48,508 nucleotides of DNA from assembly GCA_900320225.1 (NCBI GenBank), contig ONRL01000003.1:1-48508 (forward strand), read 5' to 3'. This document shows positions 1-48,508 of the stretch, one piece after another (the stretch's first letter is position 1; every line of letters starts with the position of its first letter). The translations under genes and the position numbers were made by a program. A model generated the notes under the pieces. It had not been told where the DNA came from and made no database searches. It saw nothing but the letters and a program-made list of their open reading frames with translations. The stretch is from an uncultured Lentisphaerota bacterium (GTDB lineage Bacteria > Verrucomicrobiota > Kiritimatiellia > RFP12 > UBA1067).

Positions 1-1783
1 CGAGGAGACGTACGCCTCGAAGGGCGACGCCGTGGTGCGCAAGAACATCGCCTGCATCGAGGCGGCGGCGGACGGCATCCACAAGGTGCCCGTGCCGGAT
101 GCCGTGAGCGACCTGCCGCCGCGTCCGCCCACCGTCGACCCCGCCGCGCCGGAGTTCGTGCGCGAGGTGACGGCGAAGATGATCGCCCAGAAGGGCGACG
201 AGCTGCCCGTCTCGAAGATCCCCGTGGACGGCGTGTGGCCCGTCGCGACCACGCAGTGGGAGAAGCGCGGCGTGGCCGCGGACGTGCCCGTGTGGAATCC
301 CGCCGCGTGCGTGCAGTGCGGACGCTGCGCGGGGGCCTGTCCCCACGCGGCCCTGCGCCTCAAGGCGTTCCATCCGGAGGCGCTCGAGGGCGCGCCGGCC
401 GGTTTCCGCAGCGCGGACGCGAAGTCGCCCGCCTACCGCCGCCACGGCGGCAAGTTCACGGTGCAGTGCTCCACGGAGGACTGCACGGGGTGCGGCCTCT
501 GCGTGGCGAACTGCCCGGCGGCCGCGCGCGGCGCGCTCGAGATGCAGCCGCACGAGGAGAAGAACCGCGACCGCGACCTCGCGGCGTGGGAGTTCTTCCT
601 CACGATCCCCGAGGCGGACGCCACGAAGCTCGACATGTCGAACTACAACGACGTGCAGCTCAAGAAGCCGCTCTTCGAGTTCTGCGGCGCGTGCGCCGGC
701 TGCGGCGAGGCGCCGTACATCCGCCTCCTCACGCAGATCTGCGGCGAGCGCCTCGTGGTGGCGAACGCGACGGGCTGCTCGAGCGTGTACGCGGGCAACC
801 TGCCCACCGCGCCGTACTGCACGCGCGCGGACGGACGCGGCGTCGCGTGGGGCAACTCGCTCTTCGAGGACAACGCCGAGTACGGACTCGGCATGCGCGT
901 GACCTGCGACAACCTCGAGGCGCGTGCGCGCGCCGAGGCGGCGAAGCTCATGCTCGACCGCGACGAACCCGCCGCCGTGCGCGAGGCCGCCGCCCGCGTG
1001 AGCGGCATCGACCAGGCGACGCCGCGCGGCGTGGAGGACATGCGCGCCGCCGTGGAGCAGCTCAAGAAGTCGCTCGCCGGGCGTACCGACGCGCGCGCCG
1101 TCTCGATGCTCGCCAACGCCGACTGGCTCATCCGCAAGAGCGTGTGGCTCATCGGCGGCGACGGCTGGGCGTACGACATCGGCTTCGGCGGACTCGACCA
1201 CGCGCTCGCGAGCGGACGCAACATCAAGGCGCTCGTCCTCGACAGCGAGGTCTACTCCAACACGGGCGGCCAGGCCTCGAAGGCGACGCCGATGGGTGCG
1301 GTGGCGAAGTTCGCCGCCGGCGGACGTCCCACGATGAAGAAGAACCTCGGCGGCATCATCCTTACGTACCGCGACGTGTACGTGGCGCAGATCTCGCTCG
1401 GCGCGAACCCGCAGGCCGCCGCCAAGGCGCTTGCGGAGGCGGACGCCTACGACGGCCCCGCGCTCGTGATCGCCTACTCGCACTGCGTCGCCCACGGCAT
1501 CGACATGGCGCAGGGCTTCGCGCGGCAGAAGACCGCCGTGGAAACGGGACACTTCCCGCTCTTCCGCTACGACCCCTCGCGCAGTGCGAAGGGCTTCTCC
1601 GCGCTCGAGCTCGACTCCAAGCCGCCGTCGAAGTCCTTCGCCGCCACAGCGTCCGAGGAAAACCGCTTCAAGCTCCTCCTCAAGCGCAATCCCGAGCACG
1701 CCGTGGAGATGCTCTCGAAGGCCGAAAGCTTCTACCGCAACTACTACGCCCGCCTCGAAGACCTCACCACCTGCAACTGGTAG
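1..1783 (+). CDS. nifJ: Pyruvate:ferredoxin (flavodoxin) oxidoreductase, C-terminal half (5' end outside window)
   Basis: This enzyme oxidatively decarboxylates pyruvate to acetyl-CoA and CO2 and passes the electrons to ferredoxin or flavodoxin, in the cytoplasm of anaerobes. The frame is already open at base 2, so the gene starts upstream; about 594 of the roughly 1170-1190 residues usual for the single-chain enzyme are present. Two 4Fe-4S motifs are visible, CVQCGRCAGACP (near base 310) and CTGCGLCVANCP (near base 480). The thiamine-pyrophosphate domain follows, with CGACAGCGEAPY (near 685), GDGWAYDIG (near 1160) and LDSEVYSNTGGQ (near 1240). It ends with TAG at 1781-1783 and meets the next gene tail to tail 21 bases later. 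Identification is firm; no frameshift was seen in the visible part. Confidence 0.96.
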   Translation, partial: EETYASKGDAVVRKNIACIEAAADGIHKVPVPDAVSDLPPRPPTVDPAAPEFVREVTAKMIAQKGDELPVSKIPVDGVWPVATTQWEKRGVAADVPVWNPAACVQCGRCAGACPHAALRLKAFHPEALEGAPAGFRSADAKSPAYRRHGGKFTVQCSTEDCTGCGLCVANCPAAARGALEMQPHEEKNRDRDLAAWEFFLTIPEADATKLDMSNYNDVQLKKPLFEFCGACAGCGEAPYIRLLTQICGERLVVANATGCSSVYAGNLPTAPYCTRADGRGVAWGNSLFEDNAEYGLGMRVTCDNLEARARAEAAKLMLDRDEPAAVREAAARVSGIDQATPRGVEDMRAAVEQLKKSLAGRTDARAVSMLANADWLIRKSVWLIGGDGWAYDIGFGGLDHALASGRNIKALVLDSEVYSNTGGQASKATPMGAVAKFAAGGRPTMKKNLGGIILTYRDVYVAQISLGANPQAAAKALAEADAYDGPALVIAYSHCVAHGIDMAQGFARQKTAVETGHFPLFRYDPSRSAKGFSALELDSKPPSKSFAATASEENRFKLLLKRNPEHAVEMLSKAESFYRNYYARLEDLTTCNW

Positions 1784-1804
1784 CTGGCATTCCAGAATTT
1801 GCTA

Positions 1805-2993
1805 TCATCGCTTTTTCTGATTGTGCTTCGTGCCCATCGCCTTCGTCACGACGATGCCTTGGTGCGATTGCGGCGACTGGAAGCGCTTGGCGAGAATGTC
1901 CGCCTCGGTGAACCTGTGGAGGATGATCTCGGCTTCGCGGCCGCGCTCAAAGTCGTGCGTCACGTAGATCGTGCCGTCGGGTCCCTGTTCCACGTCGGGG
2001 TACGTGACGGACTTGCGGTCGTCGAGCACGAGGCCGCCTTCCCACGTCTTGCCCTCGTCGCGCGAAAGGTAGGCGATCTGCCCGATGCGCTTGTTGTCGT
2101 TGTAGGAGTCGGGCGGGGAGAGGTGCTTCACGAAAATCCAGTTGCCGGAGGCGAGCGCGCGCACCTGGCAGCGGGCACACGGCTGGTCCATCCCGGCGGG
2201 CTTCGTCACCTCGCCCCACGTGCGGCCCTCATTGCGCGACTCCGCCATGCGCAACCCCAGACGCGAGCGCATATACATGCGAATTGTCCCGTCTTTCAAT
2301 TCGAGAAAATGGTTTTCCGGCCAGTCGCTGTCGGGCACGGTCACGCCACCGCGCCGCGTCCACGTCTTGCCGCCGTCTTCGGAGGCGAGGGCAATCGCGC
2401 CGGCGTCCGTGCTGCTCGTACCGAACAGCCCCGACCACGGGCCCCACGTGCGGGGAAGCTCCACCGGCAGGAGCCACGTACCGTTCCGCAGGACGATCGG
2501 CTTGTTGAGCGCCGCGCCGTCGCAGAGGCGGCGGATGGGCGACCAGATGGGCTTCGCGTCGTCCGGGTTCGCGCACGTCGTCTCCCACACGCCCATGCGT
2601 CCGTCGTTGTGCCACATGGACTGGCTCACGAAGAGGTGCAGCATGCCGGCGGGATCGGTCCAGAGGTTCGCGATGATGTTGCTGCGCGGGAAGGGGATGG
2701 TCCGGCGAGTCGCCGCCGCCGATCCAGCTGGCCCAGAGGCGTCCCTTCGGCGTAAGCGCCGCGCCGTTGTTCATCGCCCACACCTCGTTTGCCGCGCGGT
2801 ACTTCGCCGGGACCGGCGTTGTGATCAGCGCCGGCGGCACGAGCGCCAGGTCCGCCACCGCCTCCATCGCGCGCCGCTCGAGGTCGCGTACCTTTTCTTC
2901 CGTCCATTCCTCAGCCCCCGCCGCCAGCCCGGCCAACAGGGCAACTAAAGCAAATTTGCATTTGCCGTTTGTGGATAATGCGATCATGGCCAT
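1805..2993 (-). pseudogene. BNR-repeat sialidase-like secreted protein, broken by frameshift/internal deletion
   Basis: An N-terminal piece (start near 2993, signal-like stretch ending LAGLAAGAEEW) reads to GRLWASWIGGGDSPD, then homology continues in another minus frame from about 2700 (IIANLWTDPAGMLHLFVSQS) to a TGA at 1805-1807. The C-terminal piece carries two Asp-box motifs, SEDGGKTW and SRDEGKTW, and the layout of the BNR_2 sialidase family (exo-sialidase-like, usually secreted). At the junction the segment that normally holds a further Asp box is missing, so a short deletion with loss of frame is more likely than a single sequencing error. Start: an AAAGG motif lies just before ATG at 2993 and 9 bases before ATG at 2987. 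Substrate cannot be told. As it stands no full protein is made. Confidence 0.75.
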
Positions 2994-3034
2994 CTGCCTT
3001 TCAGTTTCTCGGACTGACCTGTCCGTTCGGCAGT

Positions 3035-3063
3035 ATGTTATCATTTCAACGTCACGCCGTCAA
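3035..3063 (-). promoter_or_regulatory. Sigma-70-type promoter for the sialidase-like gene
   Basis: On the minus strand TTGACG (3058-3063) lies 17 bases before TAACAT (3035-3040), about 40 bases upstream of the proposed start at 2993. Pattern match only. Confidence 0.45.
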
Positions 3064-3086
3064 CTCAGCCGCGAATATACGCGCTT

Positions 3087-3128
3087 ATGGCAAAGACCGT
3101 AACGGCGGCGGATTTCGACGAACTCTGA
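3087..3128 (+). pseudogene. Possible 13-codon remnant of a thioredoxin gene start
   Basis: A short plus-strand frame reads MAKTVTAADFDEL and then stops (TGA 3126-3128, followed by a second TGA). The peptide closely resembles the first residues of bacterial thioredoxins (MAxxxTxxxFDxxV type), but nothing after it continues the family and the next gene on the opposite strand ends at 3138. No convincing ribosome binding site was seen. It may be the scar of a deletion or a chance resemblance. Confidence 0.25.
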
Positions 3129-3137
3129 TGATCCGCT

Positions 3138-4043
3138 CTAAAGGACGCGGTCGCCCCAGAGGGCGGGGGCCACGTTTGAGCAGTAGGCGTCCGCCTTTTC
3201 CTTGGCGCGGCGCACCATCGGCGTGGTGAGGCGGCCGTGTTTGTGGCCGAGTTCCCAGAGGTGCCCGAACACGACGCGCTTCGGCTGCACGCGGCGCACG
3301 GCTTCGGCGGGGTCAATGCCGCAGCCGGGGAAGAACAGCCAGAGGTCTGGCTTCCCCCACACCGTACCGAGTTTGGGTTCCGTTCCGCGCCCGCTGTCGC
3401 CCGTGTGGTAGAGGATGAAGTCGCCGACGCGGATCTCGAACGCGGTGGTGAAGTCGATGAGGTAGTCGTTGTGGTCGATGAGCGACGTGCGGATTTCGAC
3501 GTCCTTGATCTTGAACGTCTTCACGGCGCGCGTGTAGCCGCCGTCCTTCTTCCAGTTGCGGACGCCGTAGTTGTCGAGGAAGTTGGAGATCACGGTCTTC
3601 CCCGCGCCGTCCATCGCGTGGTAGAGCTCCGGATGGAAGTGGTCGGCGTGGTTGTGCGTGACGAGCTCGAAGTCGAGGAAGGGCGCGAGCTGGGGGGCGC
3701 GGCGGTGGACGAGGTCGATCGAGAAGAGCGCGCCGGGCGTCTTCACGACGTAGCCCATGTTGTAGACGCTCCAGACGGCGGGCGTGTTTTCCACCTTCGT
3801 CTCGCGCGCCTCGCGGAAGATCTTCTCGAATCCGTGTTCGAGCTTCTCGAGCGAGGCGAGTCCGCGCGTGTCGCCGTCCACGCGGTACTGCTTGTAGACG
3901 TCGGAACTCACGAGATCCGTCTCGCGTTGCCACACGTCGAGCGCATCCTCCGCGCCTTCCGCCCAGAGCGGCCGCACCAGCCCCGCCGCCGCGGCGCACG
4001 CGGCACCTGCCATGAAACCTCTGCGATTGATCATTTCTGCCAT
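3138..4043 (-). CDS. Tat-exported MBL-fold metallo-hydrolase
   Basis: This is a 301-residue metallo-beta-lactamase-fold protein probably exported by the Tat pathway: the N-terminus has NRRGFMAG followed by an Ala-rich hydrophobic stretch. The zinc motif THNHADHFHPE (HxHxDH) is present, with later DHNDY and YHTGDSGRG segments that fit UlaG/beta-lactamase-superfamily hydrolases acting on phosphodiesters, lactones or related bonds. The start at 4043 is chosen because AGGAGA lies 7 bases upstream and it begins just before the twin-arginine motif; the upstream in-frame start at 4076 would put extra charged residues before it. It has its own promoter and is divergent from the fused hydrolase at 4159. 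Substrate unknown. Confidence 0.8.
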   Translation of the reverse strand: MAEMINRRGFMAGAACAAAAGLVRPLWAEGAEDALDVWQRETDLVSSDVYKQYRVDGDTRGLASLEKLEHGFEKIFREARETKVENTPAVWSVYNMGYVVKTPGALFSIDLVHRRAPQLAPFLDFELVTHNHADHFHPELYHAMDGAGKTVISNFLDNYGVRNWKKDGGYTRAVKTFKIKDVEIRTSLIDHNDYLIDFTTAFEIRVGDFILYHTGDSGRGTEPKLGTVWGKPDLWLFFPGCGIDPAEAVRRVQPKRVVFGHLWELGHKHGRLTTPMVRRAKEKADAYCSNVAPALWGDRVL

Positions 4044-4066
4044 GTTCTTTCTCCTGTTTGGGTGAA

Positions 4067-4095
4067 AGTCTACCATTCCTCCGTGTGCAGGTCAA
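4067..4095 (-). promoter_or_regulatory. Promoter of the Tat MBL-fold gene
   Basis: Minus-strand TTGACC (4090-4095), a 17-base spacer and TAGACT (4067-4072). It sits 24 bases upstream of the start codon at 4043 and within 10 bases of the divergent promoter at 4102-4130, so both genes may be controlled from one short region. Confidence 0.6.
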
Positions 4096-4101
4096 GTCCG
4101 C

Positions 4102-4130
4102 TGGACGGCTCAAAAGCGTTCTGCTATACT
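4102..4130 (+). promoter_or_regulatory. Promoter of the GH/serine-hydrolase fusion gene
   Basis: Plus-strand TGGACG (4102-4107), a 17-base spacer and TATACT (4125-4130), 28 bases before the ATG at 4159. Confidence 0.6.
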
Positions 4131-4158
4131 GTCGGCAAACAGAAAAGAGGATGACGAG

Positions 4159-6849
4159 ATGAAGGTTCTTTCTTTGGTCGGACACGTTGCGTTGACGCTG
4201 GCGGTTTGTGCCGCGTCTCCTGCGGTGGAACCGTGGTTCGGGGCGCCGATTCCCGCGTCGGGCGAGGACGGGCGCGCGGACTGCGGCATGACGGCGGCGC
4301 GCGTGTTCGACGCGCCGATCGCCGGGCTGGAGCGGATCGGCACGCTCGCCGTGCCGAAGTCCGCCGACCTGCCGGAATCCTCCACCGGCTCCATCGGCTT
4401 CGAGTGCCTCGACCGCGGGCTCTTCGACCCCGACCGCTGCTACGACACGTTGGCGGCGGCGGGCGTCAAGTGGGCGCGGTGCCAGACGATGTGGAGCCGC
4501 TGCGAGAAGCAGAAGGGCGTCTACGACTTCACCGTGCTGGACGGCGTTGTGGACAACCTCACGCGCCGCGGAATCCGTCCGTGGTTCAGCGTCACGTTCG
4601 GCAACACGCTCTACATGACGAACTGCTTCACCGGCGCGGCCGTGGGGTGCGTGCCCACCCTCTACGGCGAGGAATGCCGCGCCGCATGGTGCGCCTACGT
4701 GCGCGCACTCGCAAGACGCTACAAGGGGAAGGTCACGCACTGGGAAGTCTGGAACGAACCGAACCTGCCGCAGTTCTGGCAGCCGAGTAAGCCGAACGCC
4801 GACGACTATCTCGCGCTCGTCAAGCTGACGGGCAGCGTGATTCGCGAGGAGATTCCCGACGCGAAGATCGGCGGCACCACGGCGTCTCCGGCGCTTAACG
4901 CCTGGGAAAAGCGCTTCTTCGAGGCGGGCGGCGCGAAGGCGATCGACTTCTGGTGCGGCCACGCCTACACGCGCGTCCCCGAGCGGTTGCGCAAGCAACA
5001 GCGGATCGCCTCCGGCAGTTCGGACGATTACGTCACCGTCCTCAAGGACGTGCGCGCCTTCATTGACGCGCACGGCGGAAAGCACGTGGAAATCTGGCAG
5101 GGCGAGTCCGGCTTCCCCAGCTGGTTCCCGGCCGGTCACTGGCTCTGGTGGCCGAAGAGCGTCTGCAAGGAAGGCTGGCAGAGCCAGGCCAACCAGGCGA
5201 AGTGGCTCCTGCGCCGGTTCGTCACCGACCGCCGCGCCGGCATCGCGCGCAGCTCGTTCTTCCAGATGGCGGACATCTCCCGTCACTACTCGATGGCGAC
5301 CACCACGCAGAAGCATCCCGCCGAACATGGCATCGTGAACGGCTGGACGTACCGTCCGAAGATGTCCTGCCACGCCTTCGGACACTACAACGCGCTGCTC
5401 GCGACGGCGCGGCACGACGATTCCGTCGCCGTGTCCGTCACACCCGCATCCGACGCCGGCGCGCCCACGGTGGCGACGGCGTTCCGCGCGGCCAACGGCG
5501 CGCCGCTTTTCCTCTACTACACGGCATTTGACTTCTCGGGCAGCTACACCGGCACCTGCTACACGGCGCGGTGCGACGCGAAGCTCACGGTGCCGGCGGC
5601 CCTCGCGCCGAAGGATCCCGTCCTCGTGGACATGCTCCGCGGGGGCGTGTACGCGGTTGCCTTGGACGGTCGCGCAGGAGCGCGACCCTCCCACTGGGAC
5701 AACGGGCATCTTGCCCGTTGCAACGATCAAGAGACATTCGCCAACCTTCCGCTCGTGGACTATCCGCTCGTGCTGGCGGATCGCTCCACCGTGAAACTTG
5801 CACCTGCGGGCGACATGGAGAAACTCCTCGACGGTTACGTGGCGGCCGGACGCATCGCCGGCGTCGTGAGCGTGCTGAGCGACAGGGACTACCACGTCCA
5901 GTTCGACTGCGTGGGCTGGGCCGAACGCGGAAAGCGGAAGATGACGCCCGACACGCTCTTCGCGATCTTCTCGATGACGAAGACCTTCACCGGCGCCGCT
6001 CTCATGTGCGCGATCGACGACGGCAAGCTCTCGCTCGACGACGAGGTCGCGAAGTTCCTGCCCGAGTTCGCCGACGTGAAGATGAAGGACGGTTCCAGGC
6101 CAAAATGTCCGCTCACCCTCCGCCACCTCACCACGCACACGACGGGCTGGCGCGGCGGCACGGGCGTGATCAACCGCGACATCCCTCTCCGCGAAGTGGC
6201 CCGACAGCTCGCCGCGCGACCGCTTTCTTTCCAGCCCGGCGAGACGTTTGCCTACGGCAACGCCTGGATCTGCACGGCGGCGGCCTGCCTGGAAAAGGCC
6301 GTCGGCAAACCCTACGAGGTGTTCCTCAAGGAACGCGTGCTCGATCCGCTCGGCATGAAGGACACGACGTTCGCGCCGAACGCCGAACAGCTTACGCGCC
6401 TCGTCTGCGCCTACACGTCGGATGACAAGCCCCTCCGTCCGGCGGCGGATCGCTGCGTGCAGCAGCTTGTCTTCCCTAAGGCGAAGCCCGTCTTCCCTGC
6501 TGCGAGCGGCGGACTCTTCTCCACGCCGCGCGACATGATCGCCTTCTCCCAGATGCTCGCCCATCACGGCGAATGGAAGGGCAAGACCATCATTTCGCGC
6601 AAGACGTTCGATTCCATCTTCGCCGTGAAGCAGACGCCCACCGGCATTCCCCAGCCCTACACGTGCGGCAGCTGGCTGTACGGCGATTGGTTCGGACACG
6701 AGGGGGCGATGCGCACCGACCAGCGCGCGAACCTGCGCACCGGCCACAGCCGCGTCTTCTTCATCCAGACCGAGAACAAGGCCGGCAGCGCGTTCTTCCA
6801 GTTGAAGAAAGACTGGCACGCCGCGGAACTGACTGGGGTAGTCACATGA
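4159..6849 (+). CDS. Secreted two-domain enzyme: glycoside hydrolase (clan A-like) fused to a class C beta-lactamase/CubicO-type serine hydrolase
   Basis: This 896-residue protein begins with a signal peptide (about residues 1-22). Residues about 75-450 form a TIM-barrel glycosidase: HWEVWNEPNLPQFW near residue 193 supplies the acid/base Glu and IWQGESGFPSW near 312 the likely nucleophile Glu, a GH39/GH5-like pattern. Residues about 555-880 are a serine hydrolase with SMTK (Ser605, Lys608), the YGN triad (Tyr699-Asn701) and HEG at 847 in place of the usual HTG. Such domains act as esterases or D-amino-acid hydrolases as well as beta-lactamases. One guess is a glycosidase coupled to a deacylase. 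The linker holds an in-frame repeat insertion at 5668-5720. An RBS-like AAAGAGG precedes the start. Confidence 0.8.
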   Translation: MKVLSLVGHVALTLAVCAASPAVEPWFGAPIPASGEDGRADCGMTAARVFDAPIAGLERIGTLAVPKSADLPESSTGSIGFECLDRGLFDPDRCYDTLAAAGVKWARCQTMWSRCEKQKGVYDFTVLDGVVDNLTRRGIRPWFSVTFGNTLYMTNCFTGAAVGCVPTLYGEECRAAWCAYVRALARRYKGKVTHWEVWNEPNLPQFWQPSKPNADDYLALVKLTGSVIREEIPDAKIGGTTASPALNAWEKRFFEAGGAKAIDFWCGHAYTRVPERLRKQQRIASGSSDDYVTVLKDVRAFIDAHGGKHVEIWQGESGFPSWFPAGHWLWWPKSVCKEGWQSQANQAKWLLRRFVTDRRAGIARSSFFQMADISRHYSMATTTQKHPAEHGIVNGWTYRPKMSCHAFGHYNALLATARHDDSVAVSVTPASDAGAPTVATAFRAANGAPLFLYYTAFDFSGSYTGTCYTARCDAKLTVPAALAPKDPVLVDMLRGGVYAVALDGRAGARPSHWDNGHLARCNDQETFANLPLVDYPLVLADRSTVKLAPAGDMEKLLDGYVAAGRIAGVVSVLSDRDYHVQFDCVGWAERGKRKMTPDTLFAIFSMTKTFTGAALMCAIDDGKLSLDDEVAKFLPEFADVKMKDGSRPKCPLTLRHLTTHTTGWRGGTGVINRDIPLREVARQLAARPLSFQPGETFAYGNAWICTAAACLEKAVGKPYEVFLKERVLDPLGMKDTTFAPNAEQLTRLVCAYTSDDKPLRPAADRCVQQLVFPKAKPVFPAASGGLFSTPRDMIAFSQMLAHHGEWKGKTIISRKTFDSIFAVKQTPTGIPQPYTCGSWLYGDWFGHEGAMRTDQRANLRTGHSRVFFIQTENKAGSAFFQLKKDWHAAELTGVVT
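5668..5720. repeat. Two palindromic repeats inserted in frame inside the fusion gene
   Basis: The first hairpin is GGTCGCGC/GCGCGACC with a 4-base loop (5668-5687); with its CCCTCCC flank it is the exact reverse complement of an intergenic copy at 18515-18539. The second is a 9-bp stem, CAACGGGCA/TGCCCGTTG with loop TCT (5700-5720). Together they encode a linker (GRAGARPSHWDNGHLARC) between the two enzyme domains without breaking the frame. Confidence 0.8.
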
Positions 6850-6900
6850 GGCGGCATTGCGCTCGCAACGTCACGGAAATAGCAAGAGGAGGTTTGCAGT

Positions 6901-7701
6901 TTGGAAGCCGAGATCCATCCTTGTTGCCTGACAATCGCGGGAAGCGACTCCGGCGGGAACGCCGGCGTGCAGGCCGATTTGCGCGCCTTTCACGCGTACG
7001 GACTACATGGCTGTACGGTGTTCGCCGCGCTCACGGCGCAGAATCCGTTCGGCGTCTCCGCCATCCACGCGGTACCGCCCGATTTTGTGGCCGCGCAGCT
7101 TGACGCGGTACTGGGCGTCTACGCGATCCGCGCGCTCAAGACGGGCATGCTGGCCGACGCGGCGGTGATCGAGATTGTGGCCGACCGCCTGGCCCACCAC
7201 CCGGAGATCGCGAAGGTGGTCGACCCCGTGATGGTGGCGACGAGCGGGGCGAAGCTCATCTCCGACGATGCGGTGGCGACGCTCACGGCGCGTCTCTTGC
7301 CGTGCGCGACGCTCATCACGCCGAACCTGCCCGAGGCGGAGGTGCTGTGGGGGCGTAAGATTACGGGGCGGAACGACGTGCGCGAGGCGGCGAAGGCCCT
7401 GCACGGACGCTTCGGCTGCGCCGTGCTCGTGAAGGGCGGACACGCCACGGGCGACCTCGCGGCGGCGGAGGACACGCTTTTCGACGGCGAGCAGTTCTTC
7501 GCCTACACGCTGCCGCACATCGAAAACCCCGTCTCCACGCACGGCACGGGCTGCTCGCTCGCGGCGGCGCTGGCGTCCGAGCTGGCGCTCGGGCACGCGC
7601 TGCCGGACGCCGTGGCGGGCGCGAAGGCGTTCGTGCACCGCGCCATCGCCACGTCCTACCTCGTGGGGCCGGACTGTGGCGTCCTCGGCTGGGGCACGTG
7701 A
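6901..7701 (+). CDS. thiD: Hydroxymethylpyrimidine/phosphomethylpyrimidine kinase
   Basis: ThiD phosphorylates HMP and HMP-phosphate with ATP to give the pyrimidine half of thiamine, in the cytoplasm. The 266-residue length is normal for the family. Seen motifs are IAGSDSGGNAGVQADL at the N-terminus, VVDPVMVATSG, LITPNLPEAEVL, VLVKGGH and the ribokinase-family signature HGTGCSLAAALAS near the C-terminus, which holds the catalytic region. The start codon is TTG at 6901, chosen because a full AGGAGG lies 8-9 bases upstream. It follows the fusion gene by about 50 bases and stops 3 bases before the convergent gpsA gene. No thiamine riboswitch was recognised in the short leader. Thiamine supply fits the TPP-dependent enzymes in this window. 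Confidence 0.93.
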   Translation: MEAEIHPCCLTIAGSDSGGNAGVQADLRAFHAYGLHGCTVFAALTAQNPFGVSAIHAVPPDFVAAQLDAVLGVYAIRALKTGMLADAAVIEIVADRLAHHPEIAKVVDPVMVATSGAKLISDDAVATLTARLLPCATLITPNLPEAEVLWGRKITGRNDVREAAKALHGRFGCAVLVKGGHATGDLAAAEDTLFDGEQFFAYTLPHIENPVSTHGTGCSLAAALASELALGHALPDAVAGAKAFVHRAIATSYLVGPDCGVLGWGT

Positions 7702-7704
7702 CGG

Positions 7705-8703
7705 TCAGGCGGAATCGCCTTCGCGCCTGGGCGGACGGTTCATCAGCGCGGCAATCGCGTCCGAGACGGGCATGTTCTCGTGGCAGACACGGTAGACGAC
7801 CTCGGTGATGGGCATGTCCACGCCCAGCTTGCGGGCCATGTCGCGCACCACGTGCGCGTTCCACACGCCTTCCGCCACCATCTGCATGGAGCCGACGATG
7901 TCGACGATCCGTTCGCCTTTCCCCAGGCGTTCGCCGACCGAGCGGTTGCGCGAGTGGCGCGAGGTGCACGTCACGATCAGGTCGCCAATGCCCGAGAGGC
8001 CCGCGATCGTTTCGGTTTTTGCGCCGCACGCACGCGCGAAGCGCGCGACCTCCGCCTGTCCGCGGGTGATCAGCGCCGCGCGCGTGTTGTCGCCGAACCC
8101 GAGACCGTCGGAGCAGCCGACGGCGATGGCGATCACGTTTTTCACGGCGCCGCCCACTTCCACGCCGACGGGGTCGTCCGACGTGTAGACGCGGAACGCT
8201 GGTCCGTTCCACGCGTCTTGGACGGCGCGGGCGTCGGCGAGGTCGTCGGCCGCCGCGACGATGGCGGTGGGGATTCCGCGGGCGACCTCTTCAGCGTGCG
8301 TGGGTCCGGAAAGGACCGCGACGCGCGAGACGCCGAGTGCCGTGCGGGCCAGTTCGCTCATGCGGGCGTGCGTCTTTTCGCAGAAGCCCTTGGTGAGCGA
8401 AACGGCCAGCTTGTCGGGCGGGACCAGCCCGGCGAAGGAGGCGCAGACGTCGCCGAAATACTTTGACGGCGTCGCGAGCACGACCATGTCGGCGTCCTGC
8501 ACGGCGGTGGCCCGGTCGGCCGTCCAGCGTATGCACGGCGGCAACTCCACGCCCGGCAAGTAACGGTCGTTGCGGCGCGAGCGCGCGATGTCGGCCACAT
8601 GGTCGGCCGAGGCGCCCCAAACCGACACCTCGTGTCCGTATCCCGTCAACAGAAGTGCGTTGGCCGTGCCCCAGCCGCCGTCGCCTATGATTGCGATTTT
8701 CAT
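7705..8703 (-). CDS. gpsA: Glycerol-3-phosphate dehydrogenase [NAD(P)+]
   Basis: GpsA reduces dihydroxyacetone phosphate to sn-glycerol 3-phosphate, the backbone for phospholipids and for CDP-glycerol. The 332-residue protein starts MKIAIIGDGGWGTANA with the GxGxxG dinucleotide-binding loop; VGGAVKNVIAIAVG holds the conserved catalytic Lys, and GDNTRAALITRG and FAGLSGIGDLIVTC are family signatures. Length is typical. It starts 42 bases after the end of the upstream Tat MBL gene on the same strand and is probably cotranscribed with it. No oddities were seen. Confidence 0.95.
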   Translation of the reverse strand: MKIAIIGDGGWGTANALLLTGYGHEVSVWGASADHVADIARSRRNDRYLPGVELPPCIRWTADRATAVQDADMVVLATPSKYFGDVCASFAGLVPPDKLAVSLTKGFCEKTHARMSELARTALGVSRVAVLSGPTHAEEVARGIPTAIVAAADDLADARAVQDAWNGPAFRVYTSDDPVGVEVGGAVKNVIAIAVGCSDGLGFGDNTRAALITRGQAEVARFARACGAKTETIAGLSGIGDLIVTCTSRHSRNRSVGERLGKGERIVDIVGSMQMVAEGVWNAHVVRDMARKLGVDMPITEVVYRVCHENMPVSDAIAALMNRPPRREGDSA

Positions 8704-8745
8704 CGTTCGCCAGATGGCAAAACCGGTGGACGCCGCGTCCGGGCG

Positions 8746-10068
8746 TCACGCCTTCGCGTTGCGCGAGGTGAAGTCGTAGGCGCCGGTCACCTTCATCGAC
8801 TCGTTGTCCGCCGTCACGTAGGCGACGGTGTAGGTGTTGCCGCCGGGGGCGACGGTCAGCACCACGTGTCCGGCGTCGAACGCCTCCGGCGCGATGTCGC
8901 GGAGGAACGGCTTGCCCTCGTCCTCGAAGCGGCGCTCGGGCGTGAACACTGCCGGCGCGATGAGGCGCGGGCCGGGGTAGGCGGCGCGGTCGGAGAGGCG
9001 CGTGAGGGAGTCGGCCGTGATGTGCAGCTGGTCCCACATGCAGGCCGTCCACACGCGCGCCTGGAGCGCCGCGACGAGTTCGGTGGGCATGGAGTGGTGG
9101 GCGTGGTGGTTCACCTTGGCGACGTCCACGGGATCGAGCTCCTTGCCGAGCTCTGCCTCGATGTTGCGGCGCGAGCCGTCGGGGAGCTTCGGGTTGTCGG
9201 AGAAGTCGCCGGCGGTGTAGAAGCGGAACGGGCCGTACTGCACGAGGAGGCCGAGGCTCATGCCGTTCTCGTTGAGGCGTTTCGCGTTGTGGAGCTCCGC
9301 GTAGAGGTCGCGAATCCGGCCGTCCCGGCAGAGGATCTTGCCGTTGCCCGTGATGTTGGTGATGGAGAAGGACGGGTACGCGGCGGCGTCCTTGCGCATG
9401 GCCACCTGGTTGACGGCGCCGACGGTGAACTTCTCCATCTTCATGCCGTCGCGCGCCATGAGGTAGGGGTAGACCTTGCGCATGAGGACGTAGCAGTTGG
9501 GGTCGCACCGCTCGTCGGGGATGGGGTCGTTGAAGTCCGGCCAGCCGCGGTCGAAGGCCGTGCCGAACTTGAGGGTGTCGGCCGCCTGCATGAAGCCGCT
9601 CACGCAGATCTGCTGTCCGTTCCACTCGCGCGTGCCGGCGCCCCAGTGCTCGCCGCCGCCGTGGTCGGAGTGGTGGTGGGAGAGCATCATGTAGTCGACG
9701 TCGGTCTTCGCGGGGTTGACGCGCGTCACGTAGCGGGCGATCCACTCGCCGGCGTTCTTGTTGCCGTTGGGGAGGATCCAGATGGCCAGCTTGCCGCGCG
9801 CCCAGGCCTTGTGGTCGCCGCAGTCGAGGAGCATCGTGGTGCCGTCGGGCAGGATCCAGAACATGCTCTCCGCCACGCCCGTGTAGATGAAGTGAACCTG
9901 GAACTCGCCGGGCTTCCACGGCGGGAGCTTCTTGCCCGCGAGCGGGTGGTTCTTCCCGCACCAGGGCTTGCCGTCGCCGGCTGCCGCACATGTTTCCGAG
10001 GCGCGTCCGCCGAGGACGCCGAGGAGGGGCGCCACCGCCGCCGCCTTCATGAAGTTCCTTCTGTTCAT
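8746..10068 (-). CDS. Tat-exported MBL-fold hydrolase (ComEC/Rec2-type MBL domain)
   Basis: This 440-residue protein has a twin-arginine signal, NRRNFMKAAAVAPLLGVLGG, directly after the start Met. The metal motif SHHHSDHGGGEHW (HxHxDH) lies near residue 130, and a later HHAHHSMP is a plausible further metal site. The pattern of VHFIYTGVAESMFWILPDG followed by LDCGDH matches the stand-alone MBL domains related to ComEC, which act on phosphodiester-type bonds; the true substrate is unknown. The start at 10068 is chosen because AAGGAGACAAG sits immediately upstream and the twin-arginine motif follows. The reading frame extends further upstream, but that part lacks coding character. It leads a two-gene unit with gpsA. 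Confidence 0.8.
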   Translation of the reverse strand: MNRRNFMKAAAVAPLLGVLGGRASETCAAAGDGKPWCGKNHPLAGKKLPPWKPGEFQVHFIYTGVAESMFWILPDGTTMLLDCGDHKAWARGKLAIWILPNGNKNAGEWIARYVTRVNPAKTDVDYMMLSHHHSDHGGGEHWGAGTREWNGQQICVSGFMQAADTLKFGTAFDRGWPDFNDPIPDERCDPNCYVLMRKVYPYLMARDGMKMEKFTVGAVNQVAMRKDAAAYPSFSITNITGNGKILCRDGRIRDLYAELHNAKRLNENGMSLGLLVQYGPFRFYTAGDFSDNPKLPDGSRRNIEAELGKELDPVDVAKVNHHAHHSMPTELVAALQARVWTACMWDQLHITADSLTRLSDRAAYPGPRLIAPAVFTPERRFEDEGKPFLRDIAPEAFDAGHVVLTVAPGGNTYTVAYVTADNESMKVTGAYDFTSRNAKA

Positions 10069-10097
10069 CTTGTCTCCTTGTTGAACGGTTCGCGGGT

Positions 10098-10126
10098 ATT
10101 CTAACAAGTTTTCCGCGTTCCTGCAA
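10098..10126 (-). promoter_or_regulatory. Promoter of the Tat MBL-gpsA unit
   Basis: Minus-strand TTGCAG (10121-10126), a 17-base spacer and TAGAAT (10098-10103), 30 bases before the start codon at 10068. Confidence 0.55.
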
Positions 10127-10182
10127 GGCGACAGCGCTTCGTGTCCGGGGCGGAGTGCAAGTCGAGCGGGCGAACTGGGGGG

Positions 10183-10212
10183 TTGACAGGCAAGGAACAC
10201 ATTCGTTACACT
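10183..10212 (+). promoter_or_regulatory. Promoter of the small membrane protein gene
   Basis: A perfect TTGACA (10183-10188) is followed after 18 bases by TACACT (10207-10212). The start region, GTTACACTAT then GCCGTG, is nearly the same as at the promoter of the ATPase gene (29488-29505). Confidence 0.65.
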
Positions 10213-10270
10213 ATTTGCCGTGCTCGGCGGTTCCGCCATGCACGGTTTAATCAACTGAAAGGAAAAACAA

Positions 10271-10495
10271 ATGAAAGCGTTTCTGTTCGCCAACGTGCCG
10301 CTGAGCATGTTGCACTTCATCCTGTTCCTCATCTTCAAGGGATTCCTCGGACAGCCCGGATTCGCCGTGGCCGATGCCTTGGGTGCGTCCAACGGCAGCA
10401 TTCTCTGGTGGGCGCTCATGGTCCTCAACTCCCTCGTCTGGGGCGCGGTCCTCTCGCTCTTCGTGTTCCCGTTCCTCCGCAAGCTCCTCAAATAG
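10271..10495 (+). CDS. Small two-helix membrane protein of unknown function
   Basis: This 74-residue protein consists almost entirely of two hydrophobic segments (about residues 9-27 and 45-68) separated by a short polar loop, ending in a basic tail RKLLK. A GAAAGG ribosome binding site precedes the ATG and a strong promoter lies 59 bases upstream of it, so it is very likely expressed. I do not recognise the family. It stands alone between a minus-strand unit and the sugar-kinase operon. Confidence 0.65.
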   Translation: MKAFLFANVPLSMLHFILFLIFKGFLGQPGFAVADALGASNGSILWWALMVLNSLVWGAVLSLFVFPFLRKLLK

Positions 10496-10529
10496 CCCCT
10501 GCCTCCCTTGCCGGGGTGTCGCAAACCGC

Positions 10530-10565
10530 TTACGCCGATTCCGTGGATTTGAGGAGCACATCTGA
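10530..10565 (+). pseudogene. Tail-end remnant of a second UDP-sugar dehydrogenase-like gene
   Basis: The codons just before the kinase start read FRGFEEHI then TGA, the same last eight residues and stop as the dehydrogenase-like gene at 12693-13448. Several codons differ only at the third base (CGT/CGC, GGA/GGC, TTT/TTC), as expected of a diverged coding relic rather than a fresh copy. The rest of that gene is absent. The relic's GAGGAG now serves as the kinase ribosome binding site. Confidence 0.5.
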
Positions 10566-11594
10566 ATGAGCAAGACATTCGTCGTTCTCGCGCCGATCCG
10601 CATCTGCGACCTGGGCGGCTGGTCGGACACGTGGTTCGCCAAGCACGGGGCCGTGCTCAACATCGCGGTGAGCCCGTACGCCGAATGCCGCATGGAGGTC
10701 GCGGAGGTGCCGTCGTGGCGCGAGCGGTTCTACTTCACGGTGGACGACTACGGCGACCGGTATCGTCTTGATCCGCAGAACGTGATGTTCGACCGCCACC
10801 CGCTGCTCGAGGCGTGCGTGAAGTCGATGCCGATCCCCAAGGGACTGGACATCGAGATCGCCCTCCATTCGTCGATTCCGGGCGGCTCGTCCACCGGTAC
10901 GTCGGCCGCAGTCACGGTCGCGTTGCTGCGGGCGCTTGACTGCCTTACGCCGGACCGGCTTTCGCCGGACGAACTGGCGGCGAAGGCGCATGAGGTGGAG
11001 ACGGTGCACCTGGGGCAGCAGAGCGGCATCCAGGACCAGCTCTGCTCGGCGCACGGCGGCATCAGCTTCATCGACATGGACGAGTATCCGCATGCGACCG
11101 TGCATCGCGTGGAGGTCTCGGACGCCGTGCGCACCGAACTCGAGGCGCGTCTCTCGGTGATCTTCCTCGGGCGCACCCACCACTCGTCGTCGGTTCACGA
11201 GGAGGTGATCCGCGGTCTGGTGGGCGGCTCGTCCGTCGACAAGCTCGAGCCGTTGCGGCGCGAGGCCGTGGCCGGACGGGACGCGTTGCTCGCGGGCGAC
11301 CTCAATGCGTTCGGCGCCGCGATGATCCGCAACACCGAGGCGCAGGCCAACTTGCACGAGACGCTCGTCTCGGCGACCGCACGGCAGATCTTCGACATAG
11401 CGAAGCACTATGGCGCGATCGGGTGGAAGGTGAACGGCGCGGGCGGCGACGGCGGATCGGTGACGATCCTCTCCGGTCCGGACCATTTCGCGCAGAAGGC
11501 GATGCTGGAGGAGATCAAGACGATCGGCGGCGGGGTCCGCGAGATCGGGATCCGCCTCAACGACAGCGGCGTGCGCGTGATTAGTGATTCGTGA
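10566..11594 (+). CDS. GHMP-family sugar kinase
   Basis: This 342-residue kinase of the galactokinase/homoserine/mevalonate/phosphomevalonate fold opens with APIRICDLGGWSDT, the substrate-side motif of the fucokinase/heptose-7-phosphate-kinase branch. The ATP loop is PGGSSTGTSAAVTVALL and the C-terminal motif KVNGAGGDGGSVTIL. It probably phosphorylates the anomeric position of a sugar that is then built into a glycan; the exact sugar cannot be read from the sequence. The start ATG directly follows the TGA of a relic frame, with GAGGAG about 9 bases upstream. Its last codons (VRVISDS) and stop run into a heptamer repeat, so the C-terminus could vary if that repeat slips. Confidence 0.75.
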   Translation: MSKTFVVLAPIRICDLGGWSDTWFAKHGAVLNIAVSPYAECRMEVAEVPSWRERFYFTVDDYGDRYRLDPQNVMFDRHPLLEACVKSMPIPKGLDIEIALHSSIPGGSSTGTSAAVTVALLRALDCLTPDRLSPDELAAKAHEVETVHLGQQSGIQDQLCSAHGGISFIDMDEYPHATVHRVEVSDAVRTELEARLSVIFLGRTHHSSSVHEEVIRGLVGGSSVDKLEPLRREAVAGRDALLAGDLNAFGAAMIRNTEAQANLHETLVSATARQIFDIAKHYGAIGWKVNGAGGDGGSVTILSGPDHFAQKAMLEEIKTIGGGVREIGIRLNDSGVRVISDS

Positions 11595-11636
11595 TTCGTG
11601 GTTCGTGGTTCGTGATTCGTGTTTCGTGGTTAGAGG
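11581..11636. repeat. Degenerate heptamer tandem repeat, about 8 units of TTCGTGN
   Basis: Units TTAGTGA, TTCGTGA, TTCGTGG (twice), TTCGTGA, TTCGTGT, TTCGTGG and TTAGAGG run without a break. The array overlaps the stop codon of the kinase gene and ends 16 bases before the next start codon. Confidence 0.85.
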
Positions 11637-11652
11637 AAAGAAGGGAATTGAC

Positions 11653-12663
11653 ATGGATTTCTCGAAAGAAGGCATAACTGGTCGAGTGGGGCGGATGGAA
11701 CAGCTCGCCGCCATCAAGCGCTATGCGATTGAAGATGGCAAAGGACGCGGGATGCGGGCGTTCGAGGTCGTGAACGGCAGCGGCTTCGACTTTACCGTCT
11801 ATCCCGACCGTGGCCTTGACATCGGACCGGCCCGCTACAACGGGCTTCCGCTCACCTGGACGACGCGCAACGGTCCGGTCGCCCCCGCGTTCTACGACGC
11901 GTCCGGCTTCGAGTGGCTGCGTACGTGGGCCGGCGGGCTGTTGACGACGTGCGGCTGGCTCAACGTGGGCGGTCCGTGCACCACGCCGGAAGGCGCGCAG
12001 GGCCTTCACGGGCGCATGGACCATACGCCTGCGGAGGAGGTGAACGCCCGGGCGTTCTGGAACGCAGCAGGCGAGTACGTGCTTGAGGTGACGGGACGCA
12101 TCGTCCTCTCGCGGGTGTTCGGCGAGAACCTTGCGACCAGCCGGACGATCACGACGCGTCTGGGCTGGCCGGGCGTGGAGGTCGTGGATCGCACGGAAAA
12201 TCTCGGCGCCGCGACAATGCCGCTCATGCAGCTCTACCACATGAACTTCGGCTGGCCGCTTATCGGAGAGACGACACGCCTCCTTGCGCCGCCGCACGAC
12301 GTCGTCCCGCGCGATGCCGCCGCCGCGAAGGGCGTTTCGGAATGGGACACGTTCCTGCCGCCGACACCGAACTTTGCCGAGCAGGTGTTCTACCATGACC
12401 TGCCCGCCGACGACAACGGGTTCTGCACGATGCGGATATCCAATCCGGCGTTCGGTCCGGACGTCGCGCTCTCGTTCCGCAAGGCCGAGCTGCCGAACCT
12501 CGTCCAGTGGCGCATGCCGGGATGTGGCGACTACGTGATGGGACTTGAGCCCGCGAACTGTCTGGCCGAGGATTACAACAGCATGGCGGCGAAGGGATTG
12601 CTCCGCCGCATTGAACCGGGGCAGGTCGTGGCGACGTGCATCAGGCTGTCGCTTGACACGTGA
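11653..12663 (+). CDS. DUF4432 / aldose 1-epimerase-like protein
   Basis: This 336-residue protein matches the DUF4432 branch of the galactose-mutarotase fold: GMRAFEVVNGSGFDFTVYPDRGLDIG near the N-terminus, GGLLTTCGWLNVG, GLHGRMDHTPAEEV and a late NCLAEDYN. Such proteins are thought to bind or epimerise the anomeric centre of sugars. The start at 11653 is chosen over an in-frame GTG at 11584 because the extra residues would be encoded by the heptamer repeat, and GAAGGG lies upstream of the ATG. It lies between a sugar kinase and a dehydrogenase in the same direction, so a role in preparing an activated sugar is likely. Which sugar is unknown. Confidence 0.75.
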   Translation: MDFSKEGITGRVGRMEQLAAIKRYAIEDGKGRGMRAFEVVNGSGFDFTVYPDRGLDIGPARYNGLPLTWTTRNGPVAPAFYDASGFEWLRTWAGGLLTTCGWLNVGGPCTTPEGAQGLHGRMDHTPAEEVNARAFWNAAGEYVLEVTGRIVLSRVFGENLATSRTITTRLGWPGVEVVDRTENLGAATMPLMQLYHMNFGWPLIGETTRLLAPPHDVVPRDAAAAKGVSEWDTFLPPTPNFAEQVFYHDLPADDNGFCTMRISNPAFGPDVALSFRKAELPNLVQWRMPGCGDYVMGLEPANCLAEDYNSMAAKGLLRRIEPGQVVATCIRLSLDT

Positions 12664-12679
12664 CCTCGTATCATATAAG
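12653..12679 (+). promoter_or_regulatory. Weak possible internal promoter before the dehydrogenase-like gene
   Basis: TTGACA (12653-12658) overlaps the end of the DUF4432 gene and TATAAG (12674-12679) follows after only 15 bases, a short spacing. It would give the acylation part of the operon some independent transcription. Confidence 0.3.
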
Positions 12680-12692
12680 AGAAAGAAAAACA

Positions 12693-13448
12693 ATGATCAA
12701 AGTTGGAATAGTCGGCTGCGGGTTCGTCGGCGGGGCGCTGAAGGCCTGGCTGGAGGAAAACAACAAGGAATGCCAGATCCTCGTGAGCGATCCGCCGAAG
12801 GGGTTCAATGACGACCTCTCGCAGGTCGACATTGCCTTCCTGCAGATCCACGTGCCTACGGAAGACGACGGCACGCAGGATCTCACGCTCATGAAGGAGC
12901 TCATCCAAAAGTTGCCGGACGTGCCCGTGTTCGTGCGCACCACGATCCTGCCCGGCACGAGCGACAGGCTCTCGCAGGAGACCGGACACCAGGTTTGCTA
13001 CATGCCGGAGTTCCTCACCGAGCGCACGCACATCGAGGACTTCAAGAAGCAGACGATGGTGTTCACGGGGGCGGTCGACCTCCTGATCAAGGTGTTCCCC
13101 GGCAAGAAGTTCACGGTGATGAGCCCGCTCGAGGCCGAGCTCACGAAGTACATCCACAACGTGTTCGGCGCGTACAAGGTGACCTTCTTCAACGCGGCGA
13201 AGGAGTACGTGGAGAAGATGGGCGGCAACTGGGCGAAGGTCCACACGGGCGTGCTGCTCTCGGGTTACATCAACGACATGCACACCTACGTGCCCGGCCC
13301 GGACGGCAAGCGCGGCTACGGCGGCAAGTGCTTCCCGAAGGACGTCAACGCGTTCGCGAAGATGACGAAAGGCACGCCGCTCGGCACGCTTCTCGCCCCG
13401 CTGCACGAACTCAACGTCCACTTCCGCGGCTTCGAGGAGCACATCTGA
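12693..13448 (+). CDS. Short UDP-glucose/GDP-mannose dehydrogenase-like protein
   Basis: This 251-residue protein begins MIKVGIVGCGFVGGAL (NAD-binding GxGxxG) and contains the catalytic-cysteine motif YGGKCFPKD (Cys213) of nucleotide-sugar 6-dehydrogenases, with TTILPGT and YMPEFLTE, both typical of the family. Usual members are about 390-450 residues with a third, UDP-binding domain; that domain is absent here, so nucleotide-sugar binding must differ or the enzyme acts on another substrate. It stops cleanly with TGA, is followed 43 bases later by the FkbH gene, and shows no frameshift. A relic of the same C-terminus lies at 10530-10565. Confidence 0.75.
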   Translation: MIKVGIVGCGFVGGALKAWLEENNKECQILVSDPPKGFNDDLSQVDIAFLQIHVPTEDDGTQDLTLMKELIQKLPDVPVFVRTTILPGTSDRLSQETGHQVCYMPEFLTERTHIEDFKKQTMVFTGAVDLLIKVFPGKKFTVMSPLEAELTKYIHNVFGAYKVTFFNAAKEYVEKMGGNWAKVHTGVLLSGYINDMHTYVPGPDGKRGYGGKCFPKDVNAFAKMTKGTPLGTLLAPLHELNVHFRGFEEHI

Positions 13449-13491
13449 ACATGCGGAAGGCAGAACAGGTCGAGCGAAAGGAGCCGCTGGC

Positions 13492-15285
13492 ATGAACGGG
13501 CACGAACCGCTGCGGTCCCTGTTGCGGTGGCCGTTTGCCTGCAAGGCGCTCGCGCGCAAGCGTCCCGCGCTCCGGCGCGCGCTGCTGGAGCGTCCCGGCC
13601 TCCTGGAGAAGCGCATCGCCGTCCTCGGCGGCTCGACCACGCACGACGTCGTCGCGTTCCTGGAGCTCTTCCTCCTCGATAACGGCATCCGCCCGACGTT
13701 CTACGAGAGCGAGTACAACCAGTGGTGGGAGGACGCCGTGTTCGGCAATCCCGCGCTGGACGCGTTCCGTCCCGACGTCGTCTTCATCCACACGAGCGTG
13801 CGCAACGTCCGCGACTGGCCCGCGCTTGGCGCGGAGGCGTCCGAGTCGGGCGTGGAGGAGACGGTCGCGAAATGGCGCACGGCGTGGGAGAAGATCGCGG
13901 AGAAGTTCAACTGCCCGATCATCCAGAACAACTTCGACTATCTGCCGTACCGCCTGCTCGGCAACCTCGACGGCACGGACCTCCGCGGGCGCGTGAACTT
14001 CGTGCGCCGCCTCAACGCCGCCTTTGCCAAATACGCGCGCACGCACGACGGACTCTCCATCAACGACATCTGCTGGCAGGCGGCCGACTTCGGCCTCGCG
14101 CGCTGGCACGACGAGGCGTACTGGTGCCTCTACAAGTACGCGATGAGCCGGGAGGCGTTGCCGACCGTCGCGTTCAACGTCGCGAACATCGTGAAGGCCC
14201 TTTTCGGCAAAAACAAGAAGGCCCTCGCGCTCGACCTCGACAACACGCTCTGGGGCGGCGTGGTGGGCGACGACGGCCCCGAGAACCTCGAACTCGGCAC
14301 GGAGACCGCGGTCGGGCAGAGCTACACGGAGTTCCAGCAGTACCTGAAGGACCTCAGCAAGACGGGCGTCCTCCTCAACGTCATTTCCAAGAACGAGCCC
14401 GAGAACGCGAAGGCCGGCCTCGCCCATCCGCAGATGGTGCTGAAAGAAGACGATTTCATCAGCGTCAAGGCCAACTGGGAGCCGAAGAGTGAGAACCTCA
14501 GGCTGATGGCGGAGGAGCTGTCGCTCCTGCCGGAGTCGTTCGTGTTCGTGGACGACAACCCCGCCGAGCGCGAGATCGTCCGCCAGCAGGTGCCGGACGC
14601 GGCCGTGCCGGAGATCGGACAGGTGGAGGACTACGTCTCCGCCCTCGACCACGGCGGCTGGTTCGAGGCCGTCAGGCTCTCCGGCGACGACCTCAAGCGG
14701 AACGCGATGTACCGCGAAAACGCGCAGCGCGCGCAGCTGCAGAGCCGGTTCACGGACTACGGGGCGTACCTCGACTCGCTGGAGATGAAGGGGACGATCC
14801 GTCCGTTCGAGCCCGTCTACATGAGCCGCATCGCGCAGCTCACGAACAAGTCCAACCAGTTCAACCTCACGACGCGCCGCTACACGCAGGAGGAGATCGA
14901 GCGGACGGCGGCCGACGACGCCTTCATCACGCGCTACGGCAGGCTCGAAGACCGCTTCGGCGACAACGGCGTGGTGGCGATCTCCATCGGCGAGCTGAAA
15001 GGCGACGCGCTGGAGCTCGTGCTCTGGCTCATGTCCTGCCGCGTCCTCAAGCGCGACATGGAGTTCGCGATGATGGACGAAATGGTCGCGGCGGCGCGGG
15101 CGCGGGGCGCGAAGACGATCCGCGGCTTCTACTACCCGACCGCGAAGAACGGCATGGTGCGCGACTTCTACAAGACGCAGGGCTTTGCCAAGGTCTCCGA
15201 GGACGTGCAGGGAAATGCCGTGTGGGAGCTGGACGTTTCAAATGGCTACGAGCCGAGGAACCACCACATCAAGATCGAACGATAA
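13492..15285 (+). CDS. FkbH-like HAD-family acyl-loading protein
   Basis: This 597-residue protein carries the FkbH HAD domain: ALDLDNTLWGG with the two catalytic aspartates Asp248 and Asp250, ISKNEPENA, and FVFVDDNPAEREIV. Characterised FkbH enzymes dephosphorylate 1,3-bisphosphoglycerate and load the glyceryl unit on an acyl carrier protein. Here an N-terminal SGNH-like region (AVLGGSTTHDV near residue 45) precedes the HAD part and an acetyltransferase-like C-terminal region follows (NKSNQFNLTTRRY to the end), a layout common in polysaccharide loci. AAAGGAG lies 9 bases before the ATG. The ACP gene follows after 10 bases. Role in making an acyl (possibly glyceryl or lactyl) donor is inferred. 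Confidence 0.88.
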   Translation: MNGHEPLRSLLRWPFACKALARKRPALRRALLERPGLLEKRIAVLGGSTTHDVVAFLELFLLDNGIRPTFYESEYNQWWEDAVFGNPALDAFRPDVVFIHTSVRNVRDWPALGAEASESGVEETVAKWRTAWEKIAEKFNCPIIQNNFDYLPYRLLGNLDGTDLRGRVNFVRRLNAAFAKYARTHDGLSINDICWQAADFGLARWHDEAYWCLYKYAMSREALPTVAFNVANIVKALFGKNKKALALDLDNTLWGGVVGDDGPENLELGTETAVGQSYTEFQQYLKDLSKTGVLLNVISKNEPENAKAGLAHPQMVLKEDDFISVKANWEPKSENLRLMAEELSLLPESFVFVDDNPAEREIVRQQVPDAAVPEIGQVEDYVSALDHGGWFEAVRLSGDDLKRNAMYRENAQRAQLQSRFTDYGAYLDSLEMKGTIRPFEPVYMSRIAQLTNKSNQFNLTTRRYTQEEIERTAADDAFITRYGRLEDRFGDNGVVAISIGELKGDALELVLWLMSCRVLKRDMEFAMMDEMVAAARARGAKTIRGFYYPTAKNGMVRDFYKTQGFAKVSEDVQGNAVWELDVSNGYEPRNHHIKIER

Positions 15286-15295
15286 GGAGAAGGAC

Positions 15296-15535
15296 ATGGA
15301 ACGCGCAGAAGTCTATTCACGCCTCGCCGACGTCTTCCGGGACGTCTTCGACCGCGAGGTCTCGCTTGCGGATGCAACGACCGCGGCGGACGTCCCCGGC
15401 TGGGACTCGCTCAACCACATCACGCTCATCGGCACGATCGAAGACGAGTTCGACGTCAAGTTCCCGATGAAGGACGTCGTCGGCATGAAGAACGTGGGCG
15501 AGCTCGTGGACAAGATCATCGAGCTTTCGGCATGA
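15296..15535 (+). CDS. Acyl carrier protein
   Basis: This 79-residue acidic protein has the phosphopantetheine attachment motif GWDSLNHI, with Ser38 as the modified residue, and the usual four-helix pattern. It is the probable carrier for the unit loaded by the preceding FkbH protein. The start at 15296 follows AAGGAGAAGGAC. Its TGA overlaps the ATG of the next gene by 4 bases, which points to translational coupling. It is not in a fatty-acid gene context, so it is a dedicated carrier. Confidence 0.93.
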   Translation: MERAEVYSRLADVFRDVFDREVSLADATTAADVPGWDSLNHITLIGTIEDEFDVKFPMKDVVGMKNVGELVDKIIELSA

Positions 15536-15927
15536 CGGTCCACCACATCGGCTACCTCGTGAAGAAACTCGAACGCGCCCGGTCCGCGTTCGAGGCGTTG
15601 GGGTACGGCGTCGAGCGGGAGACGGTGCGGGACGAGTTCCGCAAGGTCGACATCGTCTTCCTCGTGAAGGACGGCTACCGGGTCGAGCTCGTCTCGCCGT
15701 ACGATCCCTCCTCCGTCGTGGCCGGTCTCCTCGCGCGCACGGGCAACGCGCCGTACCACGTCTGCTACGAGGTGGACGACCTGGACGCGGAAGTCGAGCG
15801 CCTGCGCGACGCCCGGTACGTGATGCAGGACGCCCCCGCGCCCGCGCCCGCCTGCGGCGGCGCGCGCGTGGCGTTTCTCGTCCACCCGTACCTGGGCATG
15901 GTTGAACTCCTGCAGAAGTCCGGTTGA
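15532..15927 (+). CDS. VOC/glyoxalase-superfamily protein, methylmalonyl-CoA epimerase-like
   Basis: This 131-residue vicinal-oxygen-chelate protein has the four expected metal ligands: HHIGYLV, VELVSP, PYHVCYEV and GMVELLQ give His, Glu, His, Glu. Methylmalonyl-CoA epimerases share this layout, so it may epimerise or rearrange the acyl group on the ACP before transfer. Position between the ACP and the MBOAT acyltransferase, with overlapping start and stop on both sides, supports a step in the same acyl pathway. The actual substrate is unknown. Confidence 0.75.
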   Translation: MTVHHIGYLVKKLERARSAFEALGYGVERETVRDEFRKVDIVFLVKDGYRVELVSPYDPSSVVAGLLARTGNAPYHVCYEVDDLDAEVERLRDARYVMQDAPAPAPACGGARVAFLVHPYLGMVELLQKSG

Positions 15928-17429
15928 TGGTATTCACGACGCCAGAGTTCATCGTCTTCTTCGCGGCCGTGTTCGTCGCCTACTGGGCGCTGCCGTCGCG
16001 TGGACGCTGGGGCCTGCTGCTCGCCGCGAGCTGGCTCTTCTACGCCTGGGCGTCGCCCTACTACCTGATCTTCCTCGGCGTGACGACGGGCGCCACCTAC
16101 CTCGCCGCCGTCGGCATGGACACGAAACGCCTCTCCCGCAAATGGGGAGGCGTGGGCGCCGCCGTCGTGACGATCGGGATGCTGGTCGTGTTCAAGTACC
16201 TGGAGTTCCTCTTCGCCAACGTCAACTGGCTGATGGGCGCGGTCGGGGTGCATGCCTCGCTGCCGGCGGTCAAGCTGCTGCTGCCGATCGGTCTTTCCTT
16301 CTACGTGTTCCAGAGCCTCGGCTACTGCATCGACGTGCAGCGCGAGATCGTGTCCGCCGAGCGGAACTTCTTCAAGCACGCGCTCTTCGTCTCGTACTTC
16401 CCGCAGATCCTGCAGGGGCCGATCGGCGACTACGGACGCCTCGCGCCGCAGCTCTTCGAGGCGAAGACCTTCAACTACGAGCAGGCGGTCTTCGGCATCC
16501 AGCGCGTGGCGTGGGGCTTCTTCAAGAAGGTGATGGTCGCCAACATCATCGCGGACCGCATCAATCCCGTGTGGAGCGCGGTCGGGGACTATCCCGGCCT
16601 CATCTGTTGGTCGGCGATCCTCGTCCTCTACGCCATCCAGCTCTACGCCGACTTTTCGGGCTACATGGACATCGCGTGCGGGTGTTCGCAGATGCTCGGC
16701 GTCCGGCTCGACGAGAACTTCCAGTGTCCCTACTTCGCGAAGAGCGTCGCCGATTTCTGGCGGCGGTGGCACATCACGCTCGGCGCGTGGTTCAAGAACT
16801 ACGTGTTCTATCCGCTCCTGCGGGGCGGGCTTCTGACGAAACTCCGCAAACGGCTGAAGGGGAGGCGCAAGCTGGCGAACGTCGTGCCGACGGTCCTGGC
16901 GCTCTTCGTGGTCTGGTTCCTGATCGGCCTCTGGCACGGCGCGGACTGGTCGTATGTCGCGTACGGACTCTTCCACGGGGCGTTCATCATCCTCGCGGTC
17001 GCGCTCGCGCCGGTCACGGACAGGTTCCACGCCCGCTGTCCGGCGCTCGTCAACAGCAGGGGCTACGCCGTCTTCCAGATGGCGCGTACCTTCGCGATCG
17101 TCACGATGGGCTACGCGATTTTCAAGCCTGCCGACCTCGCGACGACGGGTGAGATCCTGCGGCAGATGTTCAGCGCGGTCGACGGCGGAGGCGTCTACCA
17201 GATCCAGTACACGCTGCACCACAGCTTCATCAAGGTGTTCGCGTGGATCGCGTTCATGTTCGCGGTCGACGCGGTCCACTACACGAAGCCGAACGGGACG
17301 ATCCGCGCGTGGCTGCGCCGTTGGCCCGTGGCGGCGCGCTGGGCGGTCTACGTGGCCGGTCTGTGGCTCATGGTCTTCTACGGGGAATACGGCTCGGGGT
17401 TCGAGCAGTTTGAATACTTCAAGTTCTGA
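15927..17429 (+). CDS. MBOAT-family membrane O-acyltransferase (AlgI/DltB/PatA-like)
   Basis: This 500-residue integral membrane protein has about ten hydrophobic segments and the MBOAT hallmarks: FYVFQSLGYCIDV, LQGPIGDY, DFSGYMDIACGCSQMLG, FWRRWHITL and LWHGADWSYVAYG, the last containing the conserved catalytic His near residue 337. MBOAT proteins carry acyl groups through or across the cytoplasmic membrane to exported polysaccharides. The ATG shares a base with the stop of the VOC gene; the in-frame TTG one codon earlier is less likely. An SGNH-like partner follows with a 1-base overlap, as in AlgI-AlgX/AlgJ and DltB-DltD pairs. Confidence 0.92.
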   Translation: MVFTTPEFIVFFAAVFVAYWALPSRGRWGLLLAASWLFYAWASPYYLIFLGVTTGATYLAAVGMDTKRLSRKWGGVGAAVVTIGMLVVFKYLEFLFANVNWLMGAVGVHASLPAVKLLLPIGLSFYVFQSLGYCIDVQREIVSAERNFFKHALFVSYFPQILQGPIGDYGRLAPQLFEAKTFNYEQAVFGIQRVAWGFFKKVMVANIIADRINPVWSAVGDYPGLICWSAILVLYAIQLYADFSGYMDIACGCSQMLGVRLDENFQCPYFAKSVADFWRRWHITLGAWFKNYVFYPLLRGGLLTKLRKRLKGRRKLANVVPTVLALFVVWFLIGLWHGADWSYVAYGLFHGAFIILAVALAPVTDRFHARCPALVNSRGYAVFQMARTFAIVTMGYAIFKPADLATTGEILRQMFSAVDGGGVYQIQYTLHHSFIKVFAWIAFMFAVDAVHYTKPNGTIRAWLRRWPVAARWAVYVAGLWLMVFYGEYGSGFEQFEYFKF

Positions 17430-18313
17430 TGGTCAGGTTCTTGTCCAGACTCGCCCTGCTGGCGGCAATCCTGCTGATGGTCATCATCGGCATGCACGCC
17501 GTCGCGATCTGGAACATGCAGGACGAACTTAAGTCCGCCTACACGATCTCTCCCTCGACGGAAGTCCTGTTCCTCGGGTCCTCGCAGACGGGGTGTTCGA
17601 TCGACGAGGACGAGTCGCAGACGTATCGCCTCAAAAAGCTGTGGGTAAGCGAGACAATTGCGCCGTCTTGCCTCATGCGCCTGAGGGAACTCGAGCGCAG
17701 GGGGCAGCTCGAGCGCGTCAAGACGGTCGTCGTACCGTTCAATGTCAATTCGGTGACGGTCCAGACGAGGCAGGGCTATCTGTGGGCCTGGTACCTGGAG
17801 TTGCCGGTGTCATGGCGTTACATGGACATGCTTCCGTACAGTAAACTTGAGTTGGCGTGGTACATCCTGTGCAACCAGCGGTTCCCGTTCAGGATGTTGC
17901 TGGAGGAGTTCCCGCCAGACCGGCAAGGCCTGGCCAGTCGTCCGGAGGCATACAGGAACAAGATGCTGTCAATGTTCCGCCAGATGGCGCAAGAAACCCG
18001 TGCGTGCGGTTCCGCGCCGCAGTGGGAGGAACGCCTCTTCGGCGCCTACCGCGAGATGGATGAAATCTGCAGGCGACATGGCATCCGCTTCGTGGTCTAC
18101 AAGGCGCCGTTGCTGCAGGAGTTCGAGCGCAACCTTCCTGCGGAAACGCAAAACCGGATCGCCGTCTACGAGCAGCGCCTGCGCGACATGCACATCGAGT
18201 ACGTCAAGCCGCAGATCGAGCTTGACGAAAGGTACTTCTTCGACAATGTGCATCTCACCATGCCCGGCGCCAAGCTCTTTACTGCCGATCTCTTCCGCCT
18301 CCTCGCCCCGTAA
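17429..18313 (+). CDS. Membrane-anchored SGNH-like protein (DltD/AlgX-type acylation partner)
   Basis: This 294-residue protein has one N-terminal membrane segment (about residues 8-30) and a likely extracytoplasmic domain. FLGSSQTGCS near residue 48 looks like the nucleophile block of SGNH hydrolases, and FDNVHLTMPGAKLF near 271 supplies the DxxH catalytic pair. Together with the MBOAT gene it overlaps by one base, it probably receives the acyl group outside the membrane and transfers it to the glycan. It is the last gene of the operon; GC-rich hairpins follow. Confidence 0.75.
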   Translation: MVRFLSRLALLAAILLMVIIGMHAVAIWNMQDELKSAYTISPSTEVLFLGSSQTGCSIDEDESQTYRLKKLWVSETIAPSCLMRLRELERRGQLERVKTVVVPFNVNSVTVQTRQGYLWAWYLELPVSWRYMDMLPYSKLELAWYILCNQRFPFRMLLEEFPPDRQGLASRPEAYRNKMLSMFRQMAQETRACGSAPQWEERLFGAYREMDEICRRHGIRFVVYKAPLLQEFERNLPAETQNRIAVYEQRLRDMHIEYVKPQIELDERYFFDNVHLTMPGAKLFTADLFRLLAP

Positions 18314-18322
18314 GTCGGGAGT

Positions 18323-18371
18323 GGCCGCGCGTGTCGCGGCCAAACGGCAGGGCGGTCGCCCCGCGACCGCC
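18323..18371. repeat. Two GC-rich hairpins after the acylation operon
   Basis: The first is a 7-bp stem, GGCCGCG/CGCGGCC with loop CGTGT (18323-18341). The second is a 9-bp stem, GGCGGTCGC/GCGACCGCC with loop CCC (18351-18371). Neither has a run of T, so they resemble REP-type palindromes more than intrinsic terminators, though they could slow or end transcription. Confidence 0.6.
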
Positions 18372-18393
18372 GCAACAACCCTAAAATTCCCGC

Positions 18394-18422
18394 TTGCCTT
18401 CGCGTAACCAATGAGTTAAACT
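18394..18422 (+). promoter_or_regulatory. Promoter-like site upstream of the XRE regulator
   Basis: TTGCCT (18394-18399), a 17-base spacer and TAAACT (18417-18422) within GTTAAACTAT, similar to the start regions at 10205 and 29488. The leader to the XRE start is about 125 bases and contains an E element and a REP palindrome. Confidence 0.4.
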
Positions 18423-18466
18423 ATCGGTGTTGCAAATGACAGGAAAGTCATCCAGCACGCATGTAA

Positions 18467-18504
18467 TGAGGTATTCGGCTGCATACCCCACGGGCGCGGA
18501 GCGT
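18467..18504. repeat. E element, copy 1 (38 bp)
   Basis: A 38-bp sequence starting TGAGGTATTCGGCTGCATAC and ending GGGCGCGGAGCGT. It is identical to the copy at 20283-20320 and differs at one base from 19155-19192. Each copy stands upstream of a different reading frame. Confidence 0.9.
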
Positions 18505-18514
18505 ATCTAAAAAC

Positions 18515-18539
18515 GGGAGGGTCGCGCTCCTGCGCGACC
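18515..18539. repeat. REP-like palindrome GGTCGCGC/GCGCGACC
   Basis: An 8-bp stem with a 4-base loop (18520-18539) plus a GGGAG flank. The 25 bases are the exact reverse complement of 5668-5692 inside the glycosidase fusion gene. Confidence 0.85.
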
Positions 18540-18553
18540 GCAGTAGGCAACAC

Positions 18554-18799
18554 ATGAAAATCGTAGACAGAGTCGGATCGGCGTTTCTCCGGCGCATCCT
18601 GCGCCGGATGAAGGAACTGGGCATGTCGCAGACGGATCTCGCGCGGCGGATGAACGTGTCGCGTCCGTACATCACGAAGGTCCTCCACCAGGACGTGAAC
18701 TTCTCCTTCCGCACGGCGGCGAAGCTCGCGAATGCCTTGAAAATGGATTTCTTCCCCGAACTCCGTCCGCAAGAGGCTCACGAAGGGTTGCCGGCCTGA
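18554..18799 (+). CDS. Small XRE-family helix-turn-helix regulator
   Basis: This 81-residue protein is almost wholly an XRE/Cro-type DNA-binding domain: LGMSQTDLARRMNVSRPYITKVL is the helix-turn-helix, followed by the helix FSFRTAAKLANALKMDFFPEL. Such single-domain proteins are often antitoxins or element-borne repressors. No toxin-like gene is next to it. No strong ribosome binding site was seen, since the upstream bases are the REP palindrome. It opens the mosaic repeat region. Confidence 0.8.
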   Translation: MKIVDRVGSAFLRRILRRMKELGMSQTDLARRMNVSRPYITKVLHQDVNFSFRTAAKLANALKMDFFPELRPQEAHEGLPA

Positions 18800-18826
18800 A
18801 TCAGCAAAACAAAAAAGGGGAGAAGC

Positions 18827-19057
18827 ATGATGAGAAACAAGTTGGTCAATCTCTTGGGAATTGCTGCGTCCGCACTTTCCCTGTCGGTTCTCAAGAACTG
18901 CACATACCACTTTGGAAGTTGTAAGGTGAATCGTCCAAGTGTTAATGTGCAAAAGCTGCACAATAATTGGTTTGAGCGAAAATTGTTGACTGAAAAGGGT
19001 TTTGTGCAAATTTTGCATAAAACCTCCTTGTCCAGACAGTCGTGGGGGGATGATTGA
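18827..19057 (+). CDS. Uncertain 76-residue open frame with two palindromic operators or a RhuM-like trace
   Basis: A good GGGGAGAAGC ribosome binding site precedes ATG-ATG, and the first 25 residues are signal-like (NLLGIAASALSLSVLKNC). The rest contains VNVQKLHNN and FVQILHKT, both encoded by palindromic DNA and similar to INVQNLHNIQ of the RhuM-like protein at 20668. This may be a small real protein, a remnant of a RhuM-like gene, or non-coding DNA with operators. I do not recognise a family for the whole. Confidence 0.3.
   Translation: MMRNKLVNLLGIAASALSLSVLKNCTYHFGSCKVNRPSVNVQKLHNNWFERKLLTEKGFVQILHKTSLSRQSWGDD
18946..19019. promoter_or_regulatory. Pair of 17-bp palindromes TGTGCAAAANNTGCACA
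   Basis: One copy lies at 18946-18962 and one, with a single mismatch in the arms, at 19003-19019; centres are 57 bases apart. A perfect copy occurs at 20868-20884. The form suits a dimeric regulator, but all three sit inside open frames. Confidence 0.4.
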
Positions 19058-19094
19058 TGGGAATGTGGTGAGTTTGGAGTGGGTTTGTGCATGG

Positions 19095-19154
19095 GAAAAA
19101 TGGTATAATATTCGACCTAGACATGAGCGGAGAAATGCACATGCGGAGACGGAG
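19095..19154 (+). promoter_or_regulatory. D element, copy 1: extended -10 promoter and leader
   Basis: TGGTATAAT (extended -10, TATAAT 19104-19109) followed by ATGAGCGGAG, AAATGCACATG and CGGAGAC. The same block stands at 20208-20280 and, as the native leader of aepY, at 23294-23364. This copy runs straight into an E element. Confidence 0.7.
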
Positions 19155-19192
19155 TGAGGTATTCAGCTGCATACCCCACGGGCGCGGAGCGT
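19155..19192. repeat. E element, copy 2
   Basis: A 38-bp copy with A instead of G at its eleventh base compared with the other two copies. It joins D copy 1 directly to the start of the DUF4062 relic. Confidence 0.9.
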
Positions 19193-19196
19193 TGTC

Positions 19197-19897
19197 ATGA
19201 AACGGATCTTCATATCGAGCGTGCAGAAGGAATTCGAAAGCGAACGGGCCGCAATCAAGCGGATGATTGAGTCCGATCCGATACTGAAGCCGTAGACGCC
19301 CCGGCTTCGGACAAGTCCACGCAACAGGTCTATGCAATAGCGCACCGAAACTATGCGAGCATCGGCAGCATTCAGGTTGAGGTCTACTCGGATCGCGTGG
19401 AGGTCATTAGCCCCGGTCGGATCCACCGCGCGATAACCGTTGCAGAATTATACAAGAAACACGAGTCGTTTGCCACGAATCCGCGGATCGCCCGTGCCAT
19501 GTATCAGGTCAAGTACATCGAAACGATTGGGACTGGGTTGACCGATCTTCTGAAGAAATGCAAGGAAAAAGGACTAAGAAAGCCGCTTTTTGAAGAGACT
19601 TCAGGTCGGTTTCGCATTGTCATCTGGCGGCCGAAGTCAACAGCCAATATGGTTGGCAATCTGGCGGAAGGTTCACAGAAAACGCCACAGAAAACGCCAC
19701 AGAAAACGCCACAGAGAATCCTTGCGTCAATTCGCGCCAATCCATTTGTTGGAACGCAGGCGATGGCGGACATGATTGGCGTGGAAAGAAGTACTGTGGC
19801 GCGTGCGATCGCAAAACTTAAGCGGGATGGAGTGTTGCGCCGCATTGGCCCAGACAAAGGCGGGCATTGGGAAGTAATTGAGAAATTGGATGAATGA
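19197..19897 (+). pseudogene. Wrecked DUF4062 / COG2865-type regulator gene
   Basis: The gene starts like its intact relative at 21538 (MKRIFISSVQKEFESERA) but stops after 32 codons. The next frame resumes with DAPASDKSTQQVY, which still belongs to the DUF4062 domain, and then jumps directly to AIAHRNYASIGSIQVEVYSD, the ATPase-like part. So there are two deletions: a short one with loss of frame near 19290 and a large in-frame one near 19333 removing the domain junction. The C-terminal part is intact: RVEVISPGR, YIETIGTGL, three 12-bp repeats coding KTPQ, and a winged helix (TVARAIAKLKRDG). Confidence 0.75.
19675..19710. repeat. 12-bp tandem repeat, three units of ACAGAAAACGCC
   Basis: The units encode KTPQ and lie between the ATPase-like and winged-helix parts of the relic gene. 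The intact relative has a different 12-bp repeat at the same place (22755-22790). Confidence 0.95.
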
Positions 19898-19899
19898 GG

Positions 19900-19922
19900 C
19901 AAAACAGGTCAGACCTGTTTTG
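19900..19922. terminator. Palindrome CAAAACAGGTC/GACCTGTTTTG, probable bidirectional terminator
   Basis: Perfect 11-base arms around a central A; as RNA it gives a 9-bp stem with a 5-base loop and U-rich 3' arm, 3 bases after the stop of the relic gene. The core AGGTCAGACCTGTTTT recurs near 21284 and 23257, and a variant follows the RhuM-like gene at 21215-21241. Confidence 0.6.
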
Positions 19923-19986
19923 ACAAAAGCGGAGGCCCGTCACATATTGCAAGTGACGCACCGCGCGGATGAAATGATGGTGGGAG

Positions 19987-20072
19987 ATGGCTGAAAGATC
20001 TGTTGACGGGTTGAAGGCGACGGGCGCGGGGTTCTTCGCCGGCGTGCCGGTGAGGTTTCCATGCGGATGCCC
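19987..20072 (+). pseudogene. aepY-like 5' fragment F1
   Basis: Reads MAERSVDGLKATGAGFFAGVP, resembling the first residues of phosphonopyruvate decarboxylase (LQASGVTFFTGVP at 23356). It then diverges into GTGAGGTTTCCATGCGGATG, a tail shared with fragments F3 and, less exactly, F4. Confidence 0.5.
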
Positions 20073-20085
20073 CTTGAGCATCCCC

Positions 20086-20141
20086 GATGTGGCAAGGCCG
20101 CCTCGGCCTTGCCGCAAGGGCGAGGGCGCCCTTGCCACATC
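20086..20141. repeat. Cloverleaf-like compound inverted repeat
   Basis: Outer arms GATGTG (20086-20091) and CACATC (20136-20141) enclose two hairpins: GGCAAGGCCG/CGGCCTTGCC with loop CCT, and CAAGGGCG/CGCCCTTG with loop AGGG. No open frame or T-run follows. Confidence 0.75.
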
Positions 20142-20207
20142 GTGTTGAGCAACTACCTTCTGTGTCAAAGAACTGTATCAAAAGGGCGCAAAAGTGATAC
20201 GTGGAAA

Positions 20208-20280
20208 TGGGCTTGGGCAAGGTGAAAATGGTATAATATTCGGACTGGACATGAGCGGAGAAATGCACATGCGGAGACGG
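20208..20280 (+). promoter_or_regulatory. D element, copy 2
   Basis: Extended -10 TGGTATAAT (TATAAT 20232-20237) with the same leader as aepY up to CGGAGACGG, where an E element replaces the expected coding sequence. Confidence 0.7.
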
Positions 20281-20282
20281 AA

Positions 20283-20320
20283 TGAGGTATTCGGCTGCAT
20301 ACCCCACGGGCGCGGAGCGT
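20283..20320. repeat. E element, copy 3
   Basis: Identical over 38 bp to the copy at 18467-18504. It separates D copy 2 from the truncated aepY-like fragment F2. Confidence 0.9.
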
Positions 20321-20333
20321 AGTCTGGTGCAGG

Positions 20334-20361
20334 GAATAGGCAATAGTGTATAGTGAATAGA
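20334..20361. repeat. Short heptamer array, four units of NAATAGN type
   Basis: GAATAGG, CAATAGT, GTATAGT, GAATAGA follow one another directly. Confidence 0.6.
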
Positions 20362-20393
20362 TATGCCTCGCGTATGTGAAATGATGGTGAGAG

Positions 20394-20585
20394 ATGGTTG
20401 AAGCTGGAAGGTTTGTTGACGAGTTGAAGGCGGCGGGCATTGGCCTTTTCACCTGCGCGCCGGATTCGCTGCTGAAGAGCTTCTGCGCGTATGTGACGGA
20501 CACGTGCGGGGAGAGCCATGTGATCGCCGCGAACGAGGGCGGCGCGGTTGGATTGGCGGTGGGTAAGCCTGATTATGCGATCTGA
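20394..20585 (+). pseudogene. Truncated phosphonopyruvate decarboxylase gene, fragment F2
   Basis: This 63-codon frame is the longest of the aepY-like fragments. CAPDSLLKSFCAYVTDTCG and the cofactor-proximal AANEGGAVGLA match the intact gene at 23356 closely; then about seven residues (AGHYLAT in the intact gene) are missing, GKP follows, and the frame stops (TGA 20583-20585). The catalytic C-terminal domain is absent, so it cannot be active. Confidence 0.8.
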
Positions 20586-20667
20586 TTTCATTTCTAGTGT
20601 CATGTGGTTGTATCAATGAGCTGCATCCAAGAAGTCTTTAAGGATTTGGTAAGGAGATAAATTTGCT

Positions 20668-21216
20668 ATGAAGAAGAAGATTAAGGACGAGGCACAGATT
20701 CTTGTTTACAAAGCCTCGGATGGTAGTGAGTTACCGGTCAAGACAGATGGAGAGACCGTATGGATGGCAATCGACCAGATGGTGAAACTGTTTGGCCGTA
20801 ATCGAACTGTTCTTATTCGGCATGTTAACAATGCGATAAGGGAAGGCGAACTGGACCGAGGGATTAATGTGCAAAATTTGCACAATATTCAGACTGGTCG
20901 TGGCCGTCCTGAATTGATGTACGATCTTGATGTCATGATTTCTGTCGGTTACAGGGTAAAGTCTCCAGAGGGAGTACGTTTTCGTAGATGGGCGACACGG
21001 GTTCTTCGTGAGATGCTTCTTAATCGTGTTGAGGAAATCAGGGAGATTTCTAGATTGAGACGCCGTGTTGACGCAGTTGAAGGTGACATCAAGCAGATCA
21101 AGGGCGGTATGAGCTACCTCGTCCAGCAGCTGACCGCGCCGACATCCTCTACAAGCCGACGGATCGGTTTTGACGGTACTGCCGGCGCACCGAGCAAACC
21201 ATACGGGAAGTCATGA
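20668..21216 (+). CDS. RhuM-family (virulence RhuM/KilA-N-like) DNA-binding protein
   Basis: This 182-residue protein follows the RhuM pattern: VKTDGETVWMAIDQMVKLFGRNRTVLIRHVNNAI is the helix-turn-helix part, followed by YDLDVMISVGYRVKSPEGVRFRRWATRVLREMLL, the family signature. A basic coiled segment follows (RLRRRVDAVEGDIKQIKGGM). Such genes travel with mobile elements and islands and have no settled biochemical role. AAGGAG lies 11 bases before the ATG. A perfect 17-bp palindrome (20868-20884) lies inside its coding sequence. AT-richer than the operons on either side. Confidence 0.8.
   Translation: MKKKIKDEAQILVYKASDGSELPVKTDGETVWMAIDQMVKLFGRNRTVLIRHVNNAIREGELDRGINVQNLHNIQTGRGRPELMYDLDVMISVGYRVKSPEGVRFRRWATRVLREMLLNRVEEIREISRLRRRVDAVEGDIKQIKGGMSYLVQQLTAPTSSTSRRIGFDGTAGAPSKPYGKS
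20868..20884. promoter_or_regulatory. Perfect palindrome TGTGCAAAATTTGCACA
   Basis: Eight-base arms around a central A, inside the RhuM-like gene where it codes VQNLH. Near-identical sites lie at 18946-18962 and 19003-19019. Operator function is a guess. Confidence 0.4.
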
Positions 21217-21241
21217 GAAGACAGCTCGGACCTGTTTTCTC
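21215..21241 (+). terminator. Probable terminator of the RhuM-like gene
   Basis: GAGAAGACAG pairs with CTGTTTTCTC (one G-U pair) around a 7-base loop and overlaps the stop codon. The loop side keeps GGACCTGTTTT, related to the palindrome at 19900-19922. Confidence 0.5.
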
Positions 21242-21537
21242 GGTTGGGCGTGAGGATGGTTGATGATGGGAAAGTGGCAAAAAAGGTCAGACCTGTTTTG
21301 CACATATTGCGATATGTGACGTACCGCGCACGGGATGGAATAAAGTGATGGTTGAAGTTGGAAGATTTGTGGAAGAGTTGAAGGCGGCGGGCATTGGCCT
21401 TTTCGCCGACGTGCTGGTGAGATTTCCATGCGGATGCCACAGTGCGGACAAGGGCGTTTGTGCCAATGACTGTATCAATGAACTGTATCAAAAGGGTCTG
21501 CCCCTTTAAGCCCCCATAGTAACACTAACAGAGAAGA
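21217..21537. other. Intergenic mosaic before the intact DUF4062 gene
   Basis: Contains a second AGGTCAGACCT palindrome (21278-21302), a perfect hairpin CACATAT/ATATGTG (21299-21316), aepY-like fragment F3 (21348-21438), an AACTGTATCAAAAGGG block shared with 20169, and a hairpin AAAGGG/CCCTTT (21491-21507). No intact gene is seen. Confidence 0.65.
21348..21438 (+). pseudogene. aepY-like 5' fragment F3
   Basis: Starts ATGGTTGAAGTTGGAAG and reads ELKAAGIGLFADVL, closely like F2, then switches to the ATTTCCATGCGGATGCC tail shared with F1. Confidence 0.5.
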
Positions 21538-23025
21538 ATGAAACTTAGGATATTCATATCAAGTGTGCAGAAGGAGTTTGCGGAGGAGCGCAGATTGCTG
21601 GCGGAATATATCCGGCACGATCCGTTGCTCGGGTTATTTTTCAGCGTCTTCCTCTTTGAGGAGTCTCCGGCCGTAGATGTCTCTGCCGCAAAACTGTATC
21701 TGCCGGAGGTGGAGTCCTCTGACATTTACCTTGGCATCATTGGCGCTGAATACGGCAATGTTGACAACGAAGGGATTTCTCCGACAGAGCGAGAATACGA
21801 TGCGGCAACGAAGTTCGGTAGGGAGAGACTCGTGTTTTTGCGTAGAGGGGTCGCACGGGATGTTCGGTTGGAAAAGTTCGTGCAGAAAATCCAAACGGAT
21901 GTAGTTCGCAAGTCGTTCACGACAGAAGAGGAGTTAAGGGGTGCGGTCTATGCAGCACTTGTTCGTTCTTTAGAGAAACGTGGATTTGTTCGCACTACGC
22001 CATTTGATCTTGCTTTCGACACGGATTGCACGCTTTCCGACATTGATGACACCAAAGTGGATGATTATCTTCGTCGAGCGCACAGCGCAAAGAAGATTAC
22101 CATCCCAGACGATGCGGACTCCAAATGGATACTGGAGAAACTTGAGGCAATTTCGCCGAGCGGGAAGGTGTCGAACACTGGGGTATTGCTATTTGCCAAG
22201 AATCCACAGAGCTACTTTATGTCTTCGGAAGTGAAGTGCTTGCAGTACTGGGGTACAAAAGTAGAGCGCCCAATACCGTCTTACCAGATTTATGACGGCG
22301 GGCTATTGGGGATGATTGAGAATGCGGTTTCTTTCGTCATGGGCAGGACGAATCATGAGGTTGGCGAGCCGAGGGACGGAGCAGCTGCTCCAGGTCGTGA
22401 CGAACTTCCCTACTTGGCCGTTCGCGAGGCAATTGTGAATGCAGTATGCCATAGGGACTATGTGTCGCACGGCGGGGTTCAGGTGATGGTGTTTAGGAAT
22501 AGGGTGGAAATAATCAATCCTGGTACATTGCCTAAGGGGTGGACGGTTGATATGCTCACCCGTACCCATCACTCAGAGCCGAGAAACGAGTGCATCGCAA
22601 AAGCTTTAAATTGGGCCGGGTATGTTGAGCGTTCTGGGAATGGGACGGAGTCTATTGTGGAACGATGCCAAGCATATAATCTAAAAACGCCAGAATACCT
22701 GCCTGGGAATGTTGACTTCAGAGCTATAATATGGCGTGAATCACTTGGCCATCAGGGGCCCAAGTCGGGGCCCAAGTCGGGGCCCAAGTCGGTTGAGGAA
22801 AGAATACTGTCAAGTCTAGCCAATGGCGAGTTGAGTAGTGCGGAACTTGCAGTAGCCATTGGGCAACATTCGCTTTCTGGCAAGCTCAAATTGAGAATTA
22901 AAGATATGCGTTCTGATGGCATAATAGAGTACACGATACCAGATAAACCACGTTCACGATTGCAGAAATACCGTCTTACGGATAAGGGGCGTGGAATCTG
23001 GTCGAAGCTATTGGGTAGTGTGTAA
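21538..23025 (+). CDS. DUF4062 domain fused to a COG2865-type ATP-binding winged-helix regulator
   Basis: This 495-residue protein starts with a DUF4062 domain (MKLRIFISSVQKEF; SDIYLGIIGAEYG; about residues 1-150). A middle region (NTGVLLFAKNP) and a GHKL-type ATPase segment follow: REAIVNAVCHRDY, VEIINPGTLP and RSGNGTESIVERC. Three 4-residue repeats GPKS (bases 22755-22790) lead to a C-terminal winged helix. COG2865-type proteins are predicted regulators, and DUF4062 is common in predicted NTPase and defence-type proteins. The ribosome binding site (AGAGAAGA) is weak. A wrecked relative lies at 19197-19897. Function unknown; a signal-sensing or defence role is a guess. Confidence 0.8.
   Translation: MKLRIFISSVQKEFAEERRLLAEYIRHDPLLGLFFSVFLFEESPAVDVSAAKLYLPEVESSDIYLGIIGAEYGNVDNEGISPTEREYDAATKFGRERLVFLRRGVARDVRLEKFVQKIQTDVVRKSFTTEEELRGAVYAALVRSLEKRGFVRTTPFDLAFDTDCTLSDIDDTKVDDYLRRAHSAKKITIPDDADSKWILEKLEAISPSGKVSNTGVLLFAKNPQSYFMSSEVKCLQYWGTKVERPIPSYQIYDGGLLGMIENAVSFVMGRTNHEVGEPRDGAAAPGRDELPYLAVREAIVNAVCHRDYVSHGGVQVMVFRNRVEIINPGTLPKGWTVDMLTRTHHSEPRNECIAKALNWAGYVERSGNGTESIVERCQAYNLKTPEYLPGNVDFRAIIWRESLGHQGPKSGPKSGPKSVEERILSSLANGELSSAELAVAIGQHSLSGKLKLRIKDMRSDGIIEYTIPDKPRSRLQKYRLTDKGRGIWSKLLGSV
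22755..22790. repeat. 12-bp tandem repeat, three units of GGGGCCCAAGTC
   Basis: The perfect units encode GPKS in the linker before the C-terminal winged helix. Unit number changes would keep the frame and only lengthen or shorten the linker. Confidence 0.95.
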
Positions 23026-23053
23026 TTGGATTGATAAAGCCCAAGCCTAAAAG

Positions 23054-23128
23054 TCTCATGTCTCAGCTAGTCTTGTGTCTTTCGTCTTACGTCCCGCTCG
23101 TCTCTCGTCTCATGTCTCATGTCTCCAT
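23054..23128. repeat. Degenerate heptamer array, about ten units of GTCTCAT type
   Basis: Units include GTCTCAT, GTCTCAG, GTCTTGT, GTCTTTC, GTCTTAC, GTCTCTC, GTCTCAT (twice) and GTCTCCA, with a few register slips. Confidence 0.8.
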
Positions 23129-23149
23129 CCCCAACTTTGCGACATTGAG

Positions 23150-23238
23150 ATGCTTTAAGCTGGAAGATTCGTTGACGGGTTGAAGGCGGCGGGCGTGGAG
23201 TTCTTCGTCGACGTGCCGGTGATGTTTCCTTGCGGCAA
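23150..23238 (+). pseudogene. aepY-like 5' fragment F4
   Basis: Keeps GCTGGAAGATTCGTTGACGG and GTTGAAGGCGGCGGGC in common with F1-F3 and ends in the GTGATGTTTCCTTGCGG variant of their tail. It has no open frame of note. Confidence 0.45.
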
Positions 23239-23293
23239 GAAATGATTTTGAGAAAAAAGGTCAGACCTGTTTTCGCACAATTGATGCGTAGAA

Positions 23294-23364
23294 GTGGGCT
23301 TGGGCAAGGTGAAAATGGTATAATATTCGACCTAAACATGAGCGGAGAAATGCACATGCGGAGA
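23294..23364 (+). promoter_or_regulatory. D element, copy 3: promoter and leader of aepY
   Basis: Extended -10 TGGTATAAT with TATAAT at 23319-23324 and no good -35; a transcript would start near 23331. GCGGAG lies 8 bases before the ATG at 23356. This is the only copy that still leads into an intact gene. Confidence 0.7.
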
Positions 23365-24561
23365 CTTGATACATTTCTCACTTGCCTTCAGGCTTCAGGC
23401 GTAACCTTTTTCACAGGGGTGCCGGATTCGTTGCTGAAGAGTTTCTGCGCGTATCTGACCGATACGTGCGGGGCAAACCACATGATTGCCGCGAACGAAG
23501 GTGGCGCGGTCGGGTTGGCCGCCGGGCACTATTTGGCGACGGGCAAGCCTGCGCTCGTGTACATGCAGAACTCGGGACAGGGCAACGCGGTGAACCCGCT
23601 CGCGAGCCTTGCCGACCCGGATGTGTATTCCATTCCGATGGTGCTGCTCGTTGGGTGGCGAGGAGAGCCGGGTGTGAAGGACGAGCCGCAGCATGTGAAA
23701 CAGGGTAAAGTGACCCTCTCGCTCTTTGAGACGCTGGGCATTCCGACCGAGGTGTTGCCGGATGACGAATCTGAAGCGCTGGAACTGACGCGGAAGATGG
23801 TCGAGAGGGCCAAGTCGGAAAAGCGACCTGTCGCGCTGGTTGTCCGCAAAGGGCTCTTCGCAGAATACAAGCTGCAGAACAAAGTTCCTGACATCGCCGA
23901 ACTGAAGCGTGAGGATGCGATACAAGGGATTTTAAGTCCCTTGCCAGACGATGCGGTGATCGTTTCAACGACCGGCATGATCTCGCGCGAGGTGTACGAG
24001 ACGCGGGAACGCCTCGGGCAAGGCCACGCGCGCGACTTCCTGACCGTCGGCTCGATGGGACACGCGATCATGATTGCACTTGGAATCGCCAAGGCGCAGC
24101 CAACGCGCAAAGTCATTTGCCTTGATGGCGACGGCGCGAGCATCATGCATTTGGGCAACATGGCGATTTGCGGACAATCCGGCTGTTCCAACTTGACGCA
24201 CATCGTCCTGAACAACGCCGCCCACGACTCCGTCGGCGGACAGCCCACCGTCGGCGGAAAGATCGACTTTGAGAAGATCGCGGAAGAGCTGGGCTACAAT
24301 GTGTTCCAGTCGCCGCAGGACCAGTACGTCGGAGCCCGTCAACTCGGCGTCGAGGAGGTCGCGGACGGAATGCAGTGGCTCTTGTCGATGGACGCGCTGG
24401 AGGCGCAGTCCGCACAGGAGGCGTGCGATCCTTCTGCGGCGCGCCCGAATTTCATCTTGTTTCGCGTCGCAAAGGGCGCGCGCAAAGACCTCGGCCGCCC
24501 GAAGGAGCCGCCGCAGGTGAACAAGGACAGTTTCATGAAAAACTTGGAGGAAAAGGCATGA
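23356..24561 (+). CDS. aepY: Phosphonopyruvate decarboxylase
   Basis: This thiamine-pyrophosphate enzyme turns 3-phosphonopyruvate into phosphonoacetaldehyde, the step that pulls phosphonate synthesis forward. The 401-residue protein has the family N-terminus TFFTGVPDSLLKSF, the cofactor-activating Glu in AANEGGAVGLAAG, YMQNSGQGNAVNPL, and the TPP/magnesium motif from LDGDGASIMHLG to VLNNAAHDSVGGQ. Upstream in-frame ATGs at 23338 and 23350 are less well placed than 23356 relative to GGAG. Its TGA overlaps the ATG of the PEP mutase fusion (ATGA), so the two are coupled. Several partial 5' copies lie upstream. Confidence 0.93.
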   Translation: MRRLDTFLTCLQASGVTFFTGVPDSLLKSFCAYLTDTCGANHMIAANEGGAVGLAAGHYLATGKPALVYMQNSGQGNAVNPLASLADPDVYSIPMVLLVGWRGEPGVKDEPQHVKQGKVTLSLFETLGIPTEVLPDDESEALELTRKMVERAKSEKRPVALVVRKGLFAEYKLQNKVPDIAELKREDAIQGILSPLPDDAVIVSTTGMISREVYETRERLGQGHARDFLTVGSMGHAIMIALGIAKAQPTRKVICLDGDGASIMHLGNMAICGQSGCSNLTHIVLNNAAHDSVGGQPTVGGKIDFEKIAEELGYNVFQSPQDQYVGARQLGVEEVADGMQWLLSMDALEAQSAQEACDPSAARPNFILFRVAKGARKDLGRPKEPPQVNKDSFMKNLEEKA

Positions 24562-25856
24562 AGAAAGTTTTCATGAGCATGAGTACCGACGTGATTCATG
24601 GCGGACACATCAATATTATCGGGAAGGCTGCTACTCTTGGAGAATTGACTGTCGGTGTGCTGAGTGACGAGACCGTTGCGAGCTACAAGCGGTATCCGCT
24701 TTTGTCTTGTGACGAGCGGATGAAGATAATCGCAGCCATCCAAGGTGTTGCGCATGTGGTGAAGCAAGAAGGATTGTCATATCGTGATCTCATTCATGAA
24801 CTAAATCCAGATATTGTGGTACACGGCGATGATTGGCGAACGGGGATTCAGCAGCCCATCCGGGAGGAAACTGTCAAACTGCTGGAAGAATACGGTGGCG
24901 AGCTTGTTGAGTTCCCATACACGGTCAATGCCGAGTACGAAAGACTGGAGGCAAACGCTCGATCGCAATTGGCCATGCCAGATATGCGCCGCGCGAGGTT
25001 GAAGAAGCTCATCGGGCTCAAAGGACTTGTTACGGCGCTTGAGGCGCACAGTGGCATTACGGGGTTGATCGCCGAGAAGACAACGGTTGTGCAGGATGGG
25101 AAGACGTGCCAATTCGATGCCATGTGGGTGTCATCACTCTGCGACTCGACGGCGAAAGGTAAACCAGACATTGAGCTCGTGGACATGACTTCTCGTTTCC
25201 GTACCATTGATGACATTATGGAAGTGACGACGAAGCCTATTATCTTTGATGGTGATACAGGAGGCCTTGCCGAGCATTTCGTCTACACTGTGCGTTCGCT
25301 TGAACGGATGGGCGTTTCAATGGTCATCATTGAGGACAAATGTGGGCTCAAGAAGAATTCGCTTTTTGGAACCGAAGTGGATCAGACCCAGGATACGATT
25401 GAGAACTTCTCGGAGAAGATACGCGCAGGGAAGAAGGCGCAGAAAACGCGGGATTTCATGATCTGCGCACGCATCGAGAGCTTGATACTTGAACGCGGTA
25501 TGGACGATGCGATTGCTCGTGCGAAGGCTTTCGTGACGGCAGGCGCCGATGCAATTATGATCCATAGTCGTAAGAAAGACCCAGCGGAAATATTCGGGTT
25601 TCTCGAACGCTTTCGCGATCAGGACGTTGTGACGCCAGTGGTGCTCGTTCCCACTTCGTTCAACTCCGTAACAGAGGACGAGTTCAAGCGACGCGGTGCC
25701 AATGTTATCATCTATGCGAATCAACTGACGCGCAGCGGATTCCCCGCTATGCAGAAGACGGCTGAGACGATTCTGTCGAACCATCGTGCATTGGAAGCGG
25801 ATGCCCAGTGCATGCCCATCAAGCAAATCATCACGCTTATCCCTGAGGAGGTCTAG
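24558..25856 (+). CDS. pepM: Cytidylyltransferase-phosphoenolpyruvate mutase fusion
   Basis: PEP mutase rearranges phosphoenolpyruvate to phosphonopyruvate, the entry to nearly all phosphonates. In this 432-residue protein residues about 1-135 are a nucleotidyltransferase of the glycerol-3-phosphate cytidylyltransferase type, with HGGH at residues 14-17 and VHGDDW. Residues about 145-430 are the mutase, with FDGDTGG and the diagnostic EDKCGLKKNS (Glu259-Ser268), followed by ARIESLI. The pairing suggests that the finished phosphonate is activated as a CMP derivative. It overlaps aepY by 4 bases and is followed 14 bases later by the iron alcohol dehydrogenase. Confidence 0.92.
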   Translation: MKKVFMSMSTDVIHGGHINIIGKAATLGELTVGVLSDETVASYKRYPLLSCDERMKIIAAIQGVAHVVKQEGLSYRDLIHELNPDIVVHGDDWRTGIQQPIREETVKLLEEYGGELVEFPYTVNAEYERLEANARSQLAMPDMRRARLKKLIGLKGLVTALEAHSGITGLIAEKTTVVQDGKTCQFDAMWVSSLCDSTAKGKPDIELVDMTSRFRTIDDIMEVTTKPIIFDGDTGGLAEHFVYTVRSLERMGVSMVIIEDKCGLKKNSLFGTEVDQTQDTIENFSEKIRAGKKAQKTRDFMICARIESLILERGMDDAIARAKAFVTAGADAIMIHSRKKDPAEIFGFLERFRDQDVVTPVVLVPTSFNSVTEDEFKRRGANVIIYANQLTRSGFPAMQKTAETILSNHRALEADAQCMPIKQIITLIPEEV

Positions 25857-25870
25857 TTGGAGACTCTCTT

Positions 25871-26776
25871 ATGATGACGTTCGGAAAAGATGCGTCGGCT
25901 AGGTATCTGGTGCCTAGGCTGGAGGGGAAGCGCAGCATTGTCCTCGTGACGGGGCGTACATCGTATGCGGTCTGCGGCGCAGAGGCGTTTCTTTCGCCCT
26001 TCCTTGCGCAGAAGAACATTGTACACCTGACGACAGTCGGAGAAAATGCTCGGGCGGAAGATGTAGCGGAAAAGAAATCCCAACTTCCTGAACATGTGGA
26101 TGCTTACATCGCCGTAGGGGGGGGGACGGTAATCGATACCACGAAATTGCTGCGCGGCTTGGAAGGAGAATTGCCCCCATTCTTGGCAGTCCCGACGACA
26201 GCGGGTACAGGCGCTGAAACAACCCGTTTCGCTGTTTATTACGAACAGGGAAAGAAGATGTCGGCCGATGATGTTCGATATCTTCCGACTGACCAACTGC
26301 TCATACCCGAGTTCACGGCCACACAGACGCCTTATCAACGAGCCAGCACAGAATTTGATGCGTATGCACAGGCGGTTGAATCGCTGTGGGCGGTGGGGGC
26401 CACAGACGAATCTCGATCTTTCGCCCAAAAGGCTCTTTCGCTAATGGCGGCGGGCGAACAGATGCTTGGTTCCTACTGGGCAGGACGGGCGATTGACATT
26501 TCCCGCACGACGGCGGCGCATGCACTTTCATATTACATGACGGCAACATACGGTATTCCGCACGGCCATGCGGTCTATATGATGTTTCCCTATGTCTGTA
26601 AGGCGAACGGCCGAGACGAATTCATTAAGGATGTACCTGAACTTCAGACGCTTCGCGAGTTCGCGGAGGTCAAGGGACTTGATTGGGATAAACTCGTGGC
26701 GGCATTGCTGGCAAATGTCAATCCGACTCGTCTGGCAAATAATCCCATGCCGATAACACGTGAATTGTTTGGATAA
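25871..26776 (+). CDS. Iron-type alcohol dehydrogenase, probable phosphonoacetaldehyde reductase
   Basis: This 301-residue protein has the iron-ADH nucleotide motif AVGGGTVIDTTKLL, the segment PTTAGTGAE, the substrate-side FDAYAQAVESLW, and metal ligands in TTAAHALSYYMTATYGIPHGHAV. These match phosphonoacetaldehyde reductases, which give 2-hydroxyethylphosphonate. Usual length is about 360-390; loops and the last C-terminal residues appear shortened, but the active-site blocks are all present. No 2-aminoethylphosphonate transaminase gene is seen in the cluster, which supports a hydroxyethyl rather than aminoethyl product. ATG at 25871 (GGAG 8 bases upstream) or 25874. Confidence 0.8.
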   Translation: MMTFGKDASARYLVPRLEGKRSIVLVTGRTSYAVCGAEAFLSPFLAQKNIVHLTTVGENARAEDVAEKKSQLPEHVDAYIAVGGGTVIDTTKLLRGLEGELPPFLAVPTTAGTGAETTRFAVYYEQGKKMSADDVRYLPTDQLLIPEFTATQTPYQRASTEFDAYAQAVESLWAVGATDESRSFAQKALSLMAAGEQMLGSYWAGRAIDISRTTAAHALSYYMTATYGIPHGHAVYMMFPYVCKANGRDEFIKDVPELQTLREFAEVKGLDWDKLVAALLANVNPTRLANNPMPITRELFG

Positions 26777-26780
26777 GATT

Positions 26781-28076
26781 ATGTTTGGTTATTCAGAGCA
26801 AGATTATAGACGCTTCCATGCTTTTGCGTGGCGGTATCTGATGCTGTTCTCGGTGCTGTACTGCTTCCTCTACTGCACGAGGCTCAACCTCTCGAACGCT
26901 GGTGCGGTGATGATGAAAGGGCTGGGGTGGAGCAAGGCCGATTTCGGCATCCTCACAGGTGCGCTCTTCTGGGCATACGGCATTGGACAGTTCGTCAACG
27001 GGCGTCTGAGCGAAATCGTAGGACCGGCAAAGTTCGTTGTTGCGTCGGTGGTGCTGTCAGTGGCAACGAATGTGCTATTTTCGTTCCAGAGTTCCATCAT
27101 CGTGATGGCGGTTCTGTGGGGATTGAACGGTTATTTTCAATCTATGGCGTGGACGCCAGGTGTGGCAATTCTCACCAAATGGTGGCCAGGGCCGACACGT
27201 GGCTTTGCAACGGGGCTTGCACATGCTTTCTCGGGTTTCGGTCAGGTGGCAGCCATTCTGTCCGTTGCATTCGCGTTCAAGGTCTTGCCGAGCCTCGGTT
27301 GGCGATCGGCATTCCTCATCTCAGCCGCGTTTCCGCTCGTTGTGCTCATTGCCTATTTGGTTTGGGCACGAACTTCACCCACGCAAATTGGCTTGGTCGA
27401 GTATGTGGAGGATGACCCGGCTCGTGCCCGGCTTGAGACCGAATTGCAGGTACTCGTGAAACAGCGTGGCAAGCTCTATCCGTACAAGTATGTGTTGTCC
27501 AATCGGCAGTTCATGATCTGGGTCATAATAGCTTTCATCACGGGATTGGCTCGTTACGGACTCGTCACCTGGGTGCCACTCTACTTCGTCGACCGCTTCA
27601 ATATCAGCGTGACAAGTGGTCTGATGGGGTCGTTGTCGCTTCCAGTGGGCATGGGGATCGGGACATTGGTGGTACCATGGCTCACGGACAAATGGTGTCC
27701 AAACAACCGTCTCCCCGCTGTCATCGCCAGCGCGCTGATCGGCGCGGCGTCGATTGGCAGTTTTCTGCTGTTGAATCCGAGGGTGGGTTGGCAGATGGCG
27801 TGCGTGCAGGCGTTACTGTTTATCGCAGGTTTCTGCATTTACGCAATCAATGGGACGGCTTGGGCCTACGCCACCGACATCGGCGGACGCGTGTTCTCGG
27901 CCACGTCATCGGGTGTTCTCAATTTCTCCGCCTACATGGGTGCTGCGGTGCAGTCGTTCGTCTACGGGTTCCTGCTTGACAAGATTGGCTGGATGTCCGT
28001 ATTCGCCTCTCTCGCGGTCCTTTGCGCGCTCATGGCCGTTATGGGAATCATGGGGAAGAAGAAGTCAGTGCTGTAA
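26781..28076 (+). CDS. MFS transporter of the organophosphate:phosphate antiporter type (GlpT/UhpT-like)
   Basis: This 431-residue protein has about twelve hydrophobic segments and the N-terminal pattern FLYCTRLNLSNAGAVMMKGLGWSKADFGILTGALFWAYGIGQ in pieces typical of GlpT/UhpT relatives, with RGFATGLAHAFSGFG and a C-terminal GTAWAYATDIGGRVFSATSSG. Relatives exchange sugar or glycerol phosphates for phosphate. In this cluster it could carry a phosphonate intermediate or a precursor; direction is unknown. ATG at 26781 lies 4 bases after the stop of the dehydrogenase gene. No strong ribosome binding site was seen, so coupling to the upstream gene is likely. Confidence 0.82.
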   Translation: MFGYSEQDYRRFHAFAWRYLMLFSVLYCFLYCTRLNLSNAGAVMMKGLGWSKADFGILTGALFWAYGIGQFVNGRLSEIVGPAKFVVASVVLSVATNVLFSFQSSIIVMAVLWGLNGYFQSMAWTPGVAILTKWWPGPTRGFATGLAHAFSGFGQVAAILSVAFAFKVLPSLGWRSAFLISAAFPLVVLIAYLVWARTSPTQIGLVEYVEDDPARARLETELQVLVKQRGKLYPYKYVLSNRQFMIWVIIAFITGLARYGLVTWVPLYFVDRFNISVTSGLMGSLSLPVGMGIGTLVVPWLTDKWCPNNRLPAVIASALIGAASIGSFLLLNPRVGWQMACVQALLFIAGFCIYAINGTAWAYATDIGGRVFSATSSGVLNFSAYMGAAVQSFVYGFLLDKIGWMSVFASLAVLCALMAVMGIMGKKKSVL

Positions 28077-28106
28077 AAAATCAAAATGTGTGAGAGCACG
28101 AACAAA

Positions 28107-28146
28107 CCCTCAAACATTCAAACCTTGAAACGTTCAAACTTTCAAA
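28107..28146. repeat. Octamer tandem repeat, five units of CNTTCAAA type
   Basis: CCCTCAAA, CATTCAAA, CCTTGAAA, CGTTCAAA, CTTTCAAA run without a break and end 15 bases before the next start codon. Confidence 0.8.
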
Positions 28147-28161
28147 CTTAAAGAAGAAACC

Positions 28162-29442
28162 ATGTCAAAACTAGTCTATGTCGCGATGTCTGCGGACATC
28201 ATCCATCCCGGCCATCTGAACATCATTAAGGAAGCGTCGAAACTCGGCGACGTGACAGTGGGTGTACTCACCGACGCCGCAATCGCGAGCTACAAGCGCC
28301 TCCCGTACATGAACTACGAGCAACGTGCCGCCGTGGTGGCGGCACTGAAGGGCGTGACGCGTGTCATCCCCCAGGAAGAGCTCAACTACATCCCCAACCT
28401 CTTGAAACTCAAGCCGGATTTCGTTGTACACGGAACAGACTGGCGGGAAGGGGTGCAAGCCAAGACGCGCCAGGGGGTGATTGATACGCTTGCTCAATGG
28501 GGCGGCAAGCTTGTTGAGCCAGAATATACTCCCGGAATATCATCCACGCAGTTGAACAAGGCCATACGCGAGGTTGGAACTACGCCCGACATCCGCCGCG
28601 CGCGCCTGCGGCGCCTCCTGAACGCCAAACCAATCACGCGCATTCTCGAAGCCCACTCGGGTTTGACGGGCTTGATCGTCGAGAATACCTCCGTGAAGAA
28701 GAACAACCGCAAGTATGAGTTCGACGGCATGTGGCTGGGATCGTTTGCGGATTCCGTTCTCAAGGGCAAGCCTGATACCGAGAGCGTGGACGTAACGTCG
28801 CGCCTCCGTACGCTCAATGACATCCTTGAAGTGACGACCAAACCCGTTATCTATGACGGCGACTCGGGCGGCACCTCCGAGCAGTTTGCGTTCCTCGTGC
28901 GGTCGCTGGAGCGCTTGGGCGTCTCCGCGGTCGTCGTCGGCGACAAGGCAAACCAGTACCGGGGACTGTCCGACGGTGCGTCCGTGCAGCAGCTTGACGT
29001 GGCCAGCTTCAGCCGAAAGATCCATGACGGCAAGGAGGCGCAGATCACTGACGACTTCATGGTCGTGGCCCGTTGCGAGTCGCTTGTTTCCGGAAACGGT
29101 GTGGAAGATGCGCTCGCCCGCTGCCGCGCCTACTTGGAGTCGGGAGCGGACGGGATCCTGATGCAGTCGAAATCCGATACGCCTGACGAGATCCTGTCAT
29201 TTGCCAAACGTTTCCGCGCGGAGGTCTCCGCCGACAAGCCGCTCGTGGTCATGCCCACCTCCTATCCGCAAATCACGGAAGGCGAGCTCGCCGCCGCCGG
29301 CATCAACATCGTCATCTACGCGAACCAGCTCGTCCGCGCCGCCTGCCCCGCGATGCGCCGTTGCGCCGAGCGCATCCTTGAATGCGAACGCGCACAGGAG
29401 GTCGAGAATGAGATTTGCATGCCGCCGGAGGCGGGTCTCTAG
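28162..29442 (+). CDS. Cytidylyltransferase fused to a PEP mutase-like domain lacking the mutase signature
   Basis: This 426-residue protein is a full-length paralogue of the fusion at 24558. The N-terminal transferase domain keeps HPGH and VHGTDW and looks intact. In the C-terminal isocitrate-lyase-superfamily domain DGDSGG and ARCESLV are kept, but the loop that should read EDKxxxKxNS reads [13 protein letters not shown]: Glu becomes Gly260 and the Asn-Ser pair and second Lys are gone. Mutase activity is therefore doubtful; a lyase, hydrolase or binding role is possible. Codon use is GC-richer than in the first copy, so it is probably an old, separately acquired paralogue. AAGAAG precedes the ATG. 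Confidence 0.85.
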
Positions 29443-29465
29443 TTTCTGGTTCACATAGGATGTCA

Positions 29466-29495
29466 TTGACAACCCCGTAATAAATAAGTTACACT
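29466..29495 (+). promoter_or_regulatory. Promoter of the ATPase/nuclease-like pair
   Basis: A perfect TTGACA (29466-29471), an 18-base spacer and TACACT (29490-29495), 32 bases before the ATG at 29528. It closely resembles the promoter at 10183-10212. Confidence 0.65.
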
Positions 29496-29527
29496 ATAAG
29501 CCGTGAAAGCAAAGTGAAAGGTTATTT

Positions 29528-30958
29528 ATGGATTACACAGTTCAGAAACTTGGTCCAGTTAAAGATGTTTGCATAAAACTGCGGCCGCTTACTGTTGTTT
29601 GTGGAAAGAATAATACTGGTAAGTCATACATTACATATAGTTTGTATACGTTATTAGAATTTATGAAGACCCAGTTGTGTGATGTATTCGATGGAGATAA
29701 GAGCCGCTCTTTTCTTCAAACGGGCGAATGTTCTGTGAATTTGAATGACATTATTTTACGGTATAATTTGCTTGGGAAGTCAGAGGAATTGTTATGTAAA
29801 TTCAAGGAAACTTTACCTCGACAACTGCTTCTAGAAAAAAGTACTTTTGAGGAATCATTCTTTAATCTGACTTTAGATGGAAAGGATGAAGAGTTACTAG
29901 ACAAAGAAATAAAGTCACGTCATTTCAATTTTCCAATTAAATTGACCTCTGAGTATACGGTTCGTTTTATAAAACGTTCTGGGCAAACGATTTTACGACT
30001 GATTCTTGAGCCAACCGTTCAACCTGATATTGATATAGTGGCAAGGCATGAAGCAGCTAAGCCATTCTTACCTGCATCAGGGAATATTCTTAAGCAAATT
30101 ATTCCGCTTGTTAACATTGTTATAAGTAGCTTCTCGATTAATAATTTTATTATTACATGTGAAAGGACAGGGGTTGCAACCTTTAGACCAGAATTGAGTT
30201 TGTTAAGGGATTTTGTATATAATGCAGGTCAGGACAAAGCGAATCGCTTTAGCGATTTGAAATCTCAATCGGAGTTCAAAGGTTATTCACTTCCAATTGA
30301 GAAGGAACTTGAGTTTGCTTTGCATATTCCCTCTTTGCTAAAACGAGAGTCGTCCGATGATATAGTGTTGAGGGAAATTATGCCTTTTTTTGAAGAGATT
30401 GCCAGCGGTAGTTATGTCTCTAAAGACAATACTGATAGTGTAATTTATTATCGCCCCTTAAGAACAGATATACATCTGCCAATGTCGGTTAGTTCAAGTT
30501 CTGTACGTACTCTTTCGGAATTGTTTTTCTACCTTAAGTTTAAGGCAAAAGTTGGGCAGACTCTCATGATTGATGAACCAGAGTTAAATCTTCATCCGTC
30601 AGCCCAACGAAAGATGGCGCGATTGTTTGCGAGATTAGTGAACTGTGGGATAAATGTTTTCATAACAACACACAGTGATTATTTGATTAGAGAGTTGAAT
30701 GCGTTAATGAGCATGAGCAACATTCCAGAACATAGAAGATCGTCATTTCTCAAAGAACATGATTATCAAGAGAATGATTTATTGACTCGAGATAAAGTTG
30801 GTTGCTATGTTCTAGATGATGGTGTCGTTACAGAGGCTGAATATAATTCCGCTTATGGGTTTGCGGTTGAGAGCTTTGATGATACCATTCTTCAGTTTAA
30901 TAAATTGTATAACGATTTGCATTCCTTGAAAGAAGAGGATGAAGATGCAAGGGATTGA
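29528..30958 (+). CDS. OLD/AAA_21-type ATPase of a candidate two-gene defence system
   Basis: This 476-residue ATPase has Walker A CGKNNTGKS (Lys32), a signature-like SSSVRTLSELFFYLK, Walker B LMIDEPELNLHP (Asp349-Glu350) and the switch His in ITTHSDYLIREL, the set seen in OLD, PARIS and Septu ATPases. No nuclease domain is attached. The gene is AT-rich against its neighbours (19 of 60 bases G or C at 29821-29880) and has its own promoter, both signs of transfer. It overlaps the next gene by 14 bases. Family membership is clear from motifs; the defence role is inferred from the type of pair and island-like setting. Confidence 0.85.
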   Translation: MDYTVQKLGPVKDVCIKLRPLTVVCGKNNTGKSYITYSLYTLLEFMKTQLCDVFDGDKSRSFLQTGECSVNLNDIILRYNLLGKSEELLCKFKETLPRQLLLEKSTFEESFFNLTLDGKDEELLDKEIKSRHFNFPIKLTSEYTVRFIKRSGQTILRLILEPTVQPDIDIVARHEAAKPFLPASGNILKQIIPLVNIVISSFSINNFIITCERTGVATFRPELSLLRDFVYNAGQDKANRFSDLKSQSEFKGYSLPIEKELEFALHIPSLLKRESSDDIVLREIMPFFEEIASGSYVSKDNTDSVIYYRPLRTDIHLPMSVSSSSVRTLSELFFYLKFKAKVGQTLMIDEPELNLHPSAQRKMARLFARLVNCGINVFITTHSDYLIRELNALMSMSNIPEHRRSSFLKEHDYQENDLLTRDKVGCYVLDDGVVTEAEYNSAYGFAVESFDDTILQFNKLYNDLHSLKEEDEDARD

Positions 30959-31580
30959 AATAATAAGAGACTTACTGGCGCAAAGTGTCAAGAAGTACAA
31001 TCATGTTGGCAGAATGATTACATGTGAAGAAGCATATTTGCAGTTTAGGCCTTCAAGGCAGACTTTTGAAATGGAGGAAACAGATCCGTCGGCGACGTTA
31101 AAGAAAATATATGTGACGTCATTACCAGATGACAGTATGATATTGAAACCTGATAACTTTGGCGTTCGCTTTTTCAAAAGTGGGACATGGAATAAGGCGT
31201 GTGACTACCTCTTCCTAGTAAGGGTGAGGGGTGACAGTTATGCGATTTTCATTGAACTGAAAAGTAGCCTTAATGACATGCCAGATAGTTTTGACAATCG
31301 CCTTGTTATAGTTTCAAATGAAGACCGGAAGAAAGAAATGCAACTGCTAGGTGGTGAAGCGTTATTTGATTATATTAAAGTTATTGCGGAGAAACATTCT
31401 TCGCCAAATGACCTCTCCCAATATAAAACTAGGATGTGGGTCTTGTATGAGTCGATACGTCCGAGAAGTCCTACAAGAGCAGGTATCATGTTGACGGCAC
31501 AAGAGCGAATCAAGTCAAATAAAGTTCTCACGAAGAAGGTTCACGATGCACAAACAATTTCTATAGAGGATCTTATTTGA
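30945..31580 (+). CDS. Small PD-(D/E)XK-like protein, partner of the ATPase
   Basis: This 211-residue protein is not one I recognise by name. It contains CDYLFLVRVRGDSYAIFIELKSS, in which Asp87, Glu104 and Lys106 are spaced like the D...ExK core of PD-(D/E)XK nucleases with two adjacent beta strands. The C-terminal region is basic (RIKSNKVLTKKVHD). ATG at 30945 is preferred over 30939 because GAGG then lies about 6 bases upstream. Same AT-rich composition as the ATPase and translational overlap with it. A nuclease effector triggered by the ATPase is the leading idea. Confidence 0.7.
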   Translation: MQGIEIIRDLLAQSVKKYNHVGRMITCEEAYLQFRPSRQTFEMEETDPSATLKKIYVTSLPDDSMILKPDNFGVRFFKSGTWNKACDYLFLVRVRGDSYAIFIELKSSLNDMPDSFDNRLVIVSNEDRKKEMQLLGGEALFDYIKVIAEKHSSPNDLSQYKTRMWVLYESIRPRSPTRAGIMLTAQERIKSNKVLTKKVHDAQTISIEDLI

Positions 31581-31645
31581 GGTAAATCGGGGCGTTTAAC
31601 TGTTTAGTAGGCTTCTTCATAGTAGAACGAAAGTATAGTGTCGTC

Positions 31646-32881
31646 ATGACGAGATTTTCACCCATGTTTGCATACCTTGATCCGGGATCGGGGAGTGCTT
31701 TGGTGGGAACGTTGATTGCCGTTGCGGGGGCGGCGATGTTCTCGGTCAAGTCTTTTGTCTACCGACTGCTGCGCAAGGAGCCGTTGGTGAAAGAGATTGA
31801 ACCAGATATTGCAATCTTCAGCGAAGGAAAGAATTACTGGGGAACTTTTCACCTGTTGGTAGAGGAGTTGATTACGCGGAAGATCCACTTCGCCTATTAC
31901 TCCCTTGATTTGCACGATCCGGCCCTTTTGATTGACAGCGAATATATGCACGCGCGCCTGTTCGACAAGAACAAGTCGGCCTCGTTCGCTCGTCTCTTGA
32001 AAATCAAGGCGAAGATTCTTTTGGCGACAACGCCAAATATTGGGACGCCCGGCTATCCGCTGAAACGTCCTGCGGGTGTTGAGAAGATGGCGCATGTCTT
32101 TCACGCCTTCGCCGACATCTCGGCTTACCACATCGGCAGCCTTGATAACTACGACATTGTGCTGACGGTGGGCTCCCACCAAGAGAAATACATTCGCGAG
32201 GTGGAATCCAAACGCGGACTTCCCCCAAAGCGGCTAATACCCATAGGGCTTCCGTACTTTGACGAGCAATTCTTGAAGAAACAGGATATGGAAGCGGTAT
32301 CGTCACAGAGCAGAGGGCGGAAAACTATTCTGGTTGCGCCGTCATGGGGGGCAAAAGGTTGTCTTCGGGAGTATGGCATGGATTTCGTTATCGCGTTGGC
32401 CAATGCGGGATATTGTGTTATCATTCGTCCTCATCCGCAATCATTCATTGCCGAGTCGGATTTTATTTCTGAATGCCAAAAGAAGACGGAGCCATATCCT
32501 AATATTGTTTGGGATACTGAAACGATTGGAACAAAGGTGATGGAGGCGTCTGACATGTTAATCTCTGACACATCGTCCATTCGTTTCGACTATGCGTTCT
32601 TGTACGGGAAGCCCGTCATCACGCTCAATATCCCTCGAACAAGCCAGACGGAGTATGAGGGAGTTAATATGTCGGAAATCTGGACGGACGTCGCCGCGCC
32701 GCGTCTGGGAAGGGTTCTGGGAAAAGATGATATTGGGGATATTGTAGGTGTTGTTCGTAGTGTCTTGGACATCATGTCTACCTCGGATGAAGTCATCGCG
32801 TTTCGGGCGGCTACAATCACCAACCTCGGCACGTCCGCACATGCGATTGCGGAGTTCCTTGTCAAGGAAGCGGAGGTCTGA
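31646..32881 (+). CDS. CDP-glycerol glycerophosphotransferase-like (TagF/TagB family) protein
   Basis: This 411-residue protein has an N-terminal membrane segment after FAYLDPGSGSALVG and a C-terminal transferase domain with LVAPSWGAKG, RPHPQS and SDTSSIRFDYAFLYGKPVI, the TagB/TagF pattern. Such enzymes take a CMP-activated alcohol phosphate and join it to a membrane-linked glycan. Next to a cytidylyltransferase-phosphonate cluster it is a reasonable acceptor of a CMP-phosphonate, though CDP-glycerol is the known donor. Start at 31646 or at the in-frame ATG at 31664; no clear ribosome binding site favours either. The next gene starts 2 bases after its stop. Confidence 0.82.
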   Translation: MTRFSPMFAYLDPGSGSALVGTLIAVAGAAMFSVKSFVYRLLRKEPLVKEIEPDIAIFSEGKNYWGTFHLLVEELITRKIHFAYYSLDLHDPALLIDSEYMHARLFDKNKSASFARLLKIKAKILLATTPNIGTPGYPLKRPAGVEKMAHVFHAFADISAYHIGSLDNYDIVLTVGSHQEKYIREVESKRGLPPKRLIPIGLPYFDEQFLKKQDMEAVSSQSRGRKTILVAPSWGAKGCLREYGMDFVIALANAGYCVIIRPHPQSFIAESDFISECQKKTEPYPNIVWDTETIGTKVMEASDMLISDTSSIRFDYAFLYGKPVITLNIPRTSQTEYEGVNMSEIWTDVAAPRLGRVLGKDDIGDIVGVVRSVLDIMSTSDEVIAFRAATITNLGTSAHAIAEFLVKEAEV

Positions 32882-32883
32882 CC

Positions 32884-35505
32884 ATGTTTGAAGCAGTTAT
32901 TTCCGCCTACCGTTGGTTCTTCCTTCAACTTGCCGGGGTCGTCGGACTCGGATGGGGTATCGTATTACTCTCTGTCATTTGCTCGTTGCTGATGATTCCG
33001 CTCATGCGACTTGTAGCGGGCGTGGTCAAGCGCGAGGCGGACTATCAGTCCGTTATCCTTCCGCAGCTGTCAGACATCAAGTCGCGGTACGAAAGCGATG
33101 TCGACCGGCATCTGCACATCCAGCGTCTCTATCGGCGTTATGGCTATTCGCCGATTTCAGCCGTCAAGAAGGTGCTGCCGCTTTTCGTGCAGATTCCATT
33201 CCTTTTTTTGACCTATTTTATGTTGAAGGATACAGTTGAGTTGCGCGGCGTGTCATTCCTCTTTCTTAAGGACCTTGGTCAGCCTGACGCGCTGATGACG
33301 ACATTCAATGTGAACGTCCTTCCAATTGTGATGACGTTCGTCAATATCGTTACGGTGTTTGCAACGCCCGGCTTTACGTCCCGCGACTGGACTCAGGCCA
33401 TTGGTATCAGCCTTCTGTTCCTTGTATTGCTTTATACGGCACCTTCGGCATTGCTTCTCTATTGGACGCTCAACAACGTAATCACGATGGTGCGTACGTT
33501 TGTCAATGATCGTGCTGCTGGCGCACGACTTTTGGTCGGACGTATTGTGGGGCTGAAGAATCTGCCTTCTGTGATTCGTCAGCGCATGACGGAACAAGCA
33601 TTGGGTGTGATCGGAATGGTGACATTCCTTTTGGCTCTTTATTTGCGCTTGATGGTTCTGGCAGAAGTCTGGTTTTTCAACTACATGGCAGGATACTGGT
33701 TCATGGTTGAGGTTCTCGCCGTATCAATTGGAATCAATTATCTGCTTCTTCGCCGTCAGTCACGACTCGTCCGGGGTGTGTCACAAGTGGGTATGTGGGT
33801 ATCGACCATTGCCGCCGTGTGTATCTTGGCGGCGCTTTGCTCGATTGTGTTTACGCAGAAGGTGATGATGTTCATGACGCAGAAAGTCAAATTGACTATC
33901 GTATTTGATCTTTTCTTGATCGTGTGGGTACTACCCGTTCTGATGGATGCTGGTCGTCGTCTGAATACTGTGTGGCAGTCCCTGAAGACTGCATTTAGTC
34001 GGGAATGGCACTGGCTTGTTGCTGTCTGTATCTTGACGATCCACTATTCCTTTGCGAGCGCTAATTTCAAACTCCCCTTTGATTCCGTTCTGCTCCTTGG
34101 CGTGTACATGCTTCTGCCATGTATGATCCTGATTGTCTTTGCCATTGTCGCCTACAATCGTTACTGTGACGCATCTTTTCTTTTCAAGCTGGTTGCCGGC
34201 GTATGCATCGGGGCATATTTGATTCCGATGATTTCGCTTGAGCAGGGGAAATTGCTCGGTTGGGGTAGCAATCTTCTGCTTCGGCTCGTGCTCATGGGCA
34301 TGGTGGCCGGTGCCTTGCTCTATCTCAAGCGCGCAAAACCAGTGCGCGTGTTCATTGCTTTGCTCGCAGTCATTTCGTGCGTGAATGCCTGGATGTCAAA
34401 GCATCGCCTTTCAGCAGAAACGGATGAGCGACAGGTGGTGTCCGAAGGGTCGGCGGCACAAAAGGCAATGTCCGCCCTGCCCTGCGTGCACAGTAACAGC
34501 GTCTACTTGTTGCTCTATGACGGGTACATGCATGACATCAATCTCGAAGGGATGCGTATCAAACATGGGGAAATCGGCAAGTGGCTCAGGTCAAAAGGAT
34601 TTACGCGTTATGATGCCTATTCCACTGGAGATGGAACGGTTGCAAGCATGGGGGCTGCGTTTGCCGTCGGCGATGTCGTTCAGGGTTCGGACCGCTCCAT
34701 GCTTTCGGGCAACAATGCCTTTTGCGATTACTTACGCCGGTTCGGCTACAAGACATATTATGTAATCAATGGGTATGAAATGCCAAAGCGTGGCGAACGA
34801 ACGCCGGGCGACTACTATTTCCCAAGTCCGCAGGAAATCACTCGCCCCGAGATGGTTCTTTTCCCCTGTATTGTGAGGGGTATTCTCTCCCAGTCCGCGA
34901 ATACGTTCAACGAATATACGGAAGAAGAATGGCAGGCAGAGAAACTTGAAGTGTTCAAGAAAATGGGCGCCAATGGAAGTTTCATCTATGCACACTCGCA
35001 TGTGCCGGGACATGTGATTTCAAATCCAGTCTATCGAAAGAGCCCTGAAATCGAGAAGGCCCAGTATGAGGAGCGTGTCGCACAGGCAGATGCGGAGATC
35101 CGCCGTGATGTAGAATTGTTGCTGGACAAGAATGACGATGCTATCATCATTGTTGCCAGCGATCACGGTTCACATCTTTCGCTCCCAGAGAAAATGGGAG
35201 AGTATGATGCATTCACGTTGTTGGATCGCCTCGGCATCCAACTGTTTGTGCGTTGGCCACATGACTACAAACCTTGCTTGAAGCTTCATTGTCTGAAGAA
35301 CCTCTTCCTTGAAGTCATGATTTACATGAGCGGTGACACTTCGATCGCCAAGTTTGAGTCACAGGGAGAATCCCTGCGAGTCATGGCTCCTCTGCGCGCG
35401 CCTGCAGGAACGGTAAAGAATGGCATCATACAGTCTGGAGTGGATAAGGGCAAGAATCTCTTTGAGGCAGCCAGGGAACGTGCAAAGCAGTGGATGGAGA
35501 AGTAG
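32884..35505 (+). CDS. YidC/Oxa1-like membrane domain fused to a sulfatase/phosphoglycerol-transferase-like domain
   Basis: Residues about 1-215 of this 873-residue protein look like the YidC/Oxa1 insertase core: LPQLSDIKSRYESD, VLPLFVQIPFLFLTYFMLK and SALLLYWTLNNVITMVR. A long membrane region follows (about 240-500) and then a globular domain with VYLLLYDGYM, DAYSTGDGTVASM, AHSHVPGH and IIVASDHGSH, which fits the alkaline-phosphatase/sulfatase fold of LtaS and phosphoglycerol transferases; Asp in LLYDGYM and the DHGSH block would bind metal. Lies between a TagF-like gene and an aminotransferase gene, so a glycan modification role is likely. Confidence 0.8.
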   Translation: MFEAVISAYRWFFLQLAGVVGLGWGIVLLSVICSLLMIPLMRLVAGVVKREADYQSVILPQLSDIKSRYESDVDRHLHIQRLYRRYGYSPISAVKKVLPLFVQIPFLFLTYFMLKDTVELRGVSFLFLKDLGQPDALMTTFNVNVLPIVMTFVNIVTVFATPGFTSRDWTQAIGISLLFLVLLYTAPSALLLYWTLNNVITMVRTFVNDRAAGARLLVGRIVGLKNLPSVIRQRMTEQALGVIGMVTFLLALYLRLMVLAEVWFFNYMAGYWFMVEVLAVSIGINYLLLRRQSRLVRGVSQVGMWVSTIAAVCILAALCSIVFTQKVMMFMTQKVKLTIVFDLFLIVWVLPVLMDAGRRLNTVWQSLKTAFSREWHWLVAVCILTIHYSFASANFKLPFDSVLLLGVYMLLPCMILIVFAIVAYNRYCDASFLFKLVAGVCIGAYLIPMISLEQGKLLGWGSNLLLRLVLMGMVAGALLYLKRAKPVRVFIALLAVISCVNAWMSKHRLSAETDERQVVSEGSAAQKAMSALPCVHSNSVYLLLYDGYMHDINLEGMRIKHGEIGKWLRSKGFTRYDAYSTGDGTVASMGAAFAVGDVVQGSDRSMLSGNNAFCDYLRRFGYKTYYVINGYEMPKRGERTPGDYYFPSPQEITRPEMVLFPCIVRGILSQSANTFNEYTEEEWQAEKLEVFKKMGANGSFIYAHSHVPGHVISNPVYRKSPEIEKAQYEERVAQADAEIRRDVELLLDKNDDAIIIVASDHGSHLSLPEKMGEYDAFTLLDRLGIQLFVRWPHDYKPCLKLHCLKNLFLEVMIYMSGDTSIAKFESQGESLRVMAPLRAPAGTVKNGIIQSGVDKGKNLFEAARERAKQWMEK

Positions 35506-35509
35506 ACCA

Positions 35510-36637
35510 ATGAAGCGATTTAGCAATCCGATCTTGGTCACGCGGCCATATTTGCCGCCGCTTGAGGATTTTAAGCGAGGGTGTGAGGAAATTTGGTCGA
35601 ACCAGTGGCTCACGAACAACGGGCCAATCCTGAAACGATTTCAGCAGGAACTGTCGCGGTACCTGGACGTGCCGGAGACGAACCTTGCGCTCTTCAACAA
35701 TGGGACGCTTGCGCTGGAATTGGGCTACTACGCGATGGGACTTTCGGGTAGCGAGGTCATCACGACGCCATTTACTTTCGTGGCGACGAGTCATGCGCTC
35801 GTGCGTATCGGGGCGAAGCCGGTATTTGCGGATGTGGATCCTGAGACGATGTGCCTTTCGCCTGAGGCGGCGGAGAAGTTGATCACGTCACGGACGAAGG
35901 CCATTGTTCCGGTGCATGTGTACGGGAATGTGTGCGATGTGGAAGGATTCGCGAGGCTTGGCGAGAAGTATGGCGTGAAGATCGTTTACGATGCGGCGCA
36001 TGTGTTTGGAGTGTTTAACCGTGTAGAACATGTAGATCGTGTAGAAAAGAAAAGCATTGGGTGTTGTGGGGACATGAGTATGTTCAGCTTTCACCCGACG
36101 AAATTGTTCCACTCATGCGAGGGTGGGTTGTTGGTGTTCAAGGATGCGAAGGTTCAGGAGAAGTTGCATGAACTTCGTAACTTTGCAATTCACGGCGAGT
36201 TGAGCTGCACGGATGTTGGGACCAACGCGAAGATGAACGAGTTGCAGGCGTTGATGGGTTTAGAGTGCCTGAAGAAGATAGACGATCTGCTGGACTATCG
36301 GCAGAAGGTTTATTCGGCGTACGCAGAGGTGTTTTCTGATTGCCCCGAAGTGAAACTCGTACCTTACTCGCAGAACAAGGCATACGTGCCAGTACTGTTC
36401 AAGGATTTCGAAACTCGCGAGCGCGTGTATACGCAATTGCAGGAGAAGTGCAACGTGTTCTCCCGCCGTTACTTCTATCCGCTCTTGACGGACTTTGCAC
36501 CTTACGCATACGCTAAGGGCTCATGTCCGATTGCCGAAGATCTGGCTTCGCGCGTTCTGACACTTCCCACCTACTACGGCCTGCCGATTGAGGATGTGAG
36601 GGCGATTGCGGAGAATGTGAAGGAGATAGTGGGTTGA
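35510..36637 (+). CDS. DegT/DnrJ/EryC1/StrS-family sugar aminotransferase
   Basis: This 375-residue PLP enzyme has the family N-terminus around ILVTRPYLPPLEDF, FNNGTLALELGYYAMG, TPFTFVATSHA, YDAAHVFG and the PLP-binding lysine in SFHPTKLFHSCEGG (Lys198). It would make an amino sugar, usually from a 4-keto nucleotide sugar. Start 35510 lies 4 bases after the upstream stop. Between YDAAHVFGV and SIGCCGD there is an insert encoded by a 9-bp tandem repeat (36020-36046). Its stop overlaps the TTG of the ATP-grasp gene. Confidence 0.9.
   Translation: MKRFSNPILVTRPYLPPLEDFKRGCEEIWSNQWLTNNGPILKRFQQELSRYLDVPETNLALFNNGTLALELGYYAMGLSGSEVITTPFTFVATSHALVRIGAKPVFADVDPETMCLSPEAAEKLITSRTKAIVPVHVYGNVCDVEGFARLGEKYGVKIVYDAAHVFGVFNRVEHVDRVEKKSIGCCGDMSMFSFHPTKLFHSCEGGLLVFKDAKVQEKLHELRNFAIHGELSCTDVGTNAKMNELQALMGLECLKKIDDLLDYRQKVYSAYAEVFSDCPEVKLVPYSQNKAYVPVLFKDFETRERVYTQLQEKCNVFSRRYFYPLLTDFAPYAYAKGSCPIAEDLASRVLTLPTYYGLPIEDVRAIAENVKEIVG
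36020..36046. repeat. 9-bp tandem repeat inside the aminotransferase gene
   Basis: CGTGTAGAA, CATGTAGAT, CGTGTAGAA encode RVEHVDRVE, replacing a shorter loop in relatives. Confidence 0.75.
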
Positions 36638-37839
36638 AAAAGAAACTTATGCTCCTGGGTGGGATACGCTATCTCTTGCCAGTCATTGAGGCTGCGCACA
36701 AGCTGGGCGCGTATGTGATCACGGCGGACTATCTGCCGGATAACATCGCGCACAGGTATTCCGACGAGTATGTGAATGTCAGTATCCTTGACAAGGATGC
36801 GGTGTTGAAGGTTGCGCAGGAAAAGCAGATTGACGGCATCCTCTCGTTTGGCGTCGATCCAGGTGTCGTGACGGCAGCGTATGTGGCAGAGAAAATGGGA
36901 CTTCCTTCGCCGCCGCTCAAGTCGGTTGAGATACTCCAGAACAAGGATAAATTCCGCGACTTTCTTGCGGCCAACGGTTTCAACTGCCCGTGGCACAGGG
37001 GATATTCGTCTAAGGCCGAAGCCCTACGCGACTTTTCAGTAACGCCTGAACGATTTCCCGTCATTATCAAGCCGGTTGATTCGGCTGGATCGAAGGGCTG
37101 TAAGCGAGTCAATTCTCTCGCAGAGTTGCCAAGCGCAATCGATTGCGCCCTTACGGAAAGTCATTCTGGACGGTTTATAATAGAGCAGTTTTTAGAGAAA
37201 GTGGGATCCTCGTCTGATACAGATTGCTTTTCAATTGATGACAAGCTTGTATTCGCCAGTTTTAATTGCCAACACTTTGACGTATCATCTCCCAATCCCT
37301 ATACGCCAGCTGCGTATACATGGCCAAGTGATATGGCGTCAGCGGCCCAAAAAGAACTGCGTGTAGAATTGCAGAGGTTGATGCAACTCTTGCACATGGG
37401 ATCGTCGATATACAATGTTGAGACGCGTGTTGCGTCAGACGGCAAGCCATATATTATGGAAGTGTCTCCTCGTGGTGGCGGTAATCGTCTTTCTGAGATA
37501 CTGAAGATGGCGTCTGGCCAGGACCTTATCGCAAATGTTGTTCGAGTTGCACTCAGGATGCCGCTTGAGCAGATGTCAGATCCAATGTATAGTGGCTTCT
37601 GGGCAGAGGTCATTGTTCATAGTAATCGGCCTGGTGTTTATCAGAGACTTCAAATCTCCCATCAAATAAAGCCTTTTGTCATGCAAGAAGACATGTGGGT
37701 GAAAACCGGCGACAAAGTCGCGCCCTTTACCGGGGCAAATCAGACAATTGGGACATTGGTCTTGAGGTTTGACGATCAAGCCATGATGCAAGCAATCATA
37801 GCAGATATTCCAAGTTGGCTGTCAGTCGCGATTGCATAG
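36634..37839 (+). CDS. ATP-grasp family ligase
   Basis: This 401-residue protein is a carbamoyl-phosphate-synthase-like ATP-grasp enzyme: LMLLGGIRYLLPVIEAAHKLG at the N-terminus, ILSFGVDPGVVTAAYVAEKMGLP, FPVIIKPVDSAGSKGC for ATP binding, FIIEQFLE, and metal-binding YIMEVSPRGGGNRL. Such enzymes join a carboxylate to an amine through an acyl phosphate. Beside a sugar aminotransferase it may acylate an amino sugar with an amino or hydroxy acid. The start is TTG at 36634, overlapping the upstream TGA, with AGGAG about 9 bases upstream. AT-richer towards the 3' end. Confidence 0.85.
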   Translation: MKKKLMLLGGIRYLLPVIEAAHKLGAYVITADYLPDNIAHRYSDEYVNVSILDKDAVLKVAQEKQIDGILSFGVDPGVVTAAYVAEKMGLPSPPLKSVEILQNKDKFRDFLAANGFNCPWHRGYSSKAEALRDFSVTPERFPVIIKPVDSAGSKGCKRVNSLAELPSAIDCALTESHSGRFIIEQFLEKVGSSSDTDCFSIDDKLVFASFNCQHFDVSSPNPYTPAAYTWPSDMASAAQKELRVELQRLMQLLHMGSSIYNVETRVASDGKPYIMEVSPRGGGNRLSEILKMASGQDLIANVVRVALRMPLEQMSDPMYSGFWAEVIVHSNRPGVYQRLQISHQIKPFVMQEDMWVKTGDKVAPFTGANQTIGTLVLRFDDQAMMQAIIADIPSWLSVAIA

Positions 37840-37877
37840 AACTCACAATTGAAATAAATTCTATAAACAGGATTGTT

Positions 37878-38882
37878 ATGAAGATAGTTGTCCTAGGCGC
37901 TACGGGCATGTTGGGGTGTTACAGTTCCCTGGCGCTCAAGACTCATGGACATGACGTAGTTGCTGTGGGACGTCGCATATCTGACGGTGGATTCTTTGCC
38001 AAGTATGGAATCATGTTCGTTGGCGGAGTCAAGCTTGAGGATGGGAACTGTTTCAGCAGGCTGCCGATCGATATTGATGCTGTGGTTAATATGGCAGGAA
38101 CGATGCCCGCCCATGCTGATGCAAGTCCAATGCCTTATGTTCAGAGTATTGTTGTTGGGATGGTTAACGTACTCGAATGGATGAAATCAACTCCTGCACG
38201 TCGAATTGTCTTTAACACCACGCCTTCTGATGTTTGTGCGTTTTTCGGCAAGCCGATTCCTGTTCCGGATGATGCCCCACGATCTTTTCCGAAGGACGGA
38301 GGTGATCATGCGGTCTATGCGATTTGCAAGAATGCGGCGGTTGATATCCTTGAACATTATCGCATTGCATACGGTTTTAAGCCAATAGTTTTTCGTCATT
38401 TGACCGTTTATGGGTGGAGTCCAGATGCCAGTTATGCGGTCAATGGGGCCCAAAAAACACTTCCCTGGCGGCAGATTGTTCGCCGAGCAATTGCGGGTGA
38501 ACCCATTGAAGTATGGGGCGATCCAGAAAAGAAGAAAGAACTTTTATACATTGATGATTTTACGGATGCTGTAATTAAGGCCGTTGAGTCCGGTGTATGT
38601 GGATTGTTTAACTTGCCTGGGCCACGACCTTACACGCTTGAAGAGCAAATTGATGGTATCATTGAAGGATTTTCGCCGCAAGAACATCCAGCATCTAAGA
38701 TTTACTTGCCGGATCGCCCAAGCACGCCCGAGAATCTGCTGTTAGGCGATAGGGCCAAAAATGAGTTAGGATGGTCGGCAGAAACGACTTGGGCGACGGC
38801 ATGTAAGATAATGAGGAACGAGTCACAGAACAATCGTTTCGTCGAACTTTGGGGAGAGACAGATCCCGCAGATAGATGTTGA
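37878..38882 (+). CDS. NAD-dependent epimerase/dehydratase (extended SDR)
   Basis: This 334-residue protein begins MKIVVLGATGMLGCYSS with the GxxGxxG cofactor motif, has VVNMAGT, and the YAICK active-site pair (YxxxK). HLTVYGWSPDASYA and LYIDDFTDAVIKAVE are typical of nucleotide-sugar epimerases and dehydratases. The substrate sugar cannot be told. It sits between the ATP-grasp and GT2 genes and its TGA overlaps the next start. The DNA is AT-richer than in the core operons, suggesting transfer. Confidence 0.85.
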   Translation: MKIVVLGATGMLGCYSSLALKTHGHDVVAVGRRISDGGFFAKYGIMFVGGVKLEDGNCFSRLPIDIDAVVNMAGTMPAHADASPMPYVQSIVVGMVNVLEWMKSTPARRIVFNTTPSDVCAFFGKPIPVPDDAPRSFPKDGGDHAVYAICKNAAVDILEHYRIAYGFKPIVFRHLTVYGWSPDASYAVNGAQKTLPWRQIVRRAIAGEPIEVWGDPEKKKELLYIDDFTDAVIKAVESGVCGLFNLPGPRPYTLEEQIDGIIEGFSPQEHPASKIYLPDRPSTPENLLLGDRAKNELGWSAETTWATACKIMRNESQNNRFVELWGETDPADRC

Positions 38883-40360
38883 GCAGCATGAACTCAGATT
38901 TCTTAATATCCTTCTGTGATCGTTTGTTCGGGGGTAGCTTTGATAACTCACTTCCTCCAGATAAGATTCCTTGCATAGAGACTTCAGACAAGGAACGCCT
39001 TTGCAAATCGCCGTTAGTTTCGGTGCGGGTAGTTACATATAATCAAGAAAAGTACATTGGGGAATGTCTTGATGGGATATTGAAGCAGGTAACGGACTTT
39101 GAGTATGAAATAGTCATTGGTGAAGATTGCTCGCAGGATCGAACAAGGGAAATCTGCTTTGAGTATCAAAAACGACACCCTAATAAGATTCGTGTTCTTT
39201 GGTGGCATGAAAATGTCAGGGAGATGGGTGGAAATCAGGCACGAACCCAGGCTCATTGCCGCGGTGAATATATTGCATTGTTGGAAGGGGATGACTACTG
39301 GACTGATCCGCTTAAACTTCAGAAGCAGGTAGATTTGATCCGTTTGAAGAAATGCATTGGCTGTGTGGCGAATTATGCGATCTTGGATCAAAGCGGGGAG
39401 CTTCATGAAACACGGTATAGAAGTAATGGGGTCATTTCGCATCAGGACTTAGCGCATTTTTACCCGCATACGTCAACATATGTGATCCGGCGTGATTTCT
39501 TGGAGGAGCGAAGTAAATTATTCCCTGATATCCATGCTTGGTATGATGTCATTTTTGTGCATTGTCTTGTTGAGATCGGTAAAGTAGCGCATCTGGAAGA
39601 TGTAGTTTCTGTTTATCGTCAGACCGGGACAGGAATTGCGACAGGTCTTTCAGGACAGAAGAAAATACTTCTTGGAATTAAGCAATATCTTGATTTGTAT
39701 TTGAACGGGCCCAAGAGTTGGCACAAAAGGTTCGGCGCGTTAGTTTTGACTTATATTGCGTTCTTTTTTAATCGGTCAACATCTGGTTGGACACAGGGGT
39801 TTACTGAAGACTACGCACATGACATCAAGCGCGCATTTTGGAATATTTATATGTGCCAGCCATTTGATTTGCGGGCAATTCGTGCACTGATGCGATATAT
39901 GCGGTTTGCTAAAATCGGAGGTGCTATGAAAAGTGAACCATTGAAATTATTTATAGGTGAGTTCCTCCGCTACATTGTGGTGGGGGGGATTGCCTTTATG
40001 GCTGATTTTGTAACTCTTGTAGGTTCGCAAGAGCTGTTCTTTCATCGTTATGCAGGGGGCGTCTACTGGGCGACGGTCATGGGATTCGTCGTGGGGCTTG
40101 CCGTCAACTATTTTCTCTCTCTCCTGTTTGTGTTTACATCCGCAAAGGATAAAGGGAAGGGACGGTCGGTCGGCGCGTTTATCATCTTTGGCGTTGTCGG
40201 ATTGCTGGGACTCGGCTGGACGGAGCTCGGCATGTGGGTGGGAATCTCCTGCCTCAAGTTGAATTACATGTTCGTGAAGATACTCGTGACGGGAGTTGTT
40301 CTAATGTGGAATTATCTCGGACGGAAGATTCTCGTGTTCGGGAGAAAGGAGCGTAGATGA
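38876..40360 (+). CDS. Family 2 glycosyltransferase fused to a GtrA-like membrane domain
   Basis: This 494-residue protein has a GT-A domain with [29 protein letters not shown] and LEGDDYWTD (the metal-binding block), about residues 45-300. Residues about 365-490 are a GtrA-like four-helix membrane domain ([16 protein letters not shown]), a family linked to movement or anchoring of lipid-linked sugars. At 39926 an in-frame ATG follows GGAGGT, right where the GtrA domain begins and where the DNA becomes GC-richer, so this looks like a recent fusion of two genes, or GtrA may also be made alone. N-terminal start may be 38876 or 38888. Confidence 0.85.
39917..39928 (+). promoter_or_regulatory. 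Internal ribosome binding site and start for a separate GtrA-like protein
   Basis: GGAGGT (39917-39922) lies just before an in-frame ATG (39926-39928) opening [16 protein letters not shown], the natural beginning of a GtrA protein. Confidence 0.5.
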
Positions 40361-41883
40361 AGACCGCTGTTGTGATTGGTGCCGGCCCGGCCGGGCTTAC
40401 GGCCGCCTACGAGCTGGTCGAGAAGGGCGGGACGGACTGGAAGGTTGTCGTGCTGGAGGCGTCGCCGTACATCGGCGGCATCTCGCGCACGGCCGTGCAT
40501 GGCGACTGCCGGATCGACATCGGTGGACACCGCTTCTTCTCGAAGTCGCAGGAGGTGAACGACCTGTGGGCGAAGCTCATGCCCGTACAGGGACAGCCCT
40601 CGAAGGATGACCGCCTACTGAACCGTCCGTGCCACGTGGAGGAGGGCGGGCCCGATCCCGAGACGTCCGACCGCGTGATGTTGCGTCGCCACCGCGTGAG
40701 CCGCATCTACTATCTGCGCCACTTCTTCAACTATCCGATTTCCATCAAGCCCGCCACGTTCCTCGCGATGGGACTCGTCCGCATCTGGAAGGCCGGCTGG
40801 AGCTATCTCTGGTCCGCGTTCTTCAAGCGGAAGGAGAAGTCGCTCGAGGATTTCTACATCAACCGCTTCGGCAAGGTGCTCTACTCGATGTTCTTCGAGG
40901 ACTACACGGAGAAGCTGTGGGGCGTCCATCCCTCGAAGATCGATCCGTCCTGGGGGGCGCAGCGCGTGAAGGGGCTGTCCCTGTGGAAGGCGCTGCTGAA
41001 CGTGTTCATCCCGAAGGGCGGCAAGAAGGAGACGTCCCTCATCGAGGAGTTCCTCTATCCGAAGAAGGGACCGGGACAGCTCTGGGAGACGTTGGCCGAC
41101 GATCTCCGCGCGCGCGGCGTGGAGATTCGCATGAATGCGTGCGCCGCCCACCTGAAGACGGAGTCCGGACGCGTGACGGAAGTGGGACTCGCGGACGGTA
41201 CGTCAATTCCCTGCGATGCCGTCTTCTCGTCGATGCCGGTCAAGGATCTCGTCGCGGCGTTTGACGCGCCGCCCGCGGATGTGGCGCGGATCGCGTCCGA
41301 ACTGCCGTATCGCGACTTCATCACCGTGGGTCTCCTCGTGGATCGTCTTGCAATCAAGAACACGACGAACTTCGCCACCGTGAACGACATCGTGCCGGAC
41401 ACGTGGATCTACGTGCAGGAGAGGGACGTGCGGTTGGGACGCATCCAGGTGTTCAACAACTGGAGTCCGTACATGGTGGACGACGTGACGAAGCACGTGT
41501 GGGTGGGGCTGGAGTACTTCTGCTCGGAGGGAGATGCGTTCTGGACGATGGATGACGATACGTTCACTGAAATGGCGGTGAAGGAGTTGCGCCAGATCGG
41601 CGTGCTCGCGCCCGACACGCCCGTCCTTGACTCAGTCCGCCTCCGCGTGAAGAAGGCTTACCCGGCCTATTTCGGCTCGTATGCGGAGTTCGGTATCGTG
41701 CGTGCGTGGCTTGACGGTTTTGCGAATCTCTACTGTATCGGCCGTAATGGGCAGCACCGCTACAACAACATGGACCACTCAATGCTTTGCGGTCTTGAGG
41801 CCGCCCGCGCGCTTGTGAACGGGACGGACAAGTCAGCAGTCTGGAATGTCAACACGGAAGAAAAGTATCATGAAGGGAAATGA
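40357..41883 (+). CDS. FAD-dependent oxidoreductase/mutase-like protein (protoporphyrinogen-oxidase or UDP-galactopyranose-mutase type)
   Basis: This 508-residue flavoprotein begins [20 protein letters not shown] (GxGxxG FAD site) and [16 protein letters not shown], with [11 protein letters not shown] and a C-terminal FAD-contact segment [16 protein letters not shown]. These are marks of the amine-oxidase-like family found in polysaccharide loci, related to UDP-galactopyranose mutase. Its precise reaction is unknown. It overlaps the GT2-GtrA gene by 4 bases and is strongly GC-rich (41 of 60 at 40921-40980), unlike the genes on either side, so the locus is a patchwork. Confidence 0.82.
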
Positions 41884-43489
41884 AAAACATTCTAGGGGCA
41901 TTCTGTCCTTGGTTTGGCAATCTGCCATTAAAGATTATGATGGCATCTTGACGACAAGTGCGGTGCCTAGGTCATTAGGTTGGTTCTTGATATGTTCGCT
42001 TTCCATTGTAGTAGCACTGCTTGTGAACCTTTCAGTTTCAATGCGGATACCAATTTTCACATTCCCTCTTTGGTGTCTCGTAACTTTTATTGTCCTGTCA
42101 AAGGCCATAAAGGTGTTTTATTTGGATTGTTGTCTAGGCGCGCCTTCTAAAGATCAACCACAGTTCTCTTGGAGATTCGTTTCAATTCTTTTCATAATGT
42201 ATGTAATGCTCTTATGTATTAATGGTTATTCTGCGAGTACGGATGTCGAAGGACAATGGGCTCAGGCGCAACAGGGAAAGTTTACGGATTGGCATCCTTT
42301 TTTTCATAGTATGTTCTTCTGGATGATTCAACAGGTCTGGGACAGTAAGGTATTTGCTTGCATTATTCAAATTATGTTGTTTGTACTTGTTGTTGGTTGG
42401 ATAGAAGTGACTTTGCGGAGATATGCGATACTAAGATGGATTCGTATACTCATTATTATCCTGGTGGCATTCTCGCCAGTAATGCTTTCAATTGGGATGC
42501 GCACATTGACAAAAGATTCGTTGTTTGCAATCGCAGTAGTCTCTCTCATGGCGGCGCTTTTTCAGATTGCATGGTCTGAAGGGCGGTGGCTTGAGTCTTG
42601 GTGGCATAAATTTCTTTTTTCGTTCCTCATTTTGTGTGTTTCGTATTTGAGGCACAATGGTATTTTCATAACCATACCGATTTTGCTACTGTTTTTTTTC
42701 ATGGTTTTCACGACGAATCGGGTAAAGGTGGGTCATTATATTGTGACTTGGCTTCTTTCAGTTGCCCTTTTCCTTGGGTATTTCTGCGGGCGAAACTTAT
42801 TGATTGAGAAGGGGGTTATTGGAAATAATGCGGGGCAGAAATATGTCGAGGCAATTGGCGTGCCTATTGCCATAATTGGAGAGGTCATGATATCAAACCC
42901 AGATTCACTCGACCAGGAAACTAGGCGATTTTGTGAAAGATTATGTCCACTGAGAGATTGGAAGATGTATTTTCGTGGTGATGGAAACAGTATTAAGCCC
43001 TATTTAGATTTTGATTATCTTCAACGAGAAGTTCCTCCATGTGAATTTGCCAGGCATTTATGGCACATTGTTAAGGCCTCTCCTAAAGATGCCTATAAGG
43101 CGGCTAAGCACATTACGAGTATCGCCTGGGATCCTTTCCCGTTGGCGAAATTCTGGCGAACACCATCTAAAGGAAACATATTGCGTACAAGTGATTGCTT
43201 CGCCGTATGTGATTTGGTATTACATCCCCCTGTTGGGTGGATGTTTGGCGCACCTGGATTCGCCTTGCTTTTACTTATGATCTCTGGCGTCGTGTCATGG
43301 TTAAAATTCGGTGTGGGAAGGGCGATGCCTCATTTGGCTCTAATCGCTTATCTTTTAGGAACTGGGCTGTTGATGTATGATAGCGGGATAAGTGATTTTC
43401 GATTCTATTGGGCAATTGAACTGGCATATCCAATTGTAATATTGGGCTCATGCCAAAAAAATGAAAATACAGATTGTGGAAACGCTTAA
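41870..43489 (+). CDS. Polytopic membrane protein, GT-C-like glycosyltransferase or polymerase
   Basis: This 539-residue protein has about eleven hydrophobic segments. A loop between the early helices reads [16 protein letters not shown] and [14 protein letters not shown], an acidic-plus-His arrangement seen in GT-C and DUF6020-like glycosyltransferases and in some Wzy-type polymerases. A large soluble part lies near residues 310-440. The start at 41870 is preferred over 41846 because GGAAG precedes it. AT-rich (23 of 60 at 41881-41940). It ends 29 bases into the flippase gene. Confidence 0.65.
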
Positions 43490-44987
43490 ACTAAAAGTCG
43501 CGAAAGGTGCCGTGTGGGCGATGCTTGAGAAGTTGAGCATGAAAGTGTTCACTTTTCTCGTTACGCTAGTGCTTGCGCGGCTGCTGACTCCGACTGATTA
43601 CGGGACTGTTGCACTTTTGTATATCTTTACGACGATTGCCGGGACTTTGGCGGATGCAGGTTTTGGGCGAGCATTGATTCAGAAGAAAGATGCGACCGAT
43701 GAGGACTTTAATTCCGTTTTTTATCTTAGTCTTGCGTCCGCCGGAGTCCTTTATGCCGTGATGTTCTTTGCAGCTCCAGCAATTGCGCGATTCTACGATA
43801 CGCCGAGTCTCGTCTCAATTACACGTGTGACTTCAATCACGCTTTTTTTTAACGCTATTAATGGTGTGCAAGGTGCTGAGTTGAGCCGGAAACTTCTTTT
43901 TAATCAGAGTTTTAAGATTAGTCTGATTTCAGCACTCCTTTCGGCGGCTACGGGTATCACGCTTGCATTTCTCGGATATGGACCATGGGCGCTCGTCTGG
44001 AATACAATTGCCGCCGGCATCGGTTCGACATTCGCCTATTGGTATTTTATCGCGTGGCGTCCGAAATTGATGTTTAGCTGGCAATCGGTGCGCGAACTTT
44101 TTTCATTTGGGTGGAAGATGTCGCTTTCAGGCTTGCTTGATTCCGCATTTTCTAATCTCAAGGGACTTTGCATAGGAAAACTGTATACCAAGGCTGATCT
44201 CGCGTTTGTGGACAAAGGGCAGGCCCTTCCTGCCGTCGGCATGGATGTCATAACCGGGACCATTATGAAGGTGGCGTTTCCAGCGTTGGCGCAGCTTCAA
44301 GATGACAAGGAAAAATTTCGTGATGCGGTTAGGCGTATGATTCAATGTAGTACTTTCTTTGTTTTTCCGGTGATGGCGGGGTTGGCAATTCTTTCCGATT
44401 GCTTGATTCCGCTCCTTTTTGGCAACCAATGGATGTCAAGCATTCCGTATGCTCAACTGGCATGTTGGTCATTTGCCCTCTATCCGCTTCATGTCATCAA
44501 CCTTCAAGCCCTGACAGCCATGGGTAGAAGCGATCTGTTCCTCGTTCTGGAGATTTTCAAGAAGGTAATCTCAATACTCATTCTTGTGTTTTCAATTCGC
44601 AAGGGTGTGCTCTTCTTGATGGTGATGTATGCGTTTGTTTCTGGGCCGTTGAGCTTAATTATCAATTCATGGCCTAACAAGAAACTTCTGGGCTACACTG
44701 TTGTTCAACAGATCCGCGACGTGTTGCCTTCGGTAGGGATTTGTTTTATCATGTGTGGTGTGGTGTATGGTGTGCGCTTTTTGTTTGGATATGCCGGTCT
44801 TTGGACTAGTTGTGGTGACTGGTTGCTCGTACCGCTCACCTTGGTGGGAGGCGTCGTATATGTTGGATTGGCTATAGCGTTTCGCTTAAAGGCTGCAGTG
44901 GAGTATGCGGGATTACTGCGCACGGTACCGATTTTCAAAACGCGAACTATCGGATGGATCGCCAGAAGGCTTGGTGTTGTGCCGTGA
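43461..44987 (+). CDS. Wzx/WzxC-type oligosaccharide flippase (MOP superfamily)
   Basis: This 508-residue protein has about fourteen membrane segments and the WzxC-like N-terminus VAKGAVWAMLEKLSMKVFTFLVTLVLARLL in pieces, with DYGTVALLYIF, DAGFGRALIQKKDA and FGNQWMSSI. Such proteins turn lipid-linked oligosaccharide units across the cytoplasmic membrane for assembly outside. Together with the preceding membrane protein and the glycosyltransferases it points to a Wzx/Wzy-type pathway. It overlaps the upstream gene by 29 bases. Confidence 0.9.
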   Translation: MKIQIVETLKLKVAKGAVWAMLEKLSMKVFTFLVTLVLARLLTPTDYGTVALLYIFTTIAGTLADAGFGRALIQKKDATDEDFNSVFYLSLASAGVLYAVMFFAAPAIARFYDTPSLVSITRVTSITLFFNAINGVQGAELSRKLLFNQSFKISLISALLSAATGITLAFLGYGPWALVWNTIAAGIGSTFAYWYFIAWRPKLMFSWQSVRELFSFGWKMSLSGLLDSAFSNLKGLCIGKLYTKADLAFVDKGQALPAVGMDVITGTIMKVAFPALAQLQDDKEKFRDAVRRMIQCSTFFVFPVMAGLAILSDCLIPLLFGNQWMSSIPYAQLACWSFALYPLHVINLQALTAMGRSDLFLVLEIFKKVISILILVFSIRKGVLFLMVMYAFVSGPLSLIINSWPNKKLLGYTVVQQIRDVLPSVGICFIMCGVVYGVRFLFGYAGLWTSCGDWLLVPLTLVGGVVYVGLAIAFRLKAAVEYAGLLRTVPIFKTRTIGWIARRLGVVP

Positions 44988-45031
44988 GCGTTGACCCTCG
45001 GGACGTCTAAGATAATGAGATTTTGTTTGGC

Positions 45032-46156
45032 ATGAAAGTCGCTCTTGTAATACAGGATCTTTTCCGGCAAGGGGCCCAGTATGTGACGGCCCTTGTCGCG
45101 CGCGGGTTCGTGCAACGGGGATACGAGGTTGATCTTGTCGTGAGCAAGGTACATCGGGATCTGGAGTGTGATCGGCCTGACTTGAAGCCGTTCGAGGTGC
45201 CGAGTGCAGTTAGATGGATCCACTTGAAGGATCGGAAAGCGTCACGAAACGTGCTAGAGCTGGCAAGATATTTCAAGCGCGAGAAGCCGGATGTCGTTTT
45301 TACGATGTCCACGAACTACGATGAGGCGGTTGGATTGGCGATGTGGCTACTATGCGAGAAGGCGCGGCCGAAGTTTCTGCCGGTTGAGCACGGGGCGTAC
45401 ATGGAGCGCTCCGTTCGTTTGAGTATGGCGCAACGACTTCGCCAGTGGGCGTGGTGTCGGCATGTCGATCTGCAGCTGGCAGTATCTGAGGGCGTGAGGC
45501 GGGCGTTGGTGAATGTGCGGCATCGGTTCCTCGAAGACAAGGTGTTCGTCGTGAACAATCCCGCAATTGATGAATACTTCTGGCAGAAACTGTCAGGTGC
45601 CGCGCAGCATCCCTGGTTAAAAGAGAAGGGCGGCAAGGTGTTCGTGGCCGCTGGATCGCATGTGGCGGTGAAGAGATACGACATGCTCATTCGGGCATTT
45701 GCACGTCTTGCGGATCAGTCGGCACGCTTGATTATCTTCGGGGAAGGGGATGAAACCGAGAACTACAAGAAGCTGATTGCTGAATTGGGCGTACAGGATA
45801 GAGTGTCCCTGCCAGGTTTTGCCGAGAACCTTCCTGCGGAAATCAAGGCAGCGGACGCTTTTGTCGTGTCATCTCAGTCCGAGTCGTTCTCGATCGTACT
45901 CGTGGAGGCGTTGGCGGCTGGAACGCCCGTCGTCTCGACGGACTGTCCGCTTGGACCGCCTGAGATTCTTCAGCACGGAAAATACGGACTTATGTGTACA
46001 GTCAACGATCCTGCGTCGCTGGCCGATGCCTTGCAGAGGGTTCTGGGCGGGCATGCTATCCGTCCGCCTCGCGAAGCATGGGAGAAGTATACGCTAGATA
46101 AGGTCATGGACAATTACGAATGCGCCATTTGGCGTGTCATGGAGGAGCGGAAATGA
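45032..46156 (+). CDS. Family 4 glycosyltransferase
   Basis: This 374-residue GT-B enzyme has the N-terminal GGAGR-like region MKVALVIQDLFRQGAQYVTA, a middle VAAGSHVAVKRYDMLIRAFA, and the C-terminal donor site SESFSIVLVEALAAGTPVVS followed by PLGPPEIL, typical of GT4 with retained Glu. It probably adds one sugar of the repeat unit on the cytoplasmic face. The start at 45032 fits family alignment better than 45023. Its stop overlaps the next gene by 4 bases (ATGA). Confidence 0.92.
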   Translation: MKVALVIQDLFRQGAQYVTALVARGFVQRGYEVDLVVSKVHRDLECDRPDLKPFEVPSAVRWIHLKDRKASRNVLELARYFKREKPDVVFTMSTNYDEAVGLAMWLLCEKARPKFLPVEHGAYMERSVRLSMAQRLRQWAWCRHVDLQLAVSEGVRRALVNVRHRFLEDKVFVVNNPAIDEYFWQKLSGAAQHPWLKEKGGKVFVAAGSHVAVKRYDMLIRAFARLADQSARLIIFGEGDETENYKKLIAELGVQDRVSLPGFAENLPAEIKAADAFVVSSQSESFSIVLVEALAAGTPVVSTDCPLGPPEILQHGKYGLMCTVNDPASLADALQRVLGGHAIRPPREAWEKYTLDKVMDNYECAIWRVMEERK

Positions 46157-47199
46157 TTTGCATCGCTTGGGACGGCTTGGCTTCGTATTCCGAGGCGGCC
46201 ATACGGGAGTTCATCAAGACGACCTCAGAGGAAGTGAGGATCGTCGCGATTCTTCCTGTCGTGCCGAAGACGACGTCCGATGTCATTGAGGGGGTCAAGA
46301 TCAATTGGATCAAGCGCGATTACGACGGTACGCTTGCCGAGGCGGCGGGGCGGAGTCCGGACGTTTTACTCATCGGCGGCTGGTACTTGCCGCTCTTCAA
46401 CCGTTTTACGCAGGAAGTGCGCAAGAACGGCGGCAAGGTCATCGCGATGCTCGACAACCAGTTTGAATGGAACTGGAAGCTCATTCCATGGATTGTCCGT
46501 TTCAATCTGCTCTTCCGGCGTTGGTACGCGGGTTATCTGGTTCCAGGCACATGCACGCGGAAGTTGCTCCATTGGTGCGGTGTGCGGGACAAGTACATCG
46601 GGTACAGCCTTTACACGGCTGATCCGGCTGTTTTCACGAACGGAGGACCGCTTGAGAAACGCGCAAAGAAGATGCTCTACATCGGGCGCTTTATCAGCCT
46701 CAAGAACGTGATGTTCATGATTGAAGCATTTGCCGACTTCTCCAAACGATTCCCAGAATGGGAACTGCATTGTTATGGTCAGGGAGACTTGCAGCCGGAA
46801 ATGGAGCGGCTCATCGCCGAACGGCAGTGTAAAAATATCGTTCTTCACAAGTTCGTGCAGCCGACCGAGCTTGCGGGACTCTATAAAGAGGCGCGCGTGC
46901 TTGTGCTACCGAGCTTCTGGGACCATTGGGGGGTCGTTGTACATGAGGCGGCGCTGAGCGGTTGTGCTGTTTTGTTGAGCGACCGTGTGGGTGCGGGCTG
47001 GAACCTGTGTACGGAGAAGAATGGTGTTCGCTTTAATCCATTCCAAAAGAAAAGTCTGGGACAGGCACTTGATCGGCTCGCGGGTTGGAGCGAGGAGGAT
47101 TGGCGTCAGGCGCAGCAGGAGAGTCTGCGGATTGCCCAAACGATCAGCCCGCAGGTTTTCGCTTCTGAACTTCAGCGTTTGGTTGATGTGATAAAGTAA
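46153..47199 (+). CDS. Family 4 glycosyltransferase
   Basis: This 348-residue protein has an N-terminal acceptor domain with SPDVLLIGGWYLPLF, a second domain from KKMLYIGRFISLKNVMFMIEAF, and the donor site SFWDHWGVVVHEAALSGCAVL. GGAGGAG lies about 7 bases before the ATG, a strong site, and the start overlaps the stop of the other GT4 gene. The linkage formed is unknown. The next gene starts 13 bases downstream. Confidence 0.9.
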   Translation: MICIAWDGLASYSEAAIREFIKTTSEEVRIVAILPVVPKTTSDVIEGVKINWIKRDYDGTLAEAAGRSPDVLLIGGWYLPLFNRFTQEVRKNGGKVIAMLDNQFEWNWKLIPWIVRFNLLFRRWYAGYLVPGTCTRKLLHWCGVRDKYIGYSLYTADPAVFTNGGPLEKRAKKMLYIGRFISLKNVMFMIEAFADFSKRFPEWELHCYGQGDLQPEMERLIAERQCKNIVLHKFVQPTELAGLYKEARVLVLPSFWDHWGVVVHEAALSGCAVLLSDRVGAGWNLCTEKNGVRFNPFQKKSLGQALDRLAGWSEEDWRQAQQESLRIAQTISPQVFASELQRLVDVIK

Positions 47200-47212
47200 T
47201 GGAGAGTCTAAG

Positions 47213-47965
47213 ATGAAAGTTGGAATAACTGGTCAGTCAGGTTTTATCGGCACGCATCTGGCACAGACGGTTGCGTCTGCTGCTGATATGGAACTGATTC
47301 CCTTTGAGGATGCGTTCTTTGCAGATGAGGACAAGTTGCGTACCTTCGTCAAGTCGTGTGACGCCATTATGCATCTCGCGGCGATGTCGCGGGCACCGAG
47401 CGAAGAAGTGCTGTATGAGACGAACACGGGTCTCGTCAAGAAATTGATTGCCGCGATGGACGCCGAGGATGTCAATCCTCATGTCCTGTTTGCCTCGTCC
47501 GTCCACGAAACCCGTAATACCGCCTATGGTCGGGCGAAACGGGAAGGGCGGACGCTCCTCGCCCAACGCGCCGAGAAGCGGGGAACGCCGTTCACCGCAT
47601 TCATCATTCCGAATGTGTTTGGTTCGGGAGCCCGCGTTTTCTATGCCTCTTTCATCGCCAACTTCGCCTGGCAGTTGAACCATGGTCAAGAGCCTACGAT
47701 TCAAGTTGACGCGCCTATTCGATTGATCTATGTCGACCACTTAATGAAAATCATTACGCAAAGGATCCGGGCCGTTGCTGCGAATGATTTCTCTGGCGAT
47801 CCTCCGGTCGCCTGCATCGCGATTCCGTGTGATTTTGAAAAGAAGGTCAGTGAGGTTCTGGCGCTGTTCCGCTCATTCAAGGACGCACCGCCAGCGGCTG
47901 ACGCCGATGACAATGTTCGGAATCTATACGACACATTCATTTCTTACGCGGATAGAGAGGTGTGA
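47213..47965 (+). CDS. Nucleotide-sugar SDR resembling the dehydrogenase domain of WbjC/Cap5F/FnlB
   Basis: This 250-residue protein starts MKVGITGQSGFIGTHLAQT, continues with LAAMSRAPSEEVLYETN, PHVLFASSVHE, AYGRAKREGR (YxxxK type) and IPNVFGSGARVFYASF. It follows the N-terminal SDR half of the bifunctional enzymes that make UDP-N-acetyl-L-fucosamine precursors (WbjC/Cap5F/FnlB). Those proteins carry a C-terminal cupin domain of about 120 residues; here the frame stops right after the SDR part. Either it is a single-domain relative or the cupin was lost. GGAGAG precedes the start. Confidence 0.75.
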   Translation: MKVGITGQSGFIGTHLAQTVASAADMELIPFEDAFFADEDKLRTFVKSCDAIMHLAAMSRAPSEEVLYETNTGLVKKLIAAMDAEDVNPHVLFASSVHETRNTAYGRAKREGRTLLAQRAEKRGTPFTAFIIPNVFGSGARVFYASFIANFAWQLNHGQEPTIQVDAPIRLIYVDHLMKIITQRIRAVAANDFSGDPPVACIAIPCDFEKKVSEVLALFRSFKDAPPAADADDNVRNLYDTFISYADREV

Positions 47966-48022
47966 TTCCCTGGGTTTTACAGCAGATGTAAGAAGCTTTG
48001 TCGAACGATGGACTTTAAGCGT

Positions 48023-48038
48023 TGGCACGAATGTTGCT
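48023..48038 (+). promoter_or_regulatory. Consensus sigma-54 (RpoN) promoter
   Basis: TGGCACG, four bases, then TTGCT: GG at 48024-48025 and GC at 48036-48037 are exactly 10 bases apart, as the -24/-12 elements require. A transcript would start near 48049, about 27 bases before the ATG at 48076. Such promoters need an enhancer-binding activator, so the downstream gene should be separately switched. Confidence 0.75.
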
Positions 48039-48075
48039 TTGTGTAGGGTGAAGACATTGAGTTGGAGATCGAGGC

Positions 48076-48508
48076 ATGAGCGAGAAGACATTTTTCTGCG
48101 GTGAGATTCAGAACCGGCGTGAACTGTGCGCGGGGCTGGGGATTGAGGCCGATGGCGTGGAGTTGCTGTCCGCGCTGTACGCGAAGAAGGGTGTGGCAGG
48201 GGTTGCGGAGGTGCGCGGACCATTCGCCGCCTGCTTCAAGGCGGGAGAGAAGACCGTCCTCGTGCGCGACCCGATGGGCGTTGCGTGGCTCTACTACAGG
48301 ACGAAAGATCCGCGCGTCTGCGGGACGGGCGTGCGGCAGGTTCTTGCGCGGGGAGCGCCGCGCAAGCTGAGCGTCGAGGGACTGTGGGCGTGTCTCCTCG
48401 GCGGCTGCATGCAGGAGCCGTTCACGATGGTGGAGGACGTACGGAGCCTGTCGCCGGGATGCGTGCTGGCCGTTGGCGAGGATGGCGCGCAGAAGATGGA
48501 GCGGTTCT
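48076..48508 (+). CDS. Asparagine synthase-like protein, N-terminal part (runs off the window)
   Basis: The open frame continues to the window end; 144 codons are visible. PFAACFKAGEKTVLVRDPMGVAWLYY and the later EPFTMVEDVRSLSPGCVLAV match the N-terminal glutamine-amidotransferase-like domain of asparagine synthases, where RDPMGVAWLYY corresponds to RDxxGxxPLYY. The first residues are MSEKTFFCGE, with no Cys at position 2, so glutaminase activity is doubtful; many glycan-locus members lack it. A sigma-54 promoter lies just upstream. GC-rich, unlike the preceding island genes. Confidence 0.75.
   Translation, partial: MSEKTFFCGEIQNRRELCAGLGIEADGVELLSALYAKKGVAGVAEVRGPFAACFKAGEKTVLVRDPMGVAWLYYRTKDPRVCGTGVRQVLARGAPRKLSVEGLWACLLGGCMQEPFTMVEDVRSLSPGCVLAVGEDGAQKMERF

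Follow-up and report, generated by a model that had tools for sequence, protein, structure and literature searches.

YidC-type proteins are known for the insertion of membrane proteins. In the window, by which we mean the whole stretch of 48,508 nucleotides analysed here, a YidC-like core and an alkaline-phosphatase-fold (AP-fold) domain are encoded by one gene in a glycan locus, and this raised the question of what a core of the YidC/Oxa1 type does on such an enzyme. An earlier note on this DNA had suggested that the insertase fold may have been reused as a lipid-facing groove for glycolipid modification. The gene has the following parts:

32884..35505, forward strand: the whole fusion gene (873 aa), with YidC-like core, about 9 transmembrane (TM) helices and AP-fold (sulfatase-type) domain
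32950..33504, forward strand: YidC/Oxa1 core, residues 23-207 (Pfam 60KD_IMP, TIGR03592, alignments to YidC structures of the PDB, family alignment)
33559..34413, forward strand: about 9 TM helices, residues 226-510 (hydropathy, positive-inside count, alignments)
34486..35481, forward strand: AP-fold domain, residues 535-866, predicted to lie outside the membrane (PF00884, conserved columns, fold matches)

The fusion 32884-35505 is one real and intact gene. The frame was open across all 873 codons, as the earlier note had claimed. The GC content by codon position was alike in all three parts of the gene and in the TagF-like gene upstream, and a GGAGG ribosome site was found before the ATG.

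The assignment of the N-terminal part to the YidC/Oxa1 family, also made before, was confirmed by profile searches. Pfam 60KD_IMP (PF02096) matched residues 23-207 with an E-value of 1.7e-23 and 83.8 bits (cut-off 35), and the NCBIfam model yidC_oxa1_cterm (TIGR03592) matched the core with 90.9 bits compared to a cut-off of 84.3. Solved YidC structures in the PDB were found from the core sequence with E-values down to 9.4e-13. In the family alignment, the cytoplasmic C1 region and lipid-facing motifs such as LYW-TxxN were kept in the cores. At the position of the groove arginine (R366 in E. coli, R73 in B. halodurans) the window core has Ser34. The core of a second fusion, from a genome that we call G277, has Asn at this position, cores fused to TagF-like domains (see below) have Lys, and housekeeping YidCs have Arg or Lys. 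The positively charged groove residue of the YidC family is absent from both the window and the G277 core. An AlphaFold2 model calculated without YidC homologs in the alignment was of low confidence for residues 1-225 (pLDDT 33-63 in blocks of 10 residues), and the single-sequence model of the fusion (pLDDT 39.5) was of no use. No YidC was among the matches of the fold search, which is uninformative since the model was poor over the YidC part.

The genome of the window has a separate gene for an ordinary YidC (about 608 aa) at another place, and we conclude that the fusion is not the housekeeping insertase of the cell. A separate housekeeping YidC was present in every fusion-carrying genome that was checked. 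Hydropathy and positive-inside counts placed the C1 region and the C-terminus of the core inside and the AP domain outside. The inside position of the core C-terminus agrees with the TagF-like domains that sit directly behind the core in other proteins, as TagF-like domains use cytoplasmic nucleotides.

The many further helices that had been noted between core and AP domain were seen in the hydropathy profile. Residues 226-510 comprise two linker helices followed by a 7-helix part, of which the last five or so align with relatives lacking YidC. In the C-terminal domain, Pfam Sulfatase (PF00884) matched residues 570-797 with 26 bits (cut-off 25), and with 29.5 bits when the domain was scanned alone. 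The predicted metal and nucleophile residues are D546, T585, H704, H710, D760 and H761. In the alignment of relatives D546, H704, H710, D760 and H761 were invariant or nearly so, and residue 585 was Thr or Ser. The AlphaFold2 model made without YidC homologs was built on relatives of the AP part, mostly from Chloroflexota. Its closest solved folds were YejM/PbgA, EptC, MCR-1, EptA and LtaS, and also sulfatases. Foldseek matched the model to PbgA with an E-value of 3.4e-7. Structural comparison with VIA gave a Z score of 17.7 to YejM and of 15.5-17.7 to headgroup transferases and YejM, which topped the ranking with sulfatases within about 1-2 Z behind. No match to the AP domain was found in the PDB at the sequence level. 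The metal-binding, sulfatase-type domain described in the earlier note was recovered by these comparisons.

Glycan genes do surround the fusion, as had been stated. The locus is more specifically a phosphonate locus, a point absent from the earlier note. The genes next to the fusion are:

23230..24561, forward strand: thiamine-pyrophosphate enzyme, predicted phosphonopyruvate decarboxylase
24558..25856, forward strand: cytidylyltransferase-like domain (PF01467) and PEP mutase no. 1, in which the motif EDKCGLKKNS is intact
25871..26776, forward strand: iron alcohol dehydrogenase, PsrA-like, predicted phosphonoacetaldehyde reductase
26760..28076, forward strand: MFS transporter of the GlpT/UhpC organophosphate group
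28162..29442, forward strand: cytidylyltransferase-like and PEP mutase-like protein no. 2, without the Ppm motif EDKxxxxxNS
31646..32881, forward strand: TagF-like transferase (PF04464; 35.5 bits, cut-off 22.1), with a membrane segment AYLDPGSGS at the N-terminus
35420..36637, forward strand: DegT/DnrJ aminotransferase, the first downstream glycan gene

A PEP mutase with the EDKxxxxxNS motif (EDKCGLKKNS) and a nucleotidyltransferase (the fused PF01467 domain), which together define a phosphonyl tailoring (Pnt) locus, are both present. From known phosphonate pathways, the upstream gene set predicts CMP-activated 2-hydroxyethylphosphonate. PEP mutase-like protein no. 2 is 47% identical to no. 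1 and has [11 protein letters not shown] at the EDKxxxxxNS site. From its sequence it is probably a copy with altered chemistry or a regulatory copy. The TagF-like gene ends 2 bases before the fusion gene. The DegT/DnrJ frame overlaps the end of the fusion gene with its start, and the real start may be further downstream. DegT is followed by genes for an ATP-grasp protein, an epimerase, a GT2-GtrA protein, an oxidoreductase, a Wzx-like flippase and GT4 proteins.

Some further genes of the window were recorded. Between the PEP mutase and TagF-like genes (29528-31580) lie an AAA_15/AAA_21 ATPase and a 213-aa partner without Pfam match. Their third-position GC of 0.32-0.41 is far below that of the neighbours, and they look like an inserted foreign pair, perhaps for defence. 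Just upstream of the phosphonate genes (20668-23025) a RhuM-family gene is followed by a gene for a protein with DUF4062, HATPase_c_4 and Fic-like_C domains; these are possible mobile or defence genes. The glycan locus also encodes, at 41846-43489, a protein of 547 aa that is rich in hydrophobic stretches and matched no Pfam family.

The earlier note had let its reading depend on the occurrence of the fusion in relatives, and had proposed to look for the same domain pair beside TagF-like genes. Among 387 Verrucomicrobiota genomes we found a second, independent YidC-AP fusion in the distant genome G277. This protein of 892 aa consists of a YidC core, helices and a diverged AP domain, which matched Sulfatase with an E-value of 0.0055 when scanned alone. 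The adjacent TagF-like gene shares 31% identity with its counterpart in the window, and both proteins start with AYxDPGxGS. Genes for a PEP mutase-NTP transferase and an NTP transferase-aminotransferase also adjoin the G277 fusion. The YidC-AP fusion is rare, not unique.

A search with the two TagF-like proteins of the window and G277 revealed a different fusion, in which a YidC core stands in front of a TagF-like domain. Such proteins of about 620-630 aa were found in five genomes (G078, G126, G256, G302 and G395), and the YidC core was recognised with E-values of 3e-25 and 7e-23 in the two proteins that were scanned. The gene order in G078 is aminotransferase, cytidylyltransferase-PEP mutase, YidC-TagF, a small ORF with AYIDP, and an AP-fold membrane protein. 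The order in G126 is the same as far as the contig extends, with only the start of the AP-fold protein seen. In G302, YidC-TagF is followed by an NTP transferase and an AP-fold membrane protein, and in G256 a convergent AP-fold protein gene adjoins YidC-TagF. An AP-fold membrane protein is thus encoded next to YidC-TagF in four of the five genomes (complete in G078, G256 and G302, partial in G126). G302 has a second, different membrane protein with AP fold (sulfatase-type) beside the YidC-TagF locus (L059:2129-4072).

A PEP mutase gene adjoins four of the seven fusion genes (window, G277, G078 and G126), compared to an expectation of 1.6e-4 per gene. At the level of genomes, five of seven carried a PEP mutase versus 19 of 387 (p = 3e-6, a value that ignores kinship). 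Most PEP mutase loci of the phylum are without a YidC core. Six of the seven fusion loci have an AY[IL]DP segment, either within TagF or in a small ORF close by; it is part of TagF in the window and G277 and a small single-helix ORF beside YidC-TagF in four loci. Short hydrophobic segments of the type AY[ILV]DP[GS] were located at L061:9209, L062:9902, L060:4927, L063:10862, L058:8107, position 31673 of the window and L043:11770, and a small ORF of this type also precedes a standalone TagF-like gene in another genome (G244).

The survey for fusions covered mainly Verrucomicrobiota, with a thin sample of other phyla. With the thresholds used, and without a positive control, no YidC-TagF protein was found in 151 genomes of Chloroflexota or in 44 genomes of the phylum of G508. 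Viral contigs, phages and plasmids contained no relative of the fusion; the matches there were ordinary YidCs and one AP protein without YidC. Viral contigs were also scanned with two YidC profiles for additional alignment rows, and the only locus returned, which was chimeric and aligned badly, was left out. On a contig of the viral collection (L080:3-1049), a YidC-like core follows a sequence that gives the impression of an MFS transporter in one open frame, which may be chimeric.

The cores of the window and G277 are 37% identical over 186 aa, have two short insertions in common and formed a clade with a support of 98/94. The TagF-fused cores formed a separate clade (100/100). The node that joins both clades had a support of just 46/79, and branches were long. 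Direct homology between the AP domains of the window and G277 was not found (hhalign probability 7%, phmmer E-value 0.08). By their sequences the AP domains may come from different subfamilies, in which case the two AP fusions could have arisen independently or through domain replacement. Among 162 genomes of the order, only one (G018) contained the AP part; the copy there is 40% identical, lies at the edge of a contig and has a DegT-type gene behind it. This contig begins at the AP domain, and a YidC fragment on another contig of the same genome is the C-terminus of a separate protein. When 84,980 species were scanned for the AP part, 21 loci emerged, mostly in Chloroflexota. Complete relatives have about 550-600 aa with seven helices and the AP domain, and are without YidC.

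The YidC core is fused to a TagF-like domain in five genomes and to an AP domain in two, so that its carrier can be the cytoplasmic enzyme or the outer one. Recurrence of the same parts while the fusion partner of the core changes is a classical sign of functional linkage, and the core is very probably linked in function with the TagF-like and AP-fold enzymes. As judged from the comparison of these loci, the YidC-like core is a module shared within a system of several parts, not a one-off fusion.

Starting from what was seen directly, which is the genes, their domains, their recurring co-occurrence and the alternative fusions, we propose that the gene product belongs to a membrane machinery which decorates a surface glycan with a phosphonate or a related phosphoryl group. 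We regard this four-step scheme as possible, with a chance that comes close to even. The group would here probably be 2-hydroxyethylphosphonate. From what is known of the families, PEP mutase, decarboxylase and dehydrogenase would produce the phosphonate, and the fused cytidylyltransferase would convert it to the CMP ester. The membrane-attached TagF-like enzyme would then load the group, on the cytoplasmic face, onto a lipid or a lipid-linked acceptor. In the third, hypothetical step, the YidC-derived domain, with its hydrophilic groove that is open to lipids, would take up the lipid-linked group and help it to the outer side; plain presentation of the lipid without flipping would also be covered by this step. 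Finally, the outside AP-fold domain would pass the headgroup to the glycan. Enzymes of the EptA, LtaS and MdoB type transfer headgroups from lipid donors.

The order of the transferases inside and outside the membrane, together with a groove of the YidC type, suggests a path in which a lipid receives the group inside, the groove helps it across and the glycan takes it over outside. Reuse as a lipid-facing groove also fits with four observations: both AP fusions have lost the groove arginine, a housekeeping YidC is encoded separately, lipid-headgroup transferases are among the nearest folds, and YidC has been reported to scramble lipids (PMC10491306). Scrambling by E. coli YidC was seen in reconstituted vesicles and ran through the insertion groove in simulations, in which other Oxa1 proteins scrambled lipids as well (PMC10491306). 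Since scrambling by insertases is general, a dedicated flippase is not implied. The YidC domain is not essential to the chemistry, as AP relatives in Chloroflexota and elsewhere and most PEP mutase loci are without it, and the group that is moved need not be a phosphonate, as PEP mutase is missing from the neighbourhood of three of the seven fusion genes. A true role of the YidC-derived domain in hand-over or flipping of lipids has, in our view, a little less than an even chance. The earlier interpretation is partly supported: YidC identity, AP-fold metal site, glycan context and pairing with TagF stood, and the lipid-facing groove has the tentative status just given.

The YidC-like core could instead be a mere membrane dock for the TagF-like and AP enzymes, with no role in transport or lipid handling. 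The core's fusion with either member of the same enzyme pair, the retained C1 region, which could bind a partner, and the lost groove arginine of the AP fusions are all consistent with this. However, a five-helix core is an odd anchor for an AP enzyme that has its own helices and a TagF-like enzyme that has the AYxDP segment, and lipid-facing motifs such as LYW-TxxN have been retained. We consider a mere dock unlikely, though worth serious attention. A specialised role of the core as insertase or chaperone, either for its own AP domain or for the small AY[IL]DP membrane protein nearby, is rather improbable. The family is known for insertion, the single-helix protein beside YidC-TagF in four loci resembles a YidC-type client, and the TagF-fused cores keep a groove Lys like some housekeeping YidCs here; but all these genomes have a housekeeping YidC, the AYxDP segment belongs to TagF in the window and G277, the groove position is Ser or Asn in the AP fusions, and relatives of the AP family manage without a dedicated insertase. 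An ordinary second YidC that was fused to a neighbouring gene by chance would explain the score above the curated family cut-off, but is highly improbable in view of the divergent core with its long branch, shared insertions and lost groove residue, the phosphonoglycan operon context and the recurrence of the same partners in distant genomes. That the fusion is an artefact of assembly or frame, as a fragmented draft genome (5.2 Mb in 351 contigs) might suggest, is practically out of the question given the uniform codon-position GC over the whole ORF and the upstream gene, the clear ribosome site and the independent fusion in G277.

In its most specific form, the lipid hand-over reading would make this branch of YidC/Oxa1 a dedicated lipid-headgroup transfer module (a scramblase or a groove for hand-over) that links a cytoplasmic CMP-phosphonate/CDP-alcohol transferase with an AP-fold transferase outside, in a previously undescribed phosphonyl-glycan machine; this is a tentative proposal, to which we give somewhat less than an even chance. 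No description of the arrangement was found in open-access full text (YidC with phosphonate, sulfatase or CDP-glycerol). To our knowledge, lipid scrambling of the YidC type has no dedicated biological use in bacteria. The alternative fusions tie the YidC fold to enzymes on opposite sides of the membrane, often in phosphonate loci, and allow a direct test of the groove as a carrier of lipids or headgroups. Phosphonates on bacterial glycans are a major form of dissolved organic phosphorus, and if the proposal is true, the genes are candidates for the steps that attach them.

For phosphonate loci, nucleotidyl activation has been described and the steps after it were called enigmatic (PMC6697681). 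Like the window, the Pnt loci have Ppm fused to PF01467 or PF12804 and surrounding glycan genes; unlike in the window, YidC, sulfatase or TagF are not mentioned in the text (PMC6697681). Residues ~386-866 of the fusion are closest to the Chloroflexota-type 7TM-sulfatase proteins (BCY19513.1 of Leptolinea HRD-7 and others), with about 26-29% identity, which differ in having no YidC domain and are annotated as hypothetical. With EptA/EptC/MCR, LtaS/LtaP and YejM/PbgA, the AP part shares the AP fold, the active-site pattern of D, T, H and DH, and the outside position on a helical membrane domain, a likeness that is one of predicted fold and that sulfatases fit nearly as well. In contrast to these transferases, which have five helices, the AP domain of the window is preceded by about seven helices and two linkers, with the YidC core in front. 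The core itself resembles the YidC/Oxa1 insertases (PF02096, TIGR03592) in its set of five helices with C1 region, at about 30-37% identity, and in the YW-T-N motif of the last helix. It differs from them by lacking the periplasmic P1 domain, by the exchange of the groove Arg to Ser34 and by two short insertions common only to G277, and it is joined to an AP enzyme in a cell that also has a normal YidC.
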